Assembly (NCBI GenBank): GCA_040754335.1
Contig: JBFMCV010000002.1
Coordinates: 310,001 to 374,000, forward strand
Direction: 5' to 3'
Length of the DNA: 64,000 nucleotides
Source of the DNA: Thermodesulfobacteriota bacterium
Lineage (GTDB): Bacteria > Desulfobacterota_D > UBA1144 > Nemesobacterales > UBA2774
In this document: positions 1 to 64,000 of the stretch, one piece after another
Layout: every line of letters begins with the position of its first letter
Position numbering within the stretch: the first letter of the stretch is position 1
Position numbers and translations under genes: made by a program
The notes under the pieces: model-generated
The model's database searches: none
Told to the model about the DNA's origin: nothing
What the model saw: only the letters and a program-made list of their open reading frames with translations

Positions 1-684
1 GCGGGGAACGCTTCCGACGCCTGGGCGTTCAGGAAGTTCTGGTGGGCCGGGGCCTTCATCGTCATATCCTTTTTCTTCGACACCCTCGACGGGAGGCTCG
101 CGAGGTTTATACGGCACGAGAGCAATTTCGGACTTTCCTATGACTCCATATCGGACGTCGTGTCGTTCGGCGTCGCCCCCGCCGTGCTGGTTTATGTCTG
201 GACGCTCATGGACAAGGGGAAGCTCGGTCTCATGGCGGTCATAGTCTACGTAATCTGCGCCGCGCTCAGGCTCGCCCGGTTCAACGTGCAGTCGGATACG
301 GTCGAGAGGTTCAGCTTCACGGGGCTCCCGAGCCCGATGGCCGCCGGGCTCATGGTTTCCCCGCTCATGCTGCTCTCGTCCCTCAAAACCTGGCCTGACG
401 AAAGGGTGCTCTGGTATTACCTTGTGGCCGCCCCCGTCATAGGGCTCCTGATGGTTAGCAACGTCAAATATACTAAGCAGCCCATGCTCAGGCTCGGGGG
501 GCCCTTCAACGCCCTCGTCGTGGCTGCTATAATCATCGCCGCTGCCATAACAAACCCTGAGATAATGTTCATTTTCCTCGTCTATCTCTACGCGGTCGCG
601 GGGCTCGTGCTCCACGCGCTCGGCTACCTGACCGGGAAGCCCGGCGTGCGGGAAGAATCGGCGCCCGGGAAGCCGACTGATTAG
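1..684 (+). CDS. pssA: CDP-diacylglycerol--serine O-phosphatidyltransferase, 5' truncated
   Basis: This enzyme makes phosphatidylserine from CDP-diacylglycerol and serine at the inner membrane. The reading frame is open from base 1, so the gene begins upstream of the window. The CDP-alcohol phosphotransferase signature is encoded at about bases 79-156: D-x2-D-G-x2-A-R, then G-x3-D-x3-D (segments DTLDGRLAR and GLSYDSISD). At least four hydrophobic segments follow, as expected for the membrane-embedded family, and the tail is short and hydrophilic. The Ser versus other head-group acceptor cannot be read directly; the assignment to PssA rests on overall resemblance to the bacterial type II family. 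An internal ATG at base 160 is not the true start because it lies after the catalytic motif. Confidence 0.85.
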   Translation, partial: AGNASDAWAFRKFWWAGAFIVISFFFDTLDGRLARFIRHESNFGLSYDSISDVVSFGVAPAVLVYVWTLMDKGKLGLMAVIVYVICAALRLARFNVQSDTVERFSFTGLPSPMAAGLMVSPLMLLSSLKTWPDERVLWYYLVAAPVIGLLMVSNVKYTKQPMLRLGGPFNALVVAAIIIAAAITNPEIMFIFLVYLYAVAGLVLHALGYLTGKPGVREESAPGKPTD

Positions 685-829
685 ATTAATCCCGTAACTA
701 TCCTTCATTACACAATATATCGATCGAGGCATTTTCTGCCTTTGCTAGGGGGATAATTCCCGTTATCCTATTGCGGGTACAAAATCCTACAAATCGACTT
801 CCAGATACGAATTCAGAGCGGAGCCGCCG

Positions 830-3700
830 ATGACAGCAGGTGTTAATGAGAGGCTTGTCTTAAAGGGAAATTGCCATAGAGTAAGGAGACGCGCGCGGAT
901 TTCGGTCATGTCGGCGTTCCTTGCCGTCGTTCTGGGTATTATGGTAGTTTCATGCCAGAGAGAGGAGAACAAAATGGATAACGAAAGGCTGAAAAAAGAG
1001 ACCTTGAACGGAATAACCAGGTACGAGCTCGACAACGGGATGACGATAATCCTCGAGGAGAACCATTCCGCGCCCGTCGTTGCGGTGAACGTATGGGTAA
1101 AAACGGGGAGCGCCTGCGAGACGGAGGGGGAATACGGTCTCGCCCACGTGCACGAGCACATGGTTTTCAAGGGGACCGACAAGAGGGCCGTGGGCGAGAT
1201 AGCGAGGGTCATAGAGGGGAGCGGCGGGGACATAAACGCCTTTACCTCGTTCGACGAAACGGTCTACTACGTGGTGATAGCGAGCAGGTTCATGGATACA
1301 GCCCTCGACGTGCTTTCGGACGCCATGGAGAACTCCGCGTTCGACCCGGACGAGCTCGAGAAGGAGCTCGAGGTCGTGGTCGAGGAGATAAGGCGGGGGG
1401 AGGACAACCCCGGGAGGAACCTGAGCGAGAAGATGTTCTCGACTGCCTTCACGGAGCACCCATACGGCAGGCCGATAATCGGGACGGAAGCCGGTGTGAA
1501 GAGCTTTGACAGGAATAAGGTCACGGACTTTTATCACAAGTGGTACGCGCCCAACAACATGGCGCTCGTCGTGGTAGGCGATTTCGATACGGCTAAGATA
1601 GAGCCAAGGCTGGAGGAGACATTCGGAAGGCTCCGCAGCAGGGAGCTGCCCGAGTGCAATATAGCGGAAGAGCCCGGACAGAAGGGGATGAAGGCTTTCG
1701 TGATCGACAAGCCGCTCCAGGAAGGGTATTTCTCCCTCGCCTTCCACATACCTAACGCGAAAGGCGAGGACACCCCGGCCGTGGACGTGCTCGCCAACAT
1801 ACTGGGCGGCGGTGAGAGCTCGAGGCTCTACAGGAACATAAAAGAGGATAAGGGCCTTACTAGCAACATATACGCCTACGCATACACCCCGATGAGGGAG
1901 GGCATCTTCGCCGTGGGCGGGACACTCGACCCTTCTCAATCTAAGGAAGCGCTCAGGGAAATTATGAAAGAGGTTATGAGGCTCAAGTACGAGCCCGTCG
2001 GGGACGTCGAGCTTTCGAAGGTGAAGGTCAACATCGAGAGCGACGCTATCTACACGAAAGAGACGATGCAGGGACAGGCGCAGAAGATCGGCTATTACGA
2101 GGTTGAGACGGGAGATTTCAGGTACGAGGACGTGTATCTGGACAAGGTGAGGAAGGTAACGCCCGAGGAGATAATGCGGGCGGCGAATAAATACCTGACG
2201 ATCGACAACCTCACAGCCGGCTTCCTCCTGCCTTCGGGGCAGGTCGCTTTGACGGAAGGTGAAGTCATGGAAATTGCGAAGCAGGCATCCGATGAAGCTT
2301 CCCGTGAATGGGCAAGGAACAAGGGCAACGGCCCGGACGAAGTGATTACGGGCGAGGAGCTGACGGAGGAGATAATCGTTCCGTCGGCCGGTATGAATGA
2401 GGGAAATATAACCGCGCCCGGAAGCGGGAAGGCGGAGGCCAGGGTCCCTTCGGCGGGAGTCAGTGAATACGTGCTCGATAACGGCATAAAGGTGCTCATA
2501 AAGGAGAACCCCGGCGTGCCGCTCTTCGCCGCAAGGGCTGCGTTCCTTGGCGGAGTCAGGTACGAGGACGACAAGACGCAGGGGATGTCCAATTTCGTAT
2601 CGCGCATGCTGACGAGGGGCACCGAGACGAGGAGCGCTGCCCAGATAGCGGAGGAGATCGAATCTATCGCCGGCGAGGTGCAGGGGTTTTCGGGGCGGAA
2701 CAGCTTCGGCGTCACCGTCGAGTCCCTTAGCCAGAACTTCGACGAGGCCCTGGACATTTTTTCGGACGTGATACTCCACCCGGCATTCGACTCGCAGGAG
2801 ATCGAGCGCGCGAGGCGCGAGATTCTGTCCGAGATAAACAGGGAAGGGGACAACCTGCTCAGGACTACCGTCAACCTTTTCCTGGCCACTCTCTACGCCG
2901 ACCACCCGTACAAATATAACCCGCTCGGCACCGTGGATACCGTGACGGAGTTCGACGGCTCAGACCTTAGAGAGTTCTACGCCAAATACGTCAGGCCCGA
3001 GAACCTGGTCATCACGATCGTAGGGGACGTGGACGGGAAGAAGGCACTTGAAGAGATCAAGGAAAAGTTCGGCGGCATGAAAAAGGGCGCTTCACCCGTT
3101 CCGGCCGTTAACCCTGTAACCCCGCCCTCGGCGATTACGGAGAAGACCGAAACCAAGCCCGACAAGGCCCAGACGCACATCATAATGGGCTTCCTCGCGC
3201 CCCCCCTCAACAGCGAGGACGAGTACGCGTTCGAGGTGCTGAACACGATACTCTCGGGGCAGGGCGGCAGGCTCTTCATCGAGTTAAGAGACAAGAAGAG
3301 CCTCGCATATACCGTCACCTCGTTCTACACGCCGGGGCTCGAGCCCGGGTACTTCGGCGTCTACATAGGCACGGCGCCGCAGAAAGAGGGCGAGGCCGTA
3401 AAGGCCATCAAGGAGCAGCTCGGGCTCGTGCTTAAGGACGGCGTTACCGACGAAGAGCTCAAGCGCGCCCAGAACTACCTGGTCGGCAGCTTCGAGATAG
3501 GGCTCCAGCAGAATTCCTCACAGGCCGCGAAGATAACGTTCGACGAGCTGTACGGCATAGGGTGGGATGAGTACAAGAGATACCCTCAGGAGATATTCGC
3601 AGTCACCAAAGAAGACGTGCAGAAGGCGGCCAGGAAGTACATAGACCTCGACAGGTACACGCTCATTATCGTAAAACCCGAGAGCGCGACCCAGGGGTAG
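830..3700 (+). CDS. Two-domain M16 zinc peptidase, predicted lipoprotein
   Basis: A 956-residue protein with two tandem M16 (pitrilysin/insulinase-like) halves. The N-terminus has a basic stretch (RVRRRAR), a hydrophobic core and a lipobox ending at Cys42 (VVSC), so it is probably a periplasm-facing lipoprotein. The first half carries the inverted zinc motif HxxEH (His106, Glu109, His110) and a downstream acidic E-E-I-R-R region typical of the third ligand. The second half, from about residue 550, has the M16 fold pattern (YVLDNGIKVL) but no HxxEH, so it is likely the non-catalytic half that closes the chamber. In related systems such pairs are encoded as two genes; here they are fused. ATG 830 is chosen because it supplies the charged n-region; ATG 908 would leave a minimal signal. 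The substrate is unknown. Confidence 0.88.
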   Translation: MTAGVNERLVLKGNCHRVRRRARISVMSAFLAVVLGIMVVSCQREENKMDNERLKKETLNGITRYELDNGMTIILEENHSAPVVAVNVWVKTGSACETEGEYGLAHVHEHMVFKGTDKRAVGEIARVIEGSGGDINAFTSFDETVYYVVIASRFMDTALDVLSDAMENSAFDPDELEKELEVVVEEIRRGEDNPGRNLSEKMFSTAFTEHPYGRPIIGTEAGVKSFDRNKVTDFYHKWYAPNNMALVVVGDFDTAKIEPRLEETFGRLRSRELPECNIAEEPGQKGMKAFVIDKPLQEGYFSLAFHIPNAKGEDTPAVDVLANILGGGESSRLYRNIKEDKGLTSNIYAYAYTPMREGIFAVGGTLDPSQSKEALREIMKEVMRLKYEPVGDVELSKVKVNIESDAIYTKETMQGQAQKIGYYEVETGDFRYEDVYLDKVRKVTPEEIMRAANKYLTIDNLTAGFLLPSGQVALTEGEVMEIAKQASDEASREWARNKGNGPDEVITGEELTEEIIVPSAGMNEGNITAPGSGKAEARVPSAGVSEYVLDNGIKVLIKENPGVPLFAARAAFLGGVRYEDDKTQGMSNFVSRMLTRGTETRSAAQIAEEIESIAGEVQGFSGRNSFGVTVESLSQNFDEALDIFSDVILHPAFDSQEIERARREILSEINREGDNLLRTTVNLFLATLYADHPYKYNPLGTVDTVTEFDGSDLREFYAKYVRPENLVITIVGDVDGKKALEEIKEKFGGMKKGASPVPAVNPVTPPSAITEKTETKPDKAQTHIIMGFLAPPLNSEDEYAFEVLNTILSGQGGRLFIELRDKKSLAYTVTSFYTPGLEPGYFGVYIGTAPQKEGEAVKAIKEQLGLVLKDGVTDEELKRAQNYLVGSFEIGLQQNSSQAAKITFDELYGIGWDEYKRYPQEIFAVTKEDVQKAARKYIDLDRYTLIIVKPESATQG

Positions 3701-4253
3701 CTCGGCACGCGGACTTTAGCATGACTCACGGCGGAAGCGCCGCTGCATATCGCTTGCCTGCGTGCAAACTATAGCCGCATGGAATTCCGCGAGCCTCTCC
3801 GGATTCTTCACCCTTGTAATTTCAATAGGGATTAGTGTATAATGGGGACTTAAAGAGCCCGGGGGGACAAATCCAAAGTTCTAGTCTCGTTAAAGGAGGA
3901 TTTGATAAAAGAGGTATGGAGAGTCTCTTCCCCCCGGGCCCAAACTCGACTATTACGATAATAGTATAGCAGACTTTTTCCGGCTGTAATCATTTTTCCT
4001 TCTTCCCGCCCGGCGTTCTCATAAACCCCCTCGGCAATCCTTGCTTGTATATACGTCTTCGGGCGTCCATCCGGTTCTTGTCCCGCGTAAATATTAAATG
4101 TGTCCGTTGTAGTTTTATCTGACACAGTGCGGAAATATTTCACGCACCCTTAATAAAAAGAATCTAATATATATGGTGTATAGGGGGTGTTCGGGCGCTG
4201 GCACGGGATTTGCTCCCTTGATGAATAAATCCATAGGCAGGAGGCGATAAGCT
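3701..4253 (+). other. Intergenic region with long-loop GC-rich hairpin
   Basis: No convincing gene is seen in these 553 bases. A perfect 11-bp inverted repeat (GCCCGGGGGGA at 3857-3867 and its complement at 3929-3939) encloses a 61-base loop that contains an AAAGGAGGA ribosome-binding-like sequence at 3892-3900, but no properly spaced start codon follows. An AT-rich stretch at about 4153-4180 could hold the promoter of the following dehydrogenase gene. Confidence 0.5.
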
Positions 4254-5306
4254 ATGAGGGCGAACGTATTCAAGGACAAGAACAAGGTCGGTCTCGAGGA
4301 AAAGTCCGTACCAAAGGCCGGGCCGGGCGAGGCTGTGGTCAAGGTCACGCTCACGACCATTTGCGGGACGGACGTGCACATAATGAGGGGGGAATACCCC
4401 GTGAGGCAGGGACAGACCATAGGGCACGAGCCCGTGGGCGTGATACACGAGCTCGGGGACGGCGTTACGGGGTACGAGGTCGGCGAAAGGGTCGCGATTA
4501 ACGCGATCACCCCGTGCGGCATGTGCGAATACTGCCTGTCCGCTAACTGGGCTCAGTGCGGCGGGTTCCTGGGCGGCTGGAAGATGGGGAACACAATCGA
4601 CGGCTGTCAGGCCGATTACGTGAAGATCCCGAGCGCGATGGCTAACCTCGCGAGGATACCCGACGAGCTTTCGGACGAGGACGTTCTCCTGACGACGGAC
4701 ATATTCTCGACCGGGCTTTCGGGAGCGGAGAGCGCCGACATACAGGTGGGCGACATGGTGGCGGTATTCGGGCAGGGGCCTATCGGGCTGGGCGCGACCG
4801 CGGGGGCGAAGCTCAAGGGAGCGTCTCTAATCATTGGCGTAGACACGATACCCTCGCGCATGGAGATGGCGAAGAAGATGGGGGCCGATGTCGTGATAGA
4901 TTTCAAAAAGACCGACCCGGTGAATGAGATACTCGACATGACGAAAGGGCGGGGGGTCGACGTCGCGATAGAGGCGCTCGGCACACAGACGACGCTTGAG
5001 AACTGCGTCAAGGCTACGCGCGTGGGCGGGACGATTTCGAGCTTAGGTGTATACCCTGCGGACATGCAGAATATCGGCGTCCCGAACCAGGCATTCGGGT
5101 TCGGCATAGCGGACAAGAACATTGTGTCCACTCTCTGCCCGGGAGGTAAGGAGAGGATGCGCCGGCTCATGGACTTAGTAAAGAACGAGCGCGTCAACCT
5201 CCGCCAGCTCATCACGCACAGGTTTTCGCTGGATGAGATCGAGGAGGCCTACAAGCTCTTCTCGTCCCAGGCCGACGGCGTGATAAAGGTGGCTATACAG
5301 CCGTAG
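4254..5306 (+). CDS. Zinc-dependent medium-chain alcohol dehydrogenase
   Basis: A 350-residue NAD(P)-dependent medium-chain dehydrogenase that oxidises an alcohol or reduces an aldehyde in the cytoplasm. The GroES-like domain comes first, with catalytic zinc ligands Cys37, His58 and Glu59 (GHEPVGV) and a complete structural zinc lobe, Cys88, Cys91, Cys94 and Cys102. The Rossmann domain follows with the glycine motif GQGPIGLGA near residue 174 and an acidic residue after the next strand (IGVDT), which suggests NAD rather than NADP. An AGGAGG ribosome-binding site lies at about 4240-4245, nine bases ahead of the ATG. It stands alone between noncoding regions, so the context gives no substrate. 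Family assignment is firm; specificity is not. Confidence 0.9.
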   Translation: MRANVFKDKNKVGLEEKSVPKAGPGEAVVKVTLTTICGTDVHIMRGEYPVRQGQTIGHEPVGVIHELGDGVTGYEVGERVAINAITPCGMCEYCLSANWAQCGGFLGGWKMGNTIDGCQADYVKIPSAMANLARIPDELSDEDVLLTTDIFSTGLSGAESADIQVGDMVAVFGQGPIGLGATAGAKLKGASLIIGVDTIPSRMEMAKKMGADVVIDFKKTDPVNEILDMTKGRGVDVAIEALGTQTTLENCVKATRVGGTISSLGVYPADMQNIGVPNQAFGFGIADKNIVSTLCPGGKERMRRLMDLVKNERVNLRQLITHRFSLDEIEEAYKLFSSQADGVIKVAIQP

Positions 5307-5373
5307 GGGACAGAACTGAGCCTTTATTTGCTGTTCCAAGACCCAATATTTGATGAAAAATTGAAATTCCATC

Positions 5374-5403
5374 TTGACATGCAATTAAGAATTCTGTTAT
5401 TAT
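5374..5403 (+). promoter_or_regulatory. Predicted sigma-70 promoter of the RHS gene
   Basis: A consensus -35 TTGACA (5374-5379) is followed after 18 bases by TATTAT (5398-5403). It would give a leader of about 180 bases before the RHS start. This is a visual match only. Confidence 0.5.
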
Positions 5404-5589
5404 CGAATTTGTTAATTCAGTAGTTGCATTTGCATGTCATAAATTACCATTGCAGCCTGCGGATATTGATGAGTTGACGAGAAGAACAGGTATTGGTTGT
5501 TAGCTGAATCGACCCTCCAAACCCGATCTGGACTCTCTTCCTCATCTTGAGCATATCTCAGACGCTTGAGACAATGGAGGAGAGATGGG

Positions 5590-8500
5590 ATGAAAAATTT
5601 CGCTGTTAAAATAAAAGTATTTTTTGGACCTGCCGTTTTAATTCTCTCGTTATTTATCATTCTTTTCTGGTTTACTGCGTCCCCGACTGAATCAGTCGAC
5701 GAAAGTTCTAAAGAGCTTCGGTTTACAGTTGTTAAGGGAAGAGTGCTCGACGCCGTAGCAGCGTCCGAAGGCTCGGAAATACCTATCGTCGGAGCAGAGA
5801 TTCACGTCTTCGGAGCAAAAGGGTCTACGATCACCGATTCTAACGGATACTTCGAGCTGAGGAGAGTACCTCTGGAGAGGGGTATGGTAATCAATATTGA
5901 TTCGTCGGGAGCGGACCCCGCACCTGACGGATCGATTTATGCTGGATTCAGAATGTTTTTCTCGCTGCAGAAACTACCTGTCAATAATTTTGAAAGGCCG
6001 TTTTATCTTACCAGGCTAGATCCCGAAAGTATCACCACAGTTAATCCGCTCGATACGACAATTGTCGAAAGCCCGAGCATGGGAGTCACGTTAACAATAA
6101 AGCCAGGTACTGCCTATACTGACGACGGTGAGCTTTATACCGGTATTATTGGACTAGGACTTGTCCCGGCGGATTTCCCTCCATATATACCCCCCGATGA
6201 CCCCGGAAAGTTTCTTATGGTAACGATTCAGCCTCCCGGTATAAACTTCTCTGAACCGGCACAAATAACGTATCCGAATGTAAGTGGTATCTCACCCGGA
6301 AGCGTAGTTAGCATACTTCAGCCAAGTCTGGCCACGGGGAACTTCGACGAAGTCGGAATCGGTATTGTAAGCGATGATGGTGCATTTGTAGAGACATTGG
6401 AGGGCGGGATAATGAGGTCAGGGAGTTGCTCCGGTTTTCGCCCGCCAAATGCCGTGGGTGGAACTCCGGTCCAAGATCCGCCGCCTTGTCCCAATTGCTG
6501 CCCTTTGCCAATTGGTTCCTGCACATCATTAGCTTCTGGTAACCTGAGCGAAGAGCACAACTTAGTCAGTTACAAATCGTTAAATCAAGAACGGTCATTG
6601 AAATTTGTGTACAACAGCACTACTGCGGATCCAAGTCCGATCGTCAAGGAGATTACAGATTTTTCGAATGCATCACAACTAGCTCCTCCGGTTTCAATAT
6701 CGTTTAATCTTAAAGTGAACGGAGTTGACAAAGGAACGATTTATACGGATGTCGACGGTTTAACTGGAGAAAGAAAGATAGTGCAAGCCCTTCAATTTGA
6801 TGGCGGTAATCTGACTACAGGTATATACCCCATTGACGCAACAATAACAACGTACCCTTCTCCTGATATAACTGTTCAACCGAAGTCGATAATCAAGACA
6901 GGGGATCTCGTAATTAACAATCTGGAAAACAGCGAGTTCGGCTCGGGGTGGAGTATCGAAGGCGTCTCAAGATTGTTTCCGGAGGGCGACGGAGATGTCG
7001 CAATAACGGAAGGCAACGGAGATTGGAAATATTTTAAGCTTAGAGCAACTACTCTGAATCCGCCAATTGCACCGGGCTCTCAAGGGATTGCACTGAATTT
7101 CGACGGAATAGATGATTATAATACTTTTCCTGCGAATTCAGGGAATCTGTTGAAATCGCTGCCACTCACAATTGAGGCATGGGTCAGGCCGAATCAAAGA
7201 TATGATAGCCCTGCTGAGCACAGCAACGTATTCGGGAACATCGCTGTAAGTTCAAGTTTAGGAGTTGTCCTTGAGAGAGGTCATGGTATTGGAGCGAATG
7301 TTTACAACCGCAATTCCAATATCGTGATTACAAGACGACATGGAAATTCCGATACTGGTCCAAATAATTATCTGGCAAGAGATATAATTACCAGCCCTAC
7401 ATTAGAACCTGGATTCTGGTATCACATAGCAGTCGTTTATACCAGTGGAAACGAAAAGGTTTATTTAAATGGGGAATTGATTAGAGACACTTCATACCCG
7501 CAAGGAAATGTGACGGTTGGTAATAATGTTTTTAACATGGGAAGAATAAGTCATTGTTGTATTGTAGATCCGTCTAGCCCTCAATATTATAAAGGAGCCA
7601 TCGATGAAGTCAGAGTATGGAACGTAGCGCGCACACAACAGGAAATACAGAGCGGCATGTTGACTCAATTGTCCGGGAGTGAATCGGGTCTCGTATACTA
7701 TTCAAAAATTGACGAAGGACAGGGTCAAACTATAGCCGATGCAACAGGCGGAGGCAATACAGGTAGATTGGGAACTCTTACTACAGTACAATCGATTGAC
7801 CCGGCTTGGATAACCTATGATCCCTACAATAGGGATACTCAGGGTGATTATGTAGTGCCGGTCACCGAACATTCGTTATTATTTAAAAATCCGGACGGCA
7901 GTTATACGAGGGAACTAAAGGACGGAACCGAAGTTCACTTCAATGCACAGGGGCTTCAAACTTCGGTCGTCGACAGGAACGGGAACGCGACGAATTACGA
8001 ATACGACGGGCAGGGGAAGTTGATAAGCATCACTGACCCCGTAGGGTTGGTAACAACCTTAGCTTATTCCGGGGACAAAATTGCGAGTGTCACTGATCCT
8101 GCGGGCAGGACGACCACGTTCGAGATGGACGGGTCTGGTAATCTCACAAAGATCACGGACCCTGACGGGACTTTCAGACTGTTTTCTTATGATTCGAACC
8201 ATCGTTTGACATCTCAAACTTCTAAGAGGGGATTCGTTACAACCTATCAGTATAATTTTGCGGGTAGAAATATAGGAGCGACGAGGCCTGACGGCTCTAC
8301 GGTATCAATGTCACCTCAATGGATGGTAGGGCTCATCGATCCTGCAACGGGCCTCGGGACACAGGGCAATCCGGCGCCACCGGTATTACCTGCTGAAATT
8401 ATGGCAACTTCCACAGACGGCAACGGGAAAACAACCACGACCATATTCAATAATTTTGGTTATATATTGGACACGACAGATCCATTAGGTAGGAGGACTA

Positions 8501-10857
8501 TTTTTACCAGAGGCGGTGCCAACAACGTTATAAAAATAACCGACCCGAAAGGGAATATTACCGATATGAATTATGATCCTCGGCACAATCTTCGCTGGAG
8601 CATCAATCAGGCTATAGGGGCCAGGACCGATTTTACTTATACGAATGATGGGTTTAATCAAATTCAGACGATCAAGGACCCGAGGAATAACACGACTACT
8701 TTCAACTATAATTCCAGCGGTGATCTCACTTCGATAGTGGATGCATTGGGGCATCAGACCACCATGACGTATAATGCCCTGGGGCTTCAGACATCCGTCA
8801 CGGACGCACTTAACAATACTGTTTCTTTTGACTATGATCCTGCGACAATGAATCTCGTGGGCACTACGGATCAGCTCCTCCACGATACCATCTTTACACT
8901 CGATGCAGCGGGGAATATCACGTCAATGACGGATGCCGAGGGGAGGACTACTACATATTCTTATGATGCAATGAACAGATTGACACAGGTCGTCGATCCC
9001 GATTTGGCAGTGACGGTTTATGGTTATGACGACGCCGGTAATCTGGAAAGTGTTACAGACGCGAGATCGAAGACTACTACTTTCTCCTATGATCAGCGTG
9101 ACAGGCTCAGCGGAAGGACGGACCCGCTCGGGCATTCGGAATCGTTCACGTACGACGGAAACGGGAATACTGTATCGACAACGAACAGAAACGGTCAGAC
9201 AATCACATATGAATACGACGGGGCAAACGAGCTTATAAAGAAGACTCACCCTGGAGGTAATCTAACAACTTATACATACGACAACAACGGTAACATGCTT
9301 ACTGCAAATGATCCGGACAGCAAGCTTACGATGACATATGACGGAGCCGACAGGATGTTAACGGTTTCAACGGCAGGTTCATCGAACCAGCCGAGTAAAA
9401 CAATAACGAATACATATGACTTGAATGGTAATCGTACTAGCGCGGCACTTTCTACTCCCGCTGCGGGTAATTTTACATTTGTGTATGATGCTCTCAACAG
9501 GCTTACTTCGATGACTGAGCCGGGTACGAAGACATTTACTTTTAGTTATGACTCAATTGGGCGGAGAACGCAATTAGTATACGGAAACGGAGCAATAACG
9601 GACTACACTTATGATGCAAAGAACCAGCTTACGAATTTGATGAATACGTTCAATGCGAACGTGATATCAAGCTTTTCATATGGGTATGACGATGTCGGGA
9701 ACCGGACGGTTATGAACACGGTAAGAAGTGGTATAACCGTCAATAGCCCTTTGGATTACATTTATGATGACCTTTACCGTTTAGTCGATGCGACAAATCC
9801 GATTAATTCAACTCCTGAAACATTTGTATACGATGCTGTAGGTAACAGGCTGCGTAAAACAGGGCAGTTCACCGATTCCATCTTCGACAACGCCAACGCA
9901 CTTATTGAGGATGCGGATTATACTTATACGTATGACAATAACGGCAATATGATCGAGAAGGTAAATAAATCCACATTAGAGGTTGCACAATACACATATG
10001 ATGCTGAGAACAGGCTCACTCAGGTAACAAAGCCAGGTATGACTGCGAGTTACAGGTATGATGCCTTAGGTAGGAGAATAGAGAAGAATGTTAACGGAAC
10101 TGTTACGAGATTTATTTATGATGGAATAAATCTTCTTGAAGAATTTAACGGGAGCAACACTTACCAGGCACGAAATATACATGGACCCGGTGTGGATGAG
10201 ATGCTGTTACAGGGAAGGACGATTCGTCATTATTACCATACCGATGGTTTGGGAAGTACGACGGAGCTTGTAAGTTCGGGAGGGAATATACAAAATTCGT
10301 ATGTATACGACTCCTTTGGAAATATTGTTTCTCAAGCTGGCGTTGAGATAAATCCATTCACCTACACCGGCCGGGAATACGATGCGGAGAGCGGGCTGTA
10401 TTACTACCGCGCGAGATATTACGATCCGACGATTGGGAGGTTTTTGAGTGAGGACCCGATTGGGTTTGCTGGTGGCATCAATAAGTATGTATATGTTGGG
10501 AATAACCCAATAACTCTCACAGATCCTTATGGTTTGAATCCAGCTATAGCTTGTGCGCTAAATCCAGCATGTTCAACCTTTGTTTTTGAAGTATGCAAAG
10601 CCGTTGTTGTCGGAGCAGCTATTGCAATTGGTATTATAGCTACTTCAGATATTTGTGACGATGACGATAGCGATGGTGATCCAGATTGTGGAAATGATGA
10701 CGGATGTGACGAAGAGTGGGAAAGAGCTTTTGCTATATGTGAAAAAGAGGTCGCCAAACGTAGAAATCGAGGAATAACTGGCGGCTATACAAATATCTTT
10801 GATTGTGCAAGGGGATTAGTTAGCGAAAGATGTGGAGGTAATGCCGTAGTATACTAG
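5590..10857 (+). CDS. Large RHS/YD-repeat protein with LamG domain and variable C-terminus
   Basis: A 1755-residue predicted cell-surface protein. A hydrophobic N-terminal segment (about residues 12-32) is followed by a carboxypeptidase-regulatory-like beta domain (about 40-110), an extended beta region with a Cys-rich stretch (C-x2-C-C) near residue 300, a LamG/concanavalin-like domain (about 497-737, with motifs such as NGELI and DEVRVWN), and some 850 residues of RHS/YD repeats of the YDxxGRL type. The RHS core (GREYDAESGLYYYRARYYDP, about 1594-1613) ends in DPYGL; after it a 107-residue unique tail has a hydrophobic helix, an Asp-rich run and several cysteines. RHS proteins with swapped tails are often contact-dependent toxins, and the two small genes immediately behind fit cognate immunity. 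The start is the ATG at 5590 with GGAGG at 5576-5580. Base composition is more AT-rich than the flanks. Toxicity is inferred, not shown. Confidence 0.85.
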   Translation: MKNFAVKIKVFFGPAVLILSLFIILFWFTASPTESVDESSKELRFTVVKGRVLDAVAASEGSEIPIVGAEIHVFGAKGSTITDSNGYFELRRVPLERGMVINIDSSGADPAPDGSIYAGFRMFFSLQKLPVNNFERPFYLTRLDPESITTVNPLDTTIVESPSMGVTLTIKPGTAYTDDGELYTGIIGLGLVPADFPPYIPPDDPGKFLMVTIQPPGINFSEPAQITYPNVSGISPGSVVSILQPSLATGNFDEVGIGIVSDDGAFVETLEGGIMRSGSCSGFRPPNAVGGTPVQDPPPCPNCCPLPIGSCTSLASGNLSEEHNLVSYKSLNQERSLKFVYNSTTADPSPIVKEITDFSNASQLAPPVSISFNLKVNGVDKGTIYTDVDGLTGERKIVQALQFDGGNLTTGIYPIDATITTYPSPDITVQPKSIIKTGDLVINNLENSEFGSGWSIEGVSRLFPEGDGDVAITEGNGDWKYFKLRATTLNPPIAPGSQGIALNFDGIDDYNTFPANSGNLLKSLPLTIEAWVRPNQRYDSPAEHSNVFGNIAVSSSLGVVLERGHGIGANVYNRNSNIVITRRHGNSDTGPNNYLARDIITSPTLEPGFWYHIAVVYTSGNEKVYLNGELIRDTSYPQGNVTVGNNVFNMGRISHCCIVDPSSPQYYKGAIDEVRVWNVARTQQEIQSGMLTQLSGSESGLVYYSKIDEGQGQTIADATGGGNTGRLGTLTTVQSIDPAWITYDPYNRDTQGDYVVPVTEHSLLFKNPDGSYTRELKDGTEVHFNAQGLQTSVVDRNGNATNYEYDGQGKLISITDPVGLVTTLAYSGDKIASVTDPAGRTTTFEMDGSGNLTKITDPDGTFRLFSYDSNHRLTSQTSKRGFVTTYQYNFAGRNIGATRPDGSTVSMSPQWMVGLIDPATGLGTQGNPAPPVLPAEIMATSTDGNGKTTTTIFNNFGYILDTTDPLGRRTIFTRGGANNVIKITDPKGNITDMNYDPRHNLRWSINQAIGARTDFTYTNDGFNQIQTIKDPRNNTTTFNYNSSGDLTSIVDALGHQTTMTYNALGLQTSVTDALNNTVSFDYDPATMNLVGTTDQLLHDTIFTLDAAGNITSMTDAEGRTTTYSYDAMNRLTQVVDPDLAVTVYGYDDAGNLESVTDARSKTTTFSYDQRDRLSGRTDPLGHSESFTYDGNGNTVSTTNRNGQTITYEYDGANELIKKTHPGGNLTTYTYDNNGNMLTANDPDSKLTMTYDGADRMLTVSTAGSSNQPSKTITNTYDLNGNRTSAALSTPAAGNFTFVYDALNRLTSMTEPGTKTFTFSYDSIGRRTQLVYGNGAITDYTYDAKNQLTNLMNTFNANVISSFSYGYDDVGNRTVMNTVRSGITVNSPLDYIYDDLYRLVDATNPINSTPETFVYDAVGNRLRKTGQFTDSIFDNANALIEDADYTYTYDNNGNMIEKVNKSTLEVAQYTYDAENRLTQVTKPGMTASYRYDALGRRIEKNVNGTVTRFIYDGINLLEEFNGSNTYQARNIHGPGVDEMLLQGRTIRHYYHTDGLGSTTELVSSGGNIQNSYVYDSFGNIVSQAGVEINPFTYTGREYDAESGLYYYRARYYDPTIGRFLSEDPIGFAGGINKYVYVGNNPITLTDPYGLNPAIACALNPACSTFVFEVCKAVVVGAAIAIGIIATSDICDDDDSDGDPDCGNDDGCDEEWERAFAICEKEVAKRRNRGITGGYTNIFDCARGLVSERCGGNAVVY

Positions 10858-10881
10858 TCGATTTGTTCACGGAATAAAATC

Positions 10882-11379
10882 ATGGTCGACTTTGAGAAAG
10901 AACTGAGAAAGGCCCTCGAATATTCGGAAAAGAAGAGCTATCCCGAGGCTATCAGGATATTGACAATAATTATACAAGAGTATCCCAATAATATTGAAGG
11001 GTATCGTGAAAGGTCTTATGTATATGCTCTAATGAAAGACTGGGATAAAGCATTATTAGATATTAGCACTGTGATTAATTTAGATTCCAAAAACGCTTCT
11101 GGTTACTTTACCAGAGGGCGATGGTTTCTTAGTACTGACAACGCAAGCGACGCCGCCACTGATTTTTCTAAAGTATTAATGATTGAGCGTGAGAGTGGAA
11201 GTAGCTATTTCTCCGAAACAGCGTATTTCTTTCGTTCTTTAGCTTACTTAGATATGGAGCTGTATGAAAAGGCTCTAGAGGACCTTAGTAAAGTTCGGGA
11301 CAATTTCACAGTGCATTTTAAAGGTTGCTTAAGGTCGAAAAGAGAAATAGAAGATAATGCTAAGAGCAAGATACGTTAA
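10882..11379 (+). CDS. TPR-repeat protein, candidate RHS immunity protein
   Basis: A 165-residue cytoplasmic protein without a signal peptide. Tetratricopeptide-like helical pairs are visible: an A-x-x-x-x-E-x-x-x-Y-P-E-A-I start, then Y-P-N-N-x-E-G-Y-R-E-R-S, K-D-W-D-K-A-L-L-D-I and Y-E-K-A-L-E-D-L. The start lies only 24 bases after the RHS stop codon, so the two are probably co-transcribed. Helical-repeat proteins often act as immunity proteins in polymorphic toxin loci, which is the basis of the suggested role. No enzymatic motif is present. Base use is AT-rich like the RHS gene, which supports arrival as one cassette. Confidence 0.7.
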   Translation: MVDFEKELRKALEYSEKKSYPEAIRILTIIIQEYPNNIEGYRERSYVYALMKDWDKALLDISTVINLDSKNASGYFTRGRWFLSTDNASDAATDFSKVLMIERESGSSYFSETAYFFRSLAYLDMELYEKALEDLSKVRDNFTVHFKGCLRSKREIEDNAKSKIR

Positions 11380-11455
11380 AGATCACAGAATTGATATGTA
11401 AATATAATTATATCTCATAGTTTCGGTGACTTCGTGATGTAATTCAATTAGTTAT

Positions 11456-11824
11456 ATGACTCATCCTTTCGATTATATAAGGTTATGGGACTCTTGGGAA
11501 GATTCGGAGATTGAGAAAATTATTTCTGACGAGACCATTTCAACACTGCAAGAAACAGTTCGTTTACTGGACGATGAAATGACAAAAGAAAAGACTATCG
11601 TCACTAGAGATAATTTTGTAGTATTGGTTCGCGAAATGCACAAGCTGTGCAAAAACGGTTCGAGGAGTTTAGGGAATGTGTTGATTAAGGCTTGGGAATA
11701 CGAGGAAATCAAGGATTACAATAAGGCAATTGAGGTATGTGAAGATTTTTTGTCCTCATGCAAATCAAAATTTTATTGTGATATAGCCAGGGGTTACATA
11801 AGGAAATATTCTGAAAAATTATAG
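11456..11824 (+). CDS. Small helical protein, DUSAM/DUF2379-like pattern
   Basis: A 122-residue, mostly helical, charged protein with no signal peptide. The order W-x-x-x-x-D-S-E-I, then L-L-x-x-E near the middle, G-S-R-S-L and a closing E-V-C-E-D-F-L..Y-C-D-I-A-R segment recalls the DUSAM (DUF2379) proteins found mainly in myxobacteria, but I cannot confirm this without a profile search. It follows the TPR gene by 76 bases in the same AT-rich island and may be a second immunity gene for the RHS tail or a leftover from an earlier tail exchange. No clear ribosome-binding site precedes the ATG. Confidence 0.5.
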   Translation: MTHPFDYIRLWDSWEDSEIEKIISDETISTLQETVRLLDDEMTKEKTIVTRDNFVVLVREMHKLCKNGSRSLGNVLIKAWEYEEIKDYNKAIEVCEDFLSSCKSKFYCDIARGYIRKYSEKL

Positions 11825-11882
11825 ATGTACAATGTGAAAATCGGCATTACAGAAACATATTTTCATGATCAATTAAATAATT

Positions 11883-12629
11883 GTGGTTTCAGAGCAATTT
11901 TTAAGAGAAATAAAGCTTAAGCGGGACAAGATAGATTCTTACGAGAAGTATCCCTTCAGCCTTAAAATTATACAAAAACTAAAAGGTCTGAAGCTCCATA
12001 AATCTGTAACTTTCATCGCCGGCGAAAACGGCTCGGGAAAATCTACTCTATTAGAAGCCATAGCAATAGCCTCCGGCTATAATCCCGAGGGCGGGACTAG
12101 AAATTTCAATTTTGCAACCAGGGCTTCTCATTCGATCCTTCATGACTATGTCCAATTAGTTCGTGGAACGAAAAAGCCGAGGGATGGGTTTTTTCTGCGA
12201 GCTGAGACTTTCTATAATGTAGTTAGTGAAATTGAGCACATAGACGGAGCACCCACAGGGCCTTTGATGAGACGTTATGGGGAAAAATCATTGCATGAAC
12301 AATCTCACGGAGAGTCCATAATTTCGTTATTTATGAACCGCTTTGGAGGAAATAGTTTATATATTCTGGACGAACCTGAAACTGCTCTGTCTCCAAGGAG
12401 GCAAATGGCATTGGTGGCAAGAATACATCAGCTGGTAAAGATGAATTCGCAGTTCATCATAGCCACGCATTCCCCAATCATCATGTCATATCCTGATGCT
12501 TACATATATACATTGATCGATGGAAATTTAAAAAAGATTAGATTTGAGGAAACGGAACATTATCAGGATATGAAAGATTTTATGAACAGGTATAAAGAAA
12601 TGCTTGAAATACTCATGTCGGAGGAATGA
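11883..12629 (+). CDS. ABC-type AAA ATPase (predicted ATPase, COG3910-like)
   Basis: A 248-residue soluble ATPase. The Walker A motif GENGSGKST is near residues 48-56, a signature-like SHGES segment near 142-146, Walker B LYILDEPETAL near 160-170 and an H-loop ATHSP near 198-202. There is no transmembrane segment and no partner permease nearby, so it is not a transporter subunit; it resembles the stand-alone ATPases related to RecF/SMC and to the ATPases of some defence systems. The frame starts at a GTG with no strong ribosome-binding site. It sits at the end of the AT-rich RHS island. Biological role unknown. Confidence 0.75.
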   Translation: MVSEQFLREIKLKRDKIDSYEKYPFSLKIIQKLKGLKLHKSVTFIAGENGSGKSTLLEAIAIASGYNPEGGTRNFNFATRASHSILHDYVQLVRGTKKPRDGFFLRAETFYNVVSEIEHIDGAPTGPLMRRYGEKSLHEQSHGESIISLFMNRFGGNSLYILDEPETALSPRRQMALVARIHQLVKMNSQFIIATHSPIIMSYPDAYIYTLIDGNLKKIRFEETEHYQDMKDFMNRYKEMLEILMSEE

Positions 12630-12758
12630 GCAGTATTGCCAGCCCCTACAGCTTATTTAACATCTAAACCCCCAATTACTCAACCATATTTTGACCGCGT
12701 GTCGATTTTCCTTGAAATTAAGTCCATATGATGAACAATTATAGGGAATTTCCAAGCC

Positions 12759-13709
12759 ATGTTTGAAGCAATCATTGTCATAATCGGTCTCTCGCTCTTC
12801 GAGATAATATCGAGCATAGACAACGCCGTCGTGAACGCGCACGTGCTCGCCACGATGACTGACCGGTTCAGACGGTTCTTCCTCATATGGGGCATGCTCA
12901 TAGCCGTGTTCCTGCTCAGGGGAGTGCTCCCGTTCCTCATAGTGTGGATCGCCAACCCCAACTTATCGTTCATCGAGCTTTTCGAATTCACTTTCTCGGG
13001 GGACAGCAAGCAGATAGAGAGCTCTCTCGCGGAGTCGAAAGCCTATCTCCTCGTGGGCGGCGGGATGTACCTCGTCCTCGTATTCCTCGCTTGGCTGTTT
13101 CTGGAGGAGAAGAAGTACACGTTCCTCGTAGAGCACTTCATACGCAGGCACTCGGTCTGGTTCTACGCCATAACTTCCATATTCTTCACGGCAATCGTAT
13201 ATATATCCCTCCAGTTCGACCCGTTCCTGGCGTTCGCCGCTTCGATCGGCACCACTGCCTTCTTCATAACCGACGGGTTCAAAAAGAACGCGGAGGAGAA
13301 AGAAAAGGAGCTCCTCGACCCCAACATGAGCGGGTGGAGCAAGGTCTTTTATCTGGAAGTGCTCGACGCCTCGTTCTCCATAGACGGCGTGATCGGGGCG
13401 TTCGCTTTCACGATGTCTGTGCCGCTCATATTGATCGGAAACGGCATAGGCGCGTTCGTCGTGAGGGAGGTTACAGTCCGCGGCATAAACTGGATATCGA
13501 AATACGCATACCTCAAGAACGGGGCGATGTACTCTATCGGCATGCTTGGCGCGATAATGATACTCGAGAGCTTCGGCGAGGAGATACCGTTCTGGATCGC
13601 GCCGCTTAACACGGTCCTTCTGCTCGCTATATTCCTCTTCCTCTCATGGCGCGAGATCAAGCTCGCAGAGAAGCTCGAAGCCGAGGGGAAGGGAGAGGGT
13701 GCAGTTTAA
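12759..13709 (+). CDS. DUF475 integral membrane protein (TerC superfamily)
   Basis: A 316-residue polytopic membrane protein with about eight hydrophobic segments. The segment SLFEIISSIDNAVVNA near the N-terminus and its counterpart FYLEVLDASFSIDGVIGAF in the second half are the paired acidic membrane motifs of the TerC/DUF475 family, which includes tellurite-resistance-like and metal-efflux proteins, some of them linked to manganese export. Length is normal for the family. The base composition returns to the high-GC style of the chromosome here, so the island boundary lies in 12630-12758. No metal-binding regulator is nearby, so the substrate is unknown. Confidence 0.85.
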   Translation: MFEAIIVIIGLSLFEIISSIDNAVVNAHVLATMTDRFRRFFLIWGMLIAVFLLRGVLPFLIVWIANPNLSFIELFEFTFSGDSKQIESSLAESKAYLLVGGGMYLVLVFLAWLFLEEKKYTFLVEHFIRRHSVWFYAITSIFFTAIVYISLQFDPFLAFAASIGTTAFFITDGFKKNAEEKEKELLDPNMSGWSKVFYLEVLDASFSIDGVIGAFAFTMSVPLILIGNGIGAFVVREVTVRGINWISKYAYLKNGAMYSIGMLGAIMILESFGEEIPFWIAPLNTVLLLAIFLFLSWREIKLAEKLEAEGKGEGAV

Positions 13710-13897
13710 ATTAACCGTCGCTCGCATTTCCCCCGGCCCTGTTTGATCCGCCGGACCAGCTTTTTGTATGTCACGGATATGCGGTATCACTCATAACTGT
13801 GCTTCTCACGGAGCATATTCCAAGTCTTCGGTTCCCCCCCCGGCGCTAACACCGGAGCATTGCGGACTGTATAATAATCTTCCTGCGGGGGTAGGCT

Positions 13898-15256
13898 ATG
13901 ACGGAAGTTAAAAGCGAGGCGTCTCATCTAAGCGTTCTCGTCGTCGACGACGAGGTGAATATAAGGAAGACCCTCACACTCTGCCTCGAATCGCGGGGCC
14001 ATGCCGTAACGGCGGTAAGCAACCCAGCCGACGCGGTGTCCGAAGCGGGGAGACGCGTATTCGACCTCGCTTTCGTCGACCTCAGGCTCGGGACTGAAAG
14101 CGGCCTCGACCTCATCCCTCAGCTCCTCGCCTCGTGTCCCTGGATCAAGATCGTGGTCGTCACGGCTTACGCTTCCATAGACACCGCGGTCGAAGCGATG
14201 AAGCGGGGCGCAGCCGATTACATACCCAAGCCGTTTACTCCCGAGCAGGTCGATATCGTGACGGAGCGCGCCGCGGCCGTGAGGGGCATGGAGCAGCGCA
14301 TAGAGGCGCTCGAGGAGGACATCAACAAGCTCCGCCCGGAGATATCGTTGGAATCGAGGCACCCCGCCATGCAGCGCGCACTCGAGCTTGCACGGAGGGC
14401 GGCGCCGAGCGACGCCGCGATTCTCATCAAAGGGCCGAGCGGTACGGGCAAGACGGTCCTCTCGCGCGCAATACACGGCTGGAGCAGGAGGGCGGACAAG
14501 CCGTTCGCCGTGATATCCTGCCCCTCGCTCAGCCCCGAGCTCCTGGAGAGCGAGCTCTTCGGTCACGTAAGGGGGGCGTTCACCGGGGCCGTATCGGATA
14601 ACCCCGGGAGGATCGCTGCCTCAGAAGGCGGGACGCTCTTTCTAGACGAGATAGGAGACCTGCCGCTCCAGCTTCAGCCGAAGCTTCTCCGCTTCCTTAA
14701 CGACAGGGAGTACGAGCGGGTGGGAGACCAGAAGACGCGGAGAGCGGACGTCAGAATAATATCCGCCACGAACACGGACCTCGAAAAAGCCGTAAAGGTG
14801 GGGAAGTTCCGCGAAGACCTCTTTTACAGGCTGAACGTAATTGAGATTACTCTCCCCTCGCTCTCCGAGCGCCCGGACGACCTTGAAGGGCTTGCCGCGA
14901 ACATGATCTCATTCTTCGGCGCCCAGAACCACAAGAGACTCCGGGGGTTCACGCCGGCGGCGATGACGGCTATCAGGAATTATTCCTGGCCCGGCAACAT
15001 AAGGGAGCTCAGGAACGTGATAGAGAGGGCTGCGATTATATGTCAGGGGGAGGTCGTGGGAGTGGAGAATCTGCCCGATTCCATCTCCCCGCGCAAGGCC
15101 CCTCCCGGACTCGGAGACCCCGTCCCCTTGAGCGTGATAGAGGAGAGCCACATACGCCGCGTAGTCGCCGAAACGAAGACCCTTCAGGAGGCCTCTGAGA
15201 TTCTCGGGATCGACCAGGCGACCTTATGGCGGAAGCGCAAGCAGTACGGCATCTGA
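13898..15256 (+). CDS. NtrC/AlgB-type sigma-54-dependent response regulator
   Basis: A 452-residue transcription activator with three domains in standard order. The receiver domain has the acidic pair DD (17-18), phospho-acceptor Asp61 (FVDLRLG) and conserved Thr/Lys (VVTAYAS; IPKPF). The AAA+ domain has Walker A GPSGTGKT (about 178-185), the sigma-54 contact loop GAFTGA (about 226-231), Walker B LFLDEIGD and an arginine-finger region. The C-terminal Fis-type helix-turn-helix is seen in EASEILGIDQATLWRKRKQYG. It contacts sigma-54 holoenzyme and opens the promoter. It lies directly upstream of a KinB-like kinase and the kdp genes, and a perfect sigma-54 promoter sits between it and the kinase, so it most likely controls that unit. 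No kdpE gene is present in the window. Confidence 0.92.
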   Translation: MTEVKSEASHLSVLVVDDEVNIRKTLTLCLESRGHAVTAVSNPADAVSEAGRRVFDLAFVDLRLGTESGLDLIPQLLASCPWIKIVVVTAYASIDTAVEAMKRGAADYIPKPFTPEQVDIVTERAAAVRGMEQRIEALEEDINKLRPEISLESRHPAMQRALELARRAAPSDAAILIKGPSGTGKTVLSRAIHGWSRRADKPFAVISCPSLSPELLESELFGHVRGAFTGAVSDNPGRIAASEGGTLFLDEIGDLPLQLQPKLLRFLNDREYERVGDQKTRRADVRIISATNTDLEKAVKVGKFREDLFYRLNVIEITLPSLSERPDDLEGLAANMISFFGAQNHKRLRGFTPAAMTAIRNYSWPGNIRELRNVIERAAIICQGEVVGVENLPDSISPRKAPPGLGDPVPLSVIEESHIRRVVAETKTLQEASEILGIDQATLWRKRKQYGI

Positions 15257-15282
15257 ACCGCCGGACGCGATTCCCTGCAGCC

Positions 15283-15295
15283 TTGCAAAATGCAA
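15283..15295. promoter_or_regulatory. Candidate upstream activating sequence for the NtrC-type regulator
   Basis: A perfect palindrome TTGCA-AAA-TGCAA lies about 100 bases upstream of the -12 element of the sigma-54 promoter, the usual distance for an enhancer site. Only one copy is seen, so the assignment is tentative. Confidence 0.4.
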
Positions 15296-15380
15296 TATAT
15301 ATTCTGCCCCCTCATTGAGAATTACAAGGGCGAGTAAACGCAACTGCCTGTTATTATTACATATTAATCATACAAATACC

Positions 15381-15397
15381 GGGCACGTATCTTGCAT
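15381..15397 (+). promoter_or_regulatory. Sigma-54 (-24/-12) promoter of the kinase-kdp operon
   Basis: The sequence GGGCACGTATCTTGCAT matches the -24/-12 consensus, with GG at 15382-15383 and GC at 15394-15395 exactly ten bases apart. Transcription would start near base 15407, about 10 bases ahead of the kinase ATG at 15418. An NtrC-type activator gene lies immediately upstream. Confidence 0.8.
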
Positions 15398-15417
15398 TTC
15401 TACTTTACCAATATCCT

Positions 15418-17286
15418 ATGATAGGCATACGTCAAAAACTAGCCCTCGGGTTCGGGGGCCTGCTGGCCATAGTCATCGTCATCGGTCTCCTCACCATGTC
15501 GCGCATTAAGGAGCTGGGCTATGCGATCGACGTGATTCTCAAAGAAAACTATCTGAGCGTCGTCGCCTGCCAGGACATGAAGGAGACGCTTGAGCGCATG
15601 GACAGCGGGATCCTTTTCACGCTTGCAGGCAACAACGAAGAGGGGCTGAAACTCATCGGCGAGAACACGGGAAAGTTCGGGTCGGCTCTCGAGTCCGAGC
15701 TCAACAACATAACCCTTCCGATGGAGGGGGAAAAAGCCCGTGAAATAGAAAAGCTCTTCGGGGAATATACCAAAAGCATACCGCTCGTAACTGACACGTC
15801 ACGTCCCTTTCAGGAACGAAACGAGGCGTACTTCTCGACGCTGCTGCCTCTGTTCCAGAAGATAAAATCACTCGCGCACGAAATACTGATAATGAACCAG
15901 AAGAGCATGAGCGACGCAAACGACGAGGCGAGAGCACTCGCCGCGTCCACGTACAGGCAGATGCTTACCGCCATGATAGCGTCGGCAGTGATAGCGGTCC
16001 TCTTCGGTTATCTCACCCACAGGTGGGTGCTCAGGCCGATCAACACGCTTATCGAATCTACCGGGGAGATACGCAGGGGGAACCTCGACGTCGTCATCGA
16101 ATCGGGCTCGCACGACGAGATAGGGAAGCTCTCGGAATCGTTCAACGAGATGACGGCGGCCCTCAGGCGGGTGAGGAAGAGCGAGAGGATGAACCTCATA
16201 CGTCTCAGGAGGGCGATGGAGGAGGTCGTTAAGGCCCTGCCTGACGCGATCGCAATTCTCGATACTGAAGGTCGGGTGGAGGTCTCGACGGATACCGCCC
16301 AGCGCATGTTCGGCCTGAAGCCGGGCGTGCTCGTAAAGGACCTCGGCTACGAATGGATGCCGGGTCTCATCGGCAAGGCGCTCGCCGAGGACAGGGTCGT
16401 GGACCTGGATTCAAAGAACGGATACGTGCAGCGCTTCTCCGAAGGCCGCGAGTATTTCTTCAGGCCCATCGCCGTGCCCATTCCGGTCAAGCCCAAGTCG
16501 GGCGAGCATACGGGCTCCGCGATAATACTCAATGACGTTACTCAGATCCACGAGCAGGCGGAGCTGAAGCGGGACGTCGTCTCTACGGTTTCCCATCAGT
16601 TGAGGACGCCGCTTACTTCGCTCCGCATGTCGATACATCTTCTGCTGGAGGAGAAAGTAGGCGGTCTCAACGAGCAGCAGGCTGAGCTCCTCGTGGCTGC
16701 AAGGGAGGACAGCGAGAAGCTCGTGAGCATTCTGAGCGGACTGCTCGATCTCAACAGAATGGAGTCGGGCAAGACGAACATCGATATCGGGAGCTATTCG
16801 CCGCATACGCTCGCGAGGGAGGGGATAGAGCCCTTCCACATCGAGGCCAGGGACAAGGGCGTCACTGTCATAAACGCAGTGCCGGAAGACCTCCCCGAGG
16901 TGCAGGCCGATCTGTTCAGGATACGCCATGTGTTCGCCAACCTTATTTCCAACTCGTTGAGGTTCACAATGCCCGGCGGCGTGATCATAGTCAGGGCGGA
17001 GCAAGAAGGGCGCTTTATCCGTTTCTCTGTCGAGGATACGGGGGAAGGGATTCCGCCCGAACACCTGCCGAGGATATTCGATCAGTTCTACCGCGTGCCC
17101 GGCCAGGACGAGAAATCCGGGGTGGGTCTCGGTCTCGCGATAGTGAAGGAGATAGTGGAGGCGCACGGAGGAGCGGTCGGCGTGAAAAGCGAGGCGGGGA
17201 GGGGATCCTCGTTCGAGTTCACGCTGCCCCTGGAACAACGATCTACTGAAATTCACGGTCACGAAATACGCAGTAAGAATGCGTGA
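15418..17286 (+). CDS. KinB-like membrane sensor histidine kinase
   Basis: A 622-residue inner-membrane kinase. Transmembrane helix 1 spans about residues 8-26, a periplasmic helical sensor domain about 27-175, helix 2 about 178-198, then HAMP (about 199-255), a PAS domain (about 270-370), HisKA with the phospho-acceptor His in TVSHQLRTPL (about residue 394) and HATPase_c with the N box NLISNSLRFT, G1 box EDTGEGIP and G2 box GVGLGLAI. The order and length match KinB, the partner of AlgB, and the upstream regulator is AlgB-like. The start has no ribosome-binding site because the predicted sigma-54 transcript begins only about 10 bases ahead. It is followed after 14 bases by the kdp genes, suggesting that it senses potassium limitation, osmotic or envelope state. 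Confidence 0.88.
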   Translation: MIGIRQKLALGFGGLLAIVIVIGLLTMSRIKELGYAIDVILKENYLSVVACQDMKETLERMDSGILFTLAGNNEEGLKLIGENTGKFGSALESELNNITLPMEGEKAREIEKLFGEYTKSIPLVTDTSRPFQERNEAYFSTLLPLFQKIKSLAHEILIMNQKSMSDANDEARALAASTYRQMLTAMIASAVIAVLFGYLTHRWVLRPINTLIESTGEIRRGNLDVVIESGSHDEIGKLSESFNEMTAALRRVRKSERMNLIRLRRAMEEVVKALPDAIAILDTEGRVEVSTDTAQRMFGLKPGVLVKDLGYEWMPGLIGKALAEDRVVDLDSKNGYVQRFSEGREYFFRPIAVPIPVKPKSGEHTGSAIILNDVTQIHEQAELKRDVVSTVSHQLRTPLTSLRMSIHLLLEEKVGGLNEQQAELLVAAREDSEKLVSILSGLLDLNRMESGKTNIDIGSYSPHTLAREGIEPFHIEARDKGVTVINAVPEDLPEVQADLFRIRHVFANLISNSLRFTMPGGVIIVRAEQEGRFIRFSVEDTGEGIPPEHLPRIFDQFYRVPGQDEKSGVGLGLAIVKEIVEAHGGAVGVKSEAGRGSSFEFTLPLEQRSTEIHGHEIRSKNA

Positions 17287-17300
17287 GGAGGCATAAGGAA

Positions 17301-17384
17301 ATGCTTACGTTTATAATGCTGGCTCTCGGCCTGGGGGTCTTTATACTGCTCGGGGCCATCACGATTTTGCTCGAAAAAATATAG
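17301..17384 (+). CDS. 27-residue single-span membrane peptide upstream of kdpF
   Basis: This short frame encodes one hydrophobic helix (MLTFIMLALGLGVFILLGA...) ending in a charged tail, LLEKI. An AGGAG stretch at 17286-17291 and an AAGGA just before the ATG give possible ribosome binding. It is fitted without wasted space between the kinase stop and kdpF: its stop codon overlaps the TAGGAGG ribosome-binding site of kdpF. Its size and location resemble KdpF-type accessory subunits, but it lacks the KdpF tail. It may be a second small stabilising subunit; function unknown. Confidence 0.6.
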   Translation: MLTFIMLALGLGVFILLGAITILLEKI

Positions 17385-17393
17385 GAGGCTCAA

Positions 17394-17474
17394 ATGCTCT
17401 GGATTGCGACTTTAGTCCTGATTTTCTGTTTCATATATCTGGTGTACGCGATTATTAAACCCGAGCGTTTCTAG
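17394..17474 (+). CDS. kdpF: KdpF, small accessory subunit of the potassium ATPase
   Basis: A 26-residue membrane peptide with one helix and the typical KdpF ending YLVYAIIKPERF. KdpF binds the KdpABC complex in the inner membrane and stabilises it. It has its own AGGAGG site (17384-17389) and is followed 12 bases later by kdpA, whose ribosome-binding site AGAGGAGA overlaps the end of this gene. Confidence 0.85.
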   Translation: MLWIATLVLIFCFIYLVYAIIKPERF

Positions 17475-17486
17475 AGGAGAGTAAAA

Positions 17487-19169
17487 ATGTCATTTCTTTT
17501 TATAACGATAATTATAGCTATACCTGTCCTCCTTTCATGGCCTGTCGGGAAGGCCATGAAGTGGGCGATGGACCCTGCTGAGCCCGAGAAAAAATTCAGG
17601 GGCCGTTTCACGAAGCTGTTCCGCGGCGTCTCAGGAGGACTCATCGAAAAGGAGCAGGACTGGAAGGCGTACTCGCTCTCCTTGCTCCTGTTCAATGCAG
17701 TGATGTTCCTGGTCGTATTCGCGATCATGGCGGCACAGCAATACCTCCCCCTCAACCCGGACGCAAAGGAGGCGATCGAGCCGAGCCTCATATTCAACAC
17801 GACGGCCTCGTTCACGTCGAACACGAACCTCCAGCACTATTCGGGCGAGGTTTCGCTGAGCTATTTTTCCCAGCTCTTCGCTCTCATGTGGCTCCAGTTC
17901 GTCTCGGCCGCGACCGGCATAGCGGCGCTTACGGCGCTTTCGAGGGGACTTGCGGGTAAGCCCGGGCTCGGGAACTTCTACCGCGACCTGCTTAACGCCA
18001 CTTTGTTAGTTCTTCTGCCGATCGCTGCGGTCGTCGCCGTACTCCTTGTATTGGGAGGCGTGCCCATGACATTCAACGGCGCTGCAACTGCGGAAACGCT
18101 CGAAGGCGTCGTGCAGACTATAGCGAGGGGGCCTGTCGCGGCGTTCGTCACTATAAAGCAGCTCGGGACGAACGGCGGAGGGTTCTTCGGTCCCAACTCC
18201 ACGCACCCCTTCGAGAACCCGACATTTTTCACTAACATTGTCGAGTGCGTGAGCATACTGCTCATTCCAATGGCGTCCGTCTGGATGTTCGGCAGGATAA
18301 CGAAGAGGATGCGCCATGCGGCGGTGATCTTCACGGTCATGGCTGCGATCCTTATAAGCACCGTCGGCCTCGCCGTCTATTTCGAGAGCGCTCCTACTCA
18401 GGCCTTTACGGGCCTTCCGGTCGAGAGCTCCATGAACCTAGAGGGAAAGGAGATGCGCTTCGGCACGTCGGCGGGTCCGCTCTGGGCGACCTTCACCACG
18501 GCCACGAGCAACGGCTCCGTCGATGCGATGCACGACAGCCTGAACCCGCTCACGGGTCTTGTACCGCTCACGGGCATGTGGCTCAACGTGACGTTCGGCG
18601 GCGTGGGCGTGGGGTTTATCAACATGTTCATATATATAATCGTCGGCGTTTTCATAAGCGGCATGATGGTGGGGAGGACGCCCGAGTATTTAACGAAGAA
18701 GGTAGAGACGAAGGAAATGAAGCTCGCGCTTCTCGCCCTCTTGGTACATCCGCTGTTCATTCTCGGAGGCACTGCCCTTTTCGCCATGACAGCGTGGGGC
18801 GCGTCCACCGTTCTTAACCCCGGAGCGCACGGCTTCTCCGAGATTTTGTACGAGTTCAGCTCTGCAGCCGCTAACAACGGCTCGGGTTTCGAGGGGCTCG
18901 GGGACAACACCGTGCCCTGGAACGTCGCGACAGGGCTCGTCATGCTCTTGGCCCGCTATATACCGATAATACTTCCGCTCGCGATCGCAGGTTCGCTTGC
19001 GCTGAAGAAACCGGCGCCCGAGACTTCGGGCACGCTCCGGACCGATTCAGCGCTTTTCGGTTTCGTGATCCTCGGGACTGTGGTGCTGATCGGCGCGCTC
19101 CTGTTCATGCCGGTCGCGGTGCTCGGCCCTATAAACGAGTACGTAACTACTGCAGGGATGTATAAGTAA
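17487..19169 (+). CDS. kdpA: KdpA, potassium-binding channel subunit
   Basis: A 560-residue polytopic membrane protein of the SKT superfamily, close to the usual 557 residues. KdpA binds and translocates potassium for the high-affinity KdpFABC pump. Four selectivity-filter-like segments are expected; clear ones are [19 protein letters not shown]-like sequence at about residues 229-247, [12 protein letters not shown] near 112, and [11 protein letters not shown] near 464. It follows kdpF with short spacing and precedes kdpB by 41 bases, as in standard kdp operons. Confidence 0.97.
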
Positions 19170-19210
19170 ATCGTGGGATACCTTACAGCGTTAAGAGAGG
19201 AACTAAAAAC

Positions 19211-21286
19211 ATGACAGACATACAGAAAGTACATGAACTCGCGAAGCTCGAGAGGAGGAAGGTAAGGAGAGCTTCTCTCTTCGAAAGAGAGCTCGTCGAG
19301 GCCGCGGTGAAAAAGTCTTTTTCGATGTTGAACCCCGTAACCATAGCGCGCAATCCGGTTATGTTCGTTACCGAGATAGGGGCGGCCGTGTCCACGCTCG
19401 TCCTCGCATTAAATATCTATCAGAAGAGCGGGGCCGTTGTTTATACGCTTTGGGTGACGCTCATCCTCTGGATAACGGTGCTCTTCGCCAACTTCGCCGA
19501 GGCTCTTGCCGAAGCGAGGGGGAAGGCCCAGGCCGATACCCTCAGAAAGACAAGACGGAAGACAATGGCTCATAGGATGGTTAACGGAGGCATGGAAGAA
19601 GTGAGCTCGAACGAGCTCAGGGAAGGGGACGTCGTGTACGTCTCGGCCGGCGTGATAATCCCGAACGACGGGGAGATCGTAGAGGGCGTCGCCACGGTCG
19701 ACGAGTCCGCGATCACGGGCGAATCCGCTCCCGTGGTCAGGGAAGCGGGTGGCGACCGCTCGGGTGTCACGGGCGGAACCCGCGTCCTCTCCGATTCCAT
19801 AAAGGTTCAGATCACGGCCGGCGCCGGCGAATCGTTCCTCGACCGCATGATAGCTCTCGTAGAGGGCGCAATAAGGCAGAAGACGCCCAACGAGCTCGCG
19901 CTCACTGTGACCCTTGCCGGGCTGACCCTCGCGTTCCTCATGGTGACCGGCGCGCTCTATCCCATAGGCAAATACTTCGGCGTCGAGATACCGATCCCGA
20001 CGCTGGTCGCGCTCCTGGTGTGTCTTATCCCGACCACTATCGGCGCTCTGCTCGCAGCGATCGGGCTTGCGGGTATGGACCGGGCGCTTTCGGCGAATGT
20101 GTTAGCCAAGAGCGGGAAGGCGGTCGAGCTCGCGGGAGACGTGGATACGCTTCTTCTCGATAAAACCGGAACTATAACGATCGGCGACCGCCAGGCGACT
20201 GAATATTTCCCGCTGCCGGACGTTACCCGCGATAGACTTGCCGCGGCAGCCATGTACGCCTCGTTCGGGGACCTTACCCCTGAAGGAAAGTCTATCGTGA
20301 AGCTCGGCGCGGATACTCTGGGCGGCGCGGCTCCGAGAGAGGCAACGGGCGAGGTTATACCTTTCACCGCCCAGTCGCGCCTCAGCGGTCTCGATACAAC
20401 TGGCGGACGCAGGCTGAGGAAAGGGGCGCCTGACGCGATAAAGGCTTTCGTGACCCAGTCCGGCGGCTCGGTCCCCGAATCATATCAGGGAATAGTGGAC
20501 GGCATAGCTAAGGACGGAAGCACGCCCATATCCGTCGCCGAGGGGAAAGAGATACTGGGAGTCATTTCGCTCTCGGACGTGCTCAAGCCGGGGATAAGGG
20601 ACCGTATCACGAGACTCCGCGCCATGGGTCTACGCGTCGTCATGGTGACGGGCGATAACCCGCTCACAGCGGCGGCGATAGCCCGCGAGGCGGGCGTGGA
20701 CGACTTCATCGCCGAGGCCAAACCGGAGGACAAGCTCGAATACATACGGCGTGAGCAGCGCTCGGGCAGGCTCGTCGCCATGATGGGGGACGGGACCAAC
20801 GACGCCCCTGCCCTCGCGCAGGCGGACATCGGCGTCGCCATGAACTCGGGCACGCAGGCGGCGAAGGAAGCGGGCAACATGGTCGACCTCGACAGCGACC
20901 CGACGAAGCTCATCGAGGTGATAGAGATAGGGAAGCAGCTATTGATCACGAGGGGGGCGATAACCACTTTCTCCATCGCAAACGACGTGGCTAAATATTT
21001 CGCCATCATCCCCGCCATATTCTTACTCGCCATACCGGGGCTAGAAGCGCTCAATATAATGGGTCTCAGCACACCCGAGAGCGCTATACTGTCTGCGCTG
21101 ATATTTAACGCGGTCATTATACCGATACTTATACCGCTCGCTATAAAGGGGGTTAAGTACAGGCCGACGGGGGCTGAGATTCTACTGAGAAAAAACCTGC
21201 TCGTGTACGGACTCGGAGGGGTTATAGTGCCCTTCGTCGGTATCAAATTAATCGATACGGCCCTCGGTGTAACGGGGCTCTTTTAG
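19211..21286 (+). CDS. kdpB: KdpB, P-type ATPase subunit
   Basis: A 691-residue P-type ATPase that supplies energy for potassium uptake. Visible motifs are the A-domain TGES (about 164-167), the phosphorylation motif DKTGT with the acceptor Asp near residue 316, KGAPD in the N domain and the hinge [10 protein letters not shown] near residue 527. The SNK-type ion path helix with Pro-Thr-Thr-Ile-Gly is present. Its length is normal. A good ribosome-binding site, GAGAGGAAC, precedes the ATG. Confidence 0.98.
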
Positions 21287-21297
21287 GAGGCGCTATT

Positions 21298-21885
21298 ATG
21301 AAAGACAATAAAGAAAATATGGGGATAGGCATGCAGCTCGTCACCTCGGTGAGGGTCGTGGTCTTCACGATGATCGTCTGCTGCGGCCTTTACACGCTTC
21401 TCATTTTTGGAATCGGCCAGGCAGTCACTCCGTATACGGCCGATGGCTCGCTCATAACCGATGCCCAGGGCAAAGTGATCGGAAGCGAGCTCATAGCCCA
21501 GAAATTCACGCGCCCCGAGTACTTCTGGCCGAGGCCTTCGGCGTCTGATTACAACGCCGCGGGGACTGCGGGGAGCAACCTCTCCCCGGCTAACCCCAAG
21601 CTCCGCGATAGGGCGCTTGAGATAATCGGCACTATGGGGACTGCTGAGGCCGACCCCGTTCCAGCCGACCTCGTCACGGCTTCAGGCGGCGGGCTCGATC
21701 CGCATATCACATTGGAAGCCGCAAGGTATCAGGCGAAGAGGGTTGCGGATGCGCGCGGGCTCCCGGAGGAGCAAATAACGGGCCTCATCGAAAACCATGC
21801 CTTAAAAACAGGAGGGATGCTTACTCCCGAACCGCTTGTGAACGTGCTACTCTTGAATATAGAGCTCGATAAAACAGTCGAATAA
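21298..21885 (+). CDS. kdpC: KdpC, periplasmic-facing subunit of the potassium ATPase
   Basis: A 195-residue protein with one N-terminal membrane helix (about 15-37) and a soluble domain. The conserved KdpC blocks are present: FTRPEYFWPRPSA, NLSPANP, the Asp-Pro-His segment (LDPHIT) and a closing LNVLLLN. KdpC stabilises the complex and raises its affinity for potassium. It starts 11 bases after kdpB with an AGGAGG site inside the end of kdpB. Confidence 0.97.
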   Translation: MKDNKENMGIGMQLVTSVRVVVFTMIVCCGLYTLLIFGIGQAVTPYTADGSLITDAQGKVIGSELIAQKFTRPEYFWPRPSASDYNAAGTAGSNLSPANPKLRDRALEIIGTMGTAEADPVPADLVTASGGGLDPHITLEAARYQAKRVADARGLPEEQITGLIENHALKTGGMLTPEPLVNVLLLNIELDKTVE

Positions 21886-21925
21886 CAGATTACCGGGAGG
21901 AGAAGATTATGGGAGGGTCGATCGG

Positions 21926-23578
21926 ATGAACGGCAGCCGCGCAGACAGCTTCCTCCGGATGATCCGCAGGTCTCAGCGCGGGAGGCTGAAGATCTACGTC
22001 GGCTACTCGGCCGGCGTGGGCAAGACGTACGAGATGCTGCTCGAAGGCCGCCGCCTGAAGCAGGACGGCATAGACGTCGTCGTCGGGCTTGTCGAGACGC
22101 ACGGTAGGAAGGAGACCGAGGCGCTCGTCGAGGGCCTCGAGGTCATACCCAGGAAAAATGTGACATACAGGGGGATAGAGATCGGGGAAATGGACTTGGA
22201 CGCGATACTCGAGCGCCGTCCCGAGGTCGTGCTCGTCGACGAGCTCGCGCATACTAATGTCCCCGGGAGCAGGAACGCGAAGCGGTACCAGGACGTCGAG
22301 GAGATTCTTTCTGCCGGGATCCACGTCATATCCACTCTCAACGTGCAGCACCTGGAGAGCCTCTACGAGACTATAGAGCGCGCGACAGGGGTGAAGGTCA
22401 GGGAGCGGATACCCGACCGCGTCGTCGCGGAAGCGGACCAGCTCGTTAACGTGGACGTCACGACCGAGGACCTCCGCCAGCGTCTCGTCGAGGGGAAGGT
22501 CTACACGAAGGAGAGCGTCGACGCCGCGCTCGAGCATTTCTTCAAGGAGACGAACCTCGAGCAGCTCCGCGAGCTCACGCTGCGCGAGCTCGCCGCGCAG
22601 ATAGATTCCCGTAGGCGGGAGGCTCTCGACGAGGAAACGCCCTCGAGCCCCGACCAGGTGATGGTCTGCCTGAGCTCTAGGGGGCCCAACAGCGAAGCGC
22701 TTCTGCGCTACACGTCCCGGCTCGCGGGGCGTCTCAACAGGAACTGGTACGCGCTCTACGTGCAGACCTCAGGCGAGAAACCGACTGTGATAGACGCGGA
22801 GACCCAGAGGATACTCTCCAACACTCTTGCGCTCGCGCAGCAGCTGGGCGCGACCGTGTTCACGTACAGGGGCGACGACGTCGTGAAAACCATACTACAG
22901 TTCGCTAAGGAATACAGGGTCGGGCACATAGTCGTAGGCTCGACGAGGGGGAAATACCCCTATTGGAGGAGGCTCGCCGGACAGAAGAGCATCGTCGAGA
23001 GGCTCATAACCGAGAGCGAAGGGATAACCATAGTCGTCCTCGATACGAGCTCTCTGCTTGAAGACGGGACGTACAGGCCTCCCGCACGCGAGCCTGCCGC
23101 AGTAGAGGAAGAGGCACCGCCCGTCAAGCCCGAGTCTCTCTTGGCCGGGATGAAGGTCGTCTTGTGGAAGGATCAGGTGGATAAGGAAAAAGCGATGAAA
23201 GTGCTCCTCGAGACGCTCTGCCGGGATTTCCCCGAGATCAGGGAATCCGCGTGGACGGCCCTCATGGAGCGCGAGAAGCAGGGCGGCACGTTCGCGGGAG
23301 AGGATATACTCATGCCTCACGCCCGTATCCCGGGGTTAGGGCGCTCGCTGCTCGCGCTCGGCGTGGGCAAGGGGGGGATAAAGGACAGGGATTCGGGACG
23401 GGTGGCGAAGATTATGTTCCTCATGCTCTCGCCCGCCGAGGAGCCCGCGGGCCACGTCGAGCTTCTGGGGATGATCGCGAAGATGTGCCAGGAGTCCAGG
23501 TGGATGAAGGACGTGCTCGCCTCGGAAAGCCCCGAGGAGATAAGGCGTATCATCGAGGCGCACGAGAGCGCGGAGTGA
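21926..23578 (+). CDS. Kinase-less KdpD: KdpD sensor + universal stress + PTS EIIA domains
   Basis: A 550-residue soluble protein. Residues about 20-230 are the KdpD N-terminal domain, with Walker A GYSAGVGKT (about 27-35), a Walker B-like VLVDELAHTN and the STLNVQHLE block. Residues about 245-375 form a universal-stress (UspA) domain with a G-S-T-R-G nucleotide-binding segment. Instead of the DUF4118 membrane region, GAF and histidine kinase of full KdpD, the C-terminus (about 395-545) is a PTS EIIA type 2 domain, with active-site His465 in ILMPHARIPG. The gene closes the kdp operon, 40 bases after kdpC. In E. coli, EIIA(Ntr) binds KdpD and alters its activity; here the partners appear joined in one chain. 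Probable role: cytoplasmic potassium or phosphotransfer signal input to the pump or to the KinB-like kinase. Confidence 0.85.
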   Translation: MNGSRADSFLRMIRRSQRGRLKIYVGYSAGVGKTYEMLLEGRRLKQDGIDVVVGLVETHGRKETEALVEGLEVIPRKNVTYRGIEIGEMDLDAILERRPEVVLVDELAHTNVPGSRNAKRYQDVEEILSAGIHVISTLNVQHLESLYETIERATGVKVRERIPDRVVAEADQLVNVDVTTEDLRQRLVEGKVYTKESVDAALEHFFKETNLEQLRELTLRELAAQIDSRRREALDEETPSSPDQVMVCLSSRGPNSEALLRYTSRLAGRLNRNWYALYVQTSGEKPTVIDAETQRILSNTLALAQQLGATVFTYRGDDVVKTILQFAKEYRVGHIVVGSTRGKYPYWRRLAGQKSIVERLITESEGITIVVLDTSSLLEDGTYRPPAREPAAVEEEAPPVKPESLLAGMKVVLWKDQVDKEKAMKVLLETLCRDFPEIRESAWTALMEREKQGGTFAGEDILMPHARIPGLGRSLLALGVGKGGIKDRDSGRVAKIMFLMLSPAEEPAGHVELLGMIAKMCQESRWMKDVLASESPEEIRRIIEAHESAE

Positions 23579-23691
23579 TTTGGTATGCGGTATTGAACGG
23601 GATTCGCCATGCCATCTGATATAAATACCGGTCTTTCTGACCGGAAGCGCGATAAATTTTCGGCTCAGCCGCGCCTACAAAACTTGAAACG

Positions 23692-23719
23692 TTGATTTTG
23701 CGGACAGGGTCATTATAAT
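23692..23719 (+). promoter_or_regulatory. Possible promoter of the tRNA-Lys/tRNA-Leu pair
   Basis: TTGATT (23692-23697) and a perfect TATAAT (23714-23719) are separated by 16 bases, about 97 bases upstream of tRNA-Lys. Sequence match only. Confidence 0.4.
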
Positions 23720-23815
23720 AAACCCTTTCTTTATGTTGCAGACAGTCGGGCCGGTTGCCGGCCACTCCAAATTTATACCGATTTAAGGTATTCTAAGTAC
23801 GCGTAATAGTCGTGT

Positions 23816-23892
23816 GGGCTGTTAGCTCAGTTTGGCAGAGCAGATGACTCTTAATCATCGGGTCGTGGGTTCGATTCCCTCACAGCCCACCA
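23816..23892 (+). tRNA. tRNA-Lys (anticodon CTT)
   Basis: A complete cloverleaf can be folded. The acceptor GGGCTGT (23816-23822) pairs with ACAGCCC (23882-23888). The anticodon stem GATGA/TCATC encloses CTCTTAA, giving anticodon CTT. The T arm GTGGG-TTCGATT-CCCTC is normal apart from a wobble pair, and CCA is encoded at 23890-23892. Confidence 0.95.
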
Positions 23893-23895
23893 CAT

Positions 23896-23977
23896 GCGAG
23901 AGTGGCGGAACTGGCAGACGCGCAGGACTTAGGATCCTGTACCTAACCGTGTGGGGGTTCGACTCCCCCCTCTCGCA
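23896..23977 (+). tRNA. tRNA-Leu (anticodon TAG)
   Basis: The acceptor GCGAGAG (23896-23902) pairs with CTCTCGC (23970-23976). The anticodon stem CAGGA/TCCTG encloses CTTAGGA, so the anticodon is TAG. The variable region is long, as in class II tRNAs, and the T arm is GGGGG-TTCGACT-CCCCC. CCA is not encoded. The 3' part from base 23925, starting in the anticodon stem, is duplicated exactly at 25299. Confidence 0.93.
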
Positions 23978-24204
23978 CATTCCACTTTTACAATTTCATA
24001 TAAGGCGACAGTGTAACGATACTTGCGATAAAATCCTGAGGTCAGTGCTAGACCGGATTCCAGAGCTTATACGTACGGCTGCACTGATTGTTCTTGGCAC
24101 TGAGCTGAGTGATCTCTGCGTCCGGCTAGTGGCAGCGGGTCGGATGTCATTCCGGGACGCTGTACGAGAGGCGAAGTGCGAAGGCGAGGAAGTGAGGACG
24201 GTGC
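23925..24204 (+). repeat. Duplicated segment, copy 1, overlapping the tRNA-Leu 3' half
   Basis: Bases 23925-24024 (100 bp) are identical to 25299-25398, and 24114-24204 (91 bp) are identical to 25485-25575. The middle part (24025-24113 against 25399-25484) is similar but diverged. The first identical block begins in the tRNA-Leu anticodon stem and runs through its 3' end plus 47 flanking bases, as expected for an attachment site used by a tRNA-targeting integrase. A hairpin-capable stretch lies at 24118-24160. One frame through the segment encodes a helical peptide with mainly synonymous differences in the middle part of the two copies. Confidence 0.85.
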
Positions 24205-24213
24205 ATTAACCTG

Positions 24214-24435
24214 CTACTGTTCCGGGAATAATCTCACGTCAATGATGTATCTGACTCTGTTAAATGCTCGCAGAGCCTCCTCGTAATTCGACTCACGGAA
24301 AGCTTTTGATGTTTGATACTCGTAGAATCTCAATGCCACTATCTCCCCACTGGTCTTGATTTGCTTGTCCAGTTCCGCACTTGTCATGCCATACATCTCG
24401 ATCTCACCTAATTCTATCGAACTATATTCACTCAT
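24214..24435 (-). CDS. Small hypothetical protein (73 aa)
   Basis: A 73-residue charged, probably helical protein of no recognised family, beginning MSEYSSIELGEIEMYG. The ATG is preceded by a GGAGG ribosome-binding site with six bases of spacing, which argues for a real gene. The C-terminal half (YEEALRAFNRVRYIIDVRLF) resembles a single TPR-like helix pair. It lies between the two copies of the tRNA-Leu duplication in AT-richer DNA and is probably cargo of the integrated element. Confidence 0.6.
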   Translation of the reverse strand: MSEYSSIELGEIEMYGMTSAELDKQIKTSGEIVALRFYEYQTSKAFRESNYEEALRAFNRVRYIIDVRLFPEQ

Positions 24436-24568
24436 AATGACCTCCAAGGGCTTTTGAGGTAATGAATAAGTTATTCGCGCCCCATGTCAAGGGAGATCAA
24501 GTATAAAAGAGGGATCAGAGAGGGGGGAGGCATTGAAAACGTCCTGAAAATGTGTTTTATTCGAAACT

Positions 24569-25072
24569 ATGACAACTTCCGATAAGATTAGTTTAGGCAT
24601 TGGATTACTCACTCTTGGGGCATTTGTATTGGCGTACTGCCACCTACGCCAATCCAAAAAAGCTGCTAACTTGGATAGAGCATATCAACTAATTGATCGT
24701 TACTTTACCTATTACGCTAATTTAGAAACGGGTCCTGGGGGTGTTCTGCCACTAGAACAATTTCTTTCAAAGGAAAGACCGTCATGGACTTTATGGGCTA
24801 AGAATCGTATAGAGGAAAGGGGGTTCTTTAGAAGACTAGCTAAATATTGGGTGCAAAATTCGATAGATAAGGAAACAATCCATGATCAGATGGGGATAAT
24901 AATAATCTCCCGCTTTCATTCGATAGCTGATGATATGAAATCATCAATAGGTACAGTTTCCCCATTAATGGCCGAATGGGGAACTATGGTTAGAGAATTG
25001 GAGAGTTTTAAATCTAGGTTCGATTTCTTGAAATGGTTATATAGGGATGTTTATGGCCGTATAGATTACTAA
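24569..25072 (+). CDS. Hypothetical membrane-anchored protein (167 aa)
   Basis: A 167-residue protein with one N-terminal membrane helix (about residues 7-25, ISLGIGLLTLGAFVLAYCH) followed by a soluble helical domain of about 140 residues rich in Trp, Tyr and Phe. No family is recognised. Base composition is clearly AT-rich compared with kdp and tig genes. It is divergent from the 73-residue gene and lies between the tRNA-Leu repeats, so it is likely element-borne. No strong ribosome-binding site is visible. Confidence 0.6.
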   Translation: MTTSDKISLGIGLLTLGAFVLAYCHLRQSKKAANLDRAYQLIDRYFTYYANLETGPGGVLPLEQFLSKERPSWTLWAKNRIEERGFFRRLAKYWVQNSIDKETIHDQMGIIIISRFHSIADDMKSSIGTVSPLMAEWGTMVRELESFKSRFDFLKWLYRDVYGRIDY

Positions 25073-25074
25073 AC

Positions 25075-25199
25075 TCACTTCCCCTTGCCGTACTTGGCTG
25101 GCCGGCCAGGAGCTTCAGCCGCTTATAGGTCGCCTGTGTGATTCTGGCGGCTATCAGGACAATATCTTTATCGGGCTTTGGCTTCTTTTTCGGTGTCAT
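25075..25199 (-). pseudogene. Ribbon-helix-helix-like gene with internal deletion
   Basis: The frame starts MTPKKKPKPDKDIV and continues to ARITQATYKRLKLLAG, like the N-terminal half of a small ribbon-helix-helix DNA-binding protein. It then jumps, in another frame, to KYGKGK and a TGA stop at 25075-25077. A second remnant at 26160 keeps the missing middle and the closely similar ending KYDGKGK. The simplest reading is an internal deletion of roughly 25-30 codons with a frameshift at the junction. Confidence 0.6.
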
Positions 25200-25298
25200 G
25201 CGACCACTATGCCATGAACTGCCACAGTATGCTATCCGAAAACATTAACAATTCGGGAGAATGAGAAATGTCGGGCAGTTAGGAAAAACTCTAAAATC

Positions 25299-25575
25299 GG
25301 ACTTAGGATCCTGTACCTAACCGTGTGGGGGTTCGACTCCCCCCTCTCGCACATTCCACTTTTACAATTTCATATAAGGCGACAGTGTAACGATACTTCG
25401 GGCAAGGCCTCGCGGGCCATTGATAGACCGTAGTCACGAGCTAATCCGCACGGCTGCGCTGGTTGACGGTGTCGAGTTGAGGGACTCTGCGTCCGGCTAG
25501 TGGCAGCGGGTCGGATGTCATTCCGGGACGCTGTACGAGAGGCGAAGTGCGAAGGCGAGGAAGTGAGGACGGTGC
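25299..25575 (+). repeat. Duplicated segment, copy 2, with tRNA-Leu 3' fragment
   Basis: The block 25299-25398 repeats the tRNA-Leu sequence from its anticodon stem to the discriminator base plus downstream bases, without the 5' half, so it is not a functional tRNA. The block 25485-25575 repeats 24114-24204. The two copies lie 1374 bases apart at their left ends, flanking two AT-rich genes. This arrangement fits attL/attR of a small integrated element without an integrase, or a tandem series of such insertions. Confidence 0.8.
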
Positions 25576-25586
25576 TTCGTGGGGTC

Positions 25587-26093
25587 TTAGGCCGCTGCTC
25601 TCTTGCGTCTAATTACGTATAGAACCCCGACCAACCCCAATCCAGCCGCGGCAGCGATCATGCCCCAATCAGAAAGTGTCGGGATGGCTGCTATTGACCT
25701 GTTAAAGAATGTGCATGTACCTCCGCCGGAGCCGGTGCATATTGCCGTGAAACTGTCTTCCGAAATATCGAATGATATGCCGCCTTCCCCCTCACATTCT
25801 ATATCCACAAGTTCCCATCCCTCTAGCGGCAGTTCGGTTACGGTTACCTCCGAATTGAATGGACCTCCAGTTCCGTCTCCGCCTATGATAATAGTAGAAT
25901 TAGGCCCATTACCGTCTACAGTGATCTCAAATGGAAATTCTAGACCTTCGCCGCCAAACGCTACTTTCCCGATACCTATGCCGCACTGCCCCATGGGCGG
26001 TGGACCACCGGCAAGGGCGTAGTCCCATAACCCCGCGAGTGTCGTAATACCTGTCAGTACGAAAATTGTAAAGTAAATTCGTAAATTGAACAT
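25587..26093 (-). CDS. Secreted protein with IPTL-CTERM sorting signal
   Basis: A 168-residue exported protein. The N-terminus has a signal peptide (MFNLRIYFTIFVLTGITTLAG, likely cut near ALAGG). The mature part is rich in Gly and beta-type sequence with a few cysteines (Cys pairs near CGIG and CTGSGGGTC). The C-terminus is the IPTL-CTERM tripartite signal: IPTLSDWGMI, a hydrophobic helix and RRKRAAA. Proteins with this tail are processed at the outer face of the membrane by a sorting system related to exosortases. The ATG is chosen for its AAAGGAGGG site. No sorting enzyme is encoded in the window. It starts directly after repeat copy 2 and may belong to the inserted region. Confidence 0.8.
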   Translation of the reverse strand: MFNLRIYFTIFVLTGITTLAGLWDYALAGGPPPMGQCGIGIGKVAFGGEGLEFPFEITVDGNGPNSTIIIGGDGTGGPFNSEVTVTELPLEGWELVDIECEGEGGISFDISEDSFTAICTGSGGGTCTFFNRSIAAIPTLSDWGMIAAAAGLGLVGVLYVIRRKRAAA

Positions 26094-26159
26094 TTTATGC
26101 CCTCCTTTAAACATAATCTTTGTAAACATTAATATGTTCTTATTTGTAAGTCAATTGTT

Positions 26160-26276
26160 TTACTTCCCCTTGCCGTCGTACTTCTGGAGTACATAATTAA
26201 TGCCCTCGATAATCAGGTCATTTATGAACTTATCCTCTTGCACGGCCAGGAGTTTTCCCCACTGCAGAGATGGTTT
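26160..26276 (-). pseudogene. Ribbon-helix-helix-like gene remnant, C-terminal part
   Basis: The minus strand encodes KLLAVQEDKFINDLIIEGI followed by NYVLQKYDGKGK and a TAA stop at 26160-26162. The INDLIIEGI pattern is typical of the second helix of Arc/MetJ-type ribbon-helix-helix proteins. No start codon or N-terminal half is present; upstream sequence is unrelated. The KLLA and KY-GKGK ends match the deleted copy at 25075-25199, so both are relics of one gene family. Confidence 0.6.
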
Positions 26277-26310
26277 CCTCGTGGACAGCCGGAGATACTC
26301 ACCACCCGGC

Positions 26311-27129
26311 CTAAGCTGACTTCCGCAGGACGAAATACAGGCAGTGATACGTCACCTTGATCTTGTCTCCTTCCCGAAAATCCGTCTCGTAAATATTAAT
26401 GAGCTCTTTGATGAGGGATGGGTTTTTATGGATATATTCTTTATTGCTGTTATTGGCTCCTATCTTCCTCACAGATGTAAAAAAATCTTTCACGGAGTCG
26501 AAATAAATGTACTCGAATTCCTCGACGCATTTCATTTCACGGTAGGGACGGACGAGGGGCTCGCAAATCTTTTGTAATTCATCGAGGGTGTAAAACCGCT
26601 GTCCCGGCCGCGCATGCCCTTCCAGCTTAAGATTTTGCATCGCTTTAGTGTAAGCCTGATGAAGCTCGGAGAATGTCTGAGAACCGAAAGTCGAGAAACA
26701 CATCGTCCCCTTATCTGTGAGTGAGGAGAAAAGCTTTTCGAGCGTCTTCTGAGTGTCGTTAAACCACTGGAAAGAGGCGTTTGAGGCGATGAGATCGTAT
26801 TTTTCACCGAGGATCATTTCCTCGGCGTCGGCGCATATGAATTTTATTCTTCGCCCGCTGAATTTTCTTTTCGCCAGGTCTATCATTCCGGGGGCGATAT
26901 CCACGGCCGTGACTCTTACATCTGGGAAGCGCTCGAGCAGGAGCTCCGTGAGATACCCTGTCCCCGAGCCTACGTCCAGGATCGCGCTTGGCGTGTCTAT
27001 CTCCGCCGGATTCGCCAGTCCTGCGAATTCCATGAGGGTTGAAGCCATTTTTTTCTGGACGTGGGCGTACAGGTCGTAATTCCCGGCGTTTGCGCTGAAG
27101 TGGAGTCTCACGAGGTGCTTGTCGGGCAT
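26311..27129 (-). CDS. bioC: Malonyl-ACP O-methyltransferase (BioC-like)
   Basis: A 272-residue class I SAM-dependent methyltransferase. Motif I is ILDVGSGTGYL (about 50-60), followed by AVDIAPGMIDLAKRKF, FICADAEEM and DLIASNASFQWFND. The N-terminal HFSANAGNYDLYAHVQKKMA segment and the C-terminal KVTYHCLYFVLRK are typical of BioC, which methylates malonyl-ACP to start pimelate synthesis for biotin. No other biotin gene is in the window, so a related methyltransferase cannot be excluded. The ATG at 27129 gives the full N-terminal motif. It is convergent with nothing and may be co-transcribed with the thioredoxin-fold gene 148 bases upstream. Confidence 0.7.
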   Translation of the reverse strand: MPDKHLVRLHFSANAGNYDLYAHVQKKMASTLMEFAGLANPAEIDTPSAILDVGSGTGYLTELLLERFPDVRVTAVDIAPGMIDLAKRKFSGRRIKFICADAEEMILGEKYDLIASNASFQWFNDTQKTLEKLFSSLTDKGTMCFSTFGSQTFSELHQAYTKAMQNLKLEGHARPGQRFYTLDELQKICEPLVRPYREMKCVEEFEYIYFDSVKDFFTSVRKIGANNSNKEYIHKNPSLIKELINIYETDFREGDKIKVTYHCLYFVLRKSA

Positions 27130-27277
27130 GGCGTCCGTTTGCTCGAAGCGCGAGGCGCGGTCGGGCGAACGGGTTCAATCCTACCTGCACCTTGAACACT
27201 CGACAAATGCGGATGATTTAGTGCGGAAGGGCGGGCAGCGCTGCGCAGGCCCTTCCGCGGGGGTATGGGCGTTCTCC

Positions 27278-27511
27278 TTATTTCAGATCGCTGATCGAGG
27301 CGCCGAAGTTGATGTGGTACGTCTGCCCGTTCATTACGAGGGCCGGGACGGACTTCACGCCCGCCGCTTCCGCTTCGGGGATCCTCCCTTTTTCCTGACC
27401 GAGGTGCACGACCTCGACCTCGTATTTCTTCGGGTCTAGAGCCTCGGCGACTCCCCTCTCGGCGCTCACGCATACGGGACAGCCGGCGTGGTAGAACACT
27501 GCTTTGCTCAT
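27278..27511 (-). CDS. Glutaredoxin/thioredoxin-fold small protein with CPVC motif
   Basis: A 77-residue protein with the redox motif CPVC at residues 10-13 (FYHAGCPVCVSAE), a cis-proline segment KSVPALV and a short C-terminal helix, which fits the minimal thioredoxin fold. It likely exchanges disulfides in the cytoplasm. The start is the ATG at 27511, preceded by a GGAGG site; the frame upstream of it is noncoding and contains the promoter. The gene is divergent from a MarR-type regulator, and both promoters carry the same operator-like site, so its expression is probably controlled by that regulator. Confidence 0.8.
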   Translation of the reverse strand: MSKAVFYHAGCPVCVSAERGVAEALDPKKYEVEVVHLGQEKGRIPEAEAAGVKSVPALVMNGQTYHINFGASISDLK

Positions 27512-27536
27512 GGCTATTACCTCCGTTAGACATTTG

Positions 27537-27602
27537 TTTCGACTCGATACTATTATGCTCTGACCCGGATATATTGTCAAGCTGGTTTCGATTCGATACA
27601 AT
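27537..27602. promoter_or_regulatory. Overlapping divergent promoters with paired MarR operator-like sites
   Basis: Minus strand: a perfect TTGACA (27580-27575) and CATAAT (27557-27552) with 17 bases between them, serving the thioredoxin-fold gene. Plus strand: TTGTCA (27574-27579) and TACAAT (27597-27602), also 17 bases apart, serving marR. The two -35 boxes overlap. A 14-base site TTTCGANTCGATAC occurs at 27537-27550 (near the minus-strand start) and 27586-27599 (across the plus-strand spacer and -10), 49 bases apart. Its core TCGA-N-TCGA is palindromic. Binding at both would repress both genes. Confidence 0.7.
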
Positions 27603-27608
27603 ATTGGC

Positions 27609-28175
27609 ATGGACGAGGGCGGCAGAATCGCTACACTCATCGAGCGCCTGGGGAATTTATTGAGGGCGGAGGAGAGGTCGGGAGGGGCGGGGCTCCTGCC
27701 CGTGCACGCGCAGATGCTTTCCTATCTCTCGGTCTGTAACAGGTACAGCGACACGCCCGCGGCCGTGACGGAGTTCGTCGGCGCGACGAAAGGGACGTCG
27801 TCCCAGAGCATAGCCGTCCTCGAAAAGAAGGGTTACCTGCGCAAGCGCCCTGACAATAAAGACGGCAGGGTCGTACACCTGGACCTCACCGCGAAGGGCA
27901 GGCGGTTCGTCGAAAACAATTTTCCTCCGCCCGTGTTCGGCGCTGCGGTCAATGAAATGAAGCCCACCGAAAGGGAGTCACTCTCGCGCCTGCTGACGGG
28001 TTTGCTCACGGCGCTCCAGAGAGGGAACAAGGGACGCACGTTCGGCGTCTGCCGCACCTGCCGGTACTTCAGGAAGGACGCCCTACCGGGCTCTCACCAG
28101 TGCGGGCTCACGCTCGAGCCTCTCTCCGACGACGACAGCATGAGGATATGCCGCGAGCACGAGATCGCGGTGTGA
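27609..28175 (+). CDS. MarR-family regulator with C-terminal cysteine cluster
   Basis: A 188-residue winged-helix regulator. The DNA-binding part includes TKGTSSQSIAVLEKKGYLRK and the wing RPDNKDGRVVHLDLTAKG. After the usual MarR domain (about 1-140) comes an extra tail with Cys148-x2-Cys151, Cys165 and Cys181 plus histidines, which could bind zinc or an iron-sulfur cluster or sense oxidation. The ATG lies only seven bases after the -10 box of its predicted promoter and has no ribosome-binding site, so the message may be leaderless. It probably represses itself and the divergent redox gene. The DNA contact and effector are inferred. Confidence 0.85.
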   Translation: MDEGGRIATLIERLGNLLRAEERSGGAGLLPVHAQMLSYLSVCNRYSDTPAAVTEFVGATKGTSSQSIAVLEKKGYLRKRPDNKDGRVVHLDLTAKGRRFVENNFPPPVFGAAVNEMKPTERESLSRLLTGLLTALQRGNKGRTFGVCRTCRYFRKDALPGSHQCGLTLEPLSDDDSMRICREHEIAV

Positions 28176-28425
28176 GGGGAGCCAAAGGCAGTATTTTCTG
28201 TCGTCGAGAGGAAGCAGATTTCCTGAATTTATTTCAGCATCTCGCTTTTTCTTTCATTCCCTCCTTAGAAAAAGGAGGGCGAGGGAGGATTTAGTATTTG
28301 CCGTTCCTAAAAACGGTTCTAAGAGAGCGAAAGAACCGGTCGCCCTCCGCTAATTATAAATATATGCCTCATTATACGCTGCATTAGCAACACAAGCCAA
28401 AAAAAACGGGAATCACATTCCAACC

Positions 28426-28466
28426 TGTCATTGCGAGCGCAGCGAAGCGGAGCGCGGCAATCTCAT
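28426..28466. repeat. Dispersed palindromic repeat, copy A
   Basis: The ends TGTCATTGCGAGCG and GCGCGGCAATCTCAT are shared with 34573-34603; the centre here has ten additional bases. The ends are partly complementary (ATTGC / GCAAT). Similar elements are scattered in many bacterial genomes; here it lies in a gap between genes. Confidence 0.7.
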
Positions 28467-28729
28467 GCAGAATACGAGATCCTGAATGTTCTTGGTTCTT
28501 CAAGGAATGACCGTGGAACAGTTGTATCTTTGCATTCAGTATATGGCGTCCGATTCCTCGCTCGCTCGAAATCGTAGTTCAGGATGACTGAAAAAACAGA
28601 TTTCTCCCGATGGTCGAAATGACAATGATGGTTGACTGGCTTCCACGAATAGCATTCCTGTTGTGTCAGTGTACCCCACTCCCGAATCCAAACTTCCCGC
28701 AGCCGCATCATAATTAATCCAATGACGAA

Positions 28730-28759
28730 TTGTTCACGGCCCATATTGTCGGGTATAAT
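28730..28759 (+). promoter_or_regulatory. Possible promoter of the tig-clpP-clpX-lon operon
   Basis: TTGTTC (28730-28735) and a perfect TATAAT (28754-28759) are 18 bases apart, about 77 bases ahead of the tig ATG. The -35 box is weak. No heat-shock operator such as CIRCE was found. Confidence 0.4.
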
Positions 28760-28835
28760 TACAAGCTTTTTGCGTAACAGGTAAGTTATTATTAATATTG
28801 TATAAATTATCCGACAGATTGAGAGGGACCGAGAT

Positions 28836-30140
28836 ATGAAGGTGAGCATAGAGAATTTGAGCGGCACCGAGAGAAAGGTGGACGTCGTAATACCCGTCGA
28901 GGTCGTGAAAGAGAAACGGGACGAGGTCTTCAGCGAGATAAGGAAGAACGCAAAGATAAAGGGGTTCCGCCCGGGGAAGGCGCCCGTTAACGTCATCGAA
29001 TCCGTATACAGGAAGGAGATACTGGGCGAGACCGCGACGAGGCTCGTCACCGAGTCCCTCGAAGAGGCGCTCAAGGAGGTTTCCGCGCACCCGATAAGCA
29101 GGCCGCAGATAAACCCGCCCGACCTCTTCGAAACCGACAAGGACTTCCACTACTCGGCCGTGTTCGAAGTGCTCCCGGTTTTCGAGCTCGCGGAATACAA
29201 GGGCCTCCCTCTCAAGAAGGAGACACACGAGGTCAGGGAAGAGGACGTCGAGCACACGATAGAACACCTGATCGAGCACAGGGCGGAGGTGAAGCCCTAC
29301 GAAGAGGAAAAGGCGGTCGAGAAGGGCGACGTCGCGATAGTCGACTTCGAGGGGTTTCTCGACGGCGAGCCCGTGAAGGACTTGAAGCGATCCGGTCTCC
29401 AGTTCCTCGTAGGGCACGACAGACTGATACCGGAATTTGAAGAAAACGTCATAGGAATGAAGAAGGGGGAGACGAAGGAGTTCGACGTCAGCTACGGAGA
29501 GGACTTCCAGGTAAAGGAAGCGGCCGGGAAGGCGGTGCATTACAAGTTCAGCGTAAAAGACGTGCTCAAAAGAACGCTCCCCGAGCTCGACGACGAGCTG
29601 GCTAAAGAGGTCGGCATGGAAAACGTTGCCGAGCTCAAGGAACGGGTAAGAGAGGATCTGAAAAAACAGTCGGAGCAGCAGTCGCAGGGCGCCCTCAGAC
29701 AGCAGGTGGTGGACGCGCTGGTCGACAGGAACACCGTCGACGCCCCGCCCAGCCTCGTCAACGAGGAGGTCGCGAGGCTCGCGCGGAACATGATACAGAG
29801 CCTCCGCCAGCGAGGCCTAAAGATTGAGACCCTCGACGACGCCTCCAAAGCGGCTCTCGCCGAGCGCGCGCTCAGGAACGTGAAGACCTCCATCATACTC
29901 GCCGAGATACGCAAGAAAGAGGACATAAAAGTCGCCGACGAGGACATCGACAGGAGCCTTTCGGGCATCGCCGCCACCTATAACATGCCCGTTCAGCAGG
30001 TGCGGGAAGTGTACCGCCAGAACGACCTGCTGGAAGGACTCGAGGCGAGCCTCGCCGAGCAAAAAGTCATTGATTTCATTATAGAAAACGCGACGATCGA
30101 AGAGGTTCCGGGGGAGCCTGTTCTCGTTGACAATAAATAG
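28836..30140 (+). CDS. tig: Trigger factor, ribosome-associated chaperone and prolyl isomerase
   Basis: A 434-residue protein with the three trigger-factor domains. The ribosome-binding domain (about 1-115) contains the signature GFRPGKAP near residues 44-51. The FKBP-type PPIase domain (about 150-245) has [16 protein letters not shown] and the F-x-V-x-Y pattern. The C-terminal helical chaperone domain fills the rest. It acts on nascent chains at the ribosome exit. It is first in an operon with clpP, clpX and lon, the common arrangement. The ATG has an AGAGGG site at about 28821-28826. Confidence 0.97.
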
Positions 30141-30163
30141 GAGAATCAGTATACTCAACACTA

Positions 30164-30763
30164 ATGTCCAGCTATGTGCCTATTGTAATTGAACAGACCA
30201 GCAGGGGCGAGAGGGCATATGACATTTTTTCCCGATTACTCAAAGACAGGATAGTGTTCATCGGGTCGGTGATCAACGATCCGGTCGCTGACACGGTGAT
30301 AGCGCAGCTATTGTTTCTCGAGTCGGAGAACCCGGAGAAGGACATCTTCGTTTACGTCAATTCGCCCGGGGGAAACGTCACTTCGGGGCTCGCTATCTAC
30401 GACACGATGCAGTACATAAAGCCCGACGTCGCCACCATGTGCATCGGGCAGGCTGCCAGCATGGCGGCCGTGCTGCTCGCTGCGGGGACGAAGGGCAAGA
30501 GGTACGCTCTCCCTCACGCGCGCGTCATGCTCCACCAGGTTCTGGGGGGCGTCGAGGGACAGGCGACCGACATAGAGATACACGCGAAGGAGATTCTGAG
30601 GATAAGAGAAGAGCTCAACCGTATTCTGGCGAAGCATACGAACCAGCCTATCGACAGGATATCGAAGGACACGGAGCGGGATTTTTTCCTCCGGCCAAAT
30701 GACGCCTTAGAATACGGTATCGTTGATGCTATAATTTCTAAGAGAGAGGAGGCGGCCAAGTGA
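30164..30763 (+). CDS. clpP: ATP-dependent Clp protease proteolytic subunit
   Basis: A 199-residue serine protease subunit that forms the ClpP barrel. The catalytic triad is Ser99 (GQAASMAAV), His124 (RVMLHQV) and Asp173 (DTERDFF). Length is normal with a short propeptide. Its last bases overlap the clpX start codon, so the two are translationally coupled. Confidence 0.98.
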
Positions 30764-32037
30764 CTTCGAGACGCGATGCCAAAGAAGGTAAACTGTACTG
30801 CTCTTTCTGCGGGAAGAGCCAGAAGGAAGTCAGGAAACTCATTGCGGGACCTACCGTATATATATGTAATGAGTGCATAGAGCTCTGTAACGAGATTATC
30901 GCCGACGAAGACGCCAAGGAAGGCGTGCTCAAAAAGCGGTATTCGTCGCTGCCCACCCCGTCACAGATAAAGAAGTTCCTGGACGAATACGTAATCGGGC
31001 AGGAAAGGGCGAAAAAGATATTGTCTGTGGCGGTTTACAACCATTACAAGAGAGTCGATCTGAACGCGTACAACGGCGGCAAGAGGAATTCCGACGTCGA
31101 GGTGCAGAAGAGCAATATCCTTATGATAGGGCCCACGGGGAGCGGGAAGACGCTTCTGGCCCAGACCTTGGCGAGGCTCCTCGACGTTCCGTTCACGATA
31201 GTCGACGCCACCTGCTACACCGAGGCGGGCTACGTCGGAGAGGACGTCGAGAACATGATAGTGAGCCTGCTCCAGGCAGCAGATTACGACCTTGAAAGGG
31301 CTTCCAAGGGTATTATATATATAGATGAGATAGACAAGCTCGCGAGAAAGACCGGGGACAGCCCCTCCATAACGAGGGACGTTTCCGGGGAAGGCGTGCA
31401 GCAGGCCCTTCTCAAGATCATGGAAGGGACGAAAGCGAACGTGCCGCCCAAGGGCGGTAGGAAGCACCCCCAGCAGGAGTTCCTGCAGGTGGATACGACG
31501 AACATTCTATTTATCTGCGGCGGGGCTTTCTGCGGGCTTGAAGACATAGTGAAACAAAGGATCGGGGAGAAGTCGATCGGATTCGAGGCTAACCTCGGAA
31601 GGGCGAAGGAGAAGGACCTTGGGGCGCTGCTCAGGGAAGTGCAGCCCGAGGACCAGATACAATTCGGGCTCATCCCGGAATTCGTGGGCAGGATACCCGT
31701 CGTCGCCACTCTCGAGGAGTTGAGCGAAGAGTCCTTCGTCGAGATTCTCACGAAACCGAAGAACGCGATTATAAAGCAGTTTCAGAAGCTGATGGAGCTC
31801 GAAGGTGTCGAGCTTGAGGTCACTGACGGCGCACTCGCCGCAATCGCCCGCGAGGCTATCTCGAGGAAAACGGGCGCGAGGGGGCTGAGGGCGATCATAG
31901 AGACCGTGATGCTCGACATATCTTACGAGGTTCCGTCGCTCAAAGGGCTAAGGCGCTGTGTTATCACGGAGGATTTGATCAACGGGAAGGGCGACCCACT
32001 CTTCATTTACGAAGAAGAGGCGCGCCTGGGAACGTAG
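30760..32037 (+). CDS. clpX: ClpX, ATP-binding unfoldase of the Clp protease
   Basis: A 425-residue AAA+ unfoldase that recognises tagged substrates and feeds ClpP. The N-terminal zinc-binding domain has Cys14, Cys17, Cys36 and Cys39. Walker A GPTGSGKT is near residue 125, Walker [12 protein letters not shown] near 187, and the IGF loop for ClpP docking appears as KSIGFE. It starts with GTG at 30760, overlapping the clpP stop by four bases, behind an AGGAGG site. Confidence 0.98.
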
Positions 32038-32069
32038 GATGTGAATCCGGATAGTCAAGGAGGCAAGCC

Positions 32070-34499
32070 ATGCCGATGTTTTTCAAAAACGAAGAGGGAA
32101 AGGGGCAAATGGAAACAATACCGCTATTACCGCTAAGAGACGTAGTTATATTTCCGTACATGGTCGCGCCGCTGTTCGTGGGGCGCGAGAAATCGATCCG
32201 CGCGCTCGAAGAGGCAATGAAGAAATCGAAAGAGATCTTCTTAGTCGCGCAGAGGGACGCGAAGACTAACGATCCTCAGGAGACCGACATATACGACATA
32301 GGGACGATCGGCACGATAGTCCAGATGCTCAGGCTCCCTGACGGCACCGTGAAGGTGCTGGTCGAGGGCAAGAAGAGGGCGAGGGTGATGAATTACCTCC
32401 CCAACAAGGGCTACTTCCTCGTCGAGGTCGAGGTCATACCGGAGCCACAGGAAGTTGGCGTCGAGACCGAGGCCCTCATAAGGACACTCGTCACGGCATT
32501 CGAGAATTACGTAAAGCTCAATAAGAAAATTCCGTCCGAGGTGCTTGTCACGGTTTCCTCGATAGAGGACGCGGGCAGGCTTTCGGACACCATCTCCTCG
32601 CACCTCGGGTTCAAGCTCGAGGACAAGCAGGAGATACTTGAAACGCTCGACCCGGCCGAGAGGCTCGAGAAGCTCTACGAGAAGATTCAGGCAGAGGTCG
32701 AGATACTCCAGATCGAGAAGAAGATACGGTCGAGAGTGAAGAAGCAGATGGAGAAGGCCCAGAAGGAGTACTACCTTACTGAGCAGATGAGGGCCATCCA
32801 GAAGGAGCTCGGCGAAAAGGACGACCTCAAGTCGGAGATTCAGGAATTCGAGGAGAGGCTAAAGAAGAAGACCATGCCCGAAGAGGCCGAGCAGAAGGTC
32901 AAGAAAGAGATAAAGAAGCTGAAACAGATGTCCCCGATGTCTGCCGAGGCCACGGTCGTAAGGAACTACATAGACTGGCTCCTCTCTATACCTTGGGGCG
33001 AGGAGAGGACAGAAGACAGGATTGACATAGACGAGGCGCAGAAGATACTCGACGAAGACCACTTCGGGTTAGAGAAGCCAAAGGAGAGGATCCTCGAATA
33101 CCTGGCGGTGCAGGCCCTTACGAGCAAGATAAAGGGGCCGATACTATGCTTCGTCGGACCTCCCGGAGTCGGCAAGACCTCTCTCGCGAAGTCCATCGCA
33201 CGCTCCATGGGCAGGAAGTTCGTGAGGGTGTCGTTAGGCGGCGTAAGGGACGAAGCCGAGATAAGGGGCCACAGGCGTACTTACATCGGCGCTCTCCCCG
33301 GCAAGATAATACAGGGAATAAGAAAGGCGGGAACCACAAACCCTGTGTTCCTGCTCGACGAAATAGACAAGCTCGGAATGGACTTCAGGGGAGACCCGGC
33401 GTCTGCGCTTTTGGAAGCGCTCGACCCGGAGCAGAACGTCTCCTTCAACGACCATTACATCGAGGTCGATTACGATCTGTCTAACGTAATGTTCATAACG
33501 ACGGCTAACGTGCTTCACACGATACCGTGGGCGCTCCAGGACAGGATGGAGATCATCCGCATCTCGGGGTACACCGAGGACGAGAAGCTCGAGATAGCGA
33601 AGAAGTTCCTCGTGCCTAAGCAGTTAGAGGCGCACGGGATAAAGGAAGAAAATTTGAAGCTCTCGGACTCCGCGATCCTGACCGTTATAAGGCGCTATAC
33701 GAGGGAAGCCGGAGTGAGGACTCTCGAGAGGGAGCTCGCCTCGCTCTGCAGGAAGGCCGCGAGGGACATCGTGAAGAAAGGGCCCGATCATGTAGTGAAG
33801 ATCACGCCCAACATGATAACGACCCAGAAGTACCTGGGCATCCCCAAGTACAAGTACGGCGAGATAGAGGAGAAGCCGCAGGTGGGCATCTCCACCGGGC
33901 TCGCGTGGACGGAAGTCGGCGGAGAGCTTCTGACGATCGAAGTATCCGTCGTGCCGGGCAAGGGCAACTTCACCGTTACCGGAAAGCTGGGCGAGGTCAT
34001 GCAGGAATCGACGCAGGCCGCCATGAGCTACGTGAGATCGAGGGCCGAGAGGCTCGGGCTCGAGCGTAACTTCCATCAGAAGGTGGACATACACATCCAC
34101 GTTCCGGAAGGCGCGACGCCCAAGGACGGGCCTTCGGCGGGCATAGCTATCGCCACGGCGATCGTTTCCGCGCTCATCAAGAAGCCGGTCAAGCACGACG
34201 TCGCTATGACCGGGGAGATAACCCTCAGAGGCAGAGTCCTCCCGATAGGCGGGCTCAAGGAGAAGATCCTCGCCGCCCACAGGGGCAAGGTCAAGACGGT
34301 AATCATCCCGCAGGAGAACGAGAAGGACTTGAAGGACATCCGCGAGAACATACTAAAGGACGTCAAGATCAAGCTAGTCGACCACATGGACGAGGTCCTC
34401 GAAGCCGCGATCGTGTCTGACGGCCCTGTAGTACAGAGCGTCGTCATACCTCCGGCGGCACTGCCGATGGGCGAAGAGCTCGGAACCAACGTAAATTAA
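32070..34499 (+). CDS. lon: Lon ATP-dependent protease
   Basis: An 809-residue LonA protease. The N-terminal substrate-recognition domain ([12 protein letters not shown]) is followed by a coiled-coil stretch, the AAA+ module with Walker [10 protein letters not shown] (about 366-374) and Walker [11 protein letters not shown], and the protease domain with catalytic Ser689 (PKDGPSAG) and Lys732. It degrades damaged and short-lived regulatory proteins in the cytoplasm. An AAGGAGG site precedes the ATG at 32070; a second in-frame ATG 13 codons later ([11 protein letters not shown]) would also give a normal Lon N-terminus. It ends the operon and is followed by a strong terminator. Confidence 0.98.
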
Positions 34500-34531
34500 G
34501 ATATAAAAAGTATAAGAAGGTCATGAAGAAG

Positions 34532-34561
34532 GGGCGGTTAGAAATAACCGCCCTTTTTTTT
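34532..34561 (+). terminator. Rho-independent terminator after lon
   Basis: A perfect nine-base stem GGGCGGTTA / TAACCGCCC closes a GAAA loop and is followed by eight T residues. It ends the tig-clpP-clpX-lon transcript. Confidence 0.92.
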
Positions 34562-34572
34562 GGTTCTTATTT

Positions 34573-34603
34573 TGTCATTGCGAGCGAAGCGCGGCAATCT
34601 CAT
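34573..34603. repeat. Dispersed palindromic repeat, copy B
   Basis: A 31-bp version of the element at 28426-28466, with the same two ends but a shorter centre. A separate hairpin (CCCTCTCCC at 34619-34627 with GGGAGAGGG at 34634-34642) follows. Apart from these, 34562-34849 holds no gene. Confidence 0.7.
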
Positions 34604-34849
34604 CCTTTCTCTGTATTCCCCTCTCCCACGCTGGGGAGAGGGAAGTTTAATAGTTGGAGAATAGGCTCTATGCCATGTGGACAAACGGGTAAAATTCAGT
34701 TATATATTTCTCCCTTACGGGCGCCAAGACACATAGTGTCGTTTACGTTTGTGGGGTAGTCTTCTTCTGTTAGGGGAAGGGGACGACAGGGGGTGCGGAC
34801 GGGTAGTAATTCGGGACCCGGGAATATCTGAAATACTCGAATTCGGAGT

Positions 34850-34926
34850 GGGCGGTTAGCTCAGCATGGGAGAGCGCCTGCCTTACAAGCAGGATGTCAT
34901 AGGTTCAAATCCTTTACCGCCCACCA
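34850..34926 (+). tRNA. tRNA-Val (anticodon TAC)
   Basis: Acceptor GGGCGGT (34850-34856) pairs with ACCGCCC (34916-34922); the anticodon stem CCTGC/GCAGG encloses CTTACAA, giving TAC. CCA is encoded at 34924-34926. Confidence 0.95.
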
Positions 34927-34942
34927 CTCCAAGCTAACTTGC

Positions 34943-35020
34943 GGGGACGTAGTTCAGCCCGGTTAGAACGCTGGCCTGTCAAGCCAGAGGTCGCGGGTTC
35001 AAGTCCCGTCGTCCCCGCCA
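34943..35020 (+). tRNA. tRNA-Asp (anticodon GTC)
   Basis: Acceptor GGGGACG (34943-34949) pairs with CGTCCCC (35010-35016); the anticodon stem CTGGC/GCCAG encloses CTGTCAA, giving GTC. The discriminator is G and CCA is encoded at 35018-35020. It follows tRNA-Val by 16 bases. Confidence 0.95.
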
Positions 35021-35184
35021 GTTCTTTTCCTCAATATTAATCGAAAAGCGCGCTTATCCTTCACTTTCGACAAATTTCCCCTTTACTTCTCAATTAATGA
35101 ATAATCTTGTATTATTTGTTCAATATTCCGCGTAGCGCGAGTTGAATCAAGTACGGCTGACCGCACACGTGGAAGGAGGGGGAT

Positions 35185-36174
35185 ATGATCGGCAAAGCCA
35201 TGGACGCGGCGGTCAAACCGGCCGCAAGATTCTTCGAGAGAAATTACATGGGCGCCCTGGGCGTGAACCGTACGATGACGCTCGCGAGGGCGTATAACAG
35301 CCTCAGGTACGGAAAAAACCAGAAAATCAGAGTGAGTCAGTACCGCGAGAACTTTCCGCGGCTGATAGAAGAGAACGGAAAACCGGTCACGCCCGTGATC
35401 GAGATGAAAGACGGCTGGTTCATCGATACATCCGGGAAGCTGCCTTATCTCGATGAGCTTCTGAGAGAAGGGGGCGAGATAATAGACGAGAAGGGCGGCG
35501 AGAAGCAGCCGAAGCACATGGTTTTCAGGAGACCTTTTTTCCAGGATATATTTTCAGACGATTACTTCTCGAGGTTCCCTTCCATACTCAATTTCGCCAC
35601 CTCATCCGACGTGTTTTCGGCCGTATGCAATTATCTCGGTTTCATACCCACGCTTTCTTATTCAAAACCCATGGGCGTGAGGCTGATTGAGTCCTGGAAC
35701 AAGTTTGATGAGAATCCCGACGCTCCGCCGAGGGAGAGCCAGCTCTTTCACCTCGACTATCACGACAATCCGATGGTCTACGTTATAGTCACTCTGAGAG
35801 AGGTCACGATGGAGAGGGGGCCTTTCTGTTTCCTGCCCAAATCCGTTTCCGAAAAGGCGGTGAAGGGGCTCGGTGATTACCATACGAAAAAGGGCGGGCA
35901 TCGCGTCACGGACGACAGGATATACTCGGTCGTCCCCGAGAGCGAATTGATAAAGCTGTGCTATCCCGCGGGGACTGTGCTCTTCATCGACAGCAGCGCG
36001 TGCTTTCACTACGGGAGCCGCAACGCGGTGAAGCCGCGGCACCTGATGATGTTCGCGTATGTCTCCACCTGGAGGACCGATTTCGGTGACATCGTGCTCA
36101 GGAACATGAGGTACCCGGTTAAAAAAGAAGATTCTCAGCTGAGGCGGATGATCCTGGACAAGGAATATGTGTGA
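35185..36174 (+). CDS. Putative Fe(II)/2-oxoglutarate-dependent oxygenase (PhyH-like), paralogue 1
   Basis: A 329-residue soluble protein. The facial triad of a non-haem iron oxygenase can be proposed as His189-x-Asp191 (LFHLDYHD) with distal His275 (CFHYGSRN), followed by Arg286 (VKPRH) that could bind the 2-oxoglutarate carboxylate. The spacing fits phytanoyl-CoA dioxygenase-like proteins, although the fold is inferred. A clear paralogue of equal length lies at 37551, and both share the conserved block KDGW-x-x-DTSG. An AAGGAGGG site precedes the ATG. Substrate unknown; neighbours suggest modification of a glycan, lipid or small molecule. Confidence 0.65.
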   Translation: MIGKAMDAAVKPAARFFERNYMGALGVNRTMTLARAYNSLRYGKNQKIRVSQYRENFPRLIEENGKPVTPVIEMKDGWFIDTSGKLPYLDELLREGGEIIDEKGGEKQPKHMVFRRPFFQDIFSDDYFSRFPSILNFATSSDVFSAVCNYLGFIPTLSYSKPMGVRLIESWNKFDENPDAPPRESQLFHLDYHDNPMVYVIVTLREVTMERGPFCFLPKSVSEKAVKGLGDYHTKKGGHRVTDDRIYSVVPESELIKLCYPAGTVLFIDSSACFHYGSRNAVKPRHLMMFAYVSTWRTDFGDIVLRNMRYPVKKEDSQLRRMILDKEYV

Positions 36175-36206
36175 AACAATACTGAGTGTGTGAGGAAGGA
36201 GCGACT

Positions 36207-37094
36207 GTGAAGAAACTGTCAATTGCATATACCCCTGACAGCGACGACGTGTTCAACTTCTACGCGTGGGAGCAAGGGCACGTTAAACTCGGTGTCGGCG
36301 GATACGAGCCGGTTTTTCATCGGAACCATATCATCGACCTGAACTACGCAGCGGAGCAAGGGCTCTATGACGTGGTCGCCGTCTCGTCTGTCTTCTACCC
36401 CAGGGTCGCGGATAGATATTGGATACTTTGCGTCGGGAACAGCGTTGGCAGGAATTTCGGTCCCGTGCTCGTTTCTAAGCGCTACAAGTCCGTAGAAGAG
36501 CTTCGAGGAAAAAGGGTCGGGGTAGGCGGACATCCGACGACGGGCAGCGGGCTTGCGCTTATGTACTGTCCGGGAATCGAGCTCGTGGAGATGCCGTTCG
36601 ATTCGATAGTGGACGCGATCGTCAGCGGCGAAGCTGACGCGGGGGTAATGATCCACGAGGAGCTCATTCACTACCAGGAGCGGGGACTCGGCTGCGTGTG
36701 CGACCTTGGGGCCGCATGGTGTGAGGACACGGGGCTTCCTCTGCCTGTGGGGCTCAACCTCGTGAGCAAAGGGCTCGGCATGGAGCTCGCGCGCGATATA
36801 GCCGCAACATGCCAATCGTCGCTCCTCTGGGGATTCGAGAATTCCGGAGAGGTTTATTCTTACGCCAGTAAATTCGGAAGGGGCATGGCCAAAGAGCATA
36901 TCGAGATGTTCAGAATCGAGGACTTCCTCCGCATTCCCGACGACGTCCGCGAGGCGATGAAAATAATGTTCGCACGCGTCGCGTCGATGGGACTCGGGCC
37001 GAGTGTCGATTCCTTCGAGGTGGTCGAAGGCATTGATAATCCCGAACGGCTACTTGTAAGACGGGATAAACATGATGACCGGGCGGTAGGATAA
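36207..37094 (+). CDS. MqnD/MqnA-family protein (periplasmic-binding fold)
   Basis: A 295-residue protein of the family that includes 1,4-dihydroxy-6-naphthoate synthase of the futalosine menaquinone pathway. Visible family blocks are YTPDSDDVFNFYAW at the start, NSVGRNFGPVLVSKR, GVMIHEELIHYQERGL and DTGLPLPVGLN. The His in MIHEE corresponds to the conserved MqnD active-site region. No other menaquinone gene is nearby, and it is flanked by two oxygenase paralogues and a cupin, so it may process or bind a different small molecule. The GTG at 36207, preceded by GGAAGGAG, is preferred over an upstream in-frame GTG at 36186. Confidence 0.7.
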   Translation: MKKLSIAYTPDSDDVFNFYAWEQGHVKLGVGGYEPVFHRNHIIDLNYAAEQGLYDVVAVSSVFYPRVADRYWILCVGNSVGRNFGPVLVSKRYKSVEELRGKRVGVGGHPTTGSGLALMYCPGIELVEMPFDSIVDAIVSGEADAGVMIHEELIHYQERGLGCVCDLGAAWCEDTGLPLPVGLNLVSKGLGMELARDIAATCQSSLLWGFENSGEVYSYASKFGRGMAKEHIEMFRIEDFLRIPDDVREAMKIMFARVASMGLGPSVDSFEVVEGIDNPERLLVRRDKHDDRAVG

Positions 37095-37103
37095 ACTCGA
37101 CGT

Positions 37104-37454
37104 ATGGGCATATACAGGATTTATAAGGGCGATGACGATAGGTCTCATATCGAAGGACTTTCATCGGACGATCCGTTCTGGGAATCGGTCAAAACCACTT
37201 CGACTATGTTTTTAAAGGAATTCCCGCCGGGCACTTTCCTCGACTGGCATCCCGCCCCACGGAGACAGATCGTCATCATACTGTCCGGCAGGCTCGAGCA
37301 CGGGTTCCGCGACGGGAGCAGGCGTACGTTCGGCCCGGGGGACGTGAGGGTGCTCGTGGATACGACGGGCGATGGCCATACGACCCGCGTGCTGGGGGAT
37401 GAGACGGTGCTTGTCGCGGTTGTGCCACTGGCCGACGATGATAAATCCGGCTAG
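37104..37454 (+). CDS. Small cupin-domain protein
   Basis: A 116-residue single-domain cupin. The pattern FPPGTFLDWHPAPRRQ, then ILSGRLEH, FGPGDVRVL and DTTGDGHTTRV outlines the two cupin motifs, with candidate metal ligands His near residue 49 (DWHPAP), Gln near 55 and His near 92 (GDGHTT). It could be an isomerase, a dioxygenase or a binding protein. It starts nine bases after the MqnD-like gene and is probably co-transcribed with it. A typical ribosome-binding site is not obvious. Confidence 0.75.
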   Translation: MGIYRIYKGDDDRSHIEGLSSDDPFWESVKTTSTMFLKEFPPGTFLDWHPAPRRQIVIILSGRLEHGFRDGSRRTFGPGDVRVLVDTTGDGHTTRVLGDETVLVAVVPLADDDKSG

Positions 37455-37550
37455 GGTGTTTGAGGAGCGGGAAATGAGAGAACGATGCCTAGGAACTATG
37501 ACATCGCCATTTGAAACCTGGTTTCGTTGTAAACAACGGGGGTAGATCAC

Positions 37551-38543
37551 ATGCTTGAAAAATATATAGATACGGCGATATCGCCTATAGCAAGGGTGCT
37601 GCAATACGATTACGTTGCAAAACCCATGAAACCGCTCGGCACGAACAACACGATGAAGATCGCGCGCGCATACAACCGCCTCGTCTATGGAAGGTACTAT
37701 GAATTCAGGAAGGACCAGTACCTACGTCATTTCGATGAGCTGACCCGCGAGAACGGCGCGCCTGTTCTCCTGATGAACGAGATTAAGGACGGCTGGGCGC
37801 TCGACACATCCGGGACGCTCCCTCACCTCAAGCAGCTCCTGCTCGACGCCGGAGAGATCATCAAGGAACGGGGAGGCGTAAAGCGCACCGATTTCGGAAG
37901 GCCCTGGTTCCAGGAGCTCCCGATCGACGATTTATTCGACAAGTATCCTTCTCTTCTAGACTTCGCGACGTCATCGGACGTGCTTTCGACCGTCTGCAAG
38001 CACCTGGGTTTCATCCCCGTCCTCTCGGCCGCTGTCCCGCACGGCCTCAGGTTCAACGAATCCTGGGCCGCGCACGACGACGCCCCGCCCGGATACTTCA
38101 GAGGGAGCCAGCTCTTCCATATCGATTATCACGACAGCCCCATGGCTTATGTAATCGTGCTCCTGAACGATATAACGATGGAAAACGGGCCGTTCTGTTT
38201 TATGCCCGATTCGGTTTCGCAGAAGGTGACAAAGGCCGTGGGATACAGGAAGTGGAGGAAACCGCACAGGCTCTCCGACGATGAGGTTTACTCGGTCGTT
38301 CCCGAAAGCGAGCTGATAAAGGTGTGTTATCCCGCAGGGACGGTGTTGTTCTTCGACCCGAGCAGGTGTTTCCACTTCGGGAGCCGTAACGCGGTGAAGC
38401 CGCGCTATGCGCTCATGTATGCGTTCGTTTCTCCGTGCAGGACGGATTTCACGGAGGTGCTCCTCGACAGGAAATTGTATCCCGTCCGCGATAACGATTC
38501 CCGGCTCAGAAAAATGGTTCTCAGGAGAGAATATACCGGTTAA
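37551..38543 (+). CDS. Putative Fe(II)/2-oxoglutarate-dependent oxygenase (PhyH-like), paralogue 2
   Basis: A 330-residue paralogue of the 35185-36174 product. It shares the N-terminal N-x-TM-x-x-ARAYN block, KDGW-x-LDTSG, the HxD pair His190/Asp192 (LFHIDYHD), the block VYSVVPESELIKVCYPAGTV and the distal His in CFHFGSRNAVKPR. Both copies keep every proposed metal and co-substrate residue, so both are likely active, perhaps on successive positions or on related substrates. The ATG has a GGGGGT stretch at about 37538-37543 as a weak ribosome-binding site. Confidence 0.65.
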   Translation: MLEKYIDTAISPIARVLQYDYVAKPMKPLGTNNTMKIARAYNRLVYGRYYEFRKDQYLRHFDELTRENGAPVLLMNEIKDGWALDTSGTLPHLKQLLLDAGEIIKERGGVKRTDFGRPWFQELPIDDLFDKYPSLLDFATSSDVLSTVCKHLGFIPVLSAAVPHGLRFNESWAAHDDAPPGYFRGSQLFHIDYHDSPMAYVIVLLNDITMENGPFCFMPDSVSQKVTKAVGYRKWRKPHRLSDDEVYSVVPESELIKVCYPAGTVLFFDPSRCFHFGSRNAVKPRYALMYAFVSPCRTDFTEVLLDRKLYPVRDNDSRLRKMVLRREYTG

Positions 38544-38715
38544 CGCCGCATACCGTGTCTTGCCGCACTGCCGCCGAGACGGCGCATGGTGCAATGCGGG
38601 GGCACGACTCATTATTTAAATCAAGCTTGAAGAACGCCGGATTGCCGCCTGACATCCGTATAAATTCCGGAATATTATTGGACGGGATTCGGCAGCGCTG
38701 CGACAGGGATAACCG

Positions 38716-40293
38716 ATGCTCGACGGAATAAAGATGGCTGCGAGATACGCCTGGGGACTGAATGGTTTCCTCCGGCATACGCTGACCCCGGCCGAGTGCA
38801 GGCACATGCTCGAAGATCGGTTGAAGTCGAGGGAACGGAATTTCCTGAGCATGGTCGAAAGGGGGATTTATTCGAACCCCAGGAGCCCCTACCTCAAGCT
38901 GCTCCGGCACGCAGGGGTCGATTACGGAGACTTCGCCGAGCTCGTAAGCCGGCACGGGGTCGAGGGCAGCCTCGAGCAGCTGTATGATCACGGCATATAC
39001 GTGCGTCTCGACGAGTTCAAGAGACGCACCCCGGTTCGCAGACCAGGGCTCGAATTCGAAACGGGACCACACGATTTTGATAACCCGATACTGAGTAGGC
39101 ATTACAGCTCGCGGACGAGCGGCTCGCGCGGAAATGTGACGCGCGTCATCATGGATCTCGACCTCCTCGAGCACGACGCCGCGTGCAATCATTTCATGCT
39201 CGAAGGATTCGGCGTAGGGGACGTGCCCATCGGCATCTGGCGGGAGGTGCCTCCCGTAACGACGGGGATGAACGTCGTGCTGCGGCTGACGAAACTGGGG
39301 AGGAAAGTGGATAAGTGGTTTTCCACGAGCAGGATATGGAGGGGTCCGAAATCGCTCCAGTTCCTATTCTTCACGTATTACACAGTGTGGGCGAGCAGGG
39401 TCTTGTCGAGGCCGCTGCCAGCGCCCGAATACGCGCCTCTCGAAGACGCCCTGGAAGTGGCGCGCTGGCTTGCATTGAAAAAAGCGGAAGGAGCGCCCGC
39501 GTTTTTCGACACGCAGGCGAGCTCGGGCGTGAAAGTCTGCATCGCGGCGGGTGAGGCAGGACTCGATATCTCGGGGACGTGCTTTTGTCTCGGCGGGGAG
39601 CCTTTTACCAAAGCCAAGGCCGGGGTGATAAACGGGACGGGGTGCCGGGCTATAAACCGTTACTCCATGGCCGAGCTGGGTAACGTAGGCATGGCCTGCC
39701 CCGCACCGTCCGATGTCGACGACAACCACCTTCTCACTGACAAAATCGCAGTGATCCAGCGCCGTAAAACCCTGGGCGAGGGCGACCTGAGCGTCGGTGC
39801 CCTCGTATATACAACCGTTCTCCCGAGCTGTCCCAAGCTCATGTTGAATGTGGAGAGCGACGACTACGGCTCTCTCCAGGTGAGGAGCTGCGGGTGCCCG
39901 TTCGGGGAGCTAGGGTTTACGACGCACCTTTCAGGCATACGCAGCTACGAGAAGCTGACGAGCGGCGGAGTGACATTTCTGGGGACCGAACTATTGAGAC
40001 TCATCGAGGAGGTGCTGCCGGGGAGGTTCGGGGGGAATCCCACGGACTATCAGCTTGCGGAAGAAGAAGTGGGCGGACTCCCCAGGGTGAATATAGTCGT
40101 GAGTCCGAGGGTGGGCAGCGTGGATGAGGAAACAGTAATAAATACCGTGTACCGGGCCCTGCTGCCCTATCCCGGAGGCGACGTTATGTCCGAGCGGTGG
40201 CAGCAGGGACGAATGCTGCGCGTCGTCAGGAGGGAGCCTTATACGACGGCTTCCGCTAAAATACTCCCGCTCCACATACTCAAGGGAAATTGA
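38716..40293 (+). CDS. Adenylate-forming enzyme (PaaK/CapK-like ligase)
   Basis: A 525-residue protein of the ANL superfamily, closest in style to phenylacetate-CoA ligase and CapK-like proteins. The phosphate-binding loop is seen as SSRTSGSRGN at about residues 131-140, and the adenylate-binding part as NGTGCRAINRYSMAELG near 310. A C-terminal domain carries VNIVVSPRVG and the closing segment SAKILPLHILKGN, where the Lys matches the usual catalytic lysine position. It probably activates a carboxylic acid as an acyl-adenylate for transfer to CoA, a carrier or a sugar. It follows the second oxygenase gene by 172 bases. Confidence 0.75.
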   Translation: MLDGIKMAARYAWGLNGFLRHTLTPAECRHMLEDRLKSRERNFLSMVERGIYSNPRSPYLKLLRHAGVDYGDFAELVSRHGVEGSLEQLYDHGIYVRLDEFKRRTPVRRPGLEFETGPHDFDNPILSRHYSSRTSGSRGNVTRVIMDLDLLEHDAACNHFMLEGFGVGDVPIGIWREVPPVTTGMNVVLRLTKLGRKVDKWFSTSRIWRGPKSLQFLFFTYYTVWASRVLSRPLPAPEYAPLEDALEVARWLALKKAEGAPAFFDTQASSGVKVCIAAGEAGLDISGTCFCLGGEPFTKAKAGVINGTGCRAINRYSMAELGNVGMACPAPSDVDDNHLLTDKIAVIQRRKTLGEGDLSVGALVYTTVLPSCPKLMLNVESDDYGSLQVRSCGCPFGELGFTTHLSGIRSYEKLTSGGVTFLGTELLRLIEEVLPGRFGGNPTDYQLAEEEVGGLPRVNIVVSPRVGSVDEETVINTVYRALLPYPGGDVMSERWQQGRMLRVVRREPYTTASAKILPLHILKGN

Positions 40294-40398
40294 GGCTCGC
40301 TAGAGAAAGCCCTATCCCTGCCGCAATTATTGCCTTTGTACGCCTGTTGCTAGATACTATTGTCTGCCCTCGGACATGAGCGGCGGGGTTCGATAAAC

Positions 40399-41154
40399 AT
40401 GGCTGACTACGTACCGATCCTGACTTTTCACGCAATTGAGGACAGCCGGTCTGTCATCTCTTTCAGGCCTGAGCTGTTCGGACGCTTCATGGGAAAACTC
40501 CACCGGAACGGATACGGAACCCTCAGGCTGAGCGACGCCGCAGGGCTCGTGCGCGAAGGGAAACCCCTGCCTGAAAAATCGTTCGTGATAACTTTCGACG
40601 ACGGGTACAGGAGCGTGTACGACGAAGCTTTTCCGGTCCTGAACAAGTACTCTATGACCGCGACCGTATTCCTAACGACGGGCGGATCGGCGAGGGCGGG
40701 CGCAGACGAGCGCTTGAGGCCGCTCAACGGGCGGGAGATGCTCAGCTGGGGGGAGATACGGGAGATGAAAGACGCCGGGATCGATTTCGGCGCCCATACG
40801 ATCTCGCACCCTGACCTTACCAAGATTGAGACATCTGAAATCGAGAACGAAATGACGGGGTCGAAAAAAATAATCGAGAATAAGCTGGGCGCATCCGTAT
40901 CGTCTTTCGCCTATCCCTACGGGAAATATGACGCGAGGAGCCTCGAGATAGCCCGGGGAAATTTCGAGTGCGCCTGCTCGGACGAGCTCGGCCTGATGAC
41001 GATGGAAAGCGGTCTCTATGCTCTCGAGCGCGTGGACTCTTATTATCTCAGGCGGGAGACGCTCTTCGGACTGATGATGACAAAATCATTCCCGCTCTAT
41101 GTATTTCTCCGCAATATACCGAGAGCGATGAATCGAAGTCTGCGCAGGAGATGA
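40399..41154 (+). CDS. Polysaccharide deacetylase (NodB homology domain)
   Basis: A 251-residue carbohydrate esterase family 4 protein. The metal triad is Asp68 (FVITFDDGY), His133 and His137 (GAHTISHPDL), and the FAYPYGKYD motif follows. No signal peptide is evident, so it may act at the cytoplasmic face on a lipid-linked sugar or nucleotide-sugar product, unlike secreted chitin or peptidoglycan deacetylases. The start is the ATG at 40399; a TTG 39 bases upstream is less likely. The stop codon is followed four bases later by the glycosyltransferase gene, so they form one transcription unit. Confidence 0.88.
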   Translation: MADYVPILTFHAIEDSRSVISFRPELFGRFMGKLHRNGYGTLRLSDAAGLVREGKPLPEKSFVITFDDGYRSVYDEAFPVLNKYSMTATVFLTTGGSARAGADERLRPLNGREMLSWGEIREMKDAGIDFGAHTISHPDLTKIETSEIENEMTGSKKIIENKLGASVSSFAYPYGKYDARSLEIARGNFECACSDELGLMTMESGLYALERVDSYYLRRETLFGLMMTKSFPLYVFLRNIPRAMNRSLRRR

Positions 41155-41158
41155 AGGC

Positions 41159-42400
41159 ATGACGGAGCGGCTGAAATTCTGCATGATAACGACGTTCTAC
41201 CCTCCCCGGAGCTTCGGGGGCGACGGGGAATACGTCTGGCAGCTTTCGAACGAGCTCGCGCGCAGAGGACATCACGTGACGGTGATCCACTGCGTCGATT
41301 CATACGAAGCTCTCTCCGGAGGCATTAGCGATTCCACGTACGAGAGCCATCCGAACGTCGAGGTCCACGGGCTCAGGAGCGGATACGGCTTCCTGTCCCC
41401 GCTCGCGACGCAGCAGACCGGATACCCGCTCTTTAAATCGGGACGGATACGGGATATCCTCTCGGGCGGGTTCGACATCATCCACTTCCACAACATCTCG
41501 CTCGTCGGAGGGCCGAAAATCCTTGAATACGGGAGCGGGATCAAGCTCTACACGACGCACGAGTACTGGCTCCTCTGCCCGACCCATGTGCTCATGAAGT
41601 TCAACCGGGCGCCGTGCACGGAGCCCAGCTGCCTCGCTTGCCAGCTTGTGCACGGGCGACCGCCGCAGCTATGGCGTTACACGAATCTCATGAAAAATTC
41701 TCTTGTCCATCTGGACGCGATAATAAGCCCGAGCAGGTTCACGAAGAAGCTTCACGAGGATTCGGGCCTGAACACGCCAATATTTCATATTCCCCACTTC
41801 GCCCCGCTCTCCGCAGATGCTTCCGGACAAGACCCGAACGGGATCGGAGCCTCTAGCGGGAAGCCCTACTTTCTCTACGTCGGCAGGATCGAGAAGCTGA
41901 AGGGCATTCAAACGCTGATACCGGCCTTCAGGGGATACGGGAAAGCCGACCTTCTTATCGCGGGCAAGGGAGATTATGAAGCCCGTGTACGGAAGCTCGC
42001 CGAAGGAGCCGATAATATACGCTTCCTCGGCCATTTGTCCCGCGACCGTCTCGGGAAGCTCTACAGGGATGCAACAGCCCTGATCGTGCCGTCGATCGCG
42101 TACGAGATTTCGACCCTCGTGGTGTTCGAGGCTTTCAGGGAGAAGACGCCCGTTATCGTAAACGACATCGGAGGGCTGCCCGAGCTCGTGGAGGAGAGCG
42201 GAGGGGGTTTCGTGTACGGCTCCGAGGGCGGGCTTCTTCGCGCGATGGACAGGATTTTGGAAGAGCCCGGGTTGAGAGACGAGCTCGGCAGGAAGGGGCA
42301 TGAAAAGTATCTCGAGAAATGGAACGCGGATGCCCATCTGAAATCGTATCTGGAGCTGATTACTAAATTGAGGCAGGGGGCGAAATACTCGGGCGCTTGA
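41159..42400 (+). CDS. Glycosyltransferase family 4
   Basis: A 413-residue GT-B glycosyltransferase. The N-terminal donor/acceptor domain opens with FYPPRSFGGDGEYVWQLS, and the C-terminal half has YVGRIEKLKGIQTLI, IAGKGDYE and the E-x7-E region (PSIAYEISTLVVFEAF) of family GT4. It transfers a sugar from a nucleotide donor, most likely onto a lipid-linked intermediate. A cysteine-containing stretch, APCTEPSCLACQL, near the middle is typical of many GT4 enzymes acting on O-antigen or exopolysaccharide. It is coupled to the deacetylase gene. Confidence 0.92.
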   Translation: MTERLKFCMITTFYPPRSFGGDGEYVWQLSNELARRGHHVTVIHCVDSYEALSGGISDSTYESHPNVEVHGLRSGYGFLSPLATQQTGYPLFKSGRIRDILSGGFDIIHFHNISLVGGPKILEYGSGIKLYTTHEYWLLCPTHVLMKFNRAPCTEPSCLACQLVHGRPPQLWRYTNLMKNSLVHLDAIISPSRFTKKLHEDSGLNTPIFHIPHFAPLSADASGQDPNGIGASSGKPYFLYVGRIEKLKGIQTLIPAFRGYGKADLLIAGKGDYEARVRKLAEGADNIRFLGHLSRDRLGKLYRDATALIVPSIAYEISTLVVFEAFREKTPVIVNDIGGLPELVEESGGGFVYGSEGGLLRAMDRILEEPGLRDELGRKGHEKYLEKWNADAHLKSYLELITKLRQGAKYSGA

Positions 42401-42571
42401 TTTCGTTCGTATGGACCCGAGGCAACGGGTCGGGCTCCTCCGGCTCCCCGCCGGTTTCCTCACGGTTTTGCATTCGGACAGGGTTCGGATGTACAATTAT
42501 CTGTCTCGCCGATTACCACGCACAGGCCGACAATCAGTGACTATTCGAGCTTAGAGCAGAGAGGGCTTCCC

Positions 42572-43708
42572 GTGACGACCCATACGAGTGCAGCCGCGAT
42601 TGATGATAGACGCATCACCGTTCCGGCCTGGTTCAATATCACCTGCGCGCTTTTCGTCTTTTGTCTCCTTCTATCACCCGTTACAGGCGCCGCTTCCCAG
42701 GAGCATAAGGAGTACAACACCCCGCCCGATAAGGACGGGCCGACTAAGGTAGACATCGGGCTCTATCTTCTCGATTTTATATACCTCGATCAGCCGAAAC
42801 AGACGCTCCGCGCCAGATACGCACTGTCACTCCACTGGAAAGACCCGAGGACGGCGTTCGGGAGTACGGATAACAAACCGGACATCGTTATAGGTGGTGA
42901 GGTCGACGAGCGCATAAAATACATGTGGTGGCCCGACCCGCAGATCACCAATCAGCTTGGCGCCGTGACGGAAATAAGCAAGAGGCTCCTCGTACGTCCC
43001 GACGGCGATGTGATCTATTCCTCGATATTTGTGGTGGATACGGCGACGACTCTCGAGTTCCGAAAATTCCCGTTCGACAGACAGATAGTCAGGGTCGAGT
43101 TCGAATCGTTTTCGTTCTCCAAGGACGAGCTCGATTACAAAGTCTGGAGCGAGAGGACGGGCGTCAACCCGAATTTTCAGAACGACGAGTGGATTCTCCA
43201 TGAAATGTCGTCTACCGCGGGTATCAGGAGGCTGTGGGAATCCGAATCCGACAGCTATTCGTACGTAAGCTTTCACGTGCCGGTACATAGAAGGACAGCA
43301 TATTACGTGTGGAGAATAATTCTTCCGTTTTGTTTTTTTATATTGCTGTCTACGTGCGTGTTCTGGATGAAGAGGGAGTCGCTCGACAGGCGCGTCAGCA
43401 TAGTCGTCTCTTTCGCTCTGACCGCCGTAGCTTTCAATTTCGTTGTTTCGGGTTTTTTCCCCAACGTGTCTTATCTAACGATTCTGGATGCGATAATATT
43501 GACCGGTTATTTGATGTGCGGGCTTACGATCATTTCGGTTATAAGTTTCGATTTGTTCAGGCACCACGGAAAAATAAAAGTGTGGAACTACGGAAACACC
43601 GCGGCCAAGTTCCTGTTCCCGGTCCTGTATATATTGATCTGGTATTCGATATACGAGATATTCATGCGGAGCAGCGACAGGATCGTCTACCTGCTGCAGC
43701 ACTCCTAG
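42572..43708 (+). CDS. Bacterial pentameric ligand-gated ion channel
   Basis: A 378-residue member of the Cys-loop receptor superfamily (GLIC/ELIC type). A signal peptide (about 15-45) precedes a beta-rich ligand-binding domain with the conserved FPFDRQ motif; the disulfide of animal receptors is absent, as in bacteria. Four membrane helices follow. M1 contains the conserved Pro (RIILPFCFF). M2 aligns position by position with GLIC: Asp at -2' (Asp272), Arg at 0', Ser at 2' and 6', and Leu at the 9' gate (Leu283). The acidic -2' residue suggests cation selectivity. It starts with GTG behind an AGAGAGGG site. It lies inside a glycan gene cluster, and no ligand can be named. Confidence 0.92.
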   Translation: MTTHTSAAAIDDRRITVPAWFNITCALFVFCLLLSPVTGAASQEHKEYNTPPDKDGPTKVDIGLYLLDFIYLDQPKQTLRARYALSLHWKDPRTAFGSTDNKPDIVIGGEVDERIKYMWWPDPQITNQLGAVTEISKRLLVRPDGDVIYSSIFVVDTATTLEFRKFPFDRQIVRVEFESFSFSKDELDYKVWSERTGVNPNFQNDEWILHEMSSTAGIRRLWESESDSYSYVSFHVPVHRRTAYYVWRIILPFCFFILLSTCVFWMKRESLDRRVSIVVSFALTAVAFNFVVSGFFPNVSYLTILDAIILTGYLMCGLTIISVISFDLFRHHGKIKVWNYGNTAAKFLFPVLYILIWYSIYEIFMRSSDRIVYLLQHS

Positions 43709-43873
43709 CAGCCGGGGGGGAAGCGGGGTGAATGTCCGGGAAGCCCCCGCGGAGCCATGATGACTGACCGATGAGCGAGCCGTGAATTGACATAATAATA
43801 CAAATTATGCCATTATACAGGTGAGTTATATATGTATATAAAACTATAAAAGCATATCCGAGACAGTCGCAGA

Positions 43874-45538
43874 ATGGGCACGGAAAAGCCGCTTGTATCC
43901 GTTATTGTACCTTTTCTGAATGCCGAGAGGTTTATACGGGAGACAATAGAGTCCGTATTTTCTCAAGCTTTCAAAGAATGGGAGCTATTGCTCGTTGACG
44001 ACGGCTCAAGTGACAGCAGTACTGAAATCGCTCTCAAATACGAAAAAGATAATCCTGGCAAGGTTCGTTATCTCGAACATGACAAGCATTTGAATCTCGG
44101 CCTCCCTTCGTCGCGTAATTTAGGTCTCAGAAACAGCAAGGGAAAATATATAGCGCTGCTCGATGCCGACGATGTGTGGTTTCCCGATAAACTGGAGGAA
44201 CAGGTAAACATACTGGAATCGGAACCAGAAGCGGCGATGGTATACGGCGTTTCCGAATACTGGTACAGCTGGCTGGGGGACACGCACGGTCAGCGAAGCG
44301 ACTACAGGACCGAGCCCGGCGTTAAGCCGAATGGCATGGTAAACCCGCCTGTATTATTGACGCTGGCATTGAAGTCTGAAGCGCCGACGCCATGTCCGTC
44401 CGATATACTGGTGCGCCGCAACATCCTGGAGGACGTAGGGGGTTTTGAGGAAAAGTTTTCCGGCATATACCAGTTATACGAAGATCAGGCGTTCTTGTCC
44501 AAAATTTACGTCCGGTATCCCGTGTATGTATCGGACCGCTGCTGGGACCGTTACCGCCAACACCCCGGTTCACTCGTTTCCGAAATAACGAAGTCCGGCA
44601 AAAAATACCGTGCGGGGTTGTTTTTTCTGGGATGGCTCGAACAATACCTGCTGGACCGCGGCATCGACGACGAAGGCCTCCGGGAAGCGCTGCGCAATAA
44701 GAAACTTAGATACGGAAATGCGGAATGGAGCATGAAACATCCGTTCCTGTCGAAGCTCAAGAGGGTCGGGGGAATCGTTCCGGAAGCATTGAACAAACTG
44801 GTCAGGAACACGCCCGGCTATTCGTTCCTTAAGCCCGTGAGACGCTTCGTCGTTACGAGACTGAAAAATAAGGAATACAATCCTCCCCCAGGATGGGTCC
44901 GCTTCGGCGACATGAGAAGGCTGAAACCATTCAGCGAGCGCTGGGGGAGGGACAGGGGCCTCCCGATCGACAGGCATTATATCGAAGGCTTCATAGGCTC
45001 GAATTCCGGTCTGATCAAGGGCCGCGTCCTTGAGTTCGGGGACGACAGGTATACGCAGAAGTTTCACAGCCCGGCCATATCGGCGAGAGACGTCATAAAT
45101 TTGAACAAAGAAGCAAACCCCGCAACGTCGATTGCAGCCGATATCGTGAATGCTCCCCAGATTCCTTCCGATACGTATGATTGCATAATATGCACGCAGA
45201 CCCTCCAGTTCATATATGACCATAAAAAAGCCGTCGAGGCTCTTTACAGAATACTGGCGCCCGGCGGTTTTCTCCTGGCTACTTTTCCCGGTATCAGTCC
45301 GACCAGCGGTACTACGTGGAGCAGATACTGGTGCTGGAACTTCACCGTGCTCTCGGCCGAGAATATGTTCAGGGAGTTTTTCCCGCCGGAGAACGTGGAA
45401 GTGAGGGCTTACGGCAACCTGATCTCTGCCGCCGGGTTCCTGTACGGGCTTTCAGCGGAAGAATTGACGGAAGAAGAGCTCGGCTATCACGACCCGAGAT
45501 ACGAAATCGTCGTCACTGTGAAAGCGGTCAAGCCATGA
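43874..45538 (+). CDS. Glycosyltransferase family 2 fused to a methyltransferase
   Basis: A 554-residue bifunctional protein. Residues about 1-240 are a GT2 (GT-A) domain, with VSVIVPFLNAERFI, VDDGSSDSS and the donor-binding DADDVWF. A basic linker region (about 270-345) follows. Residues about 350-554 look like a class I SAM-dependent methyltransferase domain: RVLEFGDDRY corresponds to motif I but lacks the usual glycine pair, YDCIICTQTLQFIYD matches motif IV, and RILAPGGFLLATFPG motif V. The enzyme may add a sugar and then methylate it, which could cap a growing chain. Its stop codon overlaps the next start (ATGA). Methyltransferase activity is uncertain because of the weak motif I. Confidence 0.8.
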   Translation: MGTEKPLVSVIVPFLNAERFIRETIESVFSQAFKEWELLLVDDGSSDSSTEIALKYEKDNPGKVRYLEHDKHLNLGLPSSRNLGLRNSKGKYIALLDADDVWFPDKLEEQVNILESEPEAAMVYGVSEYWYSWLGDTHGQRSDYRTEPGVKPNGMVNPPVLLTLALKSEAPTPCPSDILVRRNILEDVGGFEEKFSGIYQLYEDQAFLSKIYVRYPVYVSDRCWDRYRQHPGSLVSEITKSGKKYRAGLFFLGWLEQYLLDRGIDDEGLREALRNKKLRYGNAEWSMKHPFLSKLKRVGGIVPEALNKLVRNTPGYSFLKPVRRFVVTRLKNKEYNPPPGWVRFGDMRRLKPFSERWGRDRGLPIDRHYIEGFIGSNSGLIKGRVLEFGDDRYTQKFHSPAISARDVINLNKEANPATSIAADIVNAPQIPSDTYDCIICTQTLQFIYDHKKAVEALYRILAPGGFLLATFPGISPTSGTTWSRYWCWNFTVLSAENMFREFFPPENVEVRAYGNLISAAGFLYGLSAEELTEEELGYHDPRYEIVVTVKAVKP

Positions 45539-46539
45539 GCAGAGATTACAAAGTCAGCGTGGTAATAGCCACGTACAACCGCTCGGTGTCGGTGGAGAGG
45601 GTGCTCGACTCTTTATCGGATCAGACGTTTCCAGCCGAAGATTTTGAAGTTGTCGTATCGATAGACGGCTCTCGTGACGGAACCAGGGAAATGGTGGATA
45701 AGTACGAATCGGATTACGACCTTCGAGCGGTCTGGCACGCCAATTCGGGAAGAGCCTCCGCCTGCAACAGGGGTATACGAGATTCGCGCGGCGAAATAGT
45801 AATAATCCTGGACGACGATATGGAACCCTCGCGCGATTTGATCAGGGCTCATTACGCCGCCCATCAGCGCGGGGCCAAGCTCGGAGTGATCGGGGCCGTT
45901 CCGATTGCTGTAGACTCGGCTTCGACCCCGGTGATCAGATACGTCGGGGAGAAATTCAATTCTCATCTCAGGAAGCTCTCCATCCCCGGTTACAGGATAA
46001 GGATCAGGGATTTTTACAGCGGCAATTTTTCCATACGCAGGGAGGACATGCTAGAGCACGGCATGTATAACGAAGAGTTCACGATATACGGCAATGAAGA
46101 CGTCGAGCTCGCGTACCGGCTGCTAAAAGCAGGGATCGTTTTAGTTTACGATCCCGACGCGCTCTGCGTTCAGAACTACGAAAAAGGTTTCAAGGGCCTT
46201 GCTTATGATACGATCTCCAAAGGCAAGACGGCAGTACTGGTGGCCGGGCTTTACCCGGACGCATTCAAAGAGCTCAAGCTTACCGAGTATAACCTGACGG
46301 GATGGAAGTGGAGGGCGCTCCGCATGTTCCTGATCCGGTCGAGCATGCTGGTCCCTGCGACGACCGACGCCGTGATAATGATGATCGGACTATCCGAGAG
46401 GTTCGGCAGGAGAGTTCAGGAAAGACTCTACTCCCTCGGCCTCGACTACCTGTTTTGGCTCGGCGTATGGTCGGCGATCAGGAAGGACAAGAGCGGGGGC
46501 GGTCTTGATTGCAGGATCAAGTCATGGGGGAGATCCTGA
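45535..46539 (+). CDS. Glycosyltransferase family 2
   Basis: A 334-residue GT-A glycosyltransferase. VSVVIATYNRSVSVERVL opens the nucleotide-binding domain, IDGSRDGT follows, and the metal-binding DDDM (ILDDDMEPS) and the acceptor-loop E-D motif (YGNEDVELAYRL) are clear. A hydrophobic C-terminal stretch may associate it with the membrane. The ATG overlaps the stop codon of the preceding fusion gene by four bases, so the two are translationally coupled and likely act in sequence. Confidence 0.9.
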   Translation: MSRDYKVSVVIATYNRSVSVERVLDSLSDQTFPAEDFEVVVSIDGSRDGTREMVDKYESDYDLRAVWHANSGRASACNRGIRDSRGEIVIILDDDMEPSRDLIRAHYAAHQRGAKLGVIGAVPIAVDSASTPVIRYVGEKFNSHLRKLSIPGYRIRIRDFYSGNFSIRREDMLEHGMYNEEFTIYGNEDVELAYRLLKAGIVLVYDPDALCVQNYEKGFKGLAYDTISKGKTAVLVAGLYPDAFKELKLTEYNLTGWKWRALRMFLIRSSMLVPATTDAVIMMIGLSERFGRRVQERLYSLGLDYLFWLGVWSAIRKDKSGGGLDCRIKSWGRS

Positions 46540-46723
46540 ATACGCCCGTCGCGGGAACGTATCGCGCGGAATGTCCGGGAGCCGGGTTCGGGGCGGGGGC
46601 GCGATTGCCGGCTTTAAAGAAATATGACGTATATTTCGTTACTACGGCTGGACAAATATGACGGAGGAGGCGCCGGATATCGATTTCAACGGGTGAGCCT
46701 GAGGAGACGGCGGAGATAGAGAA

Positions 46724-47725
46724 ATGGACATGATCATCGGATGTATCGCCGATTATAGCGTCGACAATATCAAGAACTGGGTCGGCTCTATAAACGTTTC
46801 CGGCTTCACCGGAGAGAAAAGGGCCCTCTGCTACAACCTTTCCGAAGAAGTGATGAAGTATCTCCGTGACAACGGATTCCATTGCCACGAATGCCAGCTC
46901 AAAGAGAGCCACATTTTTGTCCGGAGGTTCTACGATCAGTGGAATATACTCAAGCGCCTCGACGCTTCCGACTATAGATTCATAATAGCGACTGACACGC
47001 GCGACGTGATCTTCCAGTCGAACCCGTCCGAGTGGCTCGAACGGAATCTGGGTGACAAGAGGATAATGGCCAGCTCCGAATGCATAAGGTTCGCCGACGA
47101 AGACTGGGGCAACAAGACTCTAAAGTCGTGCTACGGCCACCTGTACGACGACTTCTCCCGTAATATAGTTTATAATGCGGGCACGATCGCGGGGGAGTTC
47201 AAGGCGATGAGGGATTTCTTTCTGAACGTCTACCAATTCGGCCTCTCGGCGGAAGCGGCGGAATCCGACCAGCCGGCTTTAAACATACTGATAAATCTGG
47301 AGCATATTAAGCCGCTCGTTAAGTTCGCAAAGCAGGAAGACGGCTGGTGCACGCAGCTGGGCGCAGTCATGGACCCGAACACGATCGAGAGGTACAGGCC
47401 GAAATTGCTGGAGCCTTCTCCGAGAATAGACGATCGCGGGATAGTCTTCAATCTCAACGATATTCCGTTCGTTATCGTCCACCAGTACGACAGGATATCC
47501 GGGTTGTCTGACCTGATCGATAAACGATACGGAGGCGTGACGAGGAATCCGGTCGCCAAATCTGTGCGTTCCGGGGACGTTCAGGTGACGGGTGCCGGGA
47601 ACCCGGTATACAGGTTGGCGAAAAATTTATGCGGCCCGTTCTACAGATACGCCGAAAAGAAGAACTGGGAATCCGTATTAAAAGCCGGGAAGAGGATCAA
47701 GAGATTCTTGAGGGGGCGACAATGA
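46724..47725 (+). CDS. Unassigned glycosyltransferase-like protein (333 aa)
   Basis: A 333-residue soluble protein with no firm family. An ATDTRDVIFQSNP segment near residue 88 resembles a D-x-D donor-binding motif, VYNAGTIAG near 149 resembles the N-A-G acceptor loop of several GT-A families, and EDGWCTQLG and VIVHQYDRI appear later; His in VHQYDR could be a catalytic or metal ligand. The C-terminus is basic. Its position between two GT2 genes supports a role in the same glycan. It starts with ATG 46724 behind a GGAGA-like site. Function inferred from motifs and neighbours only. Confidence 0.6.
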   Translation: MDMIIGCIADYSVDNIKNWVGSINVSGFTGEKRALCYNLSEEVMKYLRDNGFHCHECQLKESHIFVRRFYDQWNILKRLDASDYRFIIATDTRDVIFQSNPSEWLERNLGDKRIMASSECIRFADEDWGNKTLKSCYGHLYDDFSRNIVYNAGTIAGEFKAMRDFFLNVYQFGLSAEAAESDQPALNILINLEHIKPLVKFAKQEDGWCTQLGAVMDPNTIERYRPKLLEPSPRIDDRGIVFNLNDIPFVIVHQYDRISGLSDLIDKRYGGVTRNPVAKSVRSGDVQVTGAGNPVYRLAKNLCGPFYRYAEKKNWESVLKAGKRIKRFLRGRQ

Positions 47726-47837
47726 ATTGATTCCCGATGCTCCGATTCAAACCGGAAAAGTACAAGAATACATGGAGCGACATTACTCGAAGAATTTCTC
47801 ATGAGGCCATGAACGTGTCCGGTATCAGGGGGTTATA

Positions 47838-48947
47838 ATGCCTAAAGTCACCGTGCTCATGACGGTTTATAACGGAGAGAAGTTCCTGAAAGAAGCGATC
47901 GACGCCGTCCTGAGCCAGACCTTCCGGGATTTTGAATTCTTGATAATTAACGACGGTTCGACGGACGGTTCCCGCGAGATAATAGAGTCTTACAAAGACC
48001 CCCGAATCAATCTGGTCGACAACGAGCGTAATATCGGGCTTACCGCGAGCCTAAACCGGGGCCTCAGGCTGGCAGGCGGCGAATACATAGCAAGGCAGGA
48101 CGCGGACGACGTCTCCCTGCCGGAGCGGCTGGAAAAACAAATATCGATCCTGGAAAGGGACCGGGAAACAACGCTCATCGGAAGCTGGTATCTTGAAATC
48201 GACGAGAGCGGGAATCCGTTACGGGAATATAAGCTTCCGTGCGAACCCCTTCAGATACGCTGGGATTCCATATTCTACTGTTCATTCAGCACGGTCGTAT
48301 TCCGCAGGGAGCGCGTTTTAAATAACGTCGGCTTCTACGACGAGTCGTTCAGGTATGCCCAGGACTGGGAGCTCTATTCGAAGATCGCAAGGACTCACAC
48401 GGTCGTGAACGTCGGAGAGTGTCTCGTTAAGTACAGGCTGCATTCCCGTTCGATGACGGATACCTACGGCTCCGTCGTTCAAAGCGAGATCGATAAAATA
48501 AGAGCAATGAACGTCGGCTATTACACCGGATCGGACACGTCGGGAAAAATTGAAGACTATTACCGGAAGGCGGGCAATATGCATTCCATGCTCTTCATGG
48601 ACGGGAAGAATTTGCGGTATGAAGACCTGGATGCTACCGCCGGAGAGATAGTCAGGCTGCATTCCGCGTTTTCGGCAAAGCACGGGCTGGGCAAAAAACA
48701 GTCAGGCGCGCACCTCGCGAAGATTTACCTGAAAATCGCAGGCGTCTATGCCTCGAGGCACGACATTTCGGGAACTGCTCGTTATATCGCGCGTGCCTGT
48801 GGTACCGACCGGACTATATTATTCAGTAATATAACTTTATCGATTATCTCAAAGTGCCTTGCCTCGAGATTCAAGTACCACGCCGGCTTTGTTTGGACGA
48901 AAGTGCCGGTAACTATCCGCAGCCGCATCAGAAAACGCCGGTTATGA
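47838..48947 (+). CDS. Glycosyltransferase family 2
   Basis: A 369-residue GT-A enzyme: KVTVLMTVYNGEKFLKEAID, INDGSTDGS, then RQDADDVSLPERLEKQI, which is the donor and metal site. The Q-D-W-E-L-Y motif (AQDWELYSK) matches the acceptor/catalytic loop. The C-terminal 130 residues are helical and basic and may bind the membrane or a lipid carrier. It is followed by 280 bases of AT-rich noncoding DNA that probably holds the promoter of the next gene. Confidence 0.9.
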   Translation: MPKVTVLMTVYNGEKFLKEAIDAVLSQTFRDFEFLIINDGSTDGSREIIESYKDPRINLVDNERNIGLTASLNRGLRLAGGEYIARQDADDVSLPERLEKQISILERDRETTLIGSWYLEIDESGNPLREYKLPCEPLQIRWDSIFYCSFSTVVFRRERVLNNVGFYDESFRYAQDWELYSKIARTHTVVNVGECLVKYRLHSRSMTDTYGSVVQSEIDKIRAMNVGYYTGSDTSGKIEDYYRKAGNMHSMLFMDGKNLRYEDLDATAGEIVRLHSAFSAKHGLGKKQSGAHLAKIYLKIAGVYASRHDISGTARYIARACGTDRTILFSNITLSIISKCLASRFKYHAGFVWTKVPVTIRSRIRKRRL

Positions 48948-49227
48948 AATGTCGGCGGGTTCTTCCGGCGAATGAGCGGCAGGTCGCTTTGCTTATCGAA
49001 ATAATCAACAAATCGTGAAATCGGTATGTATAATTATTATAATGATAATTGTATATGAATGTGTCGTATGTCATTATATGTAATAAATGCATAAAATATG
49101 TCATATATTCTTAACAATGCAATTAGCCTGCCGTTGTTTGTTCCCATGCTCCGTATGAGGAATCGCCGGCTTAATTCCCGCCGTATAACTGAGTAGAGGA
49201 GCTCGCCGCATAACGGCCGCAGAGAAC

Positions 49228-50856
49228 ATGCCATTATTTTATCCCGCCCGGCAACGAAGCGCAGAGAGCGCCGATCTCGGAATTTCAAGAGCCGATTGGC
49301 GTTTTTTACTGCCGAATCCTTTTCCCGGGAATACCATATGCCTGGTCGACGGAACTCTGGCAAGAACGGTTCAGCTGTTCAGCGAAACCACGCTATATCC
49401 GGGAAACGACGCCGGTCACAGCGATTATGACCTGGCGGTTTTGAAAAATCCCGATGACGCTGAGCTCGGATACGCCATCTCGATTCTGAAGCCCGGAGCT
49501 TGCTGCTACGTCGAATGGGACGTAGGCGTCTTTTTCTCCCCGAGCGCCATAACAAAGAAATTGGAAACCGCAGGATTCGAAAGCGTAGAGCATTACATGC
49601 CGAAGCCCAACCCCGATATAACGCCGCCCGGCATATGGATCCCTCTCGAATCATACGGAGCCGTTAATTTCTTGTTAAACAGCAACTACAAAGCCCAACC
49701 CGCATCGCGGCGCACCGGGAAGATGTTTCTCAACGCATTGTGGTCGCTGAGCCCCGCTGTATTCATAAAGTTCCCGTGGCTCATAAGCTCCGGACGCAGA
49801 AGGCTGACTGTTTGTTCGATTGCGAGTAAACCCGGCAAGAAAGACGGAGGAGATGTAAAGAATATATTTAAAAGCAGGCTCGCGGAAGTCATGCGGCTTT
49901 TGCCTGACGATAGCCGCGGCGATCGCTCCGCGGAGCTCAGTACAATGATTATAAGCGGCGGTATGCACAGACTGAACAAAGTCGTTCTGGTCGTTTTCAG
50001 CGGAGACTCGCCGAAGCCTTCGTTTATCGTAAAAATTCCCAGGACCGGGGATTCCGAATCCGCGCTCGTAGGCGAAGCAGGAACGCTCAGGGCCTTGACG
50101 GACGAGCACAAATTTACGAATGGAATACCGCGCGTCTTGTACAGCGATCATCGATTAGGATTTTTTTCCGTCGGCGAAACCTATATAGACGGCAGGTTCC
50201 TCGGGGAGGTCCGCGACGTAAACAAACTGCCGGGTTATGCTAAAAAGCTGACCGATTGGCTTATTGATTTGGCTAAAAAAACCGCTGCGCGTATGCCGGT
50301 GGATTGGAGAAACGCCCATATAAGCCCGTTAGCCGAAGTGCTTGACAGAGCCATGCCTGATCCTACGGATAGGAATATAGTCGATAAGGCCGTCGATACG
50401 ATCAAGAGCCTCGAGATACCGGCGTTCGTCTGCGAACACAGGGATTTCGCCCCGTGGAACATTCTACTCACGGCGGATGGACAATTCGGCGTACTCGACT
50501 GGGAATCATCCAGGATGGACGGAATTCCGGGTTTGGACCTGATTTATTTTCTAACCTATCTCTGTATTTACATCGAAGAAGCGTGGACGACGGAGAAGGC
50601 CCTTGAATGTTACAAGAAAATGCTGGACAGCGATACGTATCTGGGAAGAATGTGCCGAGACAGCTTTAACTCGTATGCAAACGAGGTCGGATTATCCCCG
50701 CAATCGTATAAGCCTCTGCGCATTATGACATGGGCCACGCACCTTGCCTCGGTATCCAGCCGTCTCGAGGACGAAAATCTGTATTACGGCGAAGCAAGCC
50801 ATGAAGCACGGAGCTTGTTTTTAAGACTGATCGAGTATGAAATGTCGGGCTCTTAA
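49228..50856 (+). CDS. Methyltransferase-like domain fused to aminoglycoside phosphotransferase-like kinase
   Basis: A 542-residue two-part protein. The N-terminal 200 residues have the RADWRFLLP opening and later CCYVEWDVGVFFSPSAI and FESVEHYMPKPNP, resembling a degenerate class I methyltransferase fold in which the SAM-binding glycine motif is not clear. The C-terminal part (about 215-542) is an APH/choline-kinase-like fold: lysine in PSFIVKIPR, catalytic loop VCEHRDFAPWNILL (Asp and Asn) and metal-binding VLDWE. The target may be a sugar, a lipid-linked sugar or a natural product rather than an antibiotic, given the glycan neighbours. The upstream 48948-49227 stretch is AT-rich and noncoding. 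Confidence 0.75.
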   Translation: MPLFYPARQRSAESADLGISRADWRFLLPNPFPGNTICLVDGTLARTVQLFSETTLYPGNDAGHSDYDLAVLKNPDDAELGYAISILKPGACCYVEWDVGVFFSPSAITKKLETAGFESVEHYMPKPNPDITPPGIWIPLESYGAVNFLLNSNYKAQPASRRTGKMFLNALWSLSPAVFIKFPWLISSGRRRLTVCSIASKPGKKDGGDVKNIFKSRLAEVMRLLPDDSRGDRSAELSTMIISGGMHRLNKVVLVVFSGDSPKPSFIVKIPRTGDSESALVGEAGTLRALTDEHKFTNGIPRVLYSDHRLGFFSVGETYIDGRFLGEVRDVNKLPGYAKKLTDWLIDLAKKTAARMPVDWRNAHISPLAEVLDRAMPDPTDRNIVDKAVDTIKSLEIPAFVCEHRDFAPWNILLTADGQFGVLDWESSRMDGIPGLDLIYFLTYLCIYIEEAWTTEKALECYKKMLDSDTYLGRMCRDSFNSYANEVGLSPQSYKPLRIMTWATHLASVSSRLEDENLYYGEASHEARSLFLRLIEYEMSGS

Positions 50857-51022
50857 TGTTGTCCTTTATGTATCGTTTCCTTTAAATTTTTCACCCTCTC
50901 ACGGCAATACAGATAAATCCCCCGTACCGATAAACCCTCTGGACTAGCGGGGATTAATTTGTTTTAATGTAATCTGTTGGGGGCGCATTGTTCGCCTATC
51001 GCAGAGAGAGGGGGATATCAGA

Positions 51023-51823
51023 ATGAGACGAGTGTTAATCGTGCCGATGATTATCATGCTCTGGGCCGCAGCTGCTCCGGCCCAGACGCCTGACGAGGCA
51101 AAGGCCGTAAAGGACATAAACCTGAGGTTCCAGGTGCTCCTCTACAGGCTCTACGAGCTTTCGAACATGAACCTGCCCAAGGGTACGAACGCCGCTAACG
51201 GCATGTGGAGGGACAAGGTCGCGGCCGACCCCAAGCTCGAGAACCTCTACAAATTCCCGATACAGGGGCTCACCGGGGACGCGGCCAAGCTCGCCGAGGT
51301 CTTCGGCGTGTTCTACGCAGGCACGTACAAGGCGTTCACCGATAACCCGAACATGGACGCCGCCTGGGCGGGCAAGGGCTCGATATACAGGATGGCGCTC
51401 GGGGAGGCGGGGGAGAAGGTCTACGGGATCAGCTTCAATATCCTGCAGTCAGGGGGAGGGGACGAGACCGAGAACAAGAAGTTCGCGACGGAAGCGAGGA
51501 ACTCCGCGAGGGCTCTGATAAGGTCGATAGACAAGCTCGGGCCCCTCAAGAGCGGCGCGTTCGCGAACAAGCGGATCGCGGTGGGGGCGTATAACGCCGC
51601 CAACCAGGCGTTGCAGAAGCTCGACCAGCTTTTCGCGGGTGACTACAGCGGGCCCGGAGGGCCTGGCGCCAGGGTGATGAGGCAGGTGTTCGCCGAGATA
51701 ACGACGATACCGACCGCGCTCGAAGGGCCGTGGCTCTCGCCCTCGTGGCAGCTCCAGTTCCAGTACGTGTGCCTCACGGGCTCGATAGTGATGGAGAAGG
51801 TCTCTCCGCCCGGGAAGAATTGA
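51023..51823 (+). CDS. Secreted hypothetical protein (266 aa)
   Basis: A 266-residue exported protein of no recognised family. The signal peptide MRRVLIVPMIIMLWAAAAPAQ has an AxA-type cleavage site near residue 21. The mature protein is mostly helical, with repeated Ala/Lys/Asn content and conserved-looking aromatic segments such as FGVFYAGTYKAF. No catalytic motif or membrane span follows. An AGAGAGAGGGGGA stretch gives a strong ribosome-binding site. Directly after its stop codon the frame enters a fragment of hicA. Confidence 0.65.
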   Translation: MRRVLIVPMIIMLWAAAAPAQTPDEAKAVKDINLRFQVLLYRLYELSNMNLPKGTNAANGMWRDKVAADPKLENLYKFPIQGLTGDAAKLAEVFGVFYAGTYKAFTDNPNMDAAWAGKGSIYRMALGEAGEKVYGISFNILQSGGGDETENKKFATEARNSARALIRSIDKLGPLKSGAFANKRIAVGAYNAANQALQKLDQLFAGDYSGPGGPGARVMRQVFAEITTIPTALEGPWLSPSWQLQFQYVCLTGSIVMEKVSPPGKN

Positions 51824-51833
51824 GAACTTCCGT

Positions 51834-51932
51834 CCGACCAGAAAAGGTATAGTTATTGTATCAGGTAATTTAGGTGACGAAGTCCCAAAAGGTACTTTAA
51901 GTGCTATTAAAAGACAGGCGGGATTGAAATAA
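51834..51932 (+). pseudogene. HicA toxin remnant (C-terminal part only)
   Basis: The last 30-odd codons of a HicA-type mRNA interferase are readable: GIVIVSGNLGDEVPKGTL and AIKRQAGLK before TAA 51930-51932. The catalytic N-terminal half with the G-S-H-x-x-F motif is missing, and no start codon is present; the upstream DNA belongs to the secreted-protein gene. The remnant keeps its one-base spacing to hicB. Confidence 0.7.
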
Positions 51933-51933
51933 A

Positions 51934-52158
51934 ATGGAGAAAACATATTTAGTGCTATTTGAAAAATCCAATACCGGATACGCGGCCCATGTGCCCGACC
52001 TTCCGACGATCCTGGTCACTGGAAAGACTTTGGAAGAGACTATGCAGCGTGCTATGGAAGCAATAGGAATATATAAAGAGGAAATGCAAGCCCTTGGGAT
52101 TTCGCTTCCTGAACCTGCTGTAATCGCGGATTACCTTACCTACAGGGAAGCATCGTAA
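51934..52158 (+). CDS. hicB: HicB-family antitoxin, orphan
   Basis: A 74-residue HicB-like protein: EKTYLVLFEKSNTGYAAHVPDLP and VTGKTLEETMQRAMEAIGI, then a short tail ending in EPAVIADYL. The partial RNase H-like HicB fold is intact, but a C-terminal DNA-binding domain is absent. In complete modules it binds and neutralises HicA. Here hicA is truncated immediately upstream, so the antitoxin is solitary and may be in decay or may have been kept to counter a related toxin elsewhere. Confidence 0.85.
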   Translation: MEKTYLVLFEKSNTGYAAHVPDLPTILVTGKTLEETMQRAMEAIGIYKEEMQALGISLPEPAVIADYLTYREAS

Positions 52159-52177
52159 TCCCCCATCAGCTGCAGCG

Positions 52178-52528
52178 CTACTTTTTTTCGGCCGGGGCCG
52201 AGGCGGACAGGCACGAGAAATATTCCTTCAATACCTGGTTCCTCTGCTGGGCGGGCACGCTGTCGGATTCCGTGACAAGCGCCGACGCCTTGAGTTTGAA
52301 TTCGTCGTTTATCACGCCGCCGTAGTCTTTGAGCGCCTCCGTGAGCTGTTTTGCGAGCTCGGGGTCGAGCCCCTGGCTTTGAGCGCAGCCTGCGGACGCG
52401 CTCTCGGCGTCCGGGACTTTCGCGAATTTGACCTCGTCTCCTTTAAAGAGACAGCCTGTCGCTAAGGACTGGCATGTCAAGACGAGCAAAAAAAGCATGG
52501 CGGGTCTTTTCAGGTCTTTGATTTTCAT
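52178..52528 (-). CDS. Small lipoprotein, family A member 1
   Basis: A 116-residue predicted lipoprotein: basic start MKIKDLKR, hydrophobic stretch and lipobox around ATGC. The mature domain (about 50-112) is helical, opening with CAQSQGLDPELAKQL and ending EYFSCLSAS, with a Cys at each end that could form a disulfide. It is clearly related to the product of 53603-53893. Function unknown. Confidence 0.7.
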   Translation of the reverse strand: MKIKDLKRPAMLFLLVLTCQSLATGCLFKGDEVKFAKVPDAESASAGCAQSQGLDPELAKQLTEALKDYGGVINDEFKLKASALVTESDSVPAQQRNQVLKEYFSCLSASAPAEKK

Positions 52529-52687
52529 AGTCCAATTCTACAGAAATCCCGGAAGTTGTAAAGGTCATATTATCTTGAGGCCGCATCAATCATTGGAGCT
52601 ATTCATATCTGAACCAACTAGGCTTTGTGAGTTAACCGGGCACCGTCGGTTTTGATCGGAACGGCGGTGCTAGGTGCCGACTGTCGA

Positions 52688-53512
52688 TTAAGGTACTACA
52701 ATACTGCACGTGGCCGGGGCTGTCTGCCCGTCCCTGTTCGTAGTAGCAACAATCGATCCGTTTTCATCAAGGTGAATGTTTGTCAAAGTGCCTGGTCTAA
52801 CTGCGACGAAGCTGTTGGCAATGAATTGTATTCTTTCGCAAGAGAGTGTGGCGCAATCTGCGAATTCACAATTTCTGTCCGATGCGGCAGTATGGCCCAG
52901 TTCACTACCGCAGCTTATAGGAGTACAGGAATCGAGCATGAATTGAGCGAGGCACTCTATGTTCGGAAGCTCCTCGGGATCGAACGGGACACATGGTCCG
53001 CCTCCGTTATCGCTATCCTCGGCACAGAGCGGTTTAGCGAATGTCCAGCAAAAACCGCAAGAGACCTCCTCCGTCTCCTGTCCCGTTATTTCCACGCTGA
53101 ATGCAATGTCGTCAGGGTCCGTGATAATGATATTATCGAGTGTTCCCGCCGGTGAGAGGTCGTCCGTTGTCAGAAGCTCCAGGCTCTCACACCTCTCGTC
53201 CTCGAACGGTTCTATAAAGTAAGTTTGATCGAAAATGTTTATCACGCTGCCAATACCGCCGCCTGGCAGAACATCCGCATTTATGCTCATTGCGAATTCG
53301 CCGCTCCTCCCGTCGCTAGTACACTGCTCACAACCAATCCCGCCCTGCCCGGTAAACCTCAACATGGTAGACCCGCATGGAAAACCACCCGTCGTGCCGA
53401 CGCATTCATCATTACCGCTGTCGCAGGAGCATAAGATGACTGTAGTAAGTATGAAAAGAAAGCGGCCGAGCAGACGAATGTTTATATATTTCCCAGCGTG
53501 TAGTTTGTCCAT
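52688..53512 (-). CDS. Cys-rich predicted lipoprotein (274 aa), family B
   Basis: A 274-residue exported protein with a signal ending in VILCSCDSG, a good lipobox. The mature part holds about 18 cysteines and many Asp and Gly residues, suggesting a disulfide-stabilised surface or periplasmic protein. A short motif, DCATLSCERIQFIA, recurs as DCFTLECQDISVIG in the lipoprotein at 55097, so the two are probably related. A plus-strand alternative frame exists but lacks such logic. Function unknown. Confidence 0.65.
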   Translation of the reverse strand: MDKLHAGKYINIRLLGRFLFILTTVILCSCDSGNDECVGTTGGFPCGSTMLRFTGQGGIGCEQCTSDGRSGEFAMSINADVLPGGGIGSVINIFDQTYFIEPFEDERCESLELLTTDDLSPAGTLDNIIITDPDDIAFSVEITGQETEEVSCGFCWTFAKPLCAEDSDNGGGPCVPFDPEELPNIECLAQFMLDSCTPISCGSELGHTAASDRNCEFADCATLSCERIQFIANSFVAVRPGTLTNIHLDENGSIVATTNRDGQTAPATCSIVVP

Positions 53513-53602
53513 TTACGCATTATACATTTTATTAATTACAAAGTAAAGCTGTTAAGCGTATGATAGCAGTTTAGCGTTCGGTTGTGGGAGGTATGCCTGT
53601 GC

Positions 53603-53893
53603 CTATTGCGCTACAGAGCTTTCGAGGCAAGATATGTACTGCTGGAATATCGGGTCGTCCTGGGACGGCTGAGTGTTCTCGGACTCCGCTATGTCCCTTG
53701 CCGCTTTCTCTTTGAACTCTTGGGTGATCTGCCCGTTCGATTGCCTGAACGCGGCGGCGAGCGACATCTCGGCAGCCGCTGTCAGCCCCATGCTCCTCGA
53801 GCAATTCGCCGACACCTCTCCAGGGTCGTACACCCTGCCGGTCTCGGCAGACGGTTGAGCGCACGCGGCCGCCAAAACAACCAGTGAGATCAT
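53603..53893 (-). CDS. Small lipoprotein, family A member 2
   Basis: A protein of about 96 residues from the ATG at 53893: MISLVVLAAACAQPS is a lipoprotein signal ending at Cys. The mature domain, CSRSMGLTAAAEMSL followed by QEFKEKAARDI and QQYISCLES, aligns with the 52178-52528 protein, including both cysteines, EFKxKA and the closing SCL. No ribosome-binding site precedes this ATG; an AGGAGG lies further upstream at 53942-53937, seven bases before an in-frame ATA (53929), so a longer protein from a nonstandard start cannot be ruled out. Confidence 0.6.
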   Translation of the reverse strand: MISLVVLAAACAQPSAETGRVYDPGEVSANCSRSMGLTAAAEMSLAAAFRQSNGQITQEFKEKAARDIAESENTQPSQDDPIFQQYISCLESSVAQ

Positions 53894-54072
53894 GACTGCG
53901 GTATTCGACCATGAGATTCTTTTTCCTATAACGGTCCCTCCTGTGGAAATAATACAGCGGGGACGGGGCTTGTAAATACGGGGCCTAAAGCGTGAAGGGT
54001 GCCGGGCGCAGGCTGTCGCTCCGATTCGCATTTTTTGCGGTCAGCCGGGGTCCCGGAGATTCGGCTGACGGG

Positions 54073-54972
54073 TCATTCCGTCCTTTCCAGCATATCCTCC
54101 GCCATACTCTTGCCGAGGTCATGACAAACGTCTGCGCCGTTCTCGTAACCCTTCTTGAAAAGCTCCATCCTTTTTTTGCCCGAGAGGTAATATTCGTCAG
54201 GCCTTTCGCCCTGAACGGCGAGCAGCGTAAGCCCCCCTTCGACGAGCGCGTCGGTTTTCGCCTTTTCTTTCGCGGGAGAATCGTCACCCGCCGTCTTGTC
54301 TTTCACGATAGCGGCCACCGCCGCGCCGGCGAAGCAGTCGGCTCTCTTCTCCGTCCCCCTTATGAGCCTCAACACCGACACGTCCGTGACCACGATCGAT
54401 CCGTCGTCGAATACGGAAGGCATCGGCCCCCACTTGAGCATATAGTCAGCCGCATGTCCCATCTCGTGTCCTATGGCAGTCAGAGGGGCGTACATCCCGT
54501 CCGTCCCCGTTTGTCCGCCGACTGTCTTCAAGAGCGAGGCGATGAAAATCACATCGTAATAGATCGCGTTATCGGGGACGCAGTAGAGTGCGTTCTCAAG
54601 CACGAGCTCGCCGCAGCCGCTTGGCGGGTTGATGCCCTGGTAGCCGTAGAGCCTGACCGCGGGCATCGGGAACTCGAGCCCGACTTCGGCGGCGTACCGG
54701 TCATATACTTTTTTTATCTCCGGCAGGTTCTCGTTTATTATTTTCTCGACCCTGAGTACGTCTTCCCGCGTAACGTTCTTTTCGTACATCCTGATGAGGT
54801 CGTCTAGGGTCTCGGGAGTGAGCTTGTCGATGTCCTGCTGCGCGCGGGCGGGATTCATTTCCTCCATAGCCAGGAATAGCGAGACCGCGGACGCCGTCAA
54901 TAGAAGAATTTTTATTCCGGTTTTTAAAGACAAGCCCGTCAACCCCTTTCTCGAATTCCGTATGGACGCCAC
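54073..54972 (-). CDS. Secreted zinc metallopeptidase-like protein (YpfJ-type)
   Basis: A 299-residue exported protein. The N-terminus has a signal peptide (about 18-44, ending PARAQQ). The zinc motif HExxH is His169-Glu170-x-x-His173 (AIGHEMGHAADY), and the third ligand is probably Glu208 in EKRADCFAG; this E-x2-AD-x2-AG pattern is typical of the YpfJ/neutral zinc metallopeptidase group. Two cysteines (GCGEL and LYCVP) flank the active-site region. Peptidase activity is inferred from the motif. Neighbouring genes encode small lipoproteins of unknown role. Confidence 0.75.
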   Translation of the reverse strand: MASIRNSRKGLTGLSLKTGIKILLLTASAVSLFLAMEEMNPARAQQDIDKLTPETLDDLIRMYEKNVTREDVLRVEKIINENLPEIKKVYDRYAAEVGLEFPMPAVRLYGYQGINPPSGCGELVLENALYCVPDNAIYYDVIFIASLLKTVGGQTGTDGMYAPLTAIGHEMGHAADYMLKWGPMPSVFDDGSIVVTDVSVLRLIRGTEKRADCFAGAAVAAIVKDKTAGDDSPAKEKAKTDALVEGGLTLLAVQGERPDEYYLSGKKRMELFKKGYENGADVCHDLGKSMAEDMLERTE

Positions 54973-55096
54973 AGGACGATTTTATATTAATCCCGGATGT
55001 AAAATCAATAACCCTGTGCCGATATATAAAAGTACCTCCAATAATACGAGCGCGGGCGAGGAAAGATTTTGCGGAGGAGAAGGCGCGGCATATTTT

Positions 55097-55597
55097 TTAC
55101 GGGGTGATGATCGAGGTGCAGTCGAGGGCGAACTCTTCACCGTCGATTATAATTCTGCCGTCAGGCAGTCCCTGAAAAACACTGCCTTCGACGTCCTCTC
55201 CGACGGGAGTGCCGCTCACGCTCTCTATGATGATCGTCGCGGAATCTGCGCCGATCACCGATATGTCCTGGCACTCGAGCGTGAAGCAGTCGGTGTCCGT
55301 GCAATGGTCGCCGAAGACGATTATGATACTGTCGATCACCATCGGCGGCTCTACGCCGTCGTCTATAACGTCACACGAGTACGGGAGGCAGACAGACCCA
55401 GCCAGGCTCGTCGCGGGACAGCTGAGGTCGACGTCGAAAGTGCCTTCGCATTCGGGAGGAAACCCCGTCGGCGCGGGTTCGCCGTGCCCGCCGTTATTGC
55501 ACCCTCCCACTGCCATTAGGGCTATTACTGCTACCGAGGAAATAATGACTATCATCTCCGCGGCGCGGTTTATCAGTGCGTCCCCTCTGTTTTTCAT
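55097..55597 (-). CDS. Cys-rich predicted lipoprotein (166 aa), family B
   Basis: A 166-residue protein with a hydrophobic signal (about 15-32) and lipobox AVGGC near residue 33. The mature region has a Gly/Pro-rich linker and a domain with about nine cysteines, containing CTDTDCFTLECQDISVIG, which resembles a motif in the 274-residue neighbour at 52688. It ends with ALDCTSIITP. Divergent from the hybrid kinase gene. Function unknown. Confidence 0.65.
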   Translation of the reverse strand: MKNRGDALINRAAEMIVIISSVAVIALMAVGGCNNGGHGEPAPTGFPPECEGTFDVDLSCPATSLAGSVCLPYSCDVIDDGVEPPMVIDSIIIVFGDHCTDTDCFTLECQDISVIGADSATIIIESVSGTPVGEDVEGSVFQGLPDGRIIIDGEEFALDCTSIITP

Positions 55598-55894
55598 GAC
55601 CGTCCCCCTATTGACGGCTTGCTTTGGAAATGCAGCCGTTAAGTAATCGAATAATTAATTATAACTCGACCGTAAAGCCGAATTCAAGCGGTCGTTGATA
55701 TTTCAAAAATTCGCTATTTCCCGCAATTTTGATAGCGTGGTGACAATAATTGTCATTTCCGCCGTTGGAAGGCGGTGAATTTCGCCAAATTATCCATCAA
55801 TACCGAGAGGTTGCATATCATACCTGGTGGCATAGGAATTGCCTCATTCCAGCAGGGAGGGCATAGGCGGTATGCCTGCCGCCCGGGCACTGTA

Positions 55895-58800
55895 ATGAGT
55901 TTACAAATTCGGGCTACAATCCGGGATGAAGCGCAGTTTCCGAAAGGGCTTTTCATCACAGTCCTTTCGCTGAGCGTCCTTCCTTTTGTGCTGTCCCTCC
56001 TCGGGGCGGATTTCAGGATGAGGTACCTGGAAGTGACGGAGGCGTTCAGGATCACGGTCACGGCCACGATACTCGTCTCCATATTCACTGGCACGCTCTG
56101 CCTCGCGCATTATTCACTCGAAAGGAGCCGGATTACTTTCATCCTCGGCGTGTCGCTCCTGGGCACGGCAGTAATCAGCGGGTTCCAGCTCTTCTCGTCG
56201 TTCATGTTCGGGGAGGGCGTTTACAGGGAATTCTTCATCAACGTATCCTCGGGCGCAGTCGACCTCTTCCCGGGGGTCCTGATACTTGCAGGCGCATTGA
56301 TTCTCCTCAGAAAAAAATCTGACGAGGACTTCGAGAAGAGGACTGGACGCTACCTCATAGCGAGCTCGGTCCTAATGGGCATATCGCTCGGAGTGATTTA
56401 CGTGCTCGCGGAATCGGGCCCCAAGACGGGCGCTCCGAACGCGCGCGCGCTTCCGGCCCTTATATGGAGCCTCACGCCCATGGCGTCCGTGATCGCGGCC
56501 GCTCTCGCTACGGAATACTATACGAGCGCCAGAAGGACGCTCCTCTCCTACGTGCTCGAAATAACGCTTATACCGCTCCTCGCTTCCGAGATATTCGTGA
56601 CGCTCGTCTCGTCGCTCTTCCCGGGCGAGCATTTCCTCTACGCCGATTTCCTGAAGACGCTCGCCTGCTTCATCCCGTTCATCGGGCTTACGCTCGAGTA
56701 CTCGAGGAACTACAAAGAAAAAAAATACGCGCTTAAGGCGGCGGGGGATAATGAATCCAGGCTCGCGGGCCTCGCGGCCGAGAACCGCGCGGCTGTCGGG
56801 AGGCTCGAGGAGAAGCTCAAGGAGCTTAAGGCGTCCGAGGAGTTCCACGGCGCGCTTGCGGCGGGCCTGCCCTGCGGGGCCTACGTAGCCACGGACGGAC
56901 GGTTCGTATACGTCAACGGCGCTTTCGAGAGCCTGACGGGCTATTCGGCAAAGGAGCTCATAGGGTCGAAAACGGACGCGCTCGTGTCGCCCGAGGACAG
57001 GGAGATGCGCGACGGGTTCAGACAGGGGATACTCGACGGAACAGGAGCCGATACCTGCCATTACAGGATCATAAACAGGAAGAGGCAGGCGGTGTGGGTT
57101 TCGGAGAAGGCGTCCAGAATCGTGTACATGGGCAGTGAGTCCATACTCGGGAGCGTGGCCGACGTCACTTCGGCGAGACACGTGGAGGAGATGCTGAGGA
57201 CCCTCTCCACGAGCTCCCCGCTCGGCATCTACATAGTCCAGGACGGGGAGATAAAGTACGTGAACAGGCAGTACTGCGAATATACGGGATACGGGGAAGA
57301 TGACCTCATAGGGACGAGCGCCGAGAGGCTGGTCCTCTACCTCGACCGGGAGACCGTGAGGGAGAAATCGAGGCAGATGCTCGAGCGGAGGAGCGCCGAG
57401 CCCTACGAATACAGGATATCGGGCAAGGACGGCGAGATCAGGTGGCTCACCGAGACCGTGACGAGGATAAGGTTCCGCGACAGGAACGCCGTGCTCGGGA
57501 GCGTGGCCGACATCACGGAGAGGAGAAGGGTGGAGATGATGCTGAGGACCCTCTCGACGAGCTCTCCTATCGGCATATACATAGCCCAGGACGGTGAATT
57601 CAAATTCGTAAACCCGCAGCTCCAGAAATTCACGGGCTACACGGAAGAGGAGATGCTGGGGAGCAAGTCCATCTGGTACGTATACGAGGAAGACAGGCAG
57701 TCCGTGAGACAGAACGCGATCAGGATGCTCAAGGGCGAGGTCAACGCGCCCTACGAATACAGGACCGTAAGGAAGGACGGCACCGTGATGTGGTCGATGG
57801 AGGTCGTGAGGTCGATCCAGTACATGGGAAAGGAAGCGGTGCTCGGTACGCTCATGGACATCTCGGAAAAGAAGCAGGCCGAAGAGCTGTTCAAGACGCT
57901 TTCGACTGGGACCCCGATCGGGGTGTTCATCATACAGGACTCGAGGTTCGAGTTCGTGAACCCGAAGTTCGAGGAGTTCATGGGCTACGGCAAGGACGAG
58001 CTCCTGGGCGCGAACCCCTGGAAGCTGGTGCATCCGCTCGACCGCGACGAAGTGAGGGAGAAGTCGAGGCAGATGCAGGACGGGGAGAGGAAGCTGCCCT
58101 ACGAGTACAGGGTCGTGGACAAGCACGGCGAGACGAAATGGGTGATGGAGACGAGCACTTCGATACAGTACAGGGGCAGGCAGGCGATACTGGGGAGCCT
58201 GATGGACATATCCGAAATGAAAAAGGCGGAAGAGGAGTTAAAGCACGCGAAAGAGGCCGCGGAAGCGGCGAGCCAGGCGAAGTCGGAGTTCCTCGCCAAC
58301 GTGAGCCACGAGATAAGGACGCCGCTTAACGCGATCGTCGGTATGACGGAGCTCATGATGGACACCGCGCTCTCAAACGAGCAGCAGGAGACCCTCAGGG
58401 TGATAGAGTCCTCCTCGGAGGCGCTCCTCAGCCTGATAAACGAGATACTCGATTTCTCGAGGATCGAAGTCGGGCAGATGGAGATCGAGGAAGAGCCTTT
58501 CAGCCTGAAGGAGCTCGTGGAGGGAGTCGCGGATTCGCTGTCGGTGAGGGCTTTCGAGAAGGGGCTCGAGCTCGTATGCTATATCAACCACAACGTGCCC
58601 GACCGCCTGATCGGTGACATGTCCAGGATAAGGCAGGTGCTCGTGAACCTGGTGGTGAACGCGATAAAGTTCACGGATGCGGGCGAGGTGCTGATAAACC
58701 TCGAGAACATGCGGCCCGTCGACGGGGACGACGTCGAGCTCCAGTTCAGGGTGACCGACACGGGCATAGGCATCCCGGAAGAGCACAGGGAAAGGATATT

Positions 58801-59878
58801 CGAGAAATTCTCGCAGGTCGACAGCTCGACGACGAGGACGTTCGGCGGCGCGGGTCTCGGCCTCAGCATATCCAAGTCCCTCGTGGAGCTGATGAACGGA
58901 AAGATATGGTACGAGAGCGAGGTCGGGAAAGGCACCACGTTCTACTTCAGCCTCCCTCTCAAGCTCGACTGGGAGAAGGAGGGCAGGGTCGCCAGGGTGC
59001 AGCCGAATTTCCGCAGCACGCCCGTACTCATCGTCGACGACAACGGGACCAACAGGCTCGTGCTCAGGAAGATGCTCTCTCTCTGGGGGTTCGAAGTGAT
59101 GGAATCGAGCGGGGGCAGGGCGGCGCTGTCTCTCCTCCACAATATGGACAAGAAGCCGCCTCTCATAATAGTGGACAAGCAGATGCCCGGCATGGACGGC
59201 ATAGAGTTCACGGAGCACGTGAGGAACTCTATCGGGAGCGATATAAAAATACTCCTCCTCACCTCGTGGGGAGGGATGAACTTCTCGGATATAAAGGACA
59301 GGGGGATCGACGAGACGATAGTAAAGCCTGTCAAGAGCACGAAGCTCTACGAGGCGGTGTCCCGGCTCGTGAAGGAAGACCGGTATTTGAGCGACAGGGA
59401 GCGGGACCGTTACGCGGGCTCACCGTTCGAATCGGCCAGGGCGAAGCAGAGGGCCAAGCCGCGTATTCTCGTGGTGGACGACACGCCCGACAACCAGAAC
59501 CTGGCCAAGAGGATCCTCGAGCTTGGGGGATACGAGGTCGACGTCGCTTCGGGCGGAAGGGAAGGGGCGGAGTCCGCGTGCAGCAACGACTACGACCTGA
59601 TACTGATGGACATACAGATGCCGGTCATGGACGGGTTCGAGGCTACGAGGATGATCAGGGACTGGGAGAAGGGGAAGCAGATGGAAAGGACGCCGATAGT
59701 GGCCGTCACCGCCCACGCACTCATGGGTTACAGGGAAAAGTGTCTCGAGAACGACATGGACGATTATATCACGAAGCCGCTTACCAAGAAGTTCCTCCTC
59801 GATATGGTGAAGAAGTGGCTCGACAGGCAGGGGAGCGGCGCCGAGAGCGGCTCTCCCGGAATCGACCTGGGGGCCTGA
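55895..59878 (+). CDS. Hybrid sensor histidine kinase with 4 PAS and 2 receiver domains
   Basis: About 1327 residues. An N-terminal MASE-like region with seven to eight membrane helices (about 15-280) and a short coiled coil are followed by PAS domains at about 312, 432, 549 and 666. The last three are near-tandem duplications, each opening L-S-T-x-x-P-x-G-x-x-I-x-Q-D. HisKA has the phospho-acceptor His in ANVSHEIRTPLNAI (about residue 804), HATPase_c has VVNAIKFTD, DTGIGIP and GAGLGLSI, and two receiver domains follow (LIIVDKQMPGMDG and LILMDIQMPVMDG). No HPt domain is attached; a separate HPt gene lies 1.8 kb downstream. The ATG at 55895 is chosen because sequence upstream of it lacks a hydrophobic or domain pattern; an earlier in-frame start exists at 55775. 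Confidence 0.9.
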   Translation: MSLQIRATIRDEAQFPKGLFITVLSLSVLPFVLSLLGADFRMRYLEVTEAFRITVTATILVSIFTGTLCLAHYSLERSRITFILGVSLLGTAVISGFQLFSSFMFGEGVYREFFINVSSGAVDLFPGVLILAGALILLRKKSDEDFEKRTGRYLIASSVLMGISLGVIYVLAESGPKTGAPNARALPALIWSLTPMASVIAAALATEYYTSARRTLLSYVLEITLIPLLASEIFVTLVSSLFPGEHFLYADFLKTLACFIPFIGLTLEYSRNYKEKKYALKAAGDNESRLAGLAAENRAAVGRLEEKLKELKASEEFHGALAAGLPCGAYVATDGRFVYVNGAFESLTGYSAKELIGSKTDALVSPEDREMRDGFRQGILDGTGADTCHYRIINRKRQAVWVSEKASRIVYMGSESILGSVADVTSARHVEEMLRTLSTSSPLGIYIVQDGEIKYVNRQYCEYTGYGEDDLIGTSAERLVLYLDRETVREKSRQMLERRSAEPYEYRISGKDGEIRWLTETVTRIRFRDRNAVLGSVADITERRRVEMMLRTLSTSSPIGIYIAQDGEFKFVNPQLQKFTGYTEEEMLGSKSIWYVYEEDRQSVRQNAIRMLKGEVNAPYEYRTVRKDGTVMWSMEVVRSIQYMGKEAVLGTLMDISEKKQAEELFKTLSTGTPIGVFIIQDSRFEFVNPKFEEFMGYGKDELLGANPWKLVHPLDRDEVREKSRQMQDGERKLPYEYRVVDKHGETKWVMETSTSIQYRGRQAILGSLMDISEMKKAEEELKHAKEAAEAASQAKSEFLANVSHEIRTPLNAIVGMTELMMDTALSNEQQETLRVIESSSEALLSLINEILDFSRIEVGQMEIEEEPFSLKELVEGVADSLSVRAFEKGLELVCYINHNVPDRLIGDMSRIRQVLVNLVVNAIKFTDAGEVLINLENMRPVDGDDVELQFRVTDTGIGIPEEHRERIFEKFSQVDSSTTRTFGGAGLGLSISKSLVELMNGKIWYESEVGKGTTFYFSLPLKLDWEKEGRVARVQPNFRSTPVLIVDDNGTNRLVLRKMLSLWGFEVMESSGGRAALSLLHNMDKKPPLIIVDKQMPGMDGIEFTEHVRNSIGSDIKILLLTSWGGMNFSDIKDRGIDETIVKPVKSTKLYEAVSRLVKEDRYLSDRERDRYAGSPFESARAKQRAKPRILVVDDTPDNQNLAKRILELGGYEVDVASGGREGAESACSNDYDLILMDIQMPVMDGFEATRMIRDWEKGKQMERTPIVAVTAHALMGYREKCLENDMDDYITKPLTKKFLLDMVKKWLDRQGSGAESGSPGIDLGA

Positions 59879-59979
59879 CCCCCTTCGCAACGCGTTCCTT
59901 CCACGCAAGGCGGACCGTGCCCTTGGGGCCGCGTTTTTTTCCGTATAGAATATTGCCGGATTTAATTATAACCGCCGGA

Positions 59980-61566
59980 GTGTATTCGGACTTGAACGCG
60001 AGCGCACGGAAACTCGACCCGAGGATACTGAGAGAAATCGAAGCGAGGGGCATCGACCCGGGGACGGTATTGTCTCAGATAGAAACATTCGCGAGGGGCA
60101 TACCCCCTTCAGATCTCGTCAGGCCGTGCACGCCGGGGGACGGGATAATATCGATAACCGACAGTGCGGAATCTTATGCCCGGCGCTACGAGACCGAATC
60201 CTCCCGGAGGAAGATTGTCAAGTTCGTCCCGGCATCAGGGGCCGCGAGCAGGATGTTCAGGGAGCTCCTGGCGGCGGCCCAGGGCGGCGCACTCGAGCGG
60301 GGAAGGCTCGAAAGGGCTGCGAGAGATGGGGACAGGGACGCCGAGGCCGTGCTCAGGTTCGTGGACGAGCTCGGGAAGTTCGCCTTCCACGACAGCCTCG
60401 AATCGGCGCTCGAAAAAAACGGATACCGGATGAGGGAGCTCCTCGCGGCCGGCGAATACGGCGAGATCATCGGCCACACGCTCGGGGAGAAGGGCCTCAA
60501 TTACTCGAACCTGCCGAAAGGGCTGATCGAGTTCCACAAATATCCCGTCCGCAACAGGACCGCTTTCGAGGAGCACTTAGCTGAGGCGCTCACTTACGCG
60601 AAAGACGGTTCGGGCAGGGCGGGCGTCCATTTCACACTGTCGCCCGAGCACGTCGGGATCGTGAGCGCGCATATAGACGCCGTCAGGGGATTCTACGAGC
60701 AGGAAGGGGAGAGGCTCGATATCGGATACTCGGTGCAGAAACCGTCCACGGACACGATTGCCGTCGACATGGAGAACAGGCCGTTCATAGGGGACGACGG
60801 GAAGCCAGTGTTCAGGCCCGCGGGGCACGGCGCACTCATAGAGAACTTGGGCGAGCTCGGCTGCGATATAGCATTCATAAAGAACATAGACAACGTGGTG
60901 CCCGACAGGCTCAAGGGCGAGACGTACCTATGGAAGAAGGCGCTCGGCGGATACCTGCTCGCGCTTGAAAGCCTCGTCTTCATGGCGCTCGGGAAGCTCG
61001 AGGGCGGGGGCTCGCGCGAGGACGCAGCCGGGGAGCTCCGGGAACTCTCCCGCATGGGGCTCGAAATCGTCATCCCCGCAGGGATGGAAAACGCTACGGG
61101 CGAGGAGGTGTCCGCTCACCTCGTATCCGCTCTCAGGAGGCCTCTCAGGGTGTGCGGGGTGGTGAGGAACGAGCACGAGCCGGGAGGCGGGCCGTTCTGG
61201 GTGAGGGGGAAGGACGGCAGGCTCACGAAGCAGATCGTTGAATCCGCGCAGGCGGACATGAGCTCGCCGGGGCAAAAGGCCGTCTGGGAGTCCTCGACGC
61301 ACTTCAACCCCGTGGACATCGTCTGCGGTCTCAAGGACAACAGGGGACGGCCCTACGACCTCCACGCCTTCATCGACCGTGACGCGGGGTTCATATCCGT
61401 CAAATCGAAGGACGGGAGAGACCTCAAGGCGCTTGAGCTGCCGGGTCTCTGGAACGGTGCGATGGCCTTCTGGAACACCGTTTTCGTCGAAGTCCCGCTA
61501 GTGACGTTCAACCCCGTCAAGACCGTATTCGACCTTCTCAAGCCGGAGCACCAGCCGAAGCTGTAA
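59980..61566 (+). CDS. DUF4301-family protein (528 aa)
   Basis: A soluble protein of about 528 residues resembling the DUF4301 family, found in Bacteroidetes and some other Gram-negatives. Conserved-looking blocks are VKFVPASGAASRMFREL, PKGLIEFHKYP, RPAGHGALIENLGEL, FIKNIDNVV and SSTHFNPVDIVCGL. The GAASRMF loop and the GHGALIENL segment look like a nucleotide-sugar pyrophosphorylase-like arrangement, but no function has been verified. The upstream frame stays open into the kinase gene, so the start is uncertain; GTG 59980 is the first plausible codon after the kinase stop, with TTG 59992 as an alternative. Confidence 0.7.
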   Translation: MYSDLNASARKLDPRILREIEARGIDPGTVLSQIETFARGIPPSDLVRPCTPGDGIISITDSAESYARRYETESSRRKIVKFVPASGAASRMFRELLAAAQGGALERGRLERAARDGDRDAEAVLRFVDELGKFAFHDSLESALEKNGYRMRELLAAGEYGEIIGHTLGEKGLNYSNLPKGLIEFHKYPVRNRTAFEEHLAEALTYAKDGSGRAGVHFTLSPEHVGIVSAHIDAVRGFYEQEGERLDIGYSVQKPSTDTIAVDMENRPFIGDDGKPVFRPAGHGALIENLGELGCDIAFIKNIDNVVPDRLKGETYLWKKALGGYLLALESLVFMALGKLEGGGSREDAAGELRELSRMGLEIVIPAGMENATGEEVSAHLVSALRRPLRVCGVVRNEHEPGGGPFWVRGKDGRLTKQIVESAQADMSSPGQKAVWESSTHFNPVDIVCGLKDNRGRPYDLHAFIDRDAGFISVKSKDGRDLKALELPGLWNGAMAFWNTVFVEVPLVTFNPVKTVFDLLKPEHQPKL

Positions 61567-61652
61567 TCCCCGCCCAGCGGGCGCGCTGTTTACCCGGAAG
61601 CCCCGGAGGGTGTATTATTAGCTGAGATGAGCACCCGGAGGGACATCCGCTT

Positions 61653-61988
61653 ATGCCTGAAAAACGATACACCAAAAAAGAGGTAGTATACGTGGACCCC
61701 GATTTCATGGACCTTATACCCTTCTTTCTCGAAAGCAGGCACAAGGACATAGTCAACATCAGGGAGTGCGTGGCGAAGGCGGACCTGAAAGAGGCGCAGA
61801 GGCTGGGACACGGCATGAAGGGCGCGGGCGGCGGGTACGGTTTCCAGGAGATTAGCAGGATAGGGAAGAGCATCGAGGATGCCGCGAAGTCAGGCGACAC
61901 CGGCGAGATAGAGAATGCGCTCGACATGCTGGCCGAATACCTGTCCGTCGTCGAGGTGCTCCCGGGCAAGAGCGAGATGCTCGACTGA
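61653..61988 (+). CDS. Stand-alone HPt phosphotransfer protein
   Basis: A 111-residue histidine-phosphotransfer protein. The phospho-acceptor is His53 in RLGHGMKGAGGGYGF, the usual H-x-x-K-G pattern, within a four-helix bundle. The N-terminal segment VVYVDPDFMDLIPFFLESR is typical of HPt proteins attached to hybrid kinases. A GGAGGG site precedes the ATG. The hybrid kinase 1.8 kb upstream lacks an HPt domain, so this protein is its probable partner and would pass phosphate to a response regulator outside the window. Confidence 0.85.
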   Translation: MPEKRYTKKEVVYVDPDFMDLIPFFLESRHKDIVNIRECVAKADLKEAQRLGHGMKGAGGGYGFQEISRIGKSIEDAAKSGDTGEIENALDMLAEYLSVVEVLPGKSEMLD

Positions 61989-62045
61989 GAAATTTCCCCG
62001 GGTTGCGCTTAAATCCGCATACAATACCGGTTAAAATACCGGGTC

Positions 62046-63353
62046 ATGGCGGACGCCGGAAAGACCCTGACCGAGTACATACATGTCACGCTGCCCCCGG
62101 ATTTGAAAGGCGCGGCCGACTCCTTCAAAGGCTCGCTCGGTCTCATAGACGAGATCTACGGGAAGCAGCTCTCGAAGGAGCTCACGCTCTCTCTCGAAAA
62201 GAGCCTCTGGCACGAGATTACCGAGAATCTGAAGAAGTGCGCGGCATCCCTCTCGGGCGACGCTCGCAGGAATTACGAGTCGGGCGTGAACGCCCTCGAG
62301 AGGGGCATATTCGACCTCTTTCCACTGGATGCCCGGAGCGGGAACGGAAACGAGGGGATCGAGCTCATAATAGGCAAGGTGTTCTCGCCCGAAGGGGACG
62401 GGGAAAGCTATTATTCGGGCGCGGCGGGGGCTGAGAACCGCGGATACGACCCGCTCCTGCGCGAGTACGACGATAACATGGGGCTCTTCACGGACGCGCT
62501 AATGTTGTCGAGGGGATATAAGGGCAAGGTCTTTCAGGGCGACCTCCCGCAGATAAAGTGCCTTGACGTATTCTCCCTCGCGGGCGGCCTCAACGCCCGG
62601 CACAAGCCTATATGCGTTTTCTTCTCCGGGGGGACGAAGGAGAACGTGTCGTCCCTTTCCCGCATGACGGTATTCATAAACCTCTACGCGGCCAGGTTCA
62701 AGGCTCTCACCGAGCCGATCGCGCTCCGTTATCTCGCGGGCGCGGAGGCGCTCGCCGAGCTCTCGCTCGAGGAGACGGCGCGGCTCCTGCTGATATGGCT
62801 CAGGGGACACGACGCGGGGCATTTCATAGGGGCTGACAGGCTCGGCAGAGTGATGTCCGAGTTTGACAGCAACTACATGGTGCTCCACGAGCTGAAGTCG
62901 GACATGATCGCTCTCAGCAATATGAAGCACCTCTCGGGTAGTCTCCTCGGCGGGGGGCTGCTGCATAAGGCTTACCTCCTCGCCGTAGCCGAGATGCTCA
63001 GGTACATGAGGAGGGAAGGGTTCGTAAAGCACCCGGACACGGGCTCCGCATACCTGGCATACAGGCACCTGAGCGACATGGGGGCGATAAGGCACGACCC
63101 CTGGGGCGGGAAGTTCATCGTGGATATCGAGAGGTTCGAGAGGGTGGTCGACGAGTTCGCGTGGGACCTCGTCAGGCTCTTCGCCGACGGGAACGAAACG
63201 AGGGCGAGAGGGTTCGTCAACAGCTGGGGGTGGTTAGGCGTCGAGGACACGGACGGTCTCCCGCGCGGGTGCCCGGAGGCGCTTAAGCGCATGATCGCCG
63301 ACACTGACATTCCTCACGTAATCGATTACAACTTCGTGACTCGCTTCGGGTGA
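62046..63353 (+). CDS. Hypothetical protein with HDAGH and HELKSD motifs (435 aa)
   Basis: A 435-residue soluble protein of no family I can name. A possible metal site is visible as RGHDAGHFIGADR near residue 254 followed about 20 residues later by VLHELKSDMIAL; paired His and Glu/Asp residues in this order recall peptidases of the M49 style or HD-like hydrolases, but neither signature is complete. Other segments, such as VFFSGGTKENVSSL, suggest a nucleotide or sugar context. No signal peptide. It follows the HPt gene by 57 bases. No strong ribosome-binding site precedes the ATG. Confidence 0.6.
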   Translation: MADAGKTLTEYIHVTLPPDLKGAADSFKGSLGLIDEIYGKQLSKELTLSLEKSLWHEITENLKKCAASLSGDARRNYESGVNALERGIFDLFPLDARSGNGNEGIELIIGKVFSPEGDGESYYSGAAGAENRGYDPLLREYDDNMGLFTDALMLSRGYKGKVFQGDLPQIKCLDVFSLAGGLNARHKPICVFFSGGTKENVSSLSRMTVFINLYAARFKALTEPIALRYLAGAEALAELSLEETARLLLIWLRGHDAGHFIGADRLGRVMSEFDSNYMVLHELKSDMIALSNMKHLSGSLLGGGLLHKAYLLAVAEMLRYMRREGFVKHPDTGSAYLAYRHLSDMGAIRHDPWGGKFIVDIERFERVVDEFAWDLVRLFADGNETRARGFVNSWGWLGVEDTDGLPRGCPEALKRMIADTDIPHVIDYNFVTRFG

Positions 63354-64000
63354 TCGTCTTGATTGTTGCGGGCTCAGCTGCGTTTGCCCATGCCCATAAC
63401 AATCGTAGAAATTGAGCGGAAGCGGAGATTAGAGACCGTATGTCTTCGGTTACCGTCTTTCGACCCTTCGACTTCGCTCAGGACAGGCTCGCAGATCAAT
63501 ATTGTCCTTGCTCCGTTATTTGGCGAATGCTGAGGAGTAACGGAGCAATTATATATGAGCGCAGATTCTGCGCCTCAGGACGAACGGGATTGTTTGAGCA
63601 GAGCCGGTGAATTGGACAGTATGCCCGCGGGTGCTCACCCGCACAGAAACCTGGCTAAATATACGCACTTCGACATGCTTCCGGCTTCGCTTCGGACTCC
63701 GCTAATCCCCCTACGGCTCATAGCCATTGGGCGACGCGCCGGAATCAGCACGAACTGGTTTATCACCCCCATCCTACCCTTCCCCCCTCTAGGGGGAAGG
63801 AATCATTATAAGGAAGGGCGAACGGGTAGGGGTCACATGTGGGTCAGGCATAGGAGATTCGGAAGAATCGTACATGAGCACACATTGTGTGCCGCCGGCT
63901 TGCCAGTACAAGATATCTGAGCCGAGAAAGTTGCAATCTTGACTTTAGGTGAGAGCGACCGATTCCTCACTAGTTCGAAATCGTTTGTGAATGTCGGGAA
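63354..64000 (+). other. Noncoding end region with repeats
   Basis: No supportable gene in 647 bases. A TTCGACTTCGCTCAGGACAG sequence at about 63471 resembles dispersed intergenic repeats common in bacteria. A hairpin lies at 63778-63800 (CCTTCCCCC / GGGGGAAGG), in the style of the one at 34619. Open frames here have unusual composition and no ribosome-binding sites. Confidence 0.5.

What the first reader, a model, noticed from the sequence alone, without database searches (positions are those of the whole stretch)
13898..23578. kdp potassium-pump genes apparently placed under sigma-54 control by an AlgB/KinB-like pair
Seen: an NtrC-type activator gene, a palindrome at 15283, a canonical GG-N10-GC promoter at 15381-15397, a KinB-like kinase, then kdpF-A-B-C and a truncated KdpD without kinase, all in one direction with short spacing. 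No kdpE or KdpD kinase module is present. Known: the classical Kdp system uses KdpD/KdpE and sigma-70. Inference: potassium uptake here is switched on by a sigma-54 activator with a membrane sensor unrelated to KdpD.
Basis: partly seen in the sequence, partly recalled or inferred. Interest (0 to 1): 0.75.

Follow-up and report, generated by a model that had tools for sequence, protein, structure and literature searches.

The report
Sigma-54 kdp operon with KdpD–EIIA fusion
A bacterium's emergency potassium pump appears to be switched on by an unusual transcription system already known from a sulfate-reducing bacterium, while its likely 'off switch' protein carries an extra metabolic-sensing domain for which our searches found no description.

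Summary
An NtrC-type response regulator, one palindromic and one imperfect box, a sigma-54 promoter (15381-15396), a histidine kinase, a small peptide, kdpF-A-B-C and a kinase-less KdpD follow one another on one strand. In related loci, good sigma-54 motifs lie upstream of the kinase or kdp genes in 20 of 39 loci of the short-KdpD clade (1.1 expected) and 0 of 25 of the other, mostly full-length, clade. In several relatives the boxes keep a spacing of about 92 and 60 bp. Sigma-54 control is very likely, but not new as a kind: Desulfovibrio vulgaris DVU3334 was mapped to its own kdp operon in 2011. It keeps the domain shown elsewhere to be a serine kinase that inactivates KdpB, then Usp, then a C-terminal EIIA-Ntr domain whose histidine is invariant in 15 of 15 aligned proteins, window included. 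The genome encodes EI, HPr and three diadenylate cyclases. Best reading: the two-component pair switches kdp on; the KdpD-Usp-EIIA protein switches the pump off and ties it to phosphotransferase status. The first half is well supported by comparison; the second rests on homology, and the role of EIIA is inferred.

The parts
13846..13875 (+). sigma-70-like promoter candidate for the regulator gene (CTAACA-18-TATAAT)
   Evidence: 10 of 12 consensus match; 5 such sites found in the region against 3.5 expected, so weak
13898..15256 (+). NtrC-type response regulator, 452 aa: receiver, sigma-54 AAA+ domain with GAFTGA at residue 226, Fis-type HTH (just under cut-off)
15283..15295 (+). box 1, palindrome TTGCAAAATGCAA, centre 92 bp upstream of the promoter
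   Evidence: spacing conserved in several relatives
15315..15327 (+). box 2, imperfect TTGAGAATTACAA, centre 60 bp upstream of the promoter
   Evidence: 7 of 10 positions; weak on its own, noted because relatives have a box at this spacing
15381..15396 (+). sigma-54 promoter GGGCACGTATCTTGCA (GG-N10-GC)
15418..17286 (+). histidine kinase, 622 aa: predicted helical-bundle sensor, HAMP, PAS-like, HisKA (His393), HATPase_c
   Evidence: 4HB_MCP and PAS below Pfam cut-offs
17301..17384 (+). 27-codon ORF for a one-helix membrane peptide, unnamed
   Evidence: no NCBIfam match
17394..17474 (+). kdpF, 26 aa
   Evidence: TIGR02115 over cut-off
17487..19169 (+). kdpA
19211..21286 (+). kdpB; TGES serine is residue 172, aligned with the TGES of the solved Kdp pump 6hra chain B
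21298..21885 (+). kdpC
21926..23578 (+). KdpD without histidine kinase, 550 aa: KdpD domain (Walker A G26-T34, Walker B D105 E106), Usp, C-terminal EIIA-Ntr domain (His465)
   Evidence: the Usp match is under Pfam's cut-off (21.3 against 24) but supported by fold

Best explanation
This is a kdp potassium-uptake operon with separate 'on' and 'off' arms. On: the membrane kinase phosphorylates the NtrC-type regulator, which binds TTGCA-N3-TGCAA-like boxes and activates sigma-54 polymerase at 15381-15396, transcribing kinase, small peptide, kdpFABC and kdpD. Off: the KdpD N-terminal domain acts as the atypical serine kinase that phosphorylates the KdpB TGES serine, gated by its Usp domain and by the fused EIIA-Ntr domain, whose histidine is phosphorylated through EI and HPr. 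Shown here: anatomy, conserved promoter and box layout, conserved catalytic residues. Taken from the literature: serine-kinase activity of KdpD and the DVU3334 precedent. Inferred: low potassium as signal, co-transcription, and that EIIA gates the serine kinase rather than the histidine kinase.
For: Sigma-54 motif of at least 10/12 upstream of HK or kdpA in 20 of 39 testable loci of the short-KdpD clade, window included, against 1.13 expected and 1 on the other strand, and in 0 of 25 testable loci of the other clade (0.50 expected); Fisher 4e-6. Where kdp precedes KdpD and HK (L038, L039, L043, L045, L047, L049) the motif lies 196-412 bp before kdpA instead. In L010, where kdp and HK diverge, both sides have a motif (kdp side 10/12, shuffle p 0.04), and the kdp side has boxes at 92 and 61 bp. 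Boxes near 92 and 60 bp recur in L008, L014, L015, L017 and L018. A same-family genome has a regulator 69% identical, box TTGCAATATGCAA 60 bp before TGGCACGGCGTATGCA, and a very similar kinase start. rpoN present. Collinear RR-HK-A-B-C-D in 12 of 80 fetched loci (many loci are cut short). KdpD: KdpD_non_kinase is the best NCBIfam match, below cut-off; Walker A and B residues and His465 invariant in 15 of 15; matches to KdpD NTD 2r8r, c-di-AMP-bound KdpD Usp 7ji4 and PtsN 1a6j/3urr. EI over cut-off twice and HPr once, PtsN-like gene near rpoN, three diadenylate cyclases. Literature passages.
Against: 19 of 39 short-KdpD loci show no motif at the threshold, including three Chlorobiaceae with the same gene order (L012, L013, L016). 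The 10/12 threshold was set; Fisher's test ignores kinship; in the other clade mostly only the kdpA side could be scored. Boxes are not at 92/60 in L020, L022, L029, L030 or on the HK side of L010. The genome-wide core count is barely above its control. Sigma-70-like sites on the + strand at 13846 and 16963, and three + strand terminator-like sites inside the operon (17321, 17844, 21262), all at chance frequency, mean an internal start or stop is not excluded. The KdpD model is poor in the N-terminal domain (mean pLDDT 64.4; residues 153-242 under 50). The adenine-coordinating W39 of E. coli KdpD (paper; its place just after GKT is recalled) is Tyr35 here, as also in the solved KdpD 2r8r. No expression, binding or kinase data exist here for this organism.
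Confidence: 0.72

Rival explanations
1. The KdpD-Usp-EIIA protein serves transcription: it binds the separate kinase as a soluble sensor subunit (a split KdpD), and EIIA modulates that kinase as PtsN modulates full-length KdpD.
For: The D. vulgaris authors read DVU3335/DVU3336 as a histidine kinase split in two. Unphosphorylated PtsN binds KdpD and raises kdp expression in several bacteria. HK and KdpD lie side by side also where kdpABC is not in the same run: L022 and L024 (no kdpABC match on the piece), L023 and L026 (kdp matches on the other strand).
Against: The serine-kinase motifs and the KdpB target serine are both kept, and a short KdpD from Deinococcus geothermalis phosphorylates KdpB (passage). 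The kinase has its own predicted sensor and a HAMP domain. Not exclusive of the best explanation.
Confidence: 0.35
2. kdp is driven by a sigma-70 start, for example within the kinase gene, and the sigma-54 promoter only feeds the kinase.
For: A 9 of 12 sigma-70-like site at 16963-16991, and a weak terminator-like hairpin at 17321-17339 inside the 27-codon ORF.
Against: Both kinds of site are at chance frequency (5 found against 3.5 expected; 8 against 7.8). Gaps after the kinase are 9-41 bp. In other layouts the sigma-54 motif lies 196-412 bp before kdpA itself (L010, L038, L039, L043, L045, L047, L049).
Confidence: 0.1
3. The EIIA domain is a passive relic without phosphotransfer, and KdpD works as in Deinococcus, under c-di-AMP alone.
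For: 3 of 19 members of the same KdpD clade lack EIIA (L018, L021, L022), so it is dispensable; in L009 the frame breaks within it. Three diadenylate cyclases are present.
Against: Pro464, His465 and Arg467 are invariant in 15 of 15 fusions, identity to the window down to 53%, and the genome has EI and HPr.
Confidence: 0.25

Closest known systems
Desulfovibrio vulgaris DVU3334-3339 kdp operon
   Same: Sigma-54 response regulator (GAFTGA) targeting its own kdp operon, separate histidine kinase, KdpD-like protein with K+-sensor and UspA domains (passages).
   Different: The passages read name no EIIA domain on DVU3336.
Short KdpD atypical serine kinase (Deinococcus geothermalis KdpD; PMC11018627)
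   Same: KdpD domain plus Usp without histidine kinase; in several species the serine-kinase chain is encoded after the pump while a separate two-component system controls kdp (passages).
   Different: No occurrence of EIIA, PTS, IIANtr or sigma in the main text (term search).
PtsN (EIIA-Ntr) control of KdpD in E. coli, rhizobia, Pseudomonas putida
   Same: EIIA-Ntr with a conserved phosphorylatable histidine acting on KdpD (passages).
   Different: There EIIA is a separate protein acting on a histidine-kinase KdpD; here it is fused to a KdpD without one.
Classical KdpDE system
   Same: KdpFABC pump and KdpD sensor domain.
   Different: No KdpD histidine kinase and no recognised KdpE; a sigma-54 promoter.

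Membership tests
Sigma-54-dependent kdp regulation of the DVU3334 kind | NtrC-type regulator with sigma-54-contacting GAFTGA motif | tested here: met
Sigma-54-dependent kdp regulation of the DVU3334 kind | Sigma-54 promoter and activator boxes upstream of the kdp transcription unit | tested here: met
   sequence level only:
Sigma-54-dependent kdp regulation of the DVU3334 kind | Same DNA motif as DVU3334 | not testable with these tools
Sigma-54-dependent kdp regulation of the DVU3334 kind | Regulator binds and activates the promoter | not testable with these tools
   needs DNA binding and transcription assays
Classical KdpDE | KdpD histidine kinase module | tested here: not met
   no HisKA/HATPase in 21926-23578; single PF02702 match in genome
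Classical KdpDE | KdpE response regulator | tested here: not met
   two OmpR-type regulators in a 98% complete genome, neither in the window's operon; judged not KdpE by eye
Short KdpD serine kinase | G-X5-GKT Walker A and D/E Walker B | tested here: met
   G26, G30-V31-G32-K33-T34, D105 and E106 invariant in 15 of 15
Short KdpD serine kinase | Target serine in KdpB TGES loop | tested here: met
   Ser172 here; TGES in 55 of 66 loci with a KdpB match, window included; 9 without a pattern match and 2 with the first match elsewhere, not inspected
Short KdpD serine kinase | Adenine-coordinating W39/R190 of E. coli KdpD | tested here: inconclusive
   position after GKT is Tyr35 here and Tyr in 2r8r; residue mapping is recalled and R190 was not mapped
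Short KdpD serine kinase | Phosphorylates KdpB | not testable with these tools
   needs protein assay
NCBIfam NF038185 KdpD_non_kinase | Score over curated cut-off | tested here: not met
   372.3 bits against 550, although best match
EIIA-Ntr (PtsN) | EIIA type-2 fold with phosphorylatable His | tested here: met
   PF00359 over cut-off; 1a6j and 3urr matches; His465 invariant. TIGR01419 PtsN cut-off not reached (44.4 against 138.7)
AlgB/KinB | Closest relationship to AlgB and KinB | not tested
   no AlgB or KinB sequence compared; best profiles AtoC/NtrC and WalK/PnpS, none over cut-off

The most novel reading that the evidence does not exclude
A family of kdp operons in several phyla has fused the pump's serine-kinase off switch to an EIIA-Ntr domain, so that the phosphotransferase relay (PEP/nitrogen status) directly sets the activity of the potassium pump by controlling KdpB phosphorylation, independently of the sigma-54 on switch.
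Probability: 0.4. Interest if true: 0.62.

Novelty: new variant of a known kind. Interest (0 to 1): 0.48.

Why it matters
PtsN-dependent potassium control has given discrepant mechanistic models (review passage). A natural fusion of EIIA to a KdpD that has no histidine kinase would make a clean test possible: any effect of EIIA must pass through the serine kinase or through another partner. It also shows how potassium uptake can be wired to sigma-54 instead of KdpE in a whole clade of KdpDs, with a promoter and box layout that can be tested in laboratory strains.

Tried and rejected
A riboswitch before kdp: none found; only two tRNAs reached Rfam gathering scores in 12700-24100. A plasmid-borne copy of the fusion: 0 of 436 matching plasmid records cover 80% of the query. 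kdpE elsewhere in the genome: not recognised. Exact palindromes in L006, L008 and L011: absent; only imperfect boxes at the same spacing. Planctomycete loci L023, L024, L026, L031, L036: no sigma-54 motif at the threshold before HK. Paper searches for an EIIA-KdpD fusion and term searches in PMC11018627 and PMC13104625 gave no description of such a fusion; I saw listings and passages only, and most subscription papers are not in the library. Randomised controls: keep single-base content only; resample from first-order transitions, which is not an exact dinucleotide shuffle.
Full report
What is there. The window is contig C2:310001-374000 of a 3.26 Mb, 98.12% complete genome. The nearest named relative by KdpD is a Candidatus Dadabacteria MAG, 70% identical (L005). 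Of the 57 genomes searched in the window's own phylum, only G000 and G038 gave a match over the KdpD part of the query; the other matches listed cover only the EIIA part. All operon genes lie on the + strand: RR 13898-15256, HK 15418-17286, a 27-codon ORF 17301-17384, kdpF 17394-17474, kdpA 17487-19169, kdpB 19211-21286, kdpC 21298-21885, kdpD 21926-23578. Domains are by Pfam and NCBIfam.

The promoter. The 161-bp RR-HK gap holds GGGCACGTATCTTGCA at 15381-15396. Alone it is modest: the 15-base core occurs 7 times in the genome against 4 for the reversed pattern, and twice in the window without mismatch. I therefore used relatives. With the 80 loci fetched by the KdpD protein and the window, I scored the best GG-N10-GC site within 450 bp upstream of HK and of kdpA. 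I split them by a quick tree of the KdpD N-terminal and Usp part, in which a branch with SH-aLRT 100 parts 47 rows with the window (KdpD of 364-573 aa as measured) from 34 rows, 25 of which are 867-951 aa and nine 418-752 aa. I call these the short clade and the other, mostly full-length, clade. Of 39 testable short-clade loci, 20 reach at least 10 of 12 consensus positions (1.13 expected, 1 on the other strand); of 25 testable loci of the other clade, none (0.50 expected). The threshold was set, kinship is ignored by the Fisher value of 4e-6, and the other clade was scored mostly on the kdpA side alone. 8 of 47 and 9 of 34 rows could not be scored because no suitable gene start or too little upstream sequence was on the locus.

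Location follows layout. Where RR-HK precede kdp, the site lies before HK; in L038, L039, L043, L045, L047 and L049, where kdp precedes KdpD and HK, it lies 196-412 bp before kdpA. In L010, where kdpABC and HK-KdpD diverge, there is a site on each side (kdp side 10/12, p 0.04), and the kdp side carries TTGCATGATGCAA and TTGCTTATTGCAA at 92 and 61 bp; its HK side has boxes at 158 and 126 bp instead. This suggests that kdp itself, not only the kinase, is the target.

The boxes. TTGCAAAATGCAA at 15283 is 92 bp (centre) upstream of the promoter; TTGAGAATTACAA at 15315, a weak match, is at 60. Boxes at 89-93 and 58-61 recur in L008, L014, L015, L017, L018 and the kdp side of L010; L006 and L011 keep a box at 92-94 imperfectly; L020, L022, L029 and L030 differ in spacing or quality. 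The same-family genome G038 (59% complete) has a regulator 69% identical, TTGCAATATGCAA 60 bp before TGGCACGGCGTATGCA, and a very similar kinase start. Three Ignavibacteria loci instead show TTTCATTTTGAAA-like boxes at about 58 and 78.

The pair. Of 80 loci, 27 hold a long match to the regulator, all 27 with a kinase match of at least 150 bits (adjacent in most; 5-8 kb apart in six), and 12 are collinear RR-HK-A-B-C-D. The predicted kinase sensor is a long helical bundle (residues about 41-170, block pLDDT 83-92); Pfam's 4HB_MCP match is under its cut-off. Nothing here shows what it senses.

The KdpD. It is 550 aa: KdpD domain, Usp (Pfam match just under cut-off), and PTS_EIIA_2 at 415-544. 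PDB relatives by sequence are KdpD NTD 2r8r and PtsN 1a6j, 2a0j, 3urr, 4gqx; by fold also 7ji4, the c-di-AMP-bound Usp of KdpD, though the N-terminal part of the model is poor. In an alignment of 15 fusions (L009 left out because its frame breaks in the EIIA part), the Walker A and B residues, Pro464, His465 and Arg467 are invariant. EIIA is present in 16 of 19 rows of the window's KdpD clade, L009 included; the label needs 3 changes on the tree. Since the query carried EIIA, its frequency is overestimated. Rows come from records titled Desulfobacterales, Chlorobiaceae, Lentisphaeria, Aminicenantes, Verrucomicrobia and others, nearly all MAGs, so single placements may be mis-binned.

Mechanism. 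PMC11018627 (passages) reports that the KdpD N-terminal domain is an atypical serine kinase that phosphorylates KdpB Ser162, that a short KdpD-Usp protein keeps this and responds to c-di-AMP, and that kinase-less versions make up almost 90% of KdpDs in species without KdpE. The window keeps the Walker motifs and the KdpB serine (Ser172) and the genome encodes three diadenylate cyclases. PtsN acts on KdpD elsewhere (passages of PMC9239096 and PMC13104625). Here EI, HPr and a separate PtsN-like gene near rpoN exist, so His465 has a plausible phosphate donor. What EIIA does in the fusion is inference.

Known versus new. Sigma-54 control of kdp by an operon-encoded regulator is known: PMC3333781 (passages) mapped DVU3334 to its own kdp operon and names orthologues only in D. 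vulgaris Miyazaki and Syntrophobacter fumaroxidans; PMC4641369 lists it among sigma-54 regulators (passages). Possibly new, as far as the listings and passages show: the EIIA-Ntr fusion, and the spread and recurring geometry of promoter and boxes beyond sulfate reducers. I rate it a new variant of a known kind.

Noticed in passing
window 17301-17384: A 27-codon ORF for a one-helix peptide just before kdpF. By eye, similar peptides occur before kdpF/kdpA in 31 of 55 loci scanned, window included, of both KdpD clades. No NCBIfam match. It may be an overlooked Kdp subunit or regulator; the listing of one paper search showed no description of it.
   Followed up: partly
L018:2981-5519: In a Desulfobulbaceae locus a 720-aa ORF with leucine-rich repeats and a GTPase-like P-loop (by eye) lies between HK and kdpF, and its KdpD lacks EIIA.
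   Followed up: no
L045, L047, L049 (Ignavibacteria): TTTCATTTTGAAA-like boxes at about 58 and 78 bp before the sigma-54 motif upstream of kdpA, suggesting a changed DNA specificity of the regulator.
   Followed up: partly
L012, L013, L016 (Chlorobiaceae): Same gene order but no sigma-54 motif at the threshold before HK, although the related L011 has TGGCACGTTATTTGCC there.
   Followed up: no
window 4200-4214: A second exact GGCACGNNNNTTGCW match in the window.
   Followed up: no
window 5566-10857: A 1763-aa ORF with RHS/YD-repeat-like sequence (by eye).
   Followed up: no
window 12759-13709: DUF475/TerC-family membrane protein gene just upstream of the regulator.
   Followed up: no
window 15397-15417: The sigma-54 site lies only 23-31 bp from the kinase start in the window and seven relatives (starts of relatives by alignment), so the leader would be very short; no clear ribosome-binding site is seen by eye in the window.
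   Followed up: no

What the first reader, a model, noticed from the sequence alone, without database searches (positions are those of the whole stretch)
21926..23578. KdpD sensor domain, universal-stress domain and PTS EIIA domain in one kinase-less protein
Seen: KdpD Walker motif, Usp segment and EIIA active-site His465 in a 550-residue chain lacking membrane helices and kinase. Known: in E. coli the EIIA(Ntr) protein binds KdpD and alters its kinase activity. Inference: a fusion of normally separate partners, which would hard-wire phosphotransferase state into potassium control.
Basis: partly seen in the sequence, partly recalled or inferred. Interest (0 to 1): 0.7.

Follow-up and report, generated by a model that had tools for sequence, protein, structure and literature searches.

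The report
Potassium-pump kinase fused to PTS domain
This bacterium makes a soluble protein that joins the enzyme module known to switch off the Kdp potassium pump to a sugar-system (PTS) phosphate-relay domain, so that potassium uptake could answer directly to the cell's carbon and energy state; the same joined gene recurs in several distant bacterial phyla but appears undescribed.

Summary
The fusion is real. ORF 21926-23578 (550 aa) carries a KdpD N-terminal domain (Pfam 317 bits), a degenerate Usp domain and a PTS EIIA-2/PtsN-like domain (58 bits, cut-off 27). His465 is the EIIA active-site histidine. There are no membrane helices and no histidine-kinase domain. 'Kinase-less' is wrong, however: the KdpD domain was shown in 2024 (PMC11018627) to be an atypical serine kinase that phosphorylates KdpB and shuts off the pump, and its catalytic residues are present here. 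So this is a short, serine-kinase-type KdpD with an EIIA appended. Fifteen further full fusions were found in MAGs labelled Dadabacteria, Desulfobacterota, Chlorobia, Lentisphaerae, Verrucomicrobia, Aminicenantes and Deltaproteobacteria, mostly in the same cassette: sigma-54 response regulator, histidine kinase, kdpF-A-B-C, fusion. His465 is invariant in 16 of 16. EI and HPr occur in 15 of 16 fusion genomes. A same-genus genome has the empty site, so the ~10 kb cassette comes and goes as a unit. Most likely mechanism (inferred): PTS phosphorylation of His465 tunes the serine kinase, adding a carbon/energy input to, or in Chlorobia replacing, c-di-AMP control. A new variant of a known kind; no description was found in the open-access papers searched.

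The parts
21926..23578 (+). KdpD-Usp-EIIA fusion gene (550 aa)
   Evidence: 15 homologues
21974..22603 (+). KdpD (atypical serine kinase) domain, residues 17-226
   Evidence: PF02702 317.5 bits; fold match to 2r8r, TM 0.96
22001..22027 (+). Walker A G26-x5-GKT(32-34)
   Evidence: Invariant G26, G30-G32, K33 and T34 in 16 fusions; extended G-X5-GKT form as described for KdpD (PMC11018627)
22238..22243 (+). Walker B D105/E106, counterparts of E. coli KdpD D109/E110
   Evidence: Invariant in 16 fusions and in the 48-row alignment
22481..22483 (+). Arg186, counterpart of E. coli R190 (adenine pair with the aromatic at 35)
   Evidence: Invariant; position 35 is Tyr here and Tyr or Phe in all fusions scored
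22658..23044 (+). Usp domain (about residues 245-373)
   Evidence: PF00582 21.3 bits; fold match 7ji4, KdpD Usp with c-di-AMP, TM 0.82
23066..23128 (+). Disordered linker, residues 381-401
   Evidence: pLDDT below 50
23168..23557 (+). PTS EIIA-2 (PtsN-like) domain, residues 415-544
   Evidence: PF00359 57.8 bits; fold match to PtsN 1a6j and 3urr, TM 0.73-0.78
23318..23320 (+). Codon of the EIIA active-site His465
   Evidence: Invariant in 16 of 16
13898..15256 (+). NtrC-type sigma-54 response regulator, 452 aa
   Evidence: PF00158 and PF00072
15283..15295 (+). Dyad operator TTGCAAAATGCAA, 98 bp before the -24 element
   Evidence: equivalent dyads at 95-107 bp in the other 10 fusion loci
15315..15327 (+). 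Second, weaker dyad, 66 bp before the -24 element
15381..15396 (+). Sigma-54 (-24/-12) promoter-like site GGGCACGTATCTTGCA
   Evidence: Score 22.5 of 24; sites scoring 19.5-24 in 11 of 11 fusion loci with a held regulator-kinase gap
15418..17286 (+). Separate membrane histidine kinase (HAMP, PAS, HisKA, HATPase), 622 aa
   Evidence: two membrane helices predicted
17301..17384 (+). Small membrane-peptide ORF, 27 aa, between the kinase and kdpF
   Evidence: Similar small ORFs in L035, L046 and L049
17394..17474 (+). kdpF, 26 aa
17487..19169 (+). kdpA
   Evidence: PF03814 710 bits; TIGR00680
19211..21286 (+). kdpB; Ser172 of its TGES motif is the counterpart of E. coli Ser162
   Evidence: TIGR01497 986 bits; TGES at 169-172
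21298..21885 (+). kdpC
   Evidence: PF02669 204 bits

Best explanation
The protein is a short, soluble KdpD of the 'atypical serine kinase' type with a PTS EIIA regulatory domain on a flexible tether. SHOWN by sequence and comparison: domain order, intact serine-kinase and EIIA catalytic residues, conserved cassette, PTS enzymes in the carriers. KNOWN for the family: the KdpD domain phosphorylates Ser162 of KdpB (Ser172 here) and shuts off the KdpFABC pump; short KdpD/Usp proteins do this without a histidine kinase and respond to c-di-AMP. INFERRED: EI and HPr phosphorylate His465; the phosphorylation state of the EIIA domain raises or lowers the serine-kinase activity or its access to KdpB. 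Pump shut-off then integrates carbon/energy state (PEP, through the PTS) with c-di-AMP and, in the Chlorobia that lack c-di-AMP synthase, depends on the PTS input instead. Transcription of the cassette is handled separately by the co-encoded histidine kinase and sigma-54 response regulator acting at a promoter between their two genes. The sign of the effect (whether EIIA or phospho-EIIA activates) is not determined.
For: Domains and active sites. Serine-kinase residues (G-X5-GKT, D105/E106, R186, aromatic 35) conserved. Function of that domain, and stand-alone short forms: PMC11018627. KdpB TGES serine present. Folds. EI and HPr in 15 of 16 fusion genomes (own genome plus 14 of 15). Own HPr keeps the active His ('LHARA') and regulatory Ser ('GKSILGV'), and own EI keeps 'TSHSAI'; HPr kinase beside ptsN. 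Diadenylate cyclase absent in all four Chlorobia carriers, present in 11 of the other 12. Cassette gained or lost as one unit. Sigma-54 promoter and tandem dyads. Fused EIIA domains do not group with the PtsN of their own genomes, so they travel with the cassette.
Against: No biochemistry exists for this protein. The model shows no fixed docking of EIIA on the kinase (pTM 0.47, disordered linker), so intramolecular control is not demonstrated. The second EIIA histidine (His510) is replaced by Gln in L046, L048 and L049. L047, nested within the clade, lost the EIIA yet keeps the operon, so EIIA is dispensable in at least one lineage. Chlorobia keep most c-di-AMP-contact residues although no cyclase was found.
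Confidence: 0.55

Rival explanations
1. EIIA works on transcription: the fused domain binds the separately encoded histidine kinase (15418-17286) and changes its kinase/phosphatase balance, as E. coli PtsN does with the KdpD transmitter domain; the KdpD-Usp part only anchors it near the pump.
For: Unphosphorylated PtsN activates KdpD by contacting its transmitter (reference 59 in PMC13104625); Sinorhizobium PtsN1/2 bind the KdpD GAF domain (PMC9239096). A HAMP/HisKA/HATPase kinase lies in the cassette wherever the contig reaches that far.
Against: The partner kinase is not a KdpD kinase: no KdpD-type GAF or four-helix membrane unit was found. The fusion places EIIA on the serine kinase, not on the histidine kinase. 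L051 has a similar kinase and regulator without an EIIA on its KdpD.
Confidence: 0.25
2. EIIA is mainly a tether or dimerisation module: the kinase is controlled by c-di-AMP through the Usp domain as in Deinococcus, and His465 phosphorylation is incidental.
For: Four of five residues of the published c-di-AMP motif have counterparts (C248, S250, N255, Y278; S246 becomes R252), and cyclase is present in most carriers (PMC8214093).
Against: His465 and its surrounding EREKQG-TF-G / PHAR motif are invariant or nearly so in 16 homologues with 53-70% overall identity. Four Chlorobia carriers lack any detected cyclase.
Confidence: 0.12
3. The EIIA domain is a decaying passenger or the fusion is an assembly or annotation artefact.
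For: L047 and the L050/L051 branch lack it.
Against: Sixteen open fusions in independent assemblies, EIIA domain predicted with pLDDT mostly above 90, invariant active site.
Confidence: 0.03

Closest known systems
Short KdpD/Usp atypical serine kinase (Deinococcus geothermalis DgKdpD; D. radiodurans KdpD-N)
   Same: KdpD plus Usp domains only, serine-kinase residues kept, no histidine-kinase domain, encoded just after kdpC (PMC11018627, PMC5716572)
   Different: Here a C-terminal EIIA domain of about 140 residues is added on a linker; transcription is under a sigma-54 regulator with the promoter between regulator and kinase genes
E. coli / Rhizobium PtsN (EIIANtr) acting on KdpD
   Same: Same EIIA family and fold, active-site His conserved; functional link between PTSNtr and Kdp (PMC13104625, PMC9239096); rhizobial ptsN2 lies inside a kdpDE gene cluster
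   Different: Separate proteins there; PtsN contacts the transmitter or GAF part of the histidine kinase, which this protein lacks
Desulfovibrio vulgaris kdp operon DVU3334-3339
   Same: Response regulator, separate kinase and split K+ sensor/UspA protein in one self-regulated kdp operon (PMC3333781)
   Different: No EIIA reported; by locus number the sensor/Usp gene lies next to the kinase gene rather than after kdpC
Na+/H+-exchanger-EIIA fusions (own genome, L002:1477-3183)
   Same: EIIA-2 domain fused to a cation-homeostasis protein
   Different: Fused to a membrane transporter instead of a kinase; its EIIA domain does not group with the one studied here
NCBIfam NF038185 'KdpD-like non-kinase potassium sensor'
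   Same: Best whole-protein NCBIfam hit, residues 7-372
   Different: Scores 372 against a cut-off of 550, so not a member by that model; no EIIA in it; 'non-kinase' is now misleading for the serine-kinase domain

Membership tests
KdpD atypical serine kinase (short form) | KdpD domain with G-X5-GKT Walker A, DE Walker B and aromatic/Arg adenine pair | tested here: met
   residues from PMC11018627
KdpD atypical serine kinase (short form) | Substrate serine in the KdpB TGES motif in the same operon | tested here: met
   KdpB Ser172; TGES is common in P-type ATPases, so weak evidence alone
KdpD atypical serine kinase (short form) | Phosphorylates KdpB | not testable with these tools
   Needs in vitro assay
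KdpD sensor histidine kinase | DHp/CA (HisKA, HATPase) and membrane/GAF domains | tested here: not met
   Absent
PTS EIIA-2 family (PF00359) | Profile match above the curated cut-off | tested here: met
   57.8 bits against 27; 16 of 16 fusions match at E <= 0.01
PTS EIIA-2 family (PF00359) | Active-site His | tested here: met
   His465 invariant
PTS EIIA-2 family (PF00359) | Accepts phosphate from HPr | not testable with these tools
   HPr and EI genes present with active residues
PtsN equivalog (TIGR01419) | Score above the equivalog cut-off | tested here: not met
   44.4 against 138.7 bits
c-di-AMP-binding KdpD Usp (PMC8214093 motif A/G/C-X-S-X-S-X2-N...Y/F) | Five contact positions | tested here: inconclusive
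   Four of five present, S246 replaced by Arg252; cyclase in own genome
NF038185 KdpD-like non-kinase sensor | Score above the cut-off | tested here: not met
   372.3 against 550 bits

The most novel reading that the evidence does not exclude
A PTS-gated protein kinase for an ion pump: one soluble protein in which the phosphorylation state of an EIIA domain directly switches an atypical serine kinase that inactivates the KdpFABC potassium ATPase, combining carbon/energy state with c-di-AMP, and in Chlorobia replacing c-di-AMP altogether.
Probability: 0.45. Interest if true: 0.75.

Novelty: new variant of a known kind. Interest (0 to 1): 0.6.

Why it matters
How the PTS and potassium homeostasis are coupled is still debated, with conflicting models in E. 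coli (PMC13104625). A natural fusion tells us which two modules evolution placed together: EIIA with the serine-kinase/Usp half of KdpD rather than its histidine-kinase half. If EIIA controls that kinase here, it predicts that free PtsN may also affect the KdpD serine kinase in E. coli, a question that could hardly be posed before the 2024 discovery of that activity. The protein is predicted to be soluble and complete in one chain, so the question can be tested in a tube.

Tried and rejected
Chance or artefact fusion: rejected by 15 further open fusions. Origin from the host's own ptsN or from the exchanger-EIIA gene: not supported, fused EIIA domains group apart from both, though deep forks are weak. 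Usp motif as a yes/no test for c-di-AMP: inconclusive, because D. radiodurans KdpD-N also lacks the S. aureus SXS/FTAXY motif and the fusions match the E. coli-type RXXXR-X8-WXAXY pattern as well. Sigma-54 site directly before kdpF/kdpA: none convincing; it lies before the kinase gene instead. First structure model with 16 sequences was poor for the KdpD domain (pLDDT below 50 in residues 136-242) and was replaced by one with 48 sequences. Plasmid search: 436 records with KdpD, none covering 80% of the fusion. Literature searches for a KdpD-EIIA fusion found none; only open-access papers are held.

Full report
WHAT IS THERE. The ORF at 21926-23578 encodes 550 residues. Pfam finds KdpD (residues 17-226, 317 bits), PTS_EIIA_2 (415-544, 57.8 bits) and a weak Usp (245-341, 21.3 bits, just under its cut-off). 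A structure model built on 48 homologues (mean pLDDT 84.9) shows three folded domains with a disordered linker at residues 381-401. Fold search pairs them with the KdpD N-terminal crystal structure 2r8r (TM 0.96), the KdpD Usp/c-di-AMP structure 7ji4 (TM 0.82) and PtsN structures 3urr/1a6j (TM 0.73-0.78). No membrane helix and no histidine-kinase domain is present.

THE 'KINASE-LESS' POINT. Silberberg et al. 2024 (PMC11018627, read) showed that the KdpD domain itself is an atypical serine kinase that phosphorylates KdpB Ser162 and inactivates the pump. Walker A, Walker B (D109/E110) and an adenine-binding pair (W39/R190) are required. Here Walker A is G26-x5-GKT, Walker B is D105/E106, Arg186 matches R190, and the aromatic at position 35 is Tyr (E. 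coli numbering minus four, by motif). Short KdpD/Usp proteins act as stand-alone serine kinases, and the Deinococcus one is stimulated by c-di-AMP. The protein is best read as such a short serine-kinase KdpD plus EIIA. The main text of that paper, which surveys KdpD domain architecture in 5,495 species, does not mention EIIA or PTS; its supplements were not available.

HOW WIDESPREAD. One scan of 84,980 genomes returned 80 loci. Besides the window, 15 encode the full fusion: L034-L046, L048 and L049, 53-70% identical overall; L038 is cut by its contig or an early stop inside the EIIA. Their record titles name Dadabacteria, Desulfobacteraceae/Desulfobacterales, Deltaproteobacteria, Thermodesulfobacteriota, Verrucomicrobia, Chlorobiaceae/Chlorobium, Lentisphaeria and Aminicenantes; all are MAGs, so single labels may be wrong. 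A maximum-likelihood tree of the KdpD+Usp part puts all 16 fusions in one clade (100/99) with three non-fused rows: L047, nested inside (an apparent loss of EIIA), and the pair L050/L051. One origin followed by loss and horizontal spread is the simplest reading but is not proven (two to three label changes on the tree). In the window's own phylum only 2 of 58 genomes have any strong match.

THE CASSETTE. Gene order is sigma-54 response regulator, histidine kinase, small membrane ORF, kdpF, kdpA, kdpB, kdpC, fusion. Most fusion loci show the same order as far as the contig reaches; L039 is rearranged, with kdpABC divergent. In same-genus genome G002 the TerC-family gene is followed after about 50 bp by the sequence that lies right of the cassette (before tRNA-Lys/Leu). 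The window's 13702-23688 (about 10.0 kb) is therefore present or absent as a unit. In the gap between regulator and kinase genes all 11 loci with that gap held carry a -24/-12 sigma-54 site (score 19.5-24 of 24; scores of 20 or more occur at 1.2e-4 per position). They also carry two dyads related to TTGCA-N3-TGCAA at 95-107 and 64-75 bp before it; in the window the first is exact at 15283. The scoring weights are mine and the loci are related, so these are strong predictions, not proof. Desulfovibrio vulgaris DVU3334 gives a precedent for a regulator controlling its own kdp operon with a split sensor (PMC3333781).

CAN THE EIIA BE PHOSPHORYLATED? His465 is invariant in 16 of 16. HPr and EI were found in every fusion genome except the L048 MAG. 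In the own genome HPr has its active His and regulatory Ser and EI its active His, and rpoN-hpf-ptsN-hprK are clustered. A further EIIA exists besides the fused one in the carriers, so the fused copy is a dedicated one. The fused EIIA domains do not group with the PtsN of their own genomes.

c-di-AMP. Diadenylate cyclase genes occur in 11 of the 12 non-Chlorobia fusion genomes (the own genome has three; none found in the L048 MAG) and in none of the four Chlorobia. The Usp domain keeps four of five published c-di-AMP contact positions (C248, S250, N255, Y278; Arg252 for Ser246) in nearly all fusions, including Chlorobia (PMC8214093). So c-di-AMP binding is plausible but undecided. In Chlorobia the EIIA is the only recognisable input left, which is the best indirect argument that EIIA is regulatory.

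MECHANISM. Inferred: EI/HPr phosphorylate His465 according to the PEP/pyruvate state; the EIIA domain then modulates serine phosphorylation of KdpB Ser172, shutting or sparing the pump. The direction is open: in E. coli and rhizobia the unphosphorylated PtsN acts on KdpD, in P. putida reportedly the phosphorylated form (PMC13104625). The main rival is action on the co-encoded histidine kinase.

VERDICT. New variant of a known kind.

Noticed in passing
window 13702-23688: Whole kdp cassette is absent in same-genus genome G002 (L167), where the TerC-family gene abuts the tRNA-Lys/Leu region: an empty site showing the cassette comes and goes as one ~10 kb unit.
   Followed up: yes
window 23925-23990 and 25299-25364: The 3' part of tRNA-Leu and following bases (at least 66 bp) are repeated exactly 1374 bp downstream, an attachment-site-like duplication bounding a small insert with an unassigned ORF (24569-25072, no Pfam match).
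   Followed up: partly
window 17301-17384: A 27-aa membrane-peptide ORF between the kinase gene and kdpF, with counterparts in L035, L046 and L049; possible extra Kdp subunit.
   Followed up: partly
L002:1477-3183 (own genome C1): A Na+/H+-exchanger-EIIA fusion in the same genome: EIIA is wired both to a cation/proton antiporter and to the Kdp kinase, mirroring E. coli PtsN acting on YcgO and KdpD.
   Followed up: partly
window 4199-4214: A perfect-scoring sigma-54 -24/-12 site (TGGCACGGGATTTGCT) just before the alcohol-dehydrogenase-like gene at 4254.
   Followed up: no
L047:8001-9146: A Desulfobulbaceae relative nested in the fusion clade that has lost the EIIA domain; no EIIA remnant was seen in the three forward frames after the stop.
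   Followed up: partly
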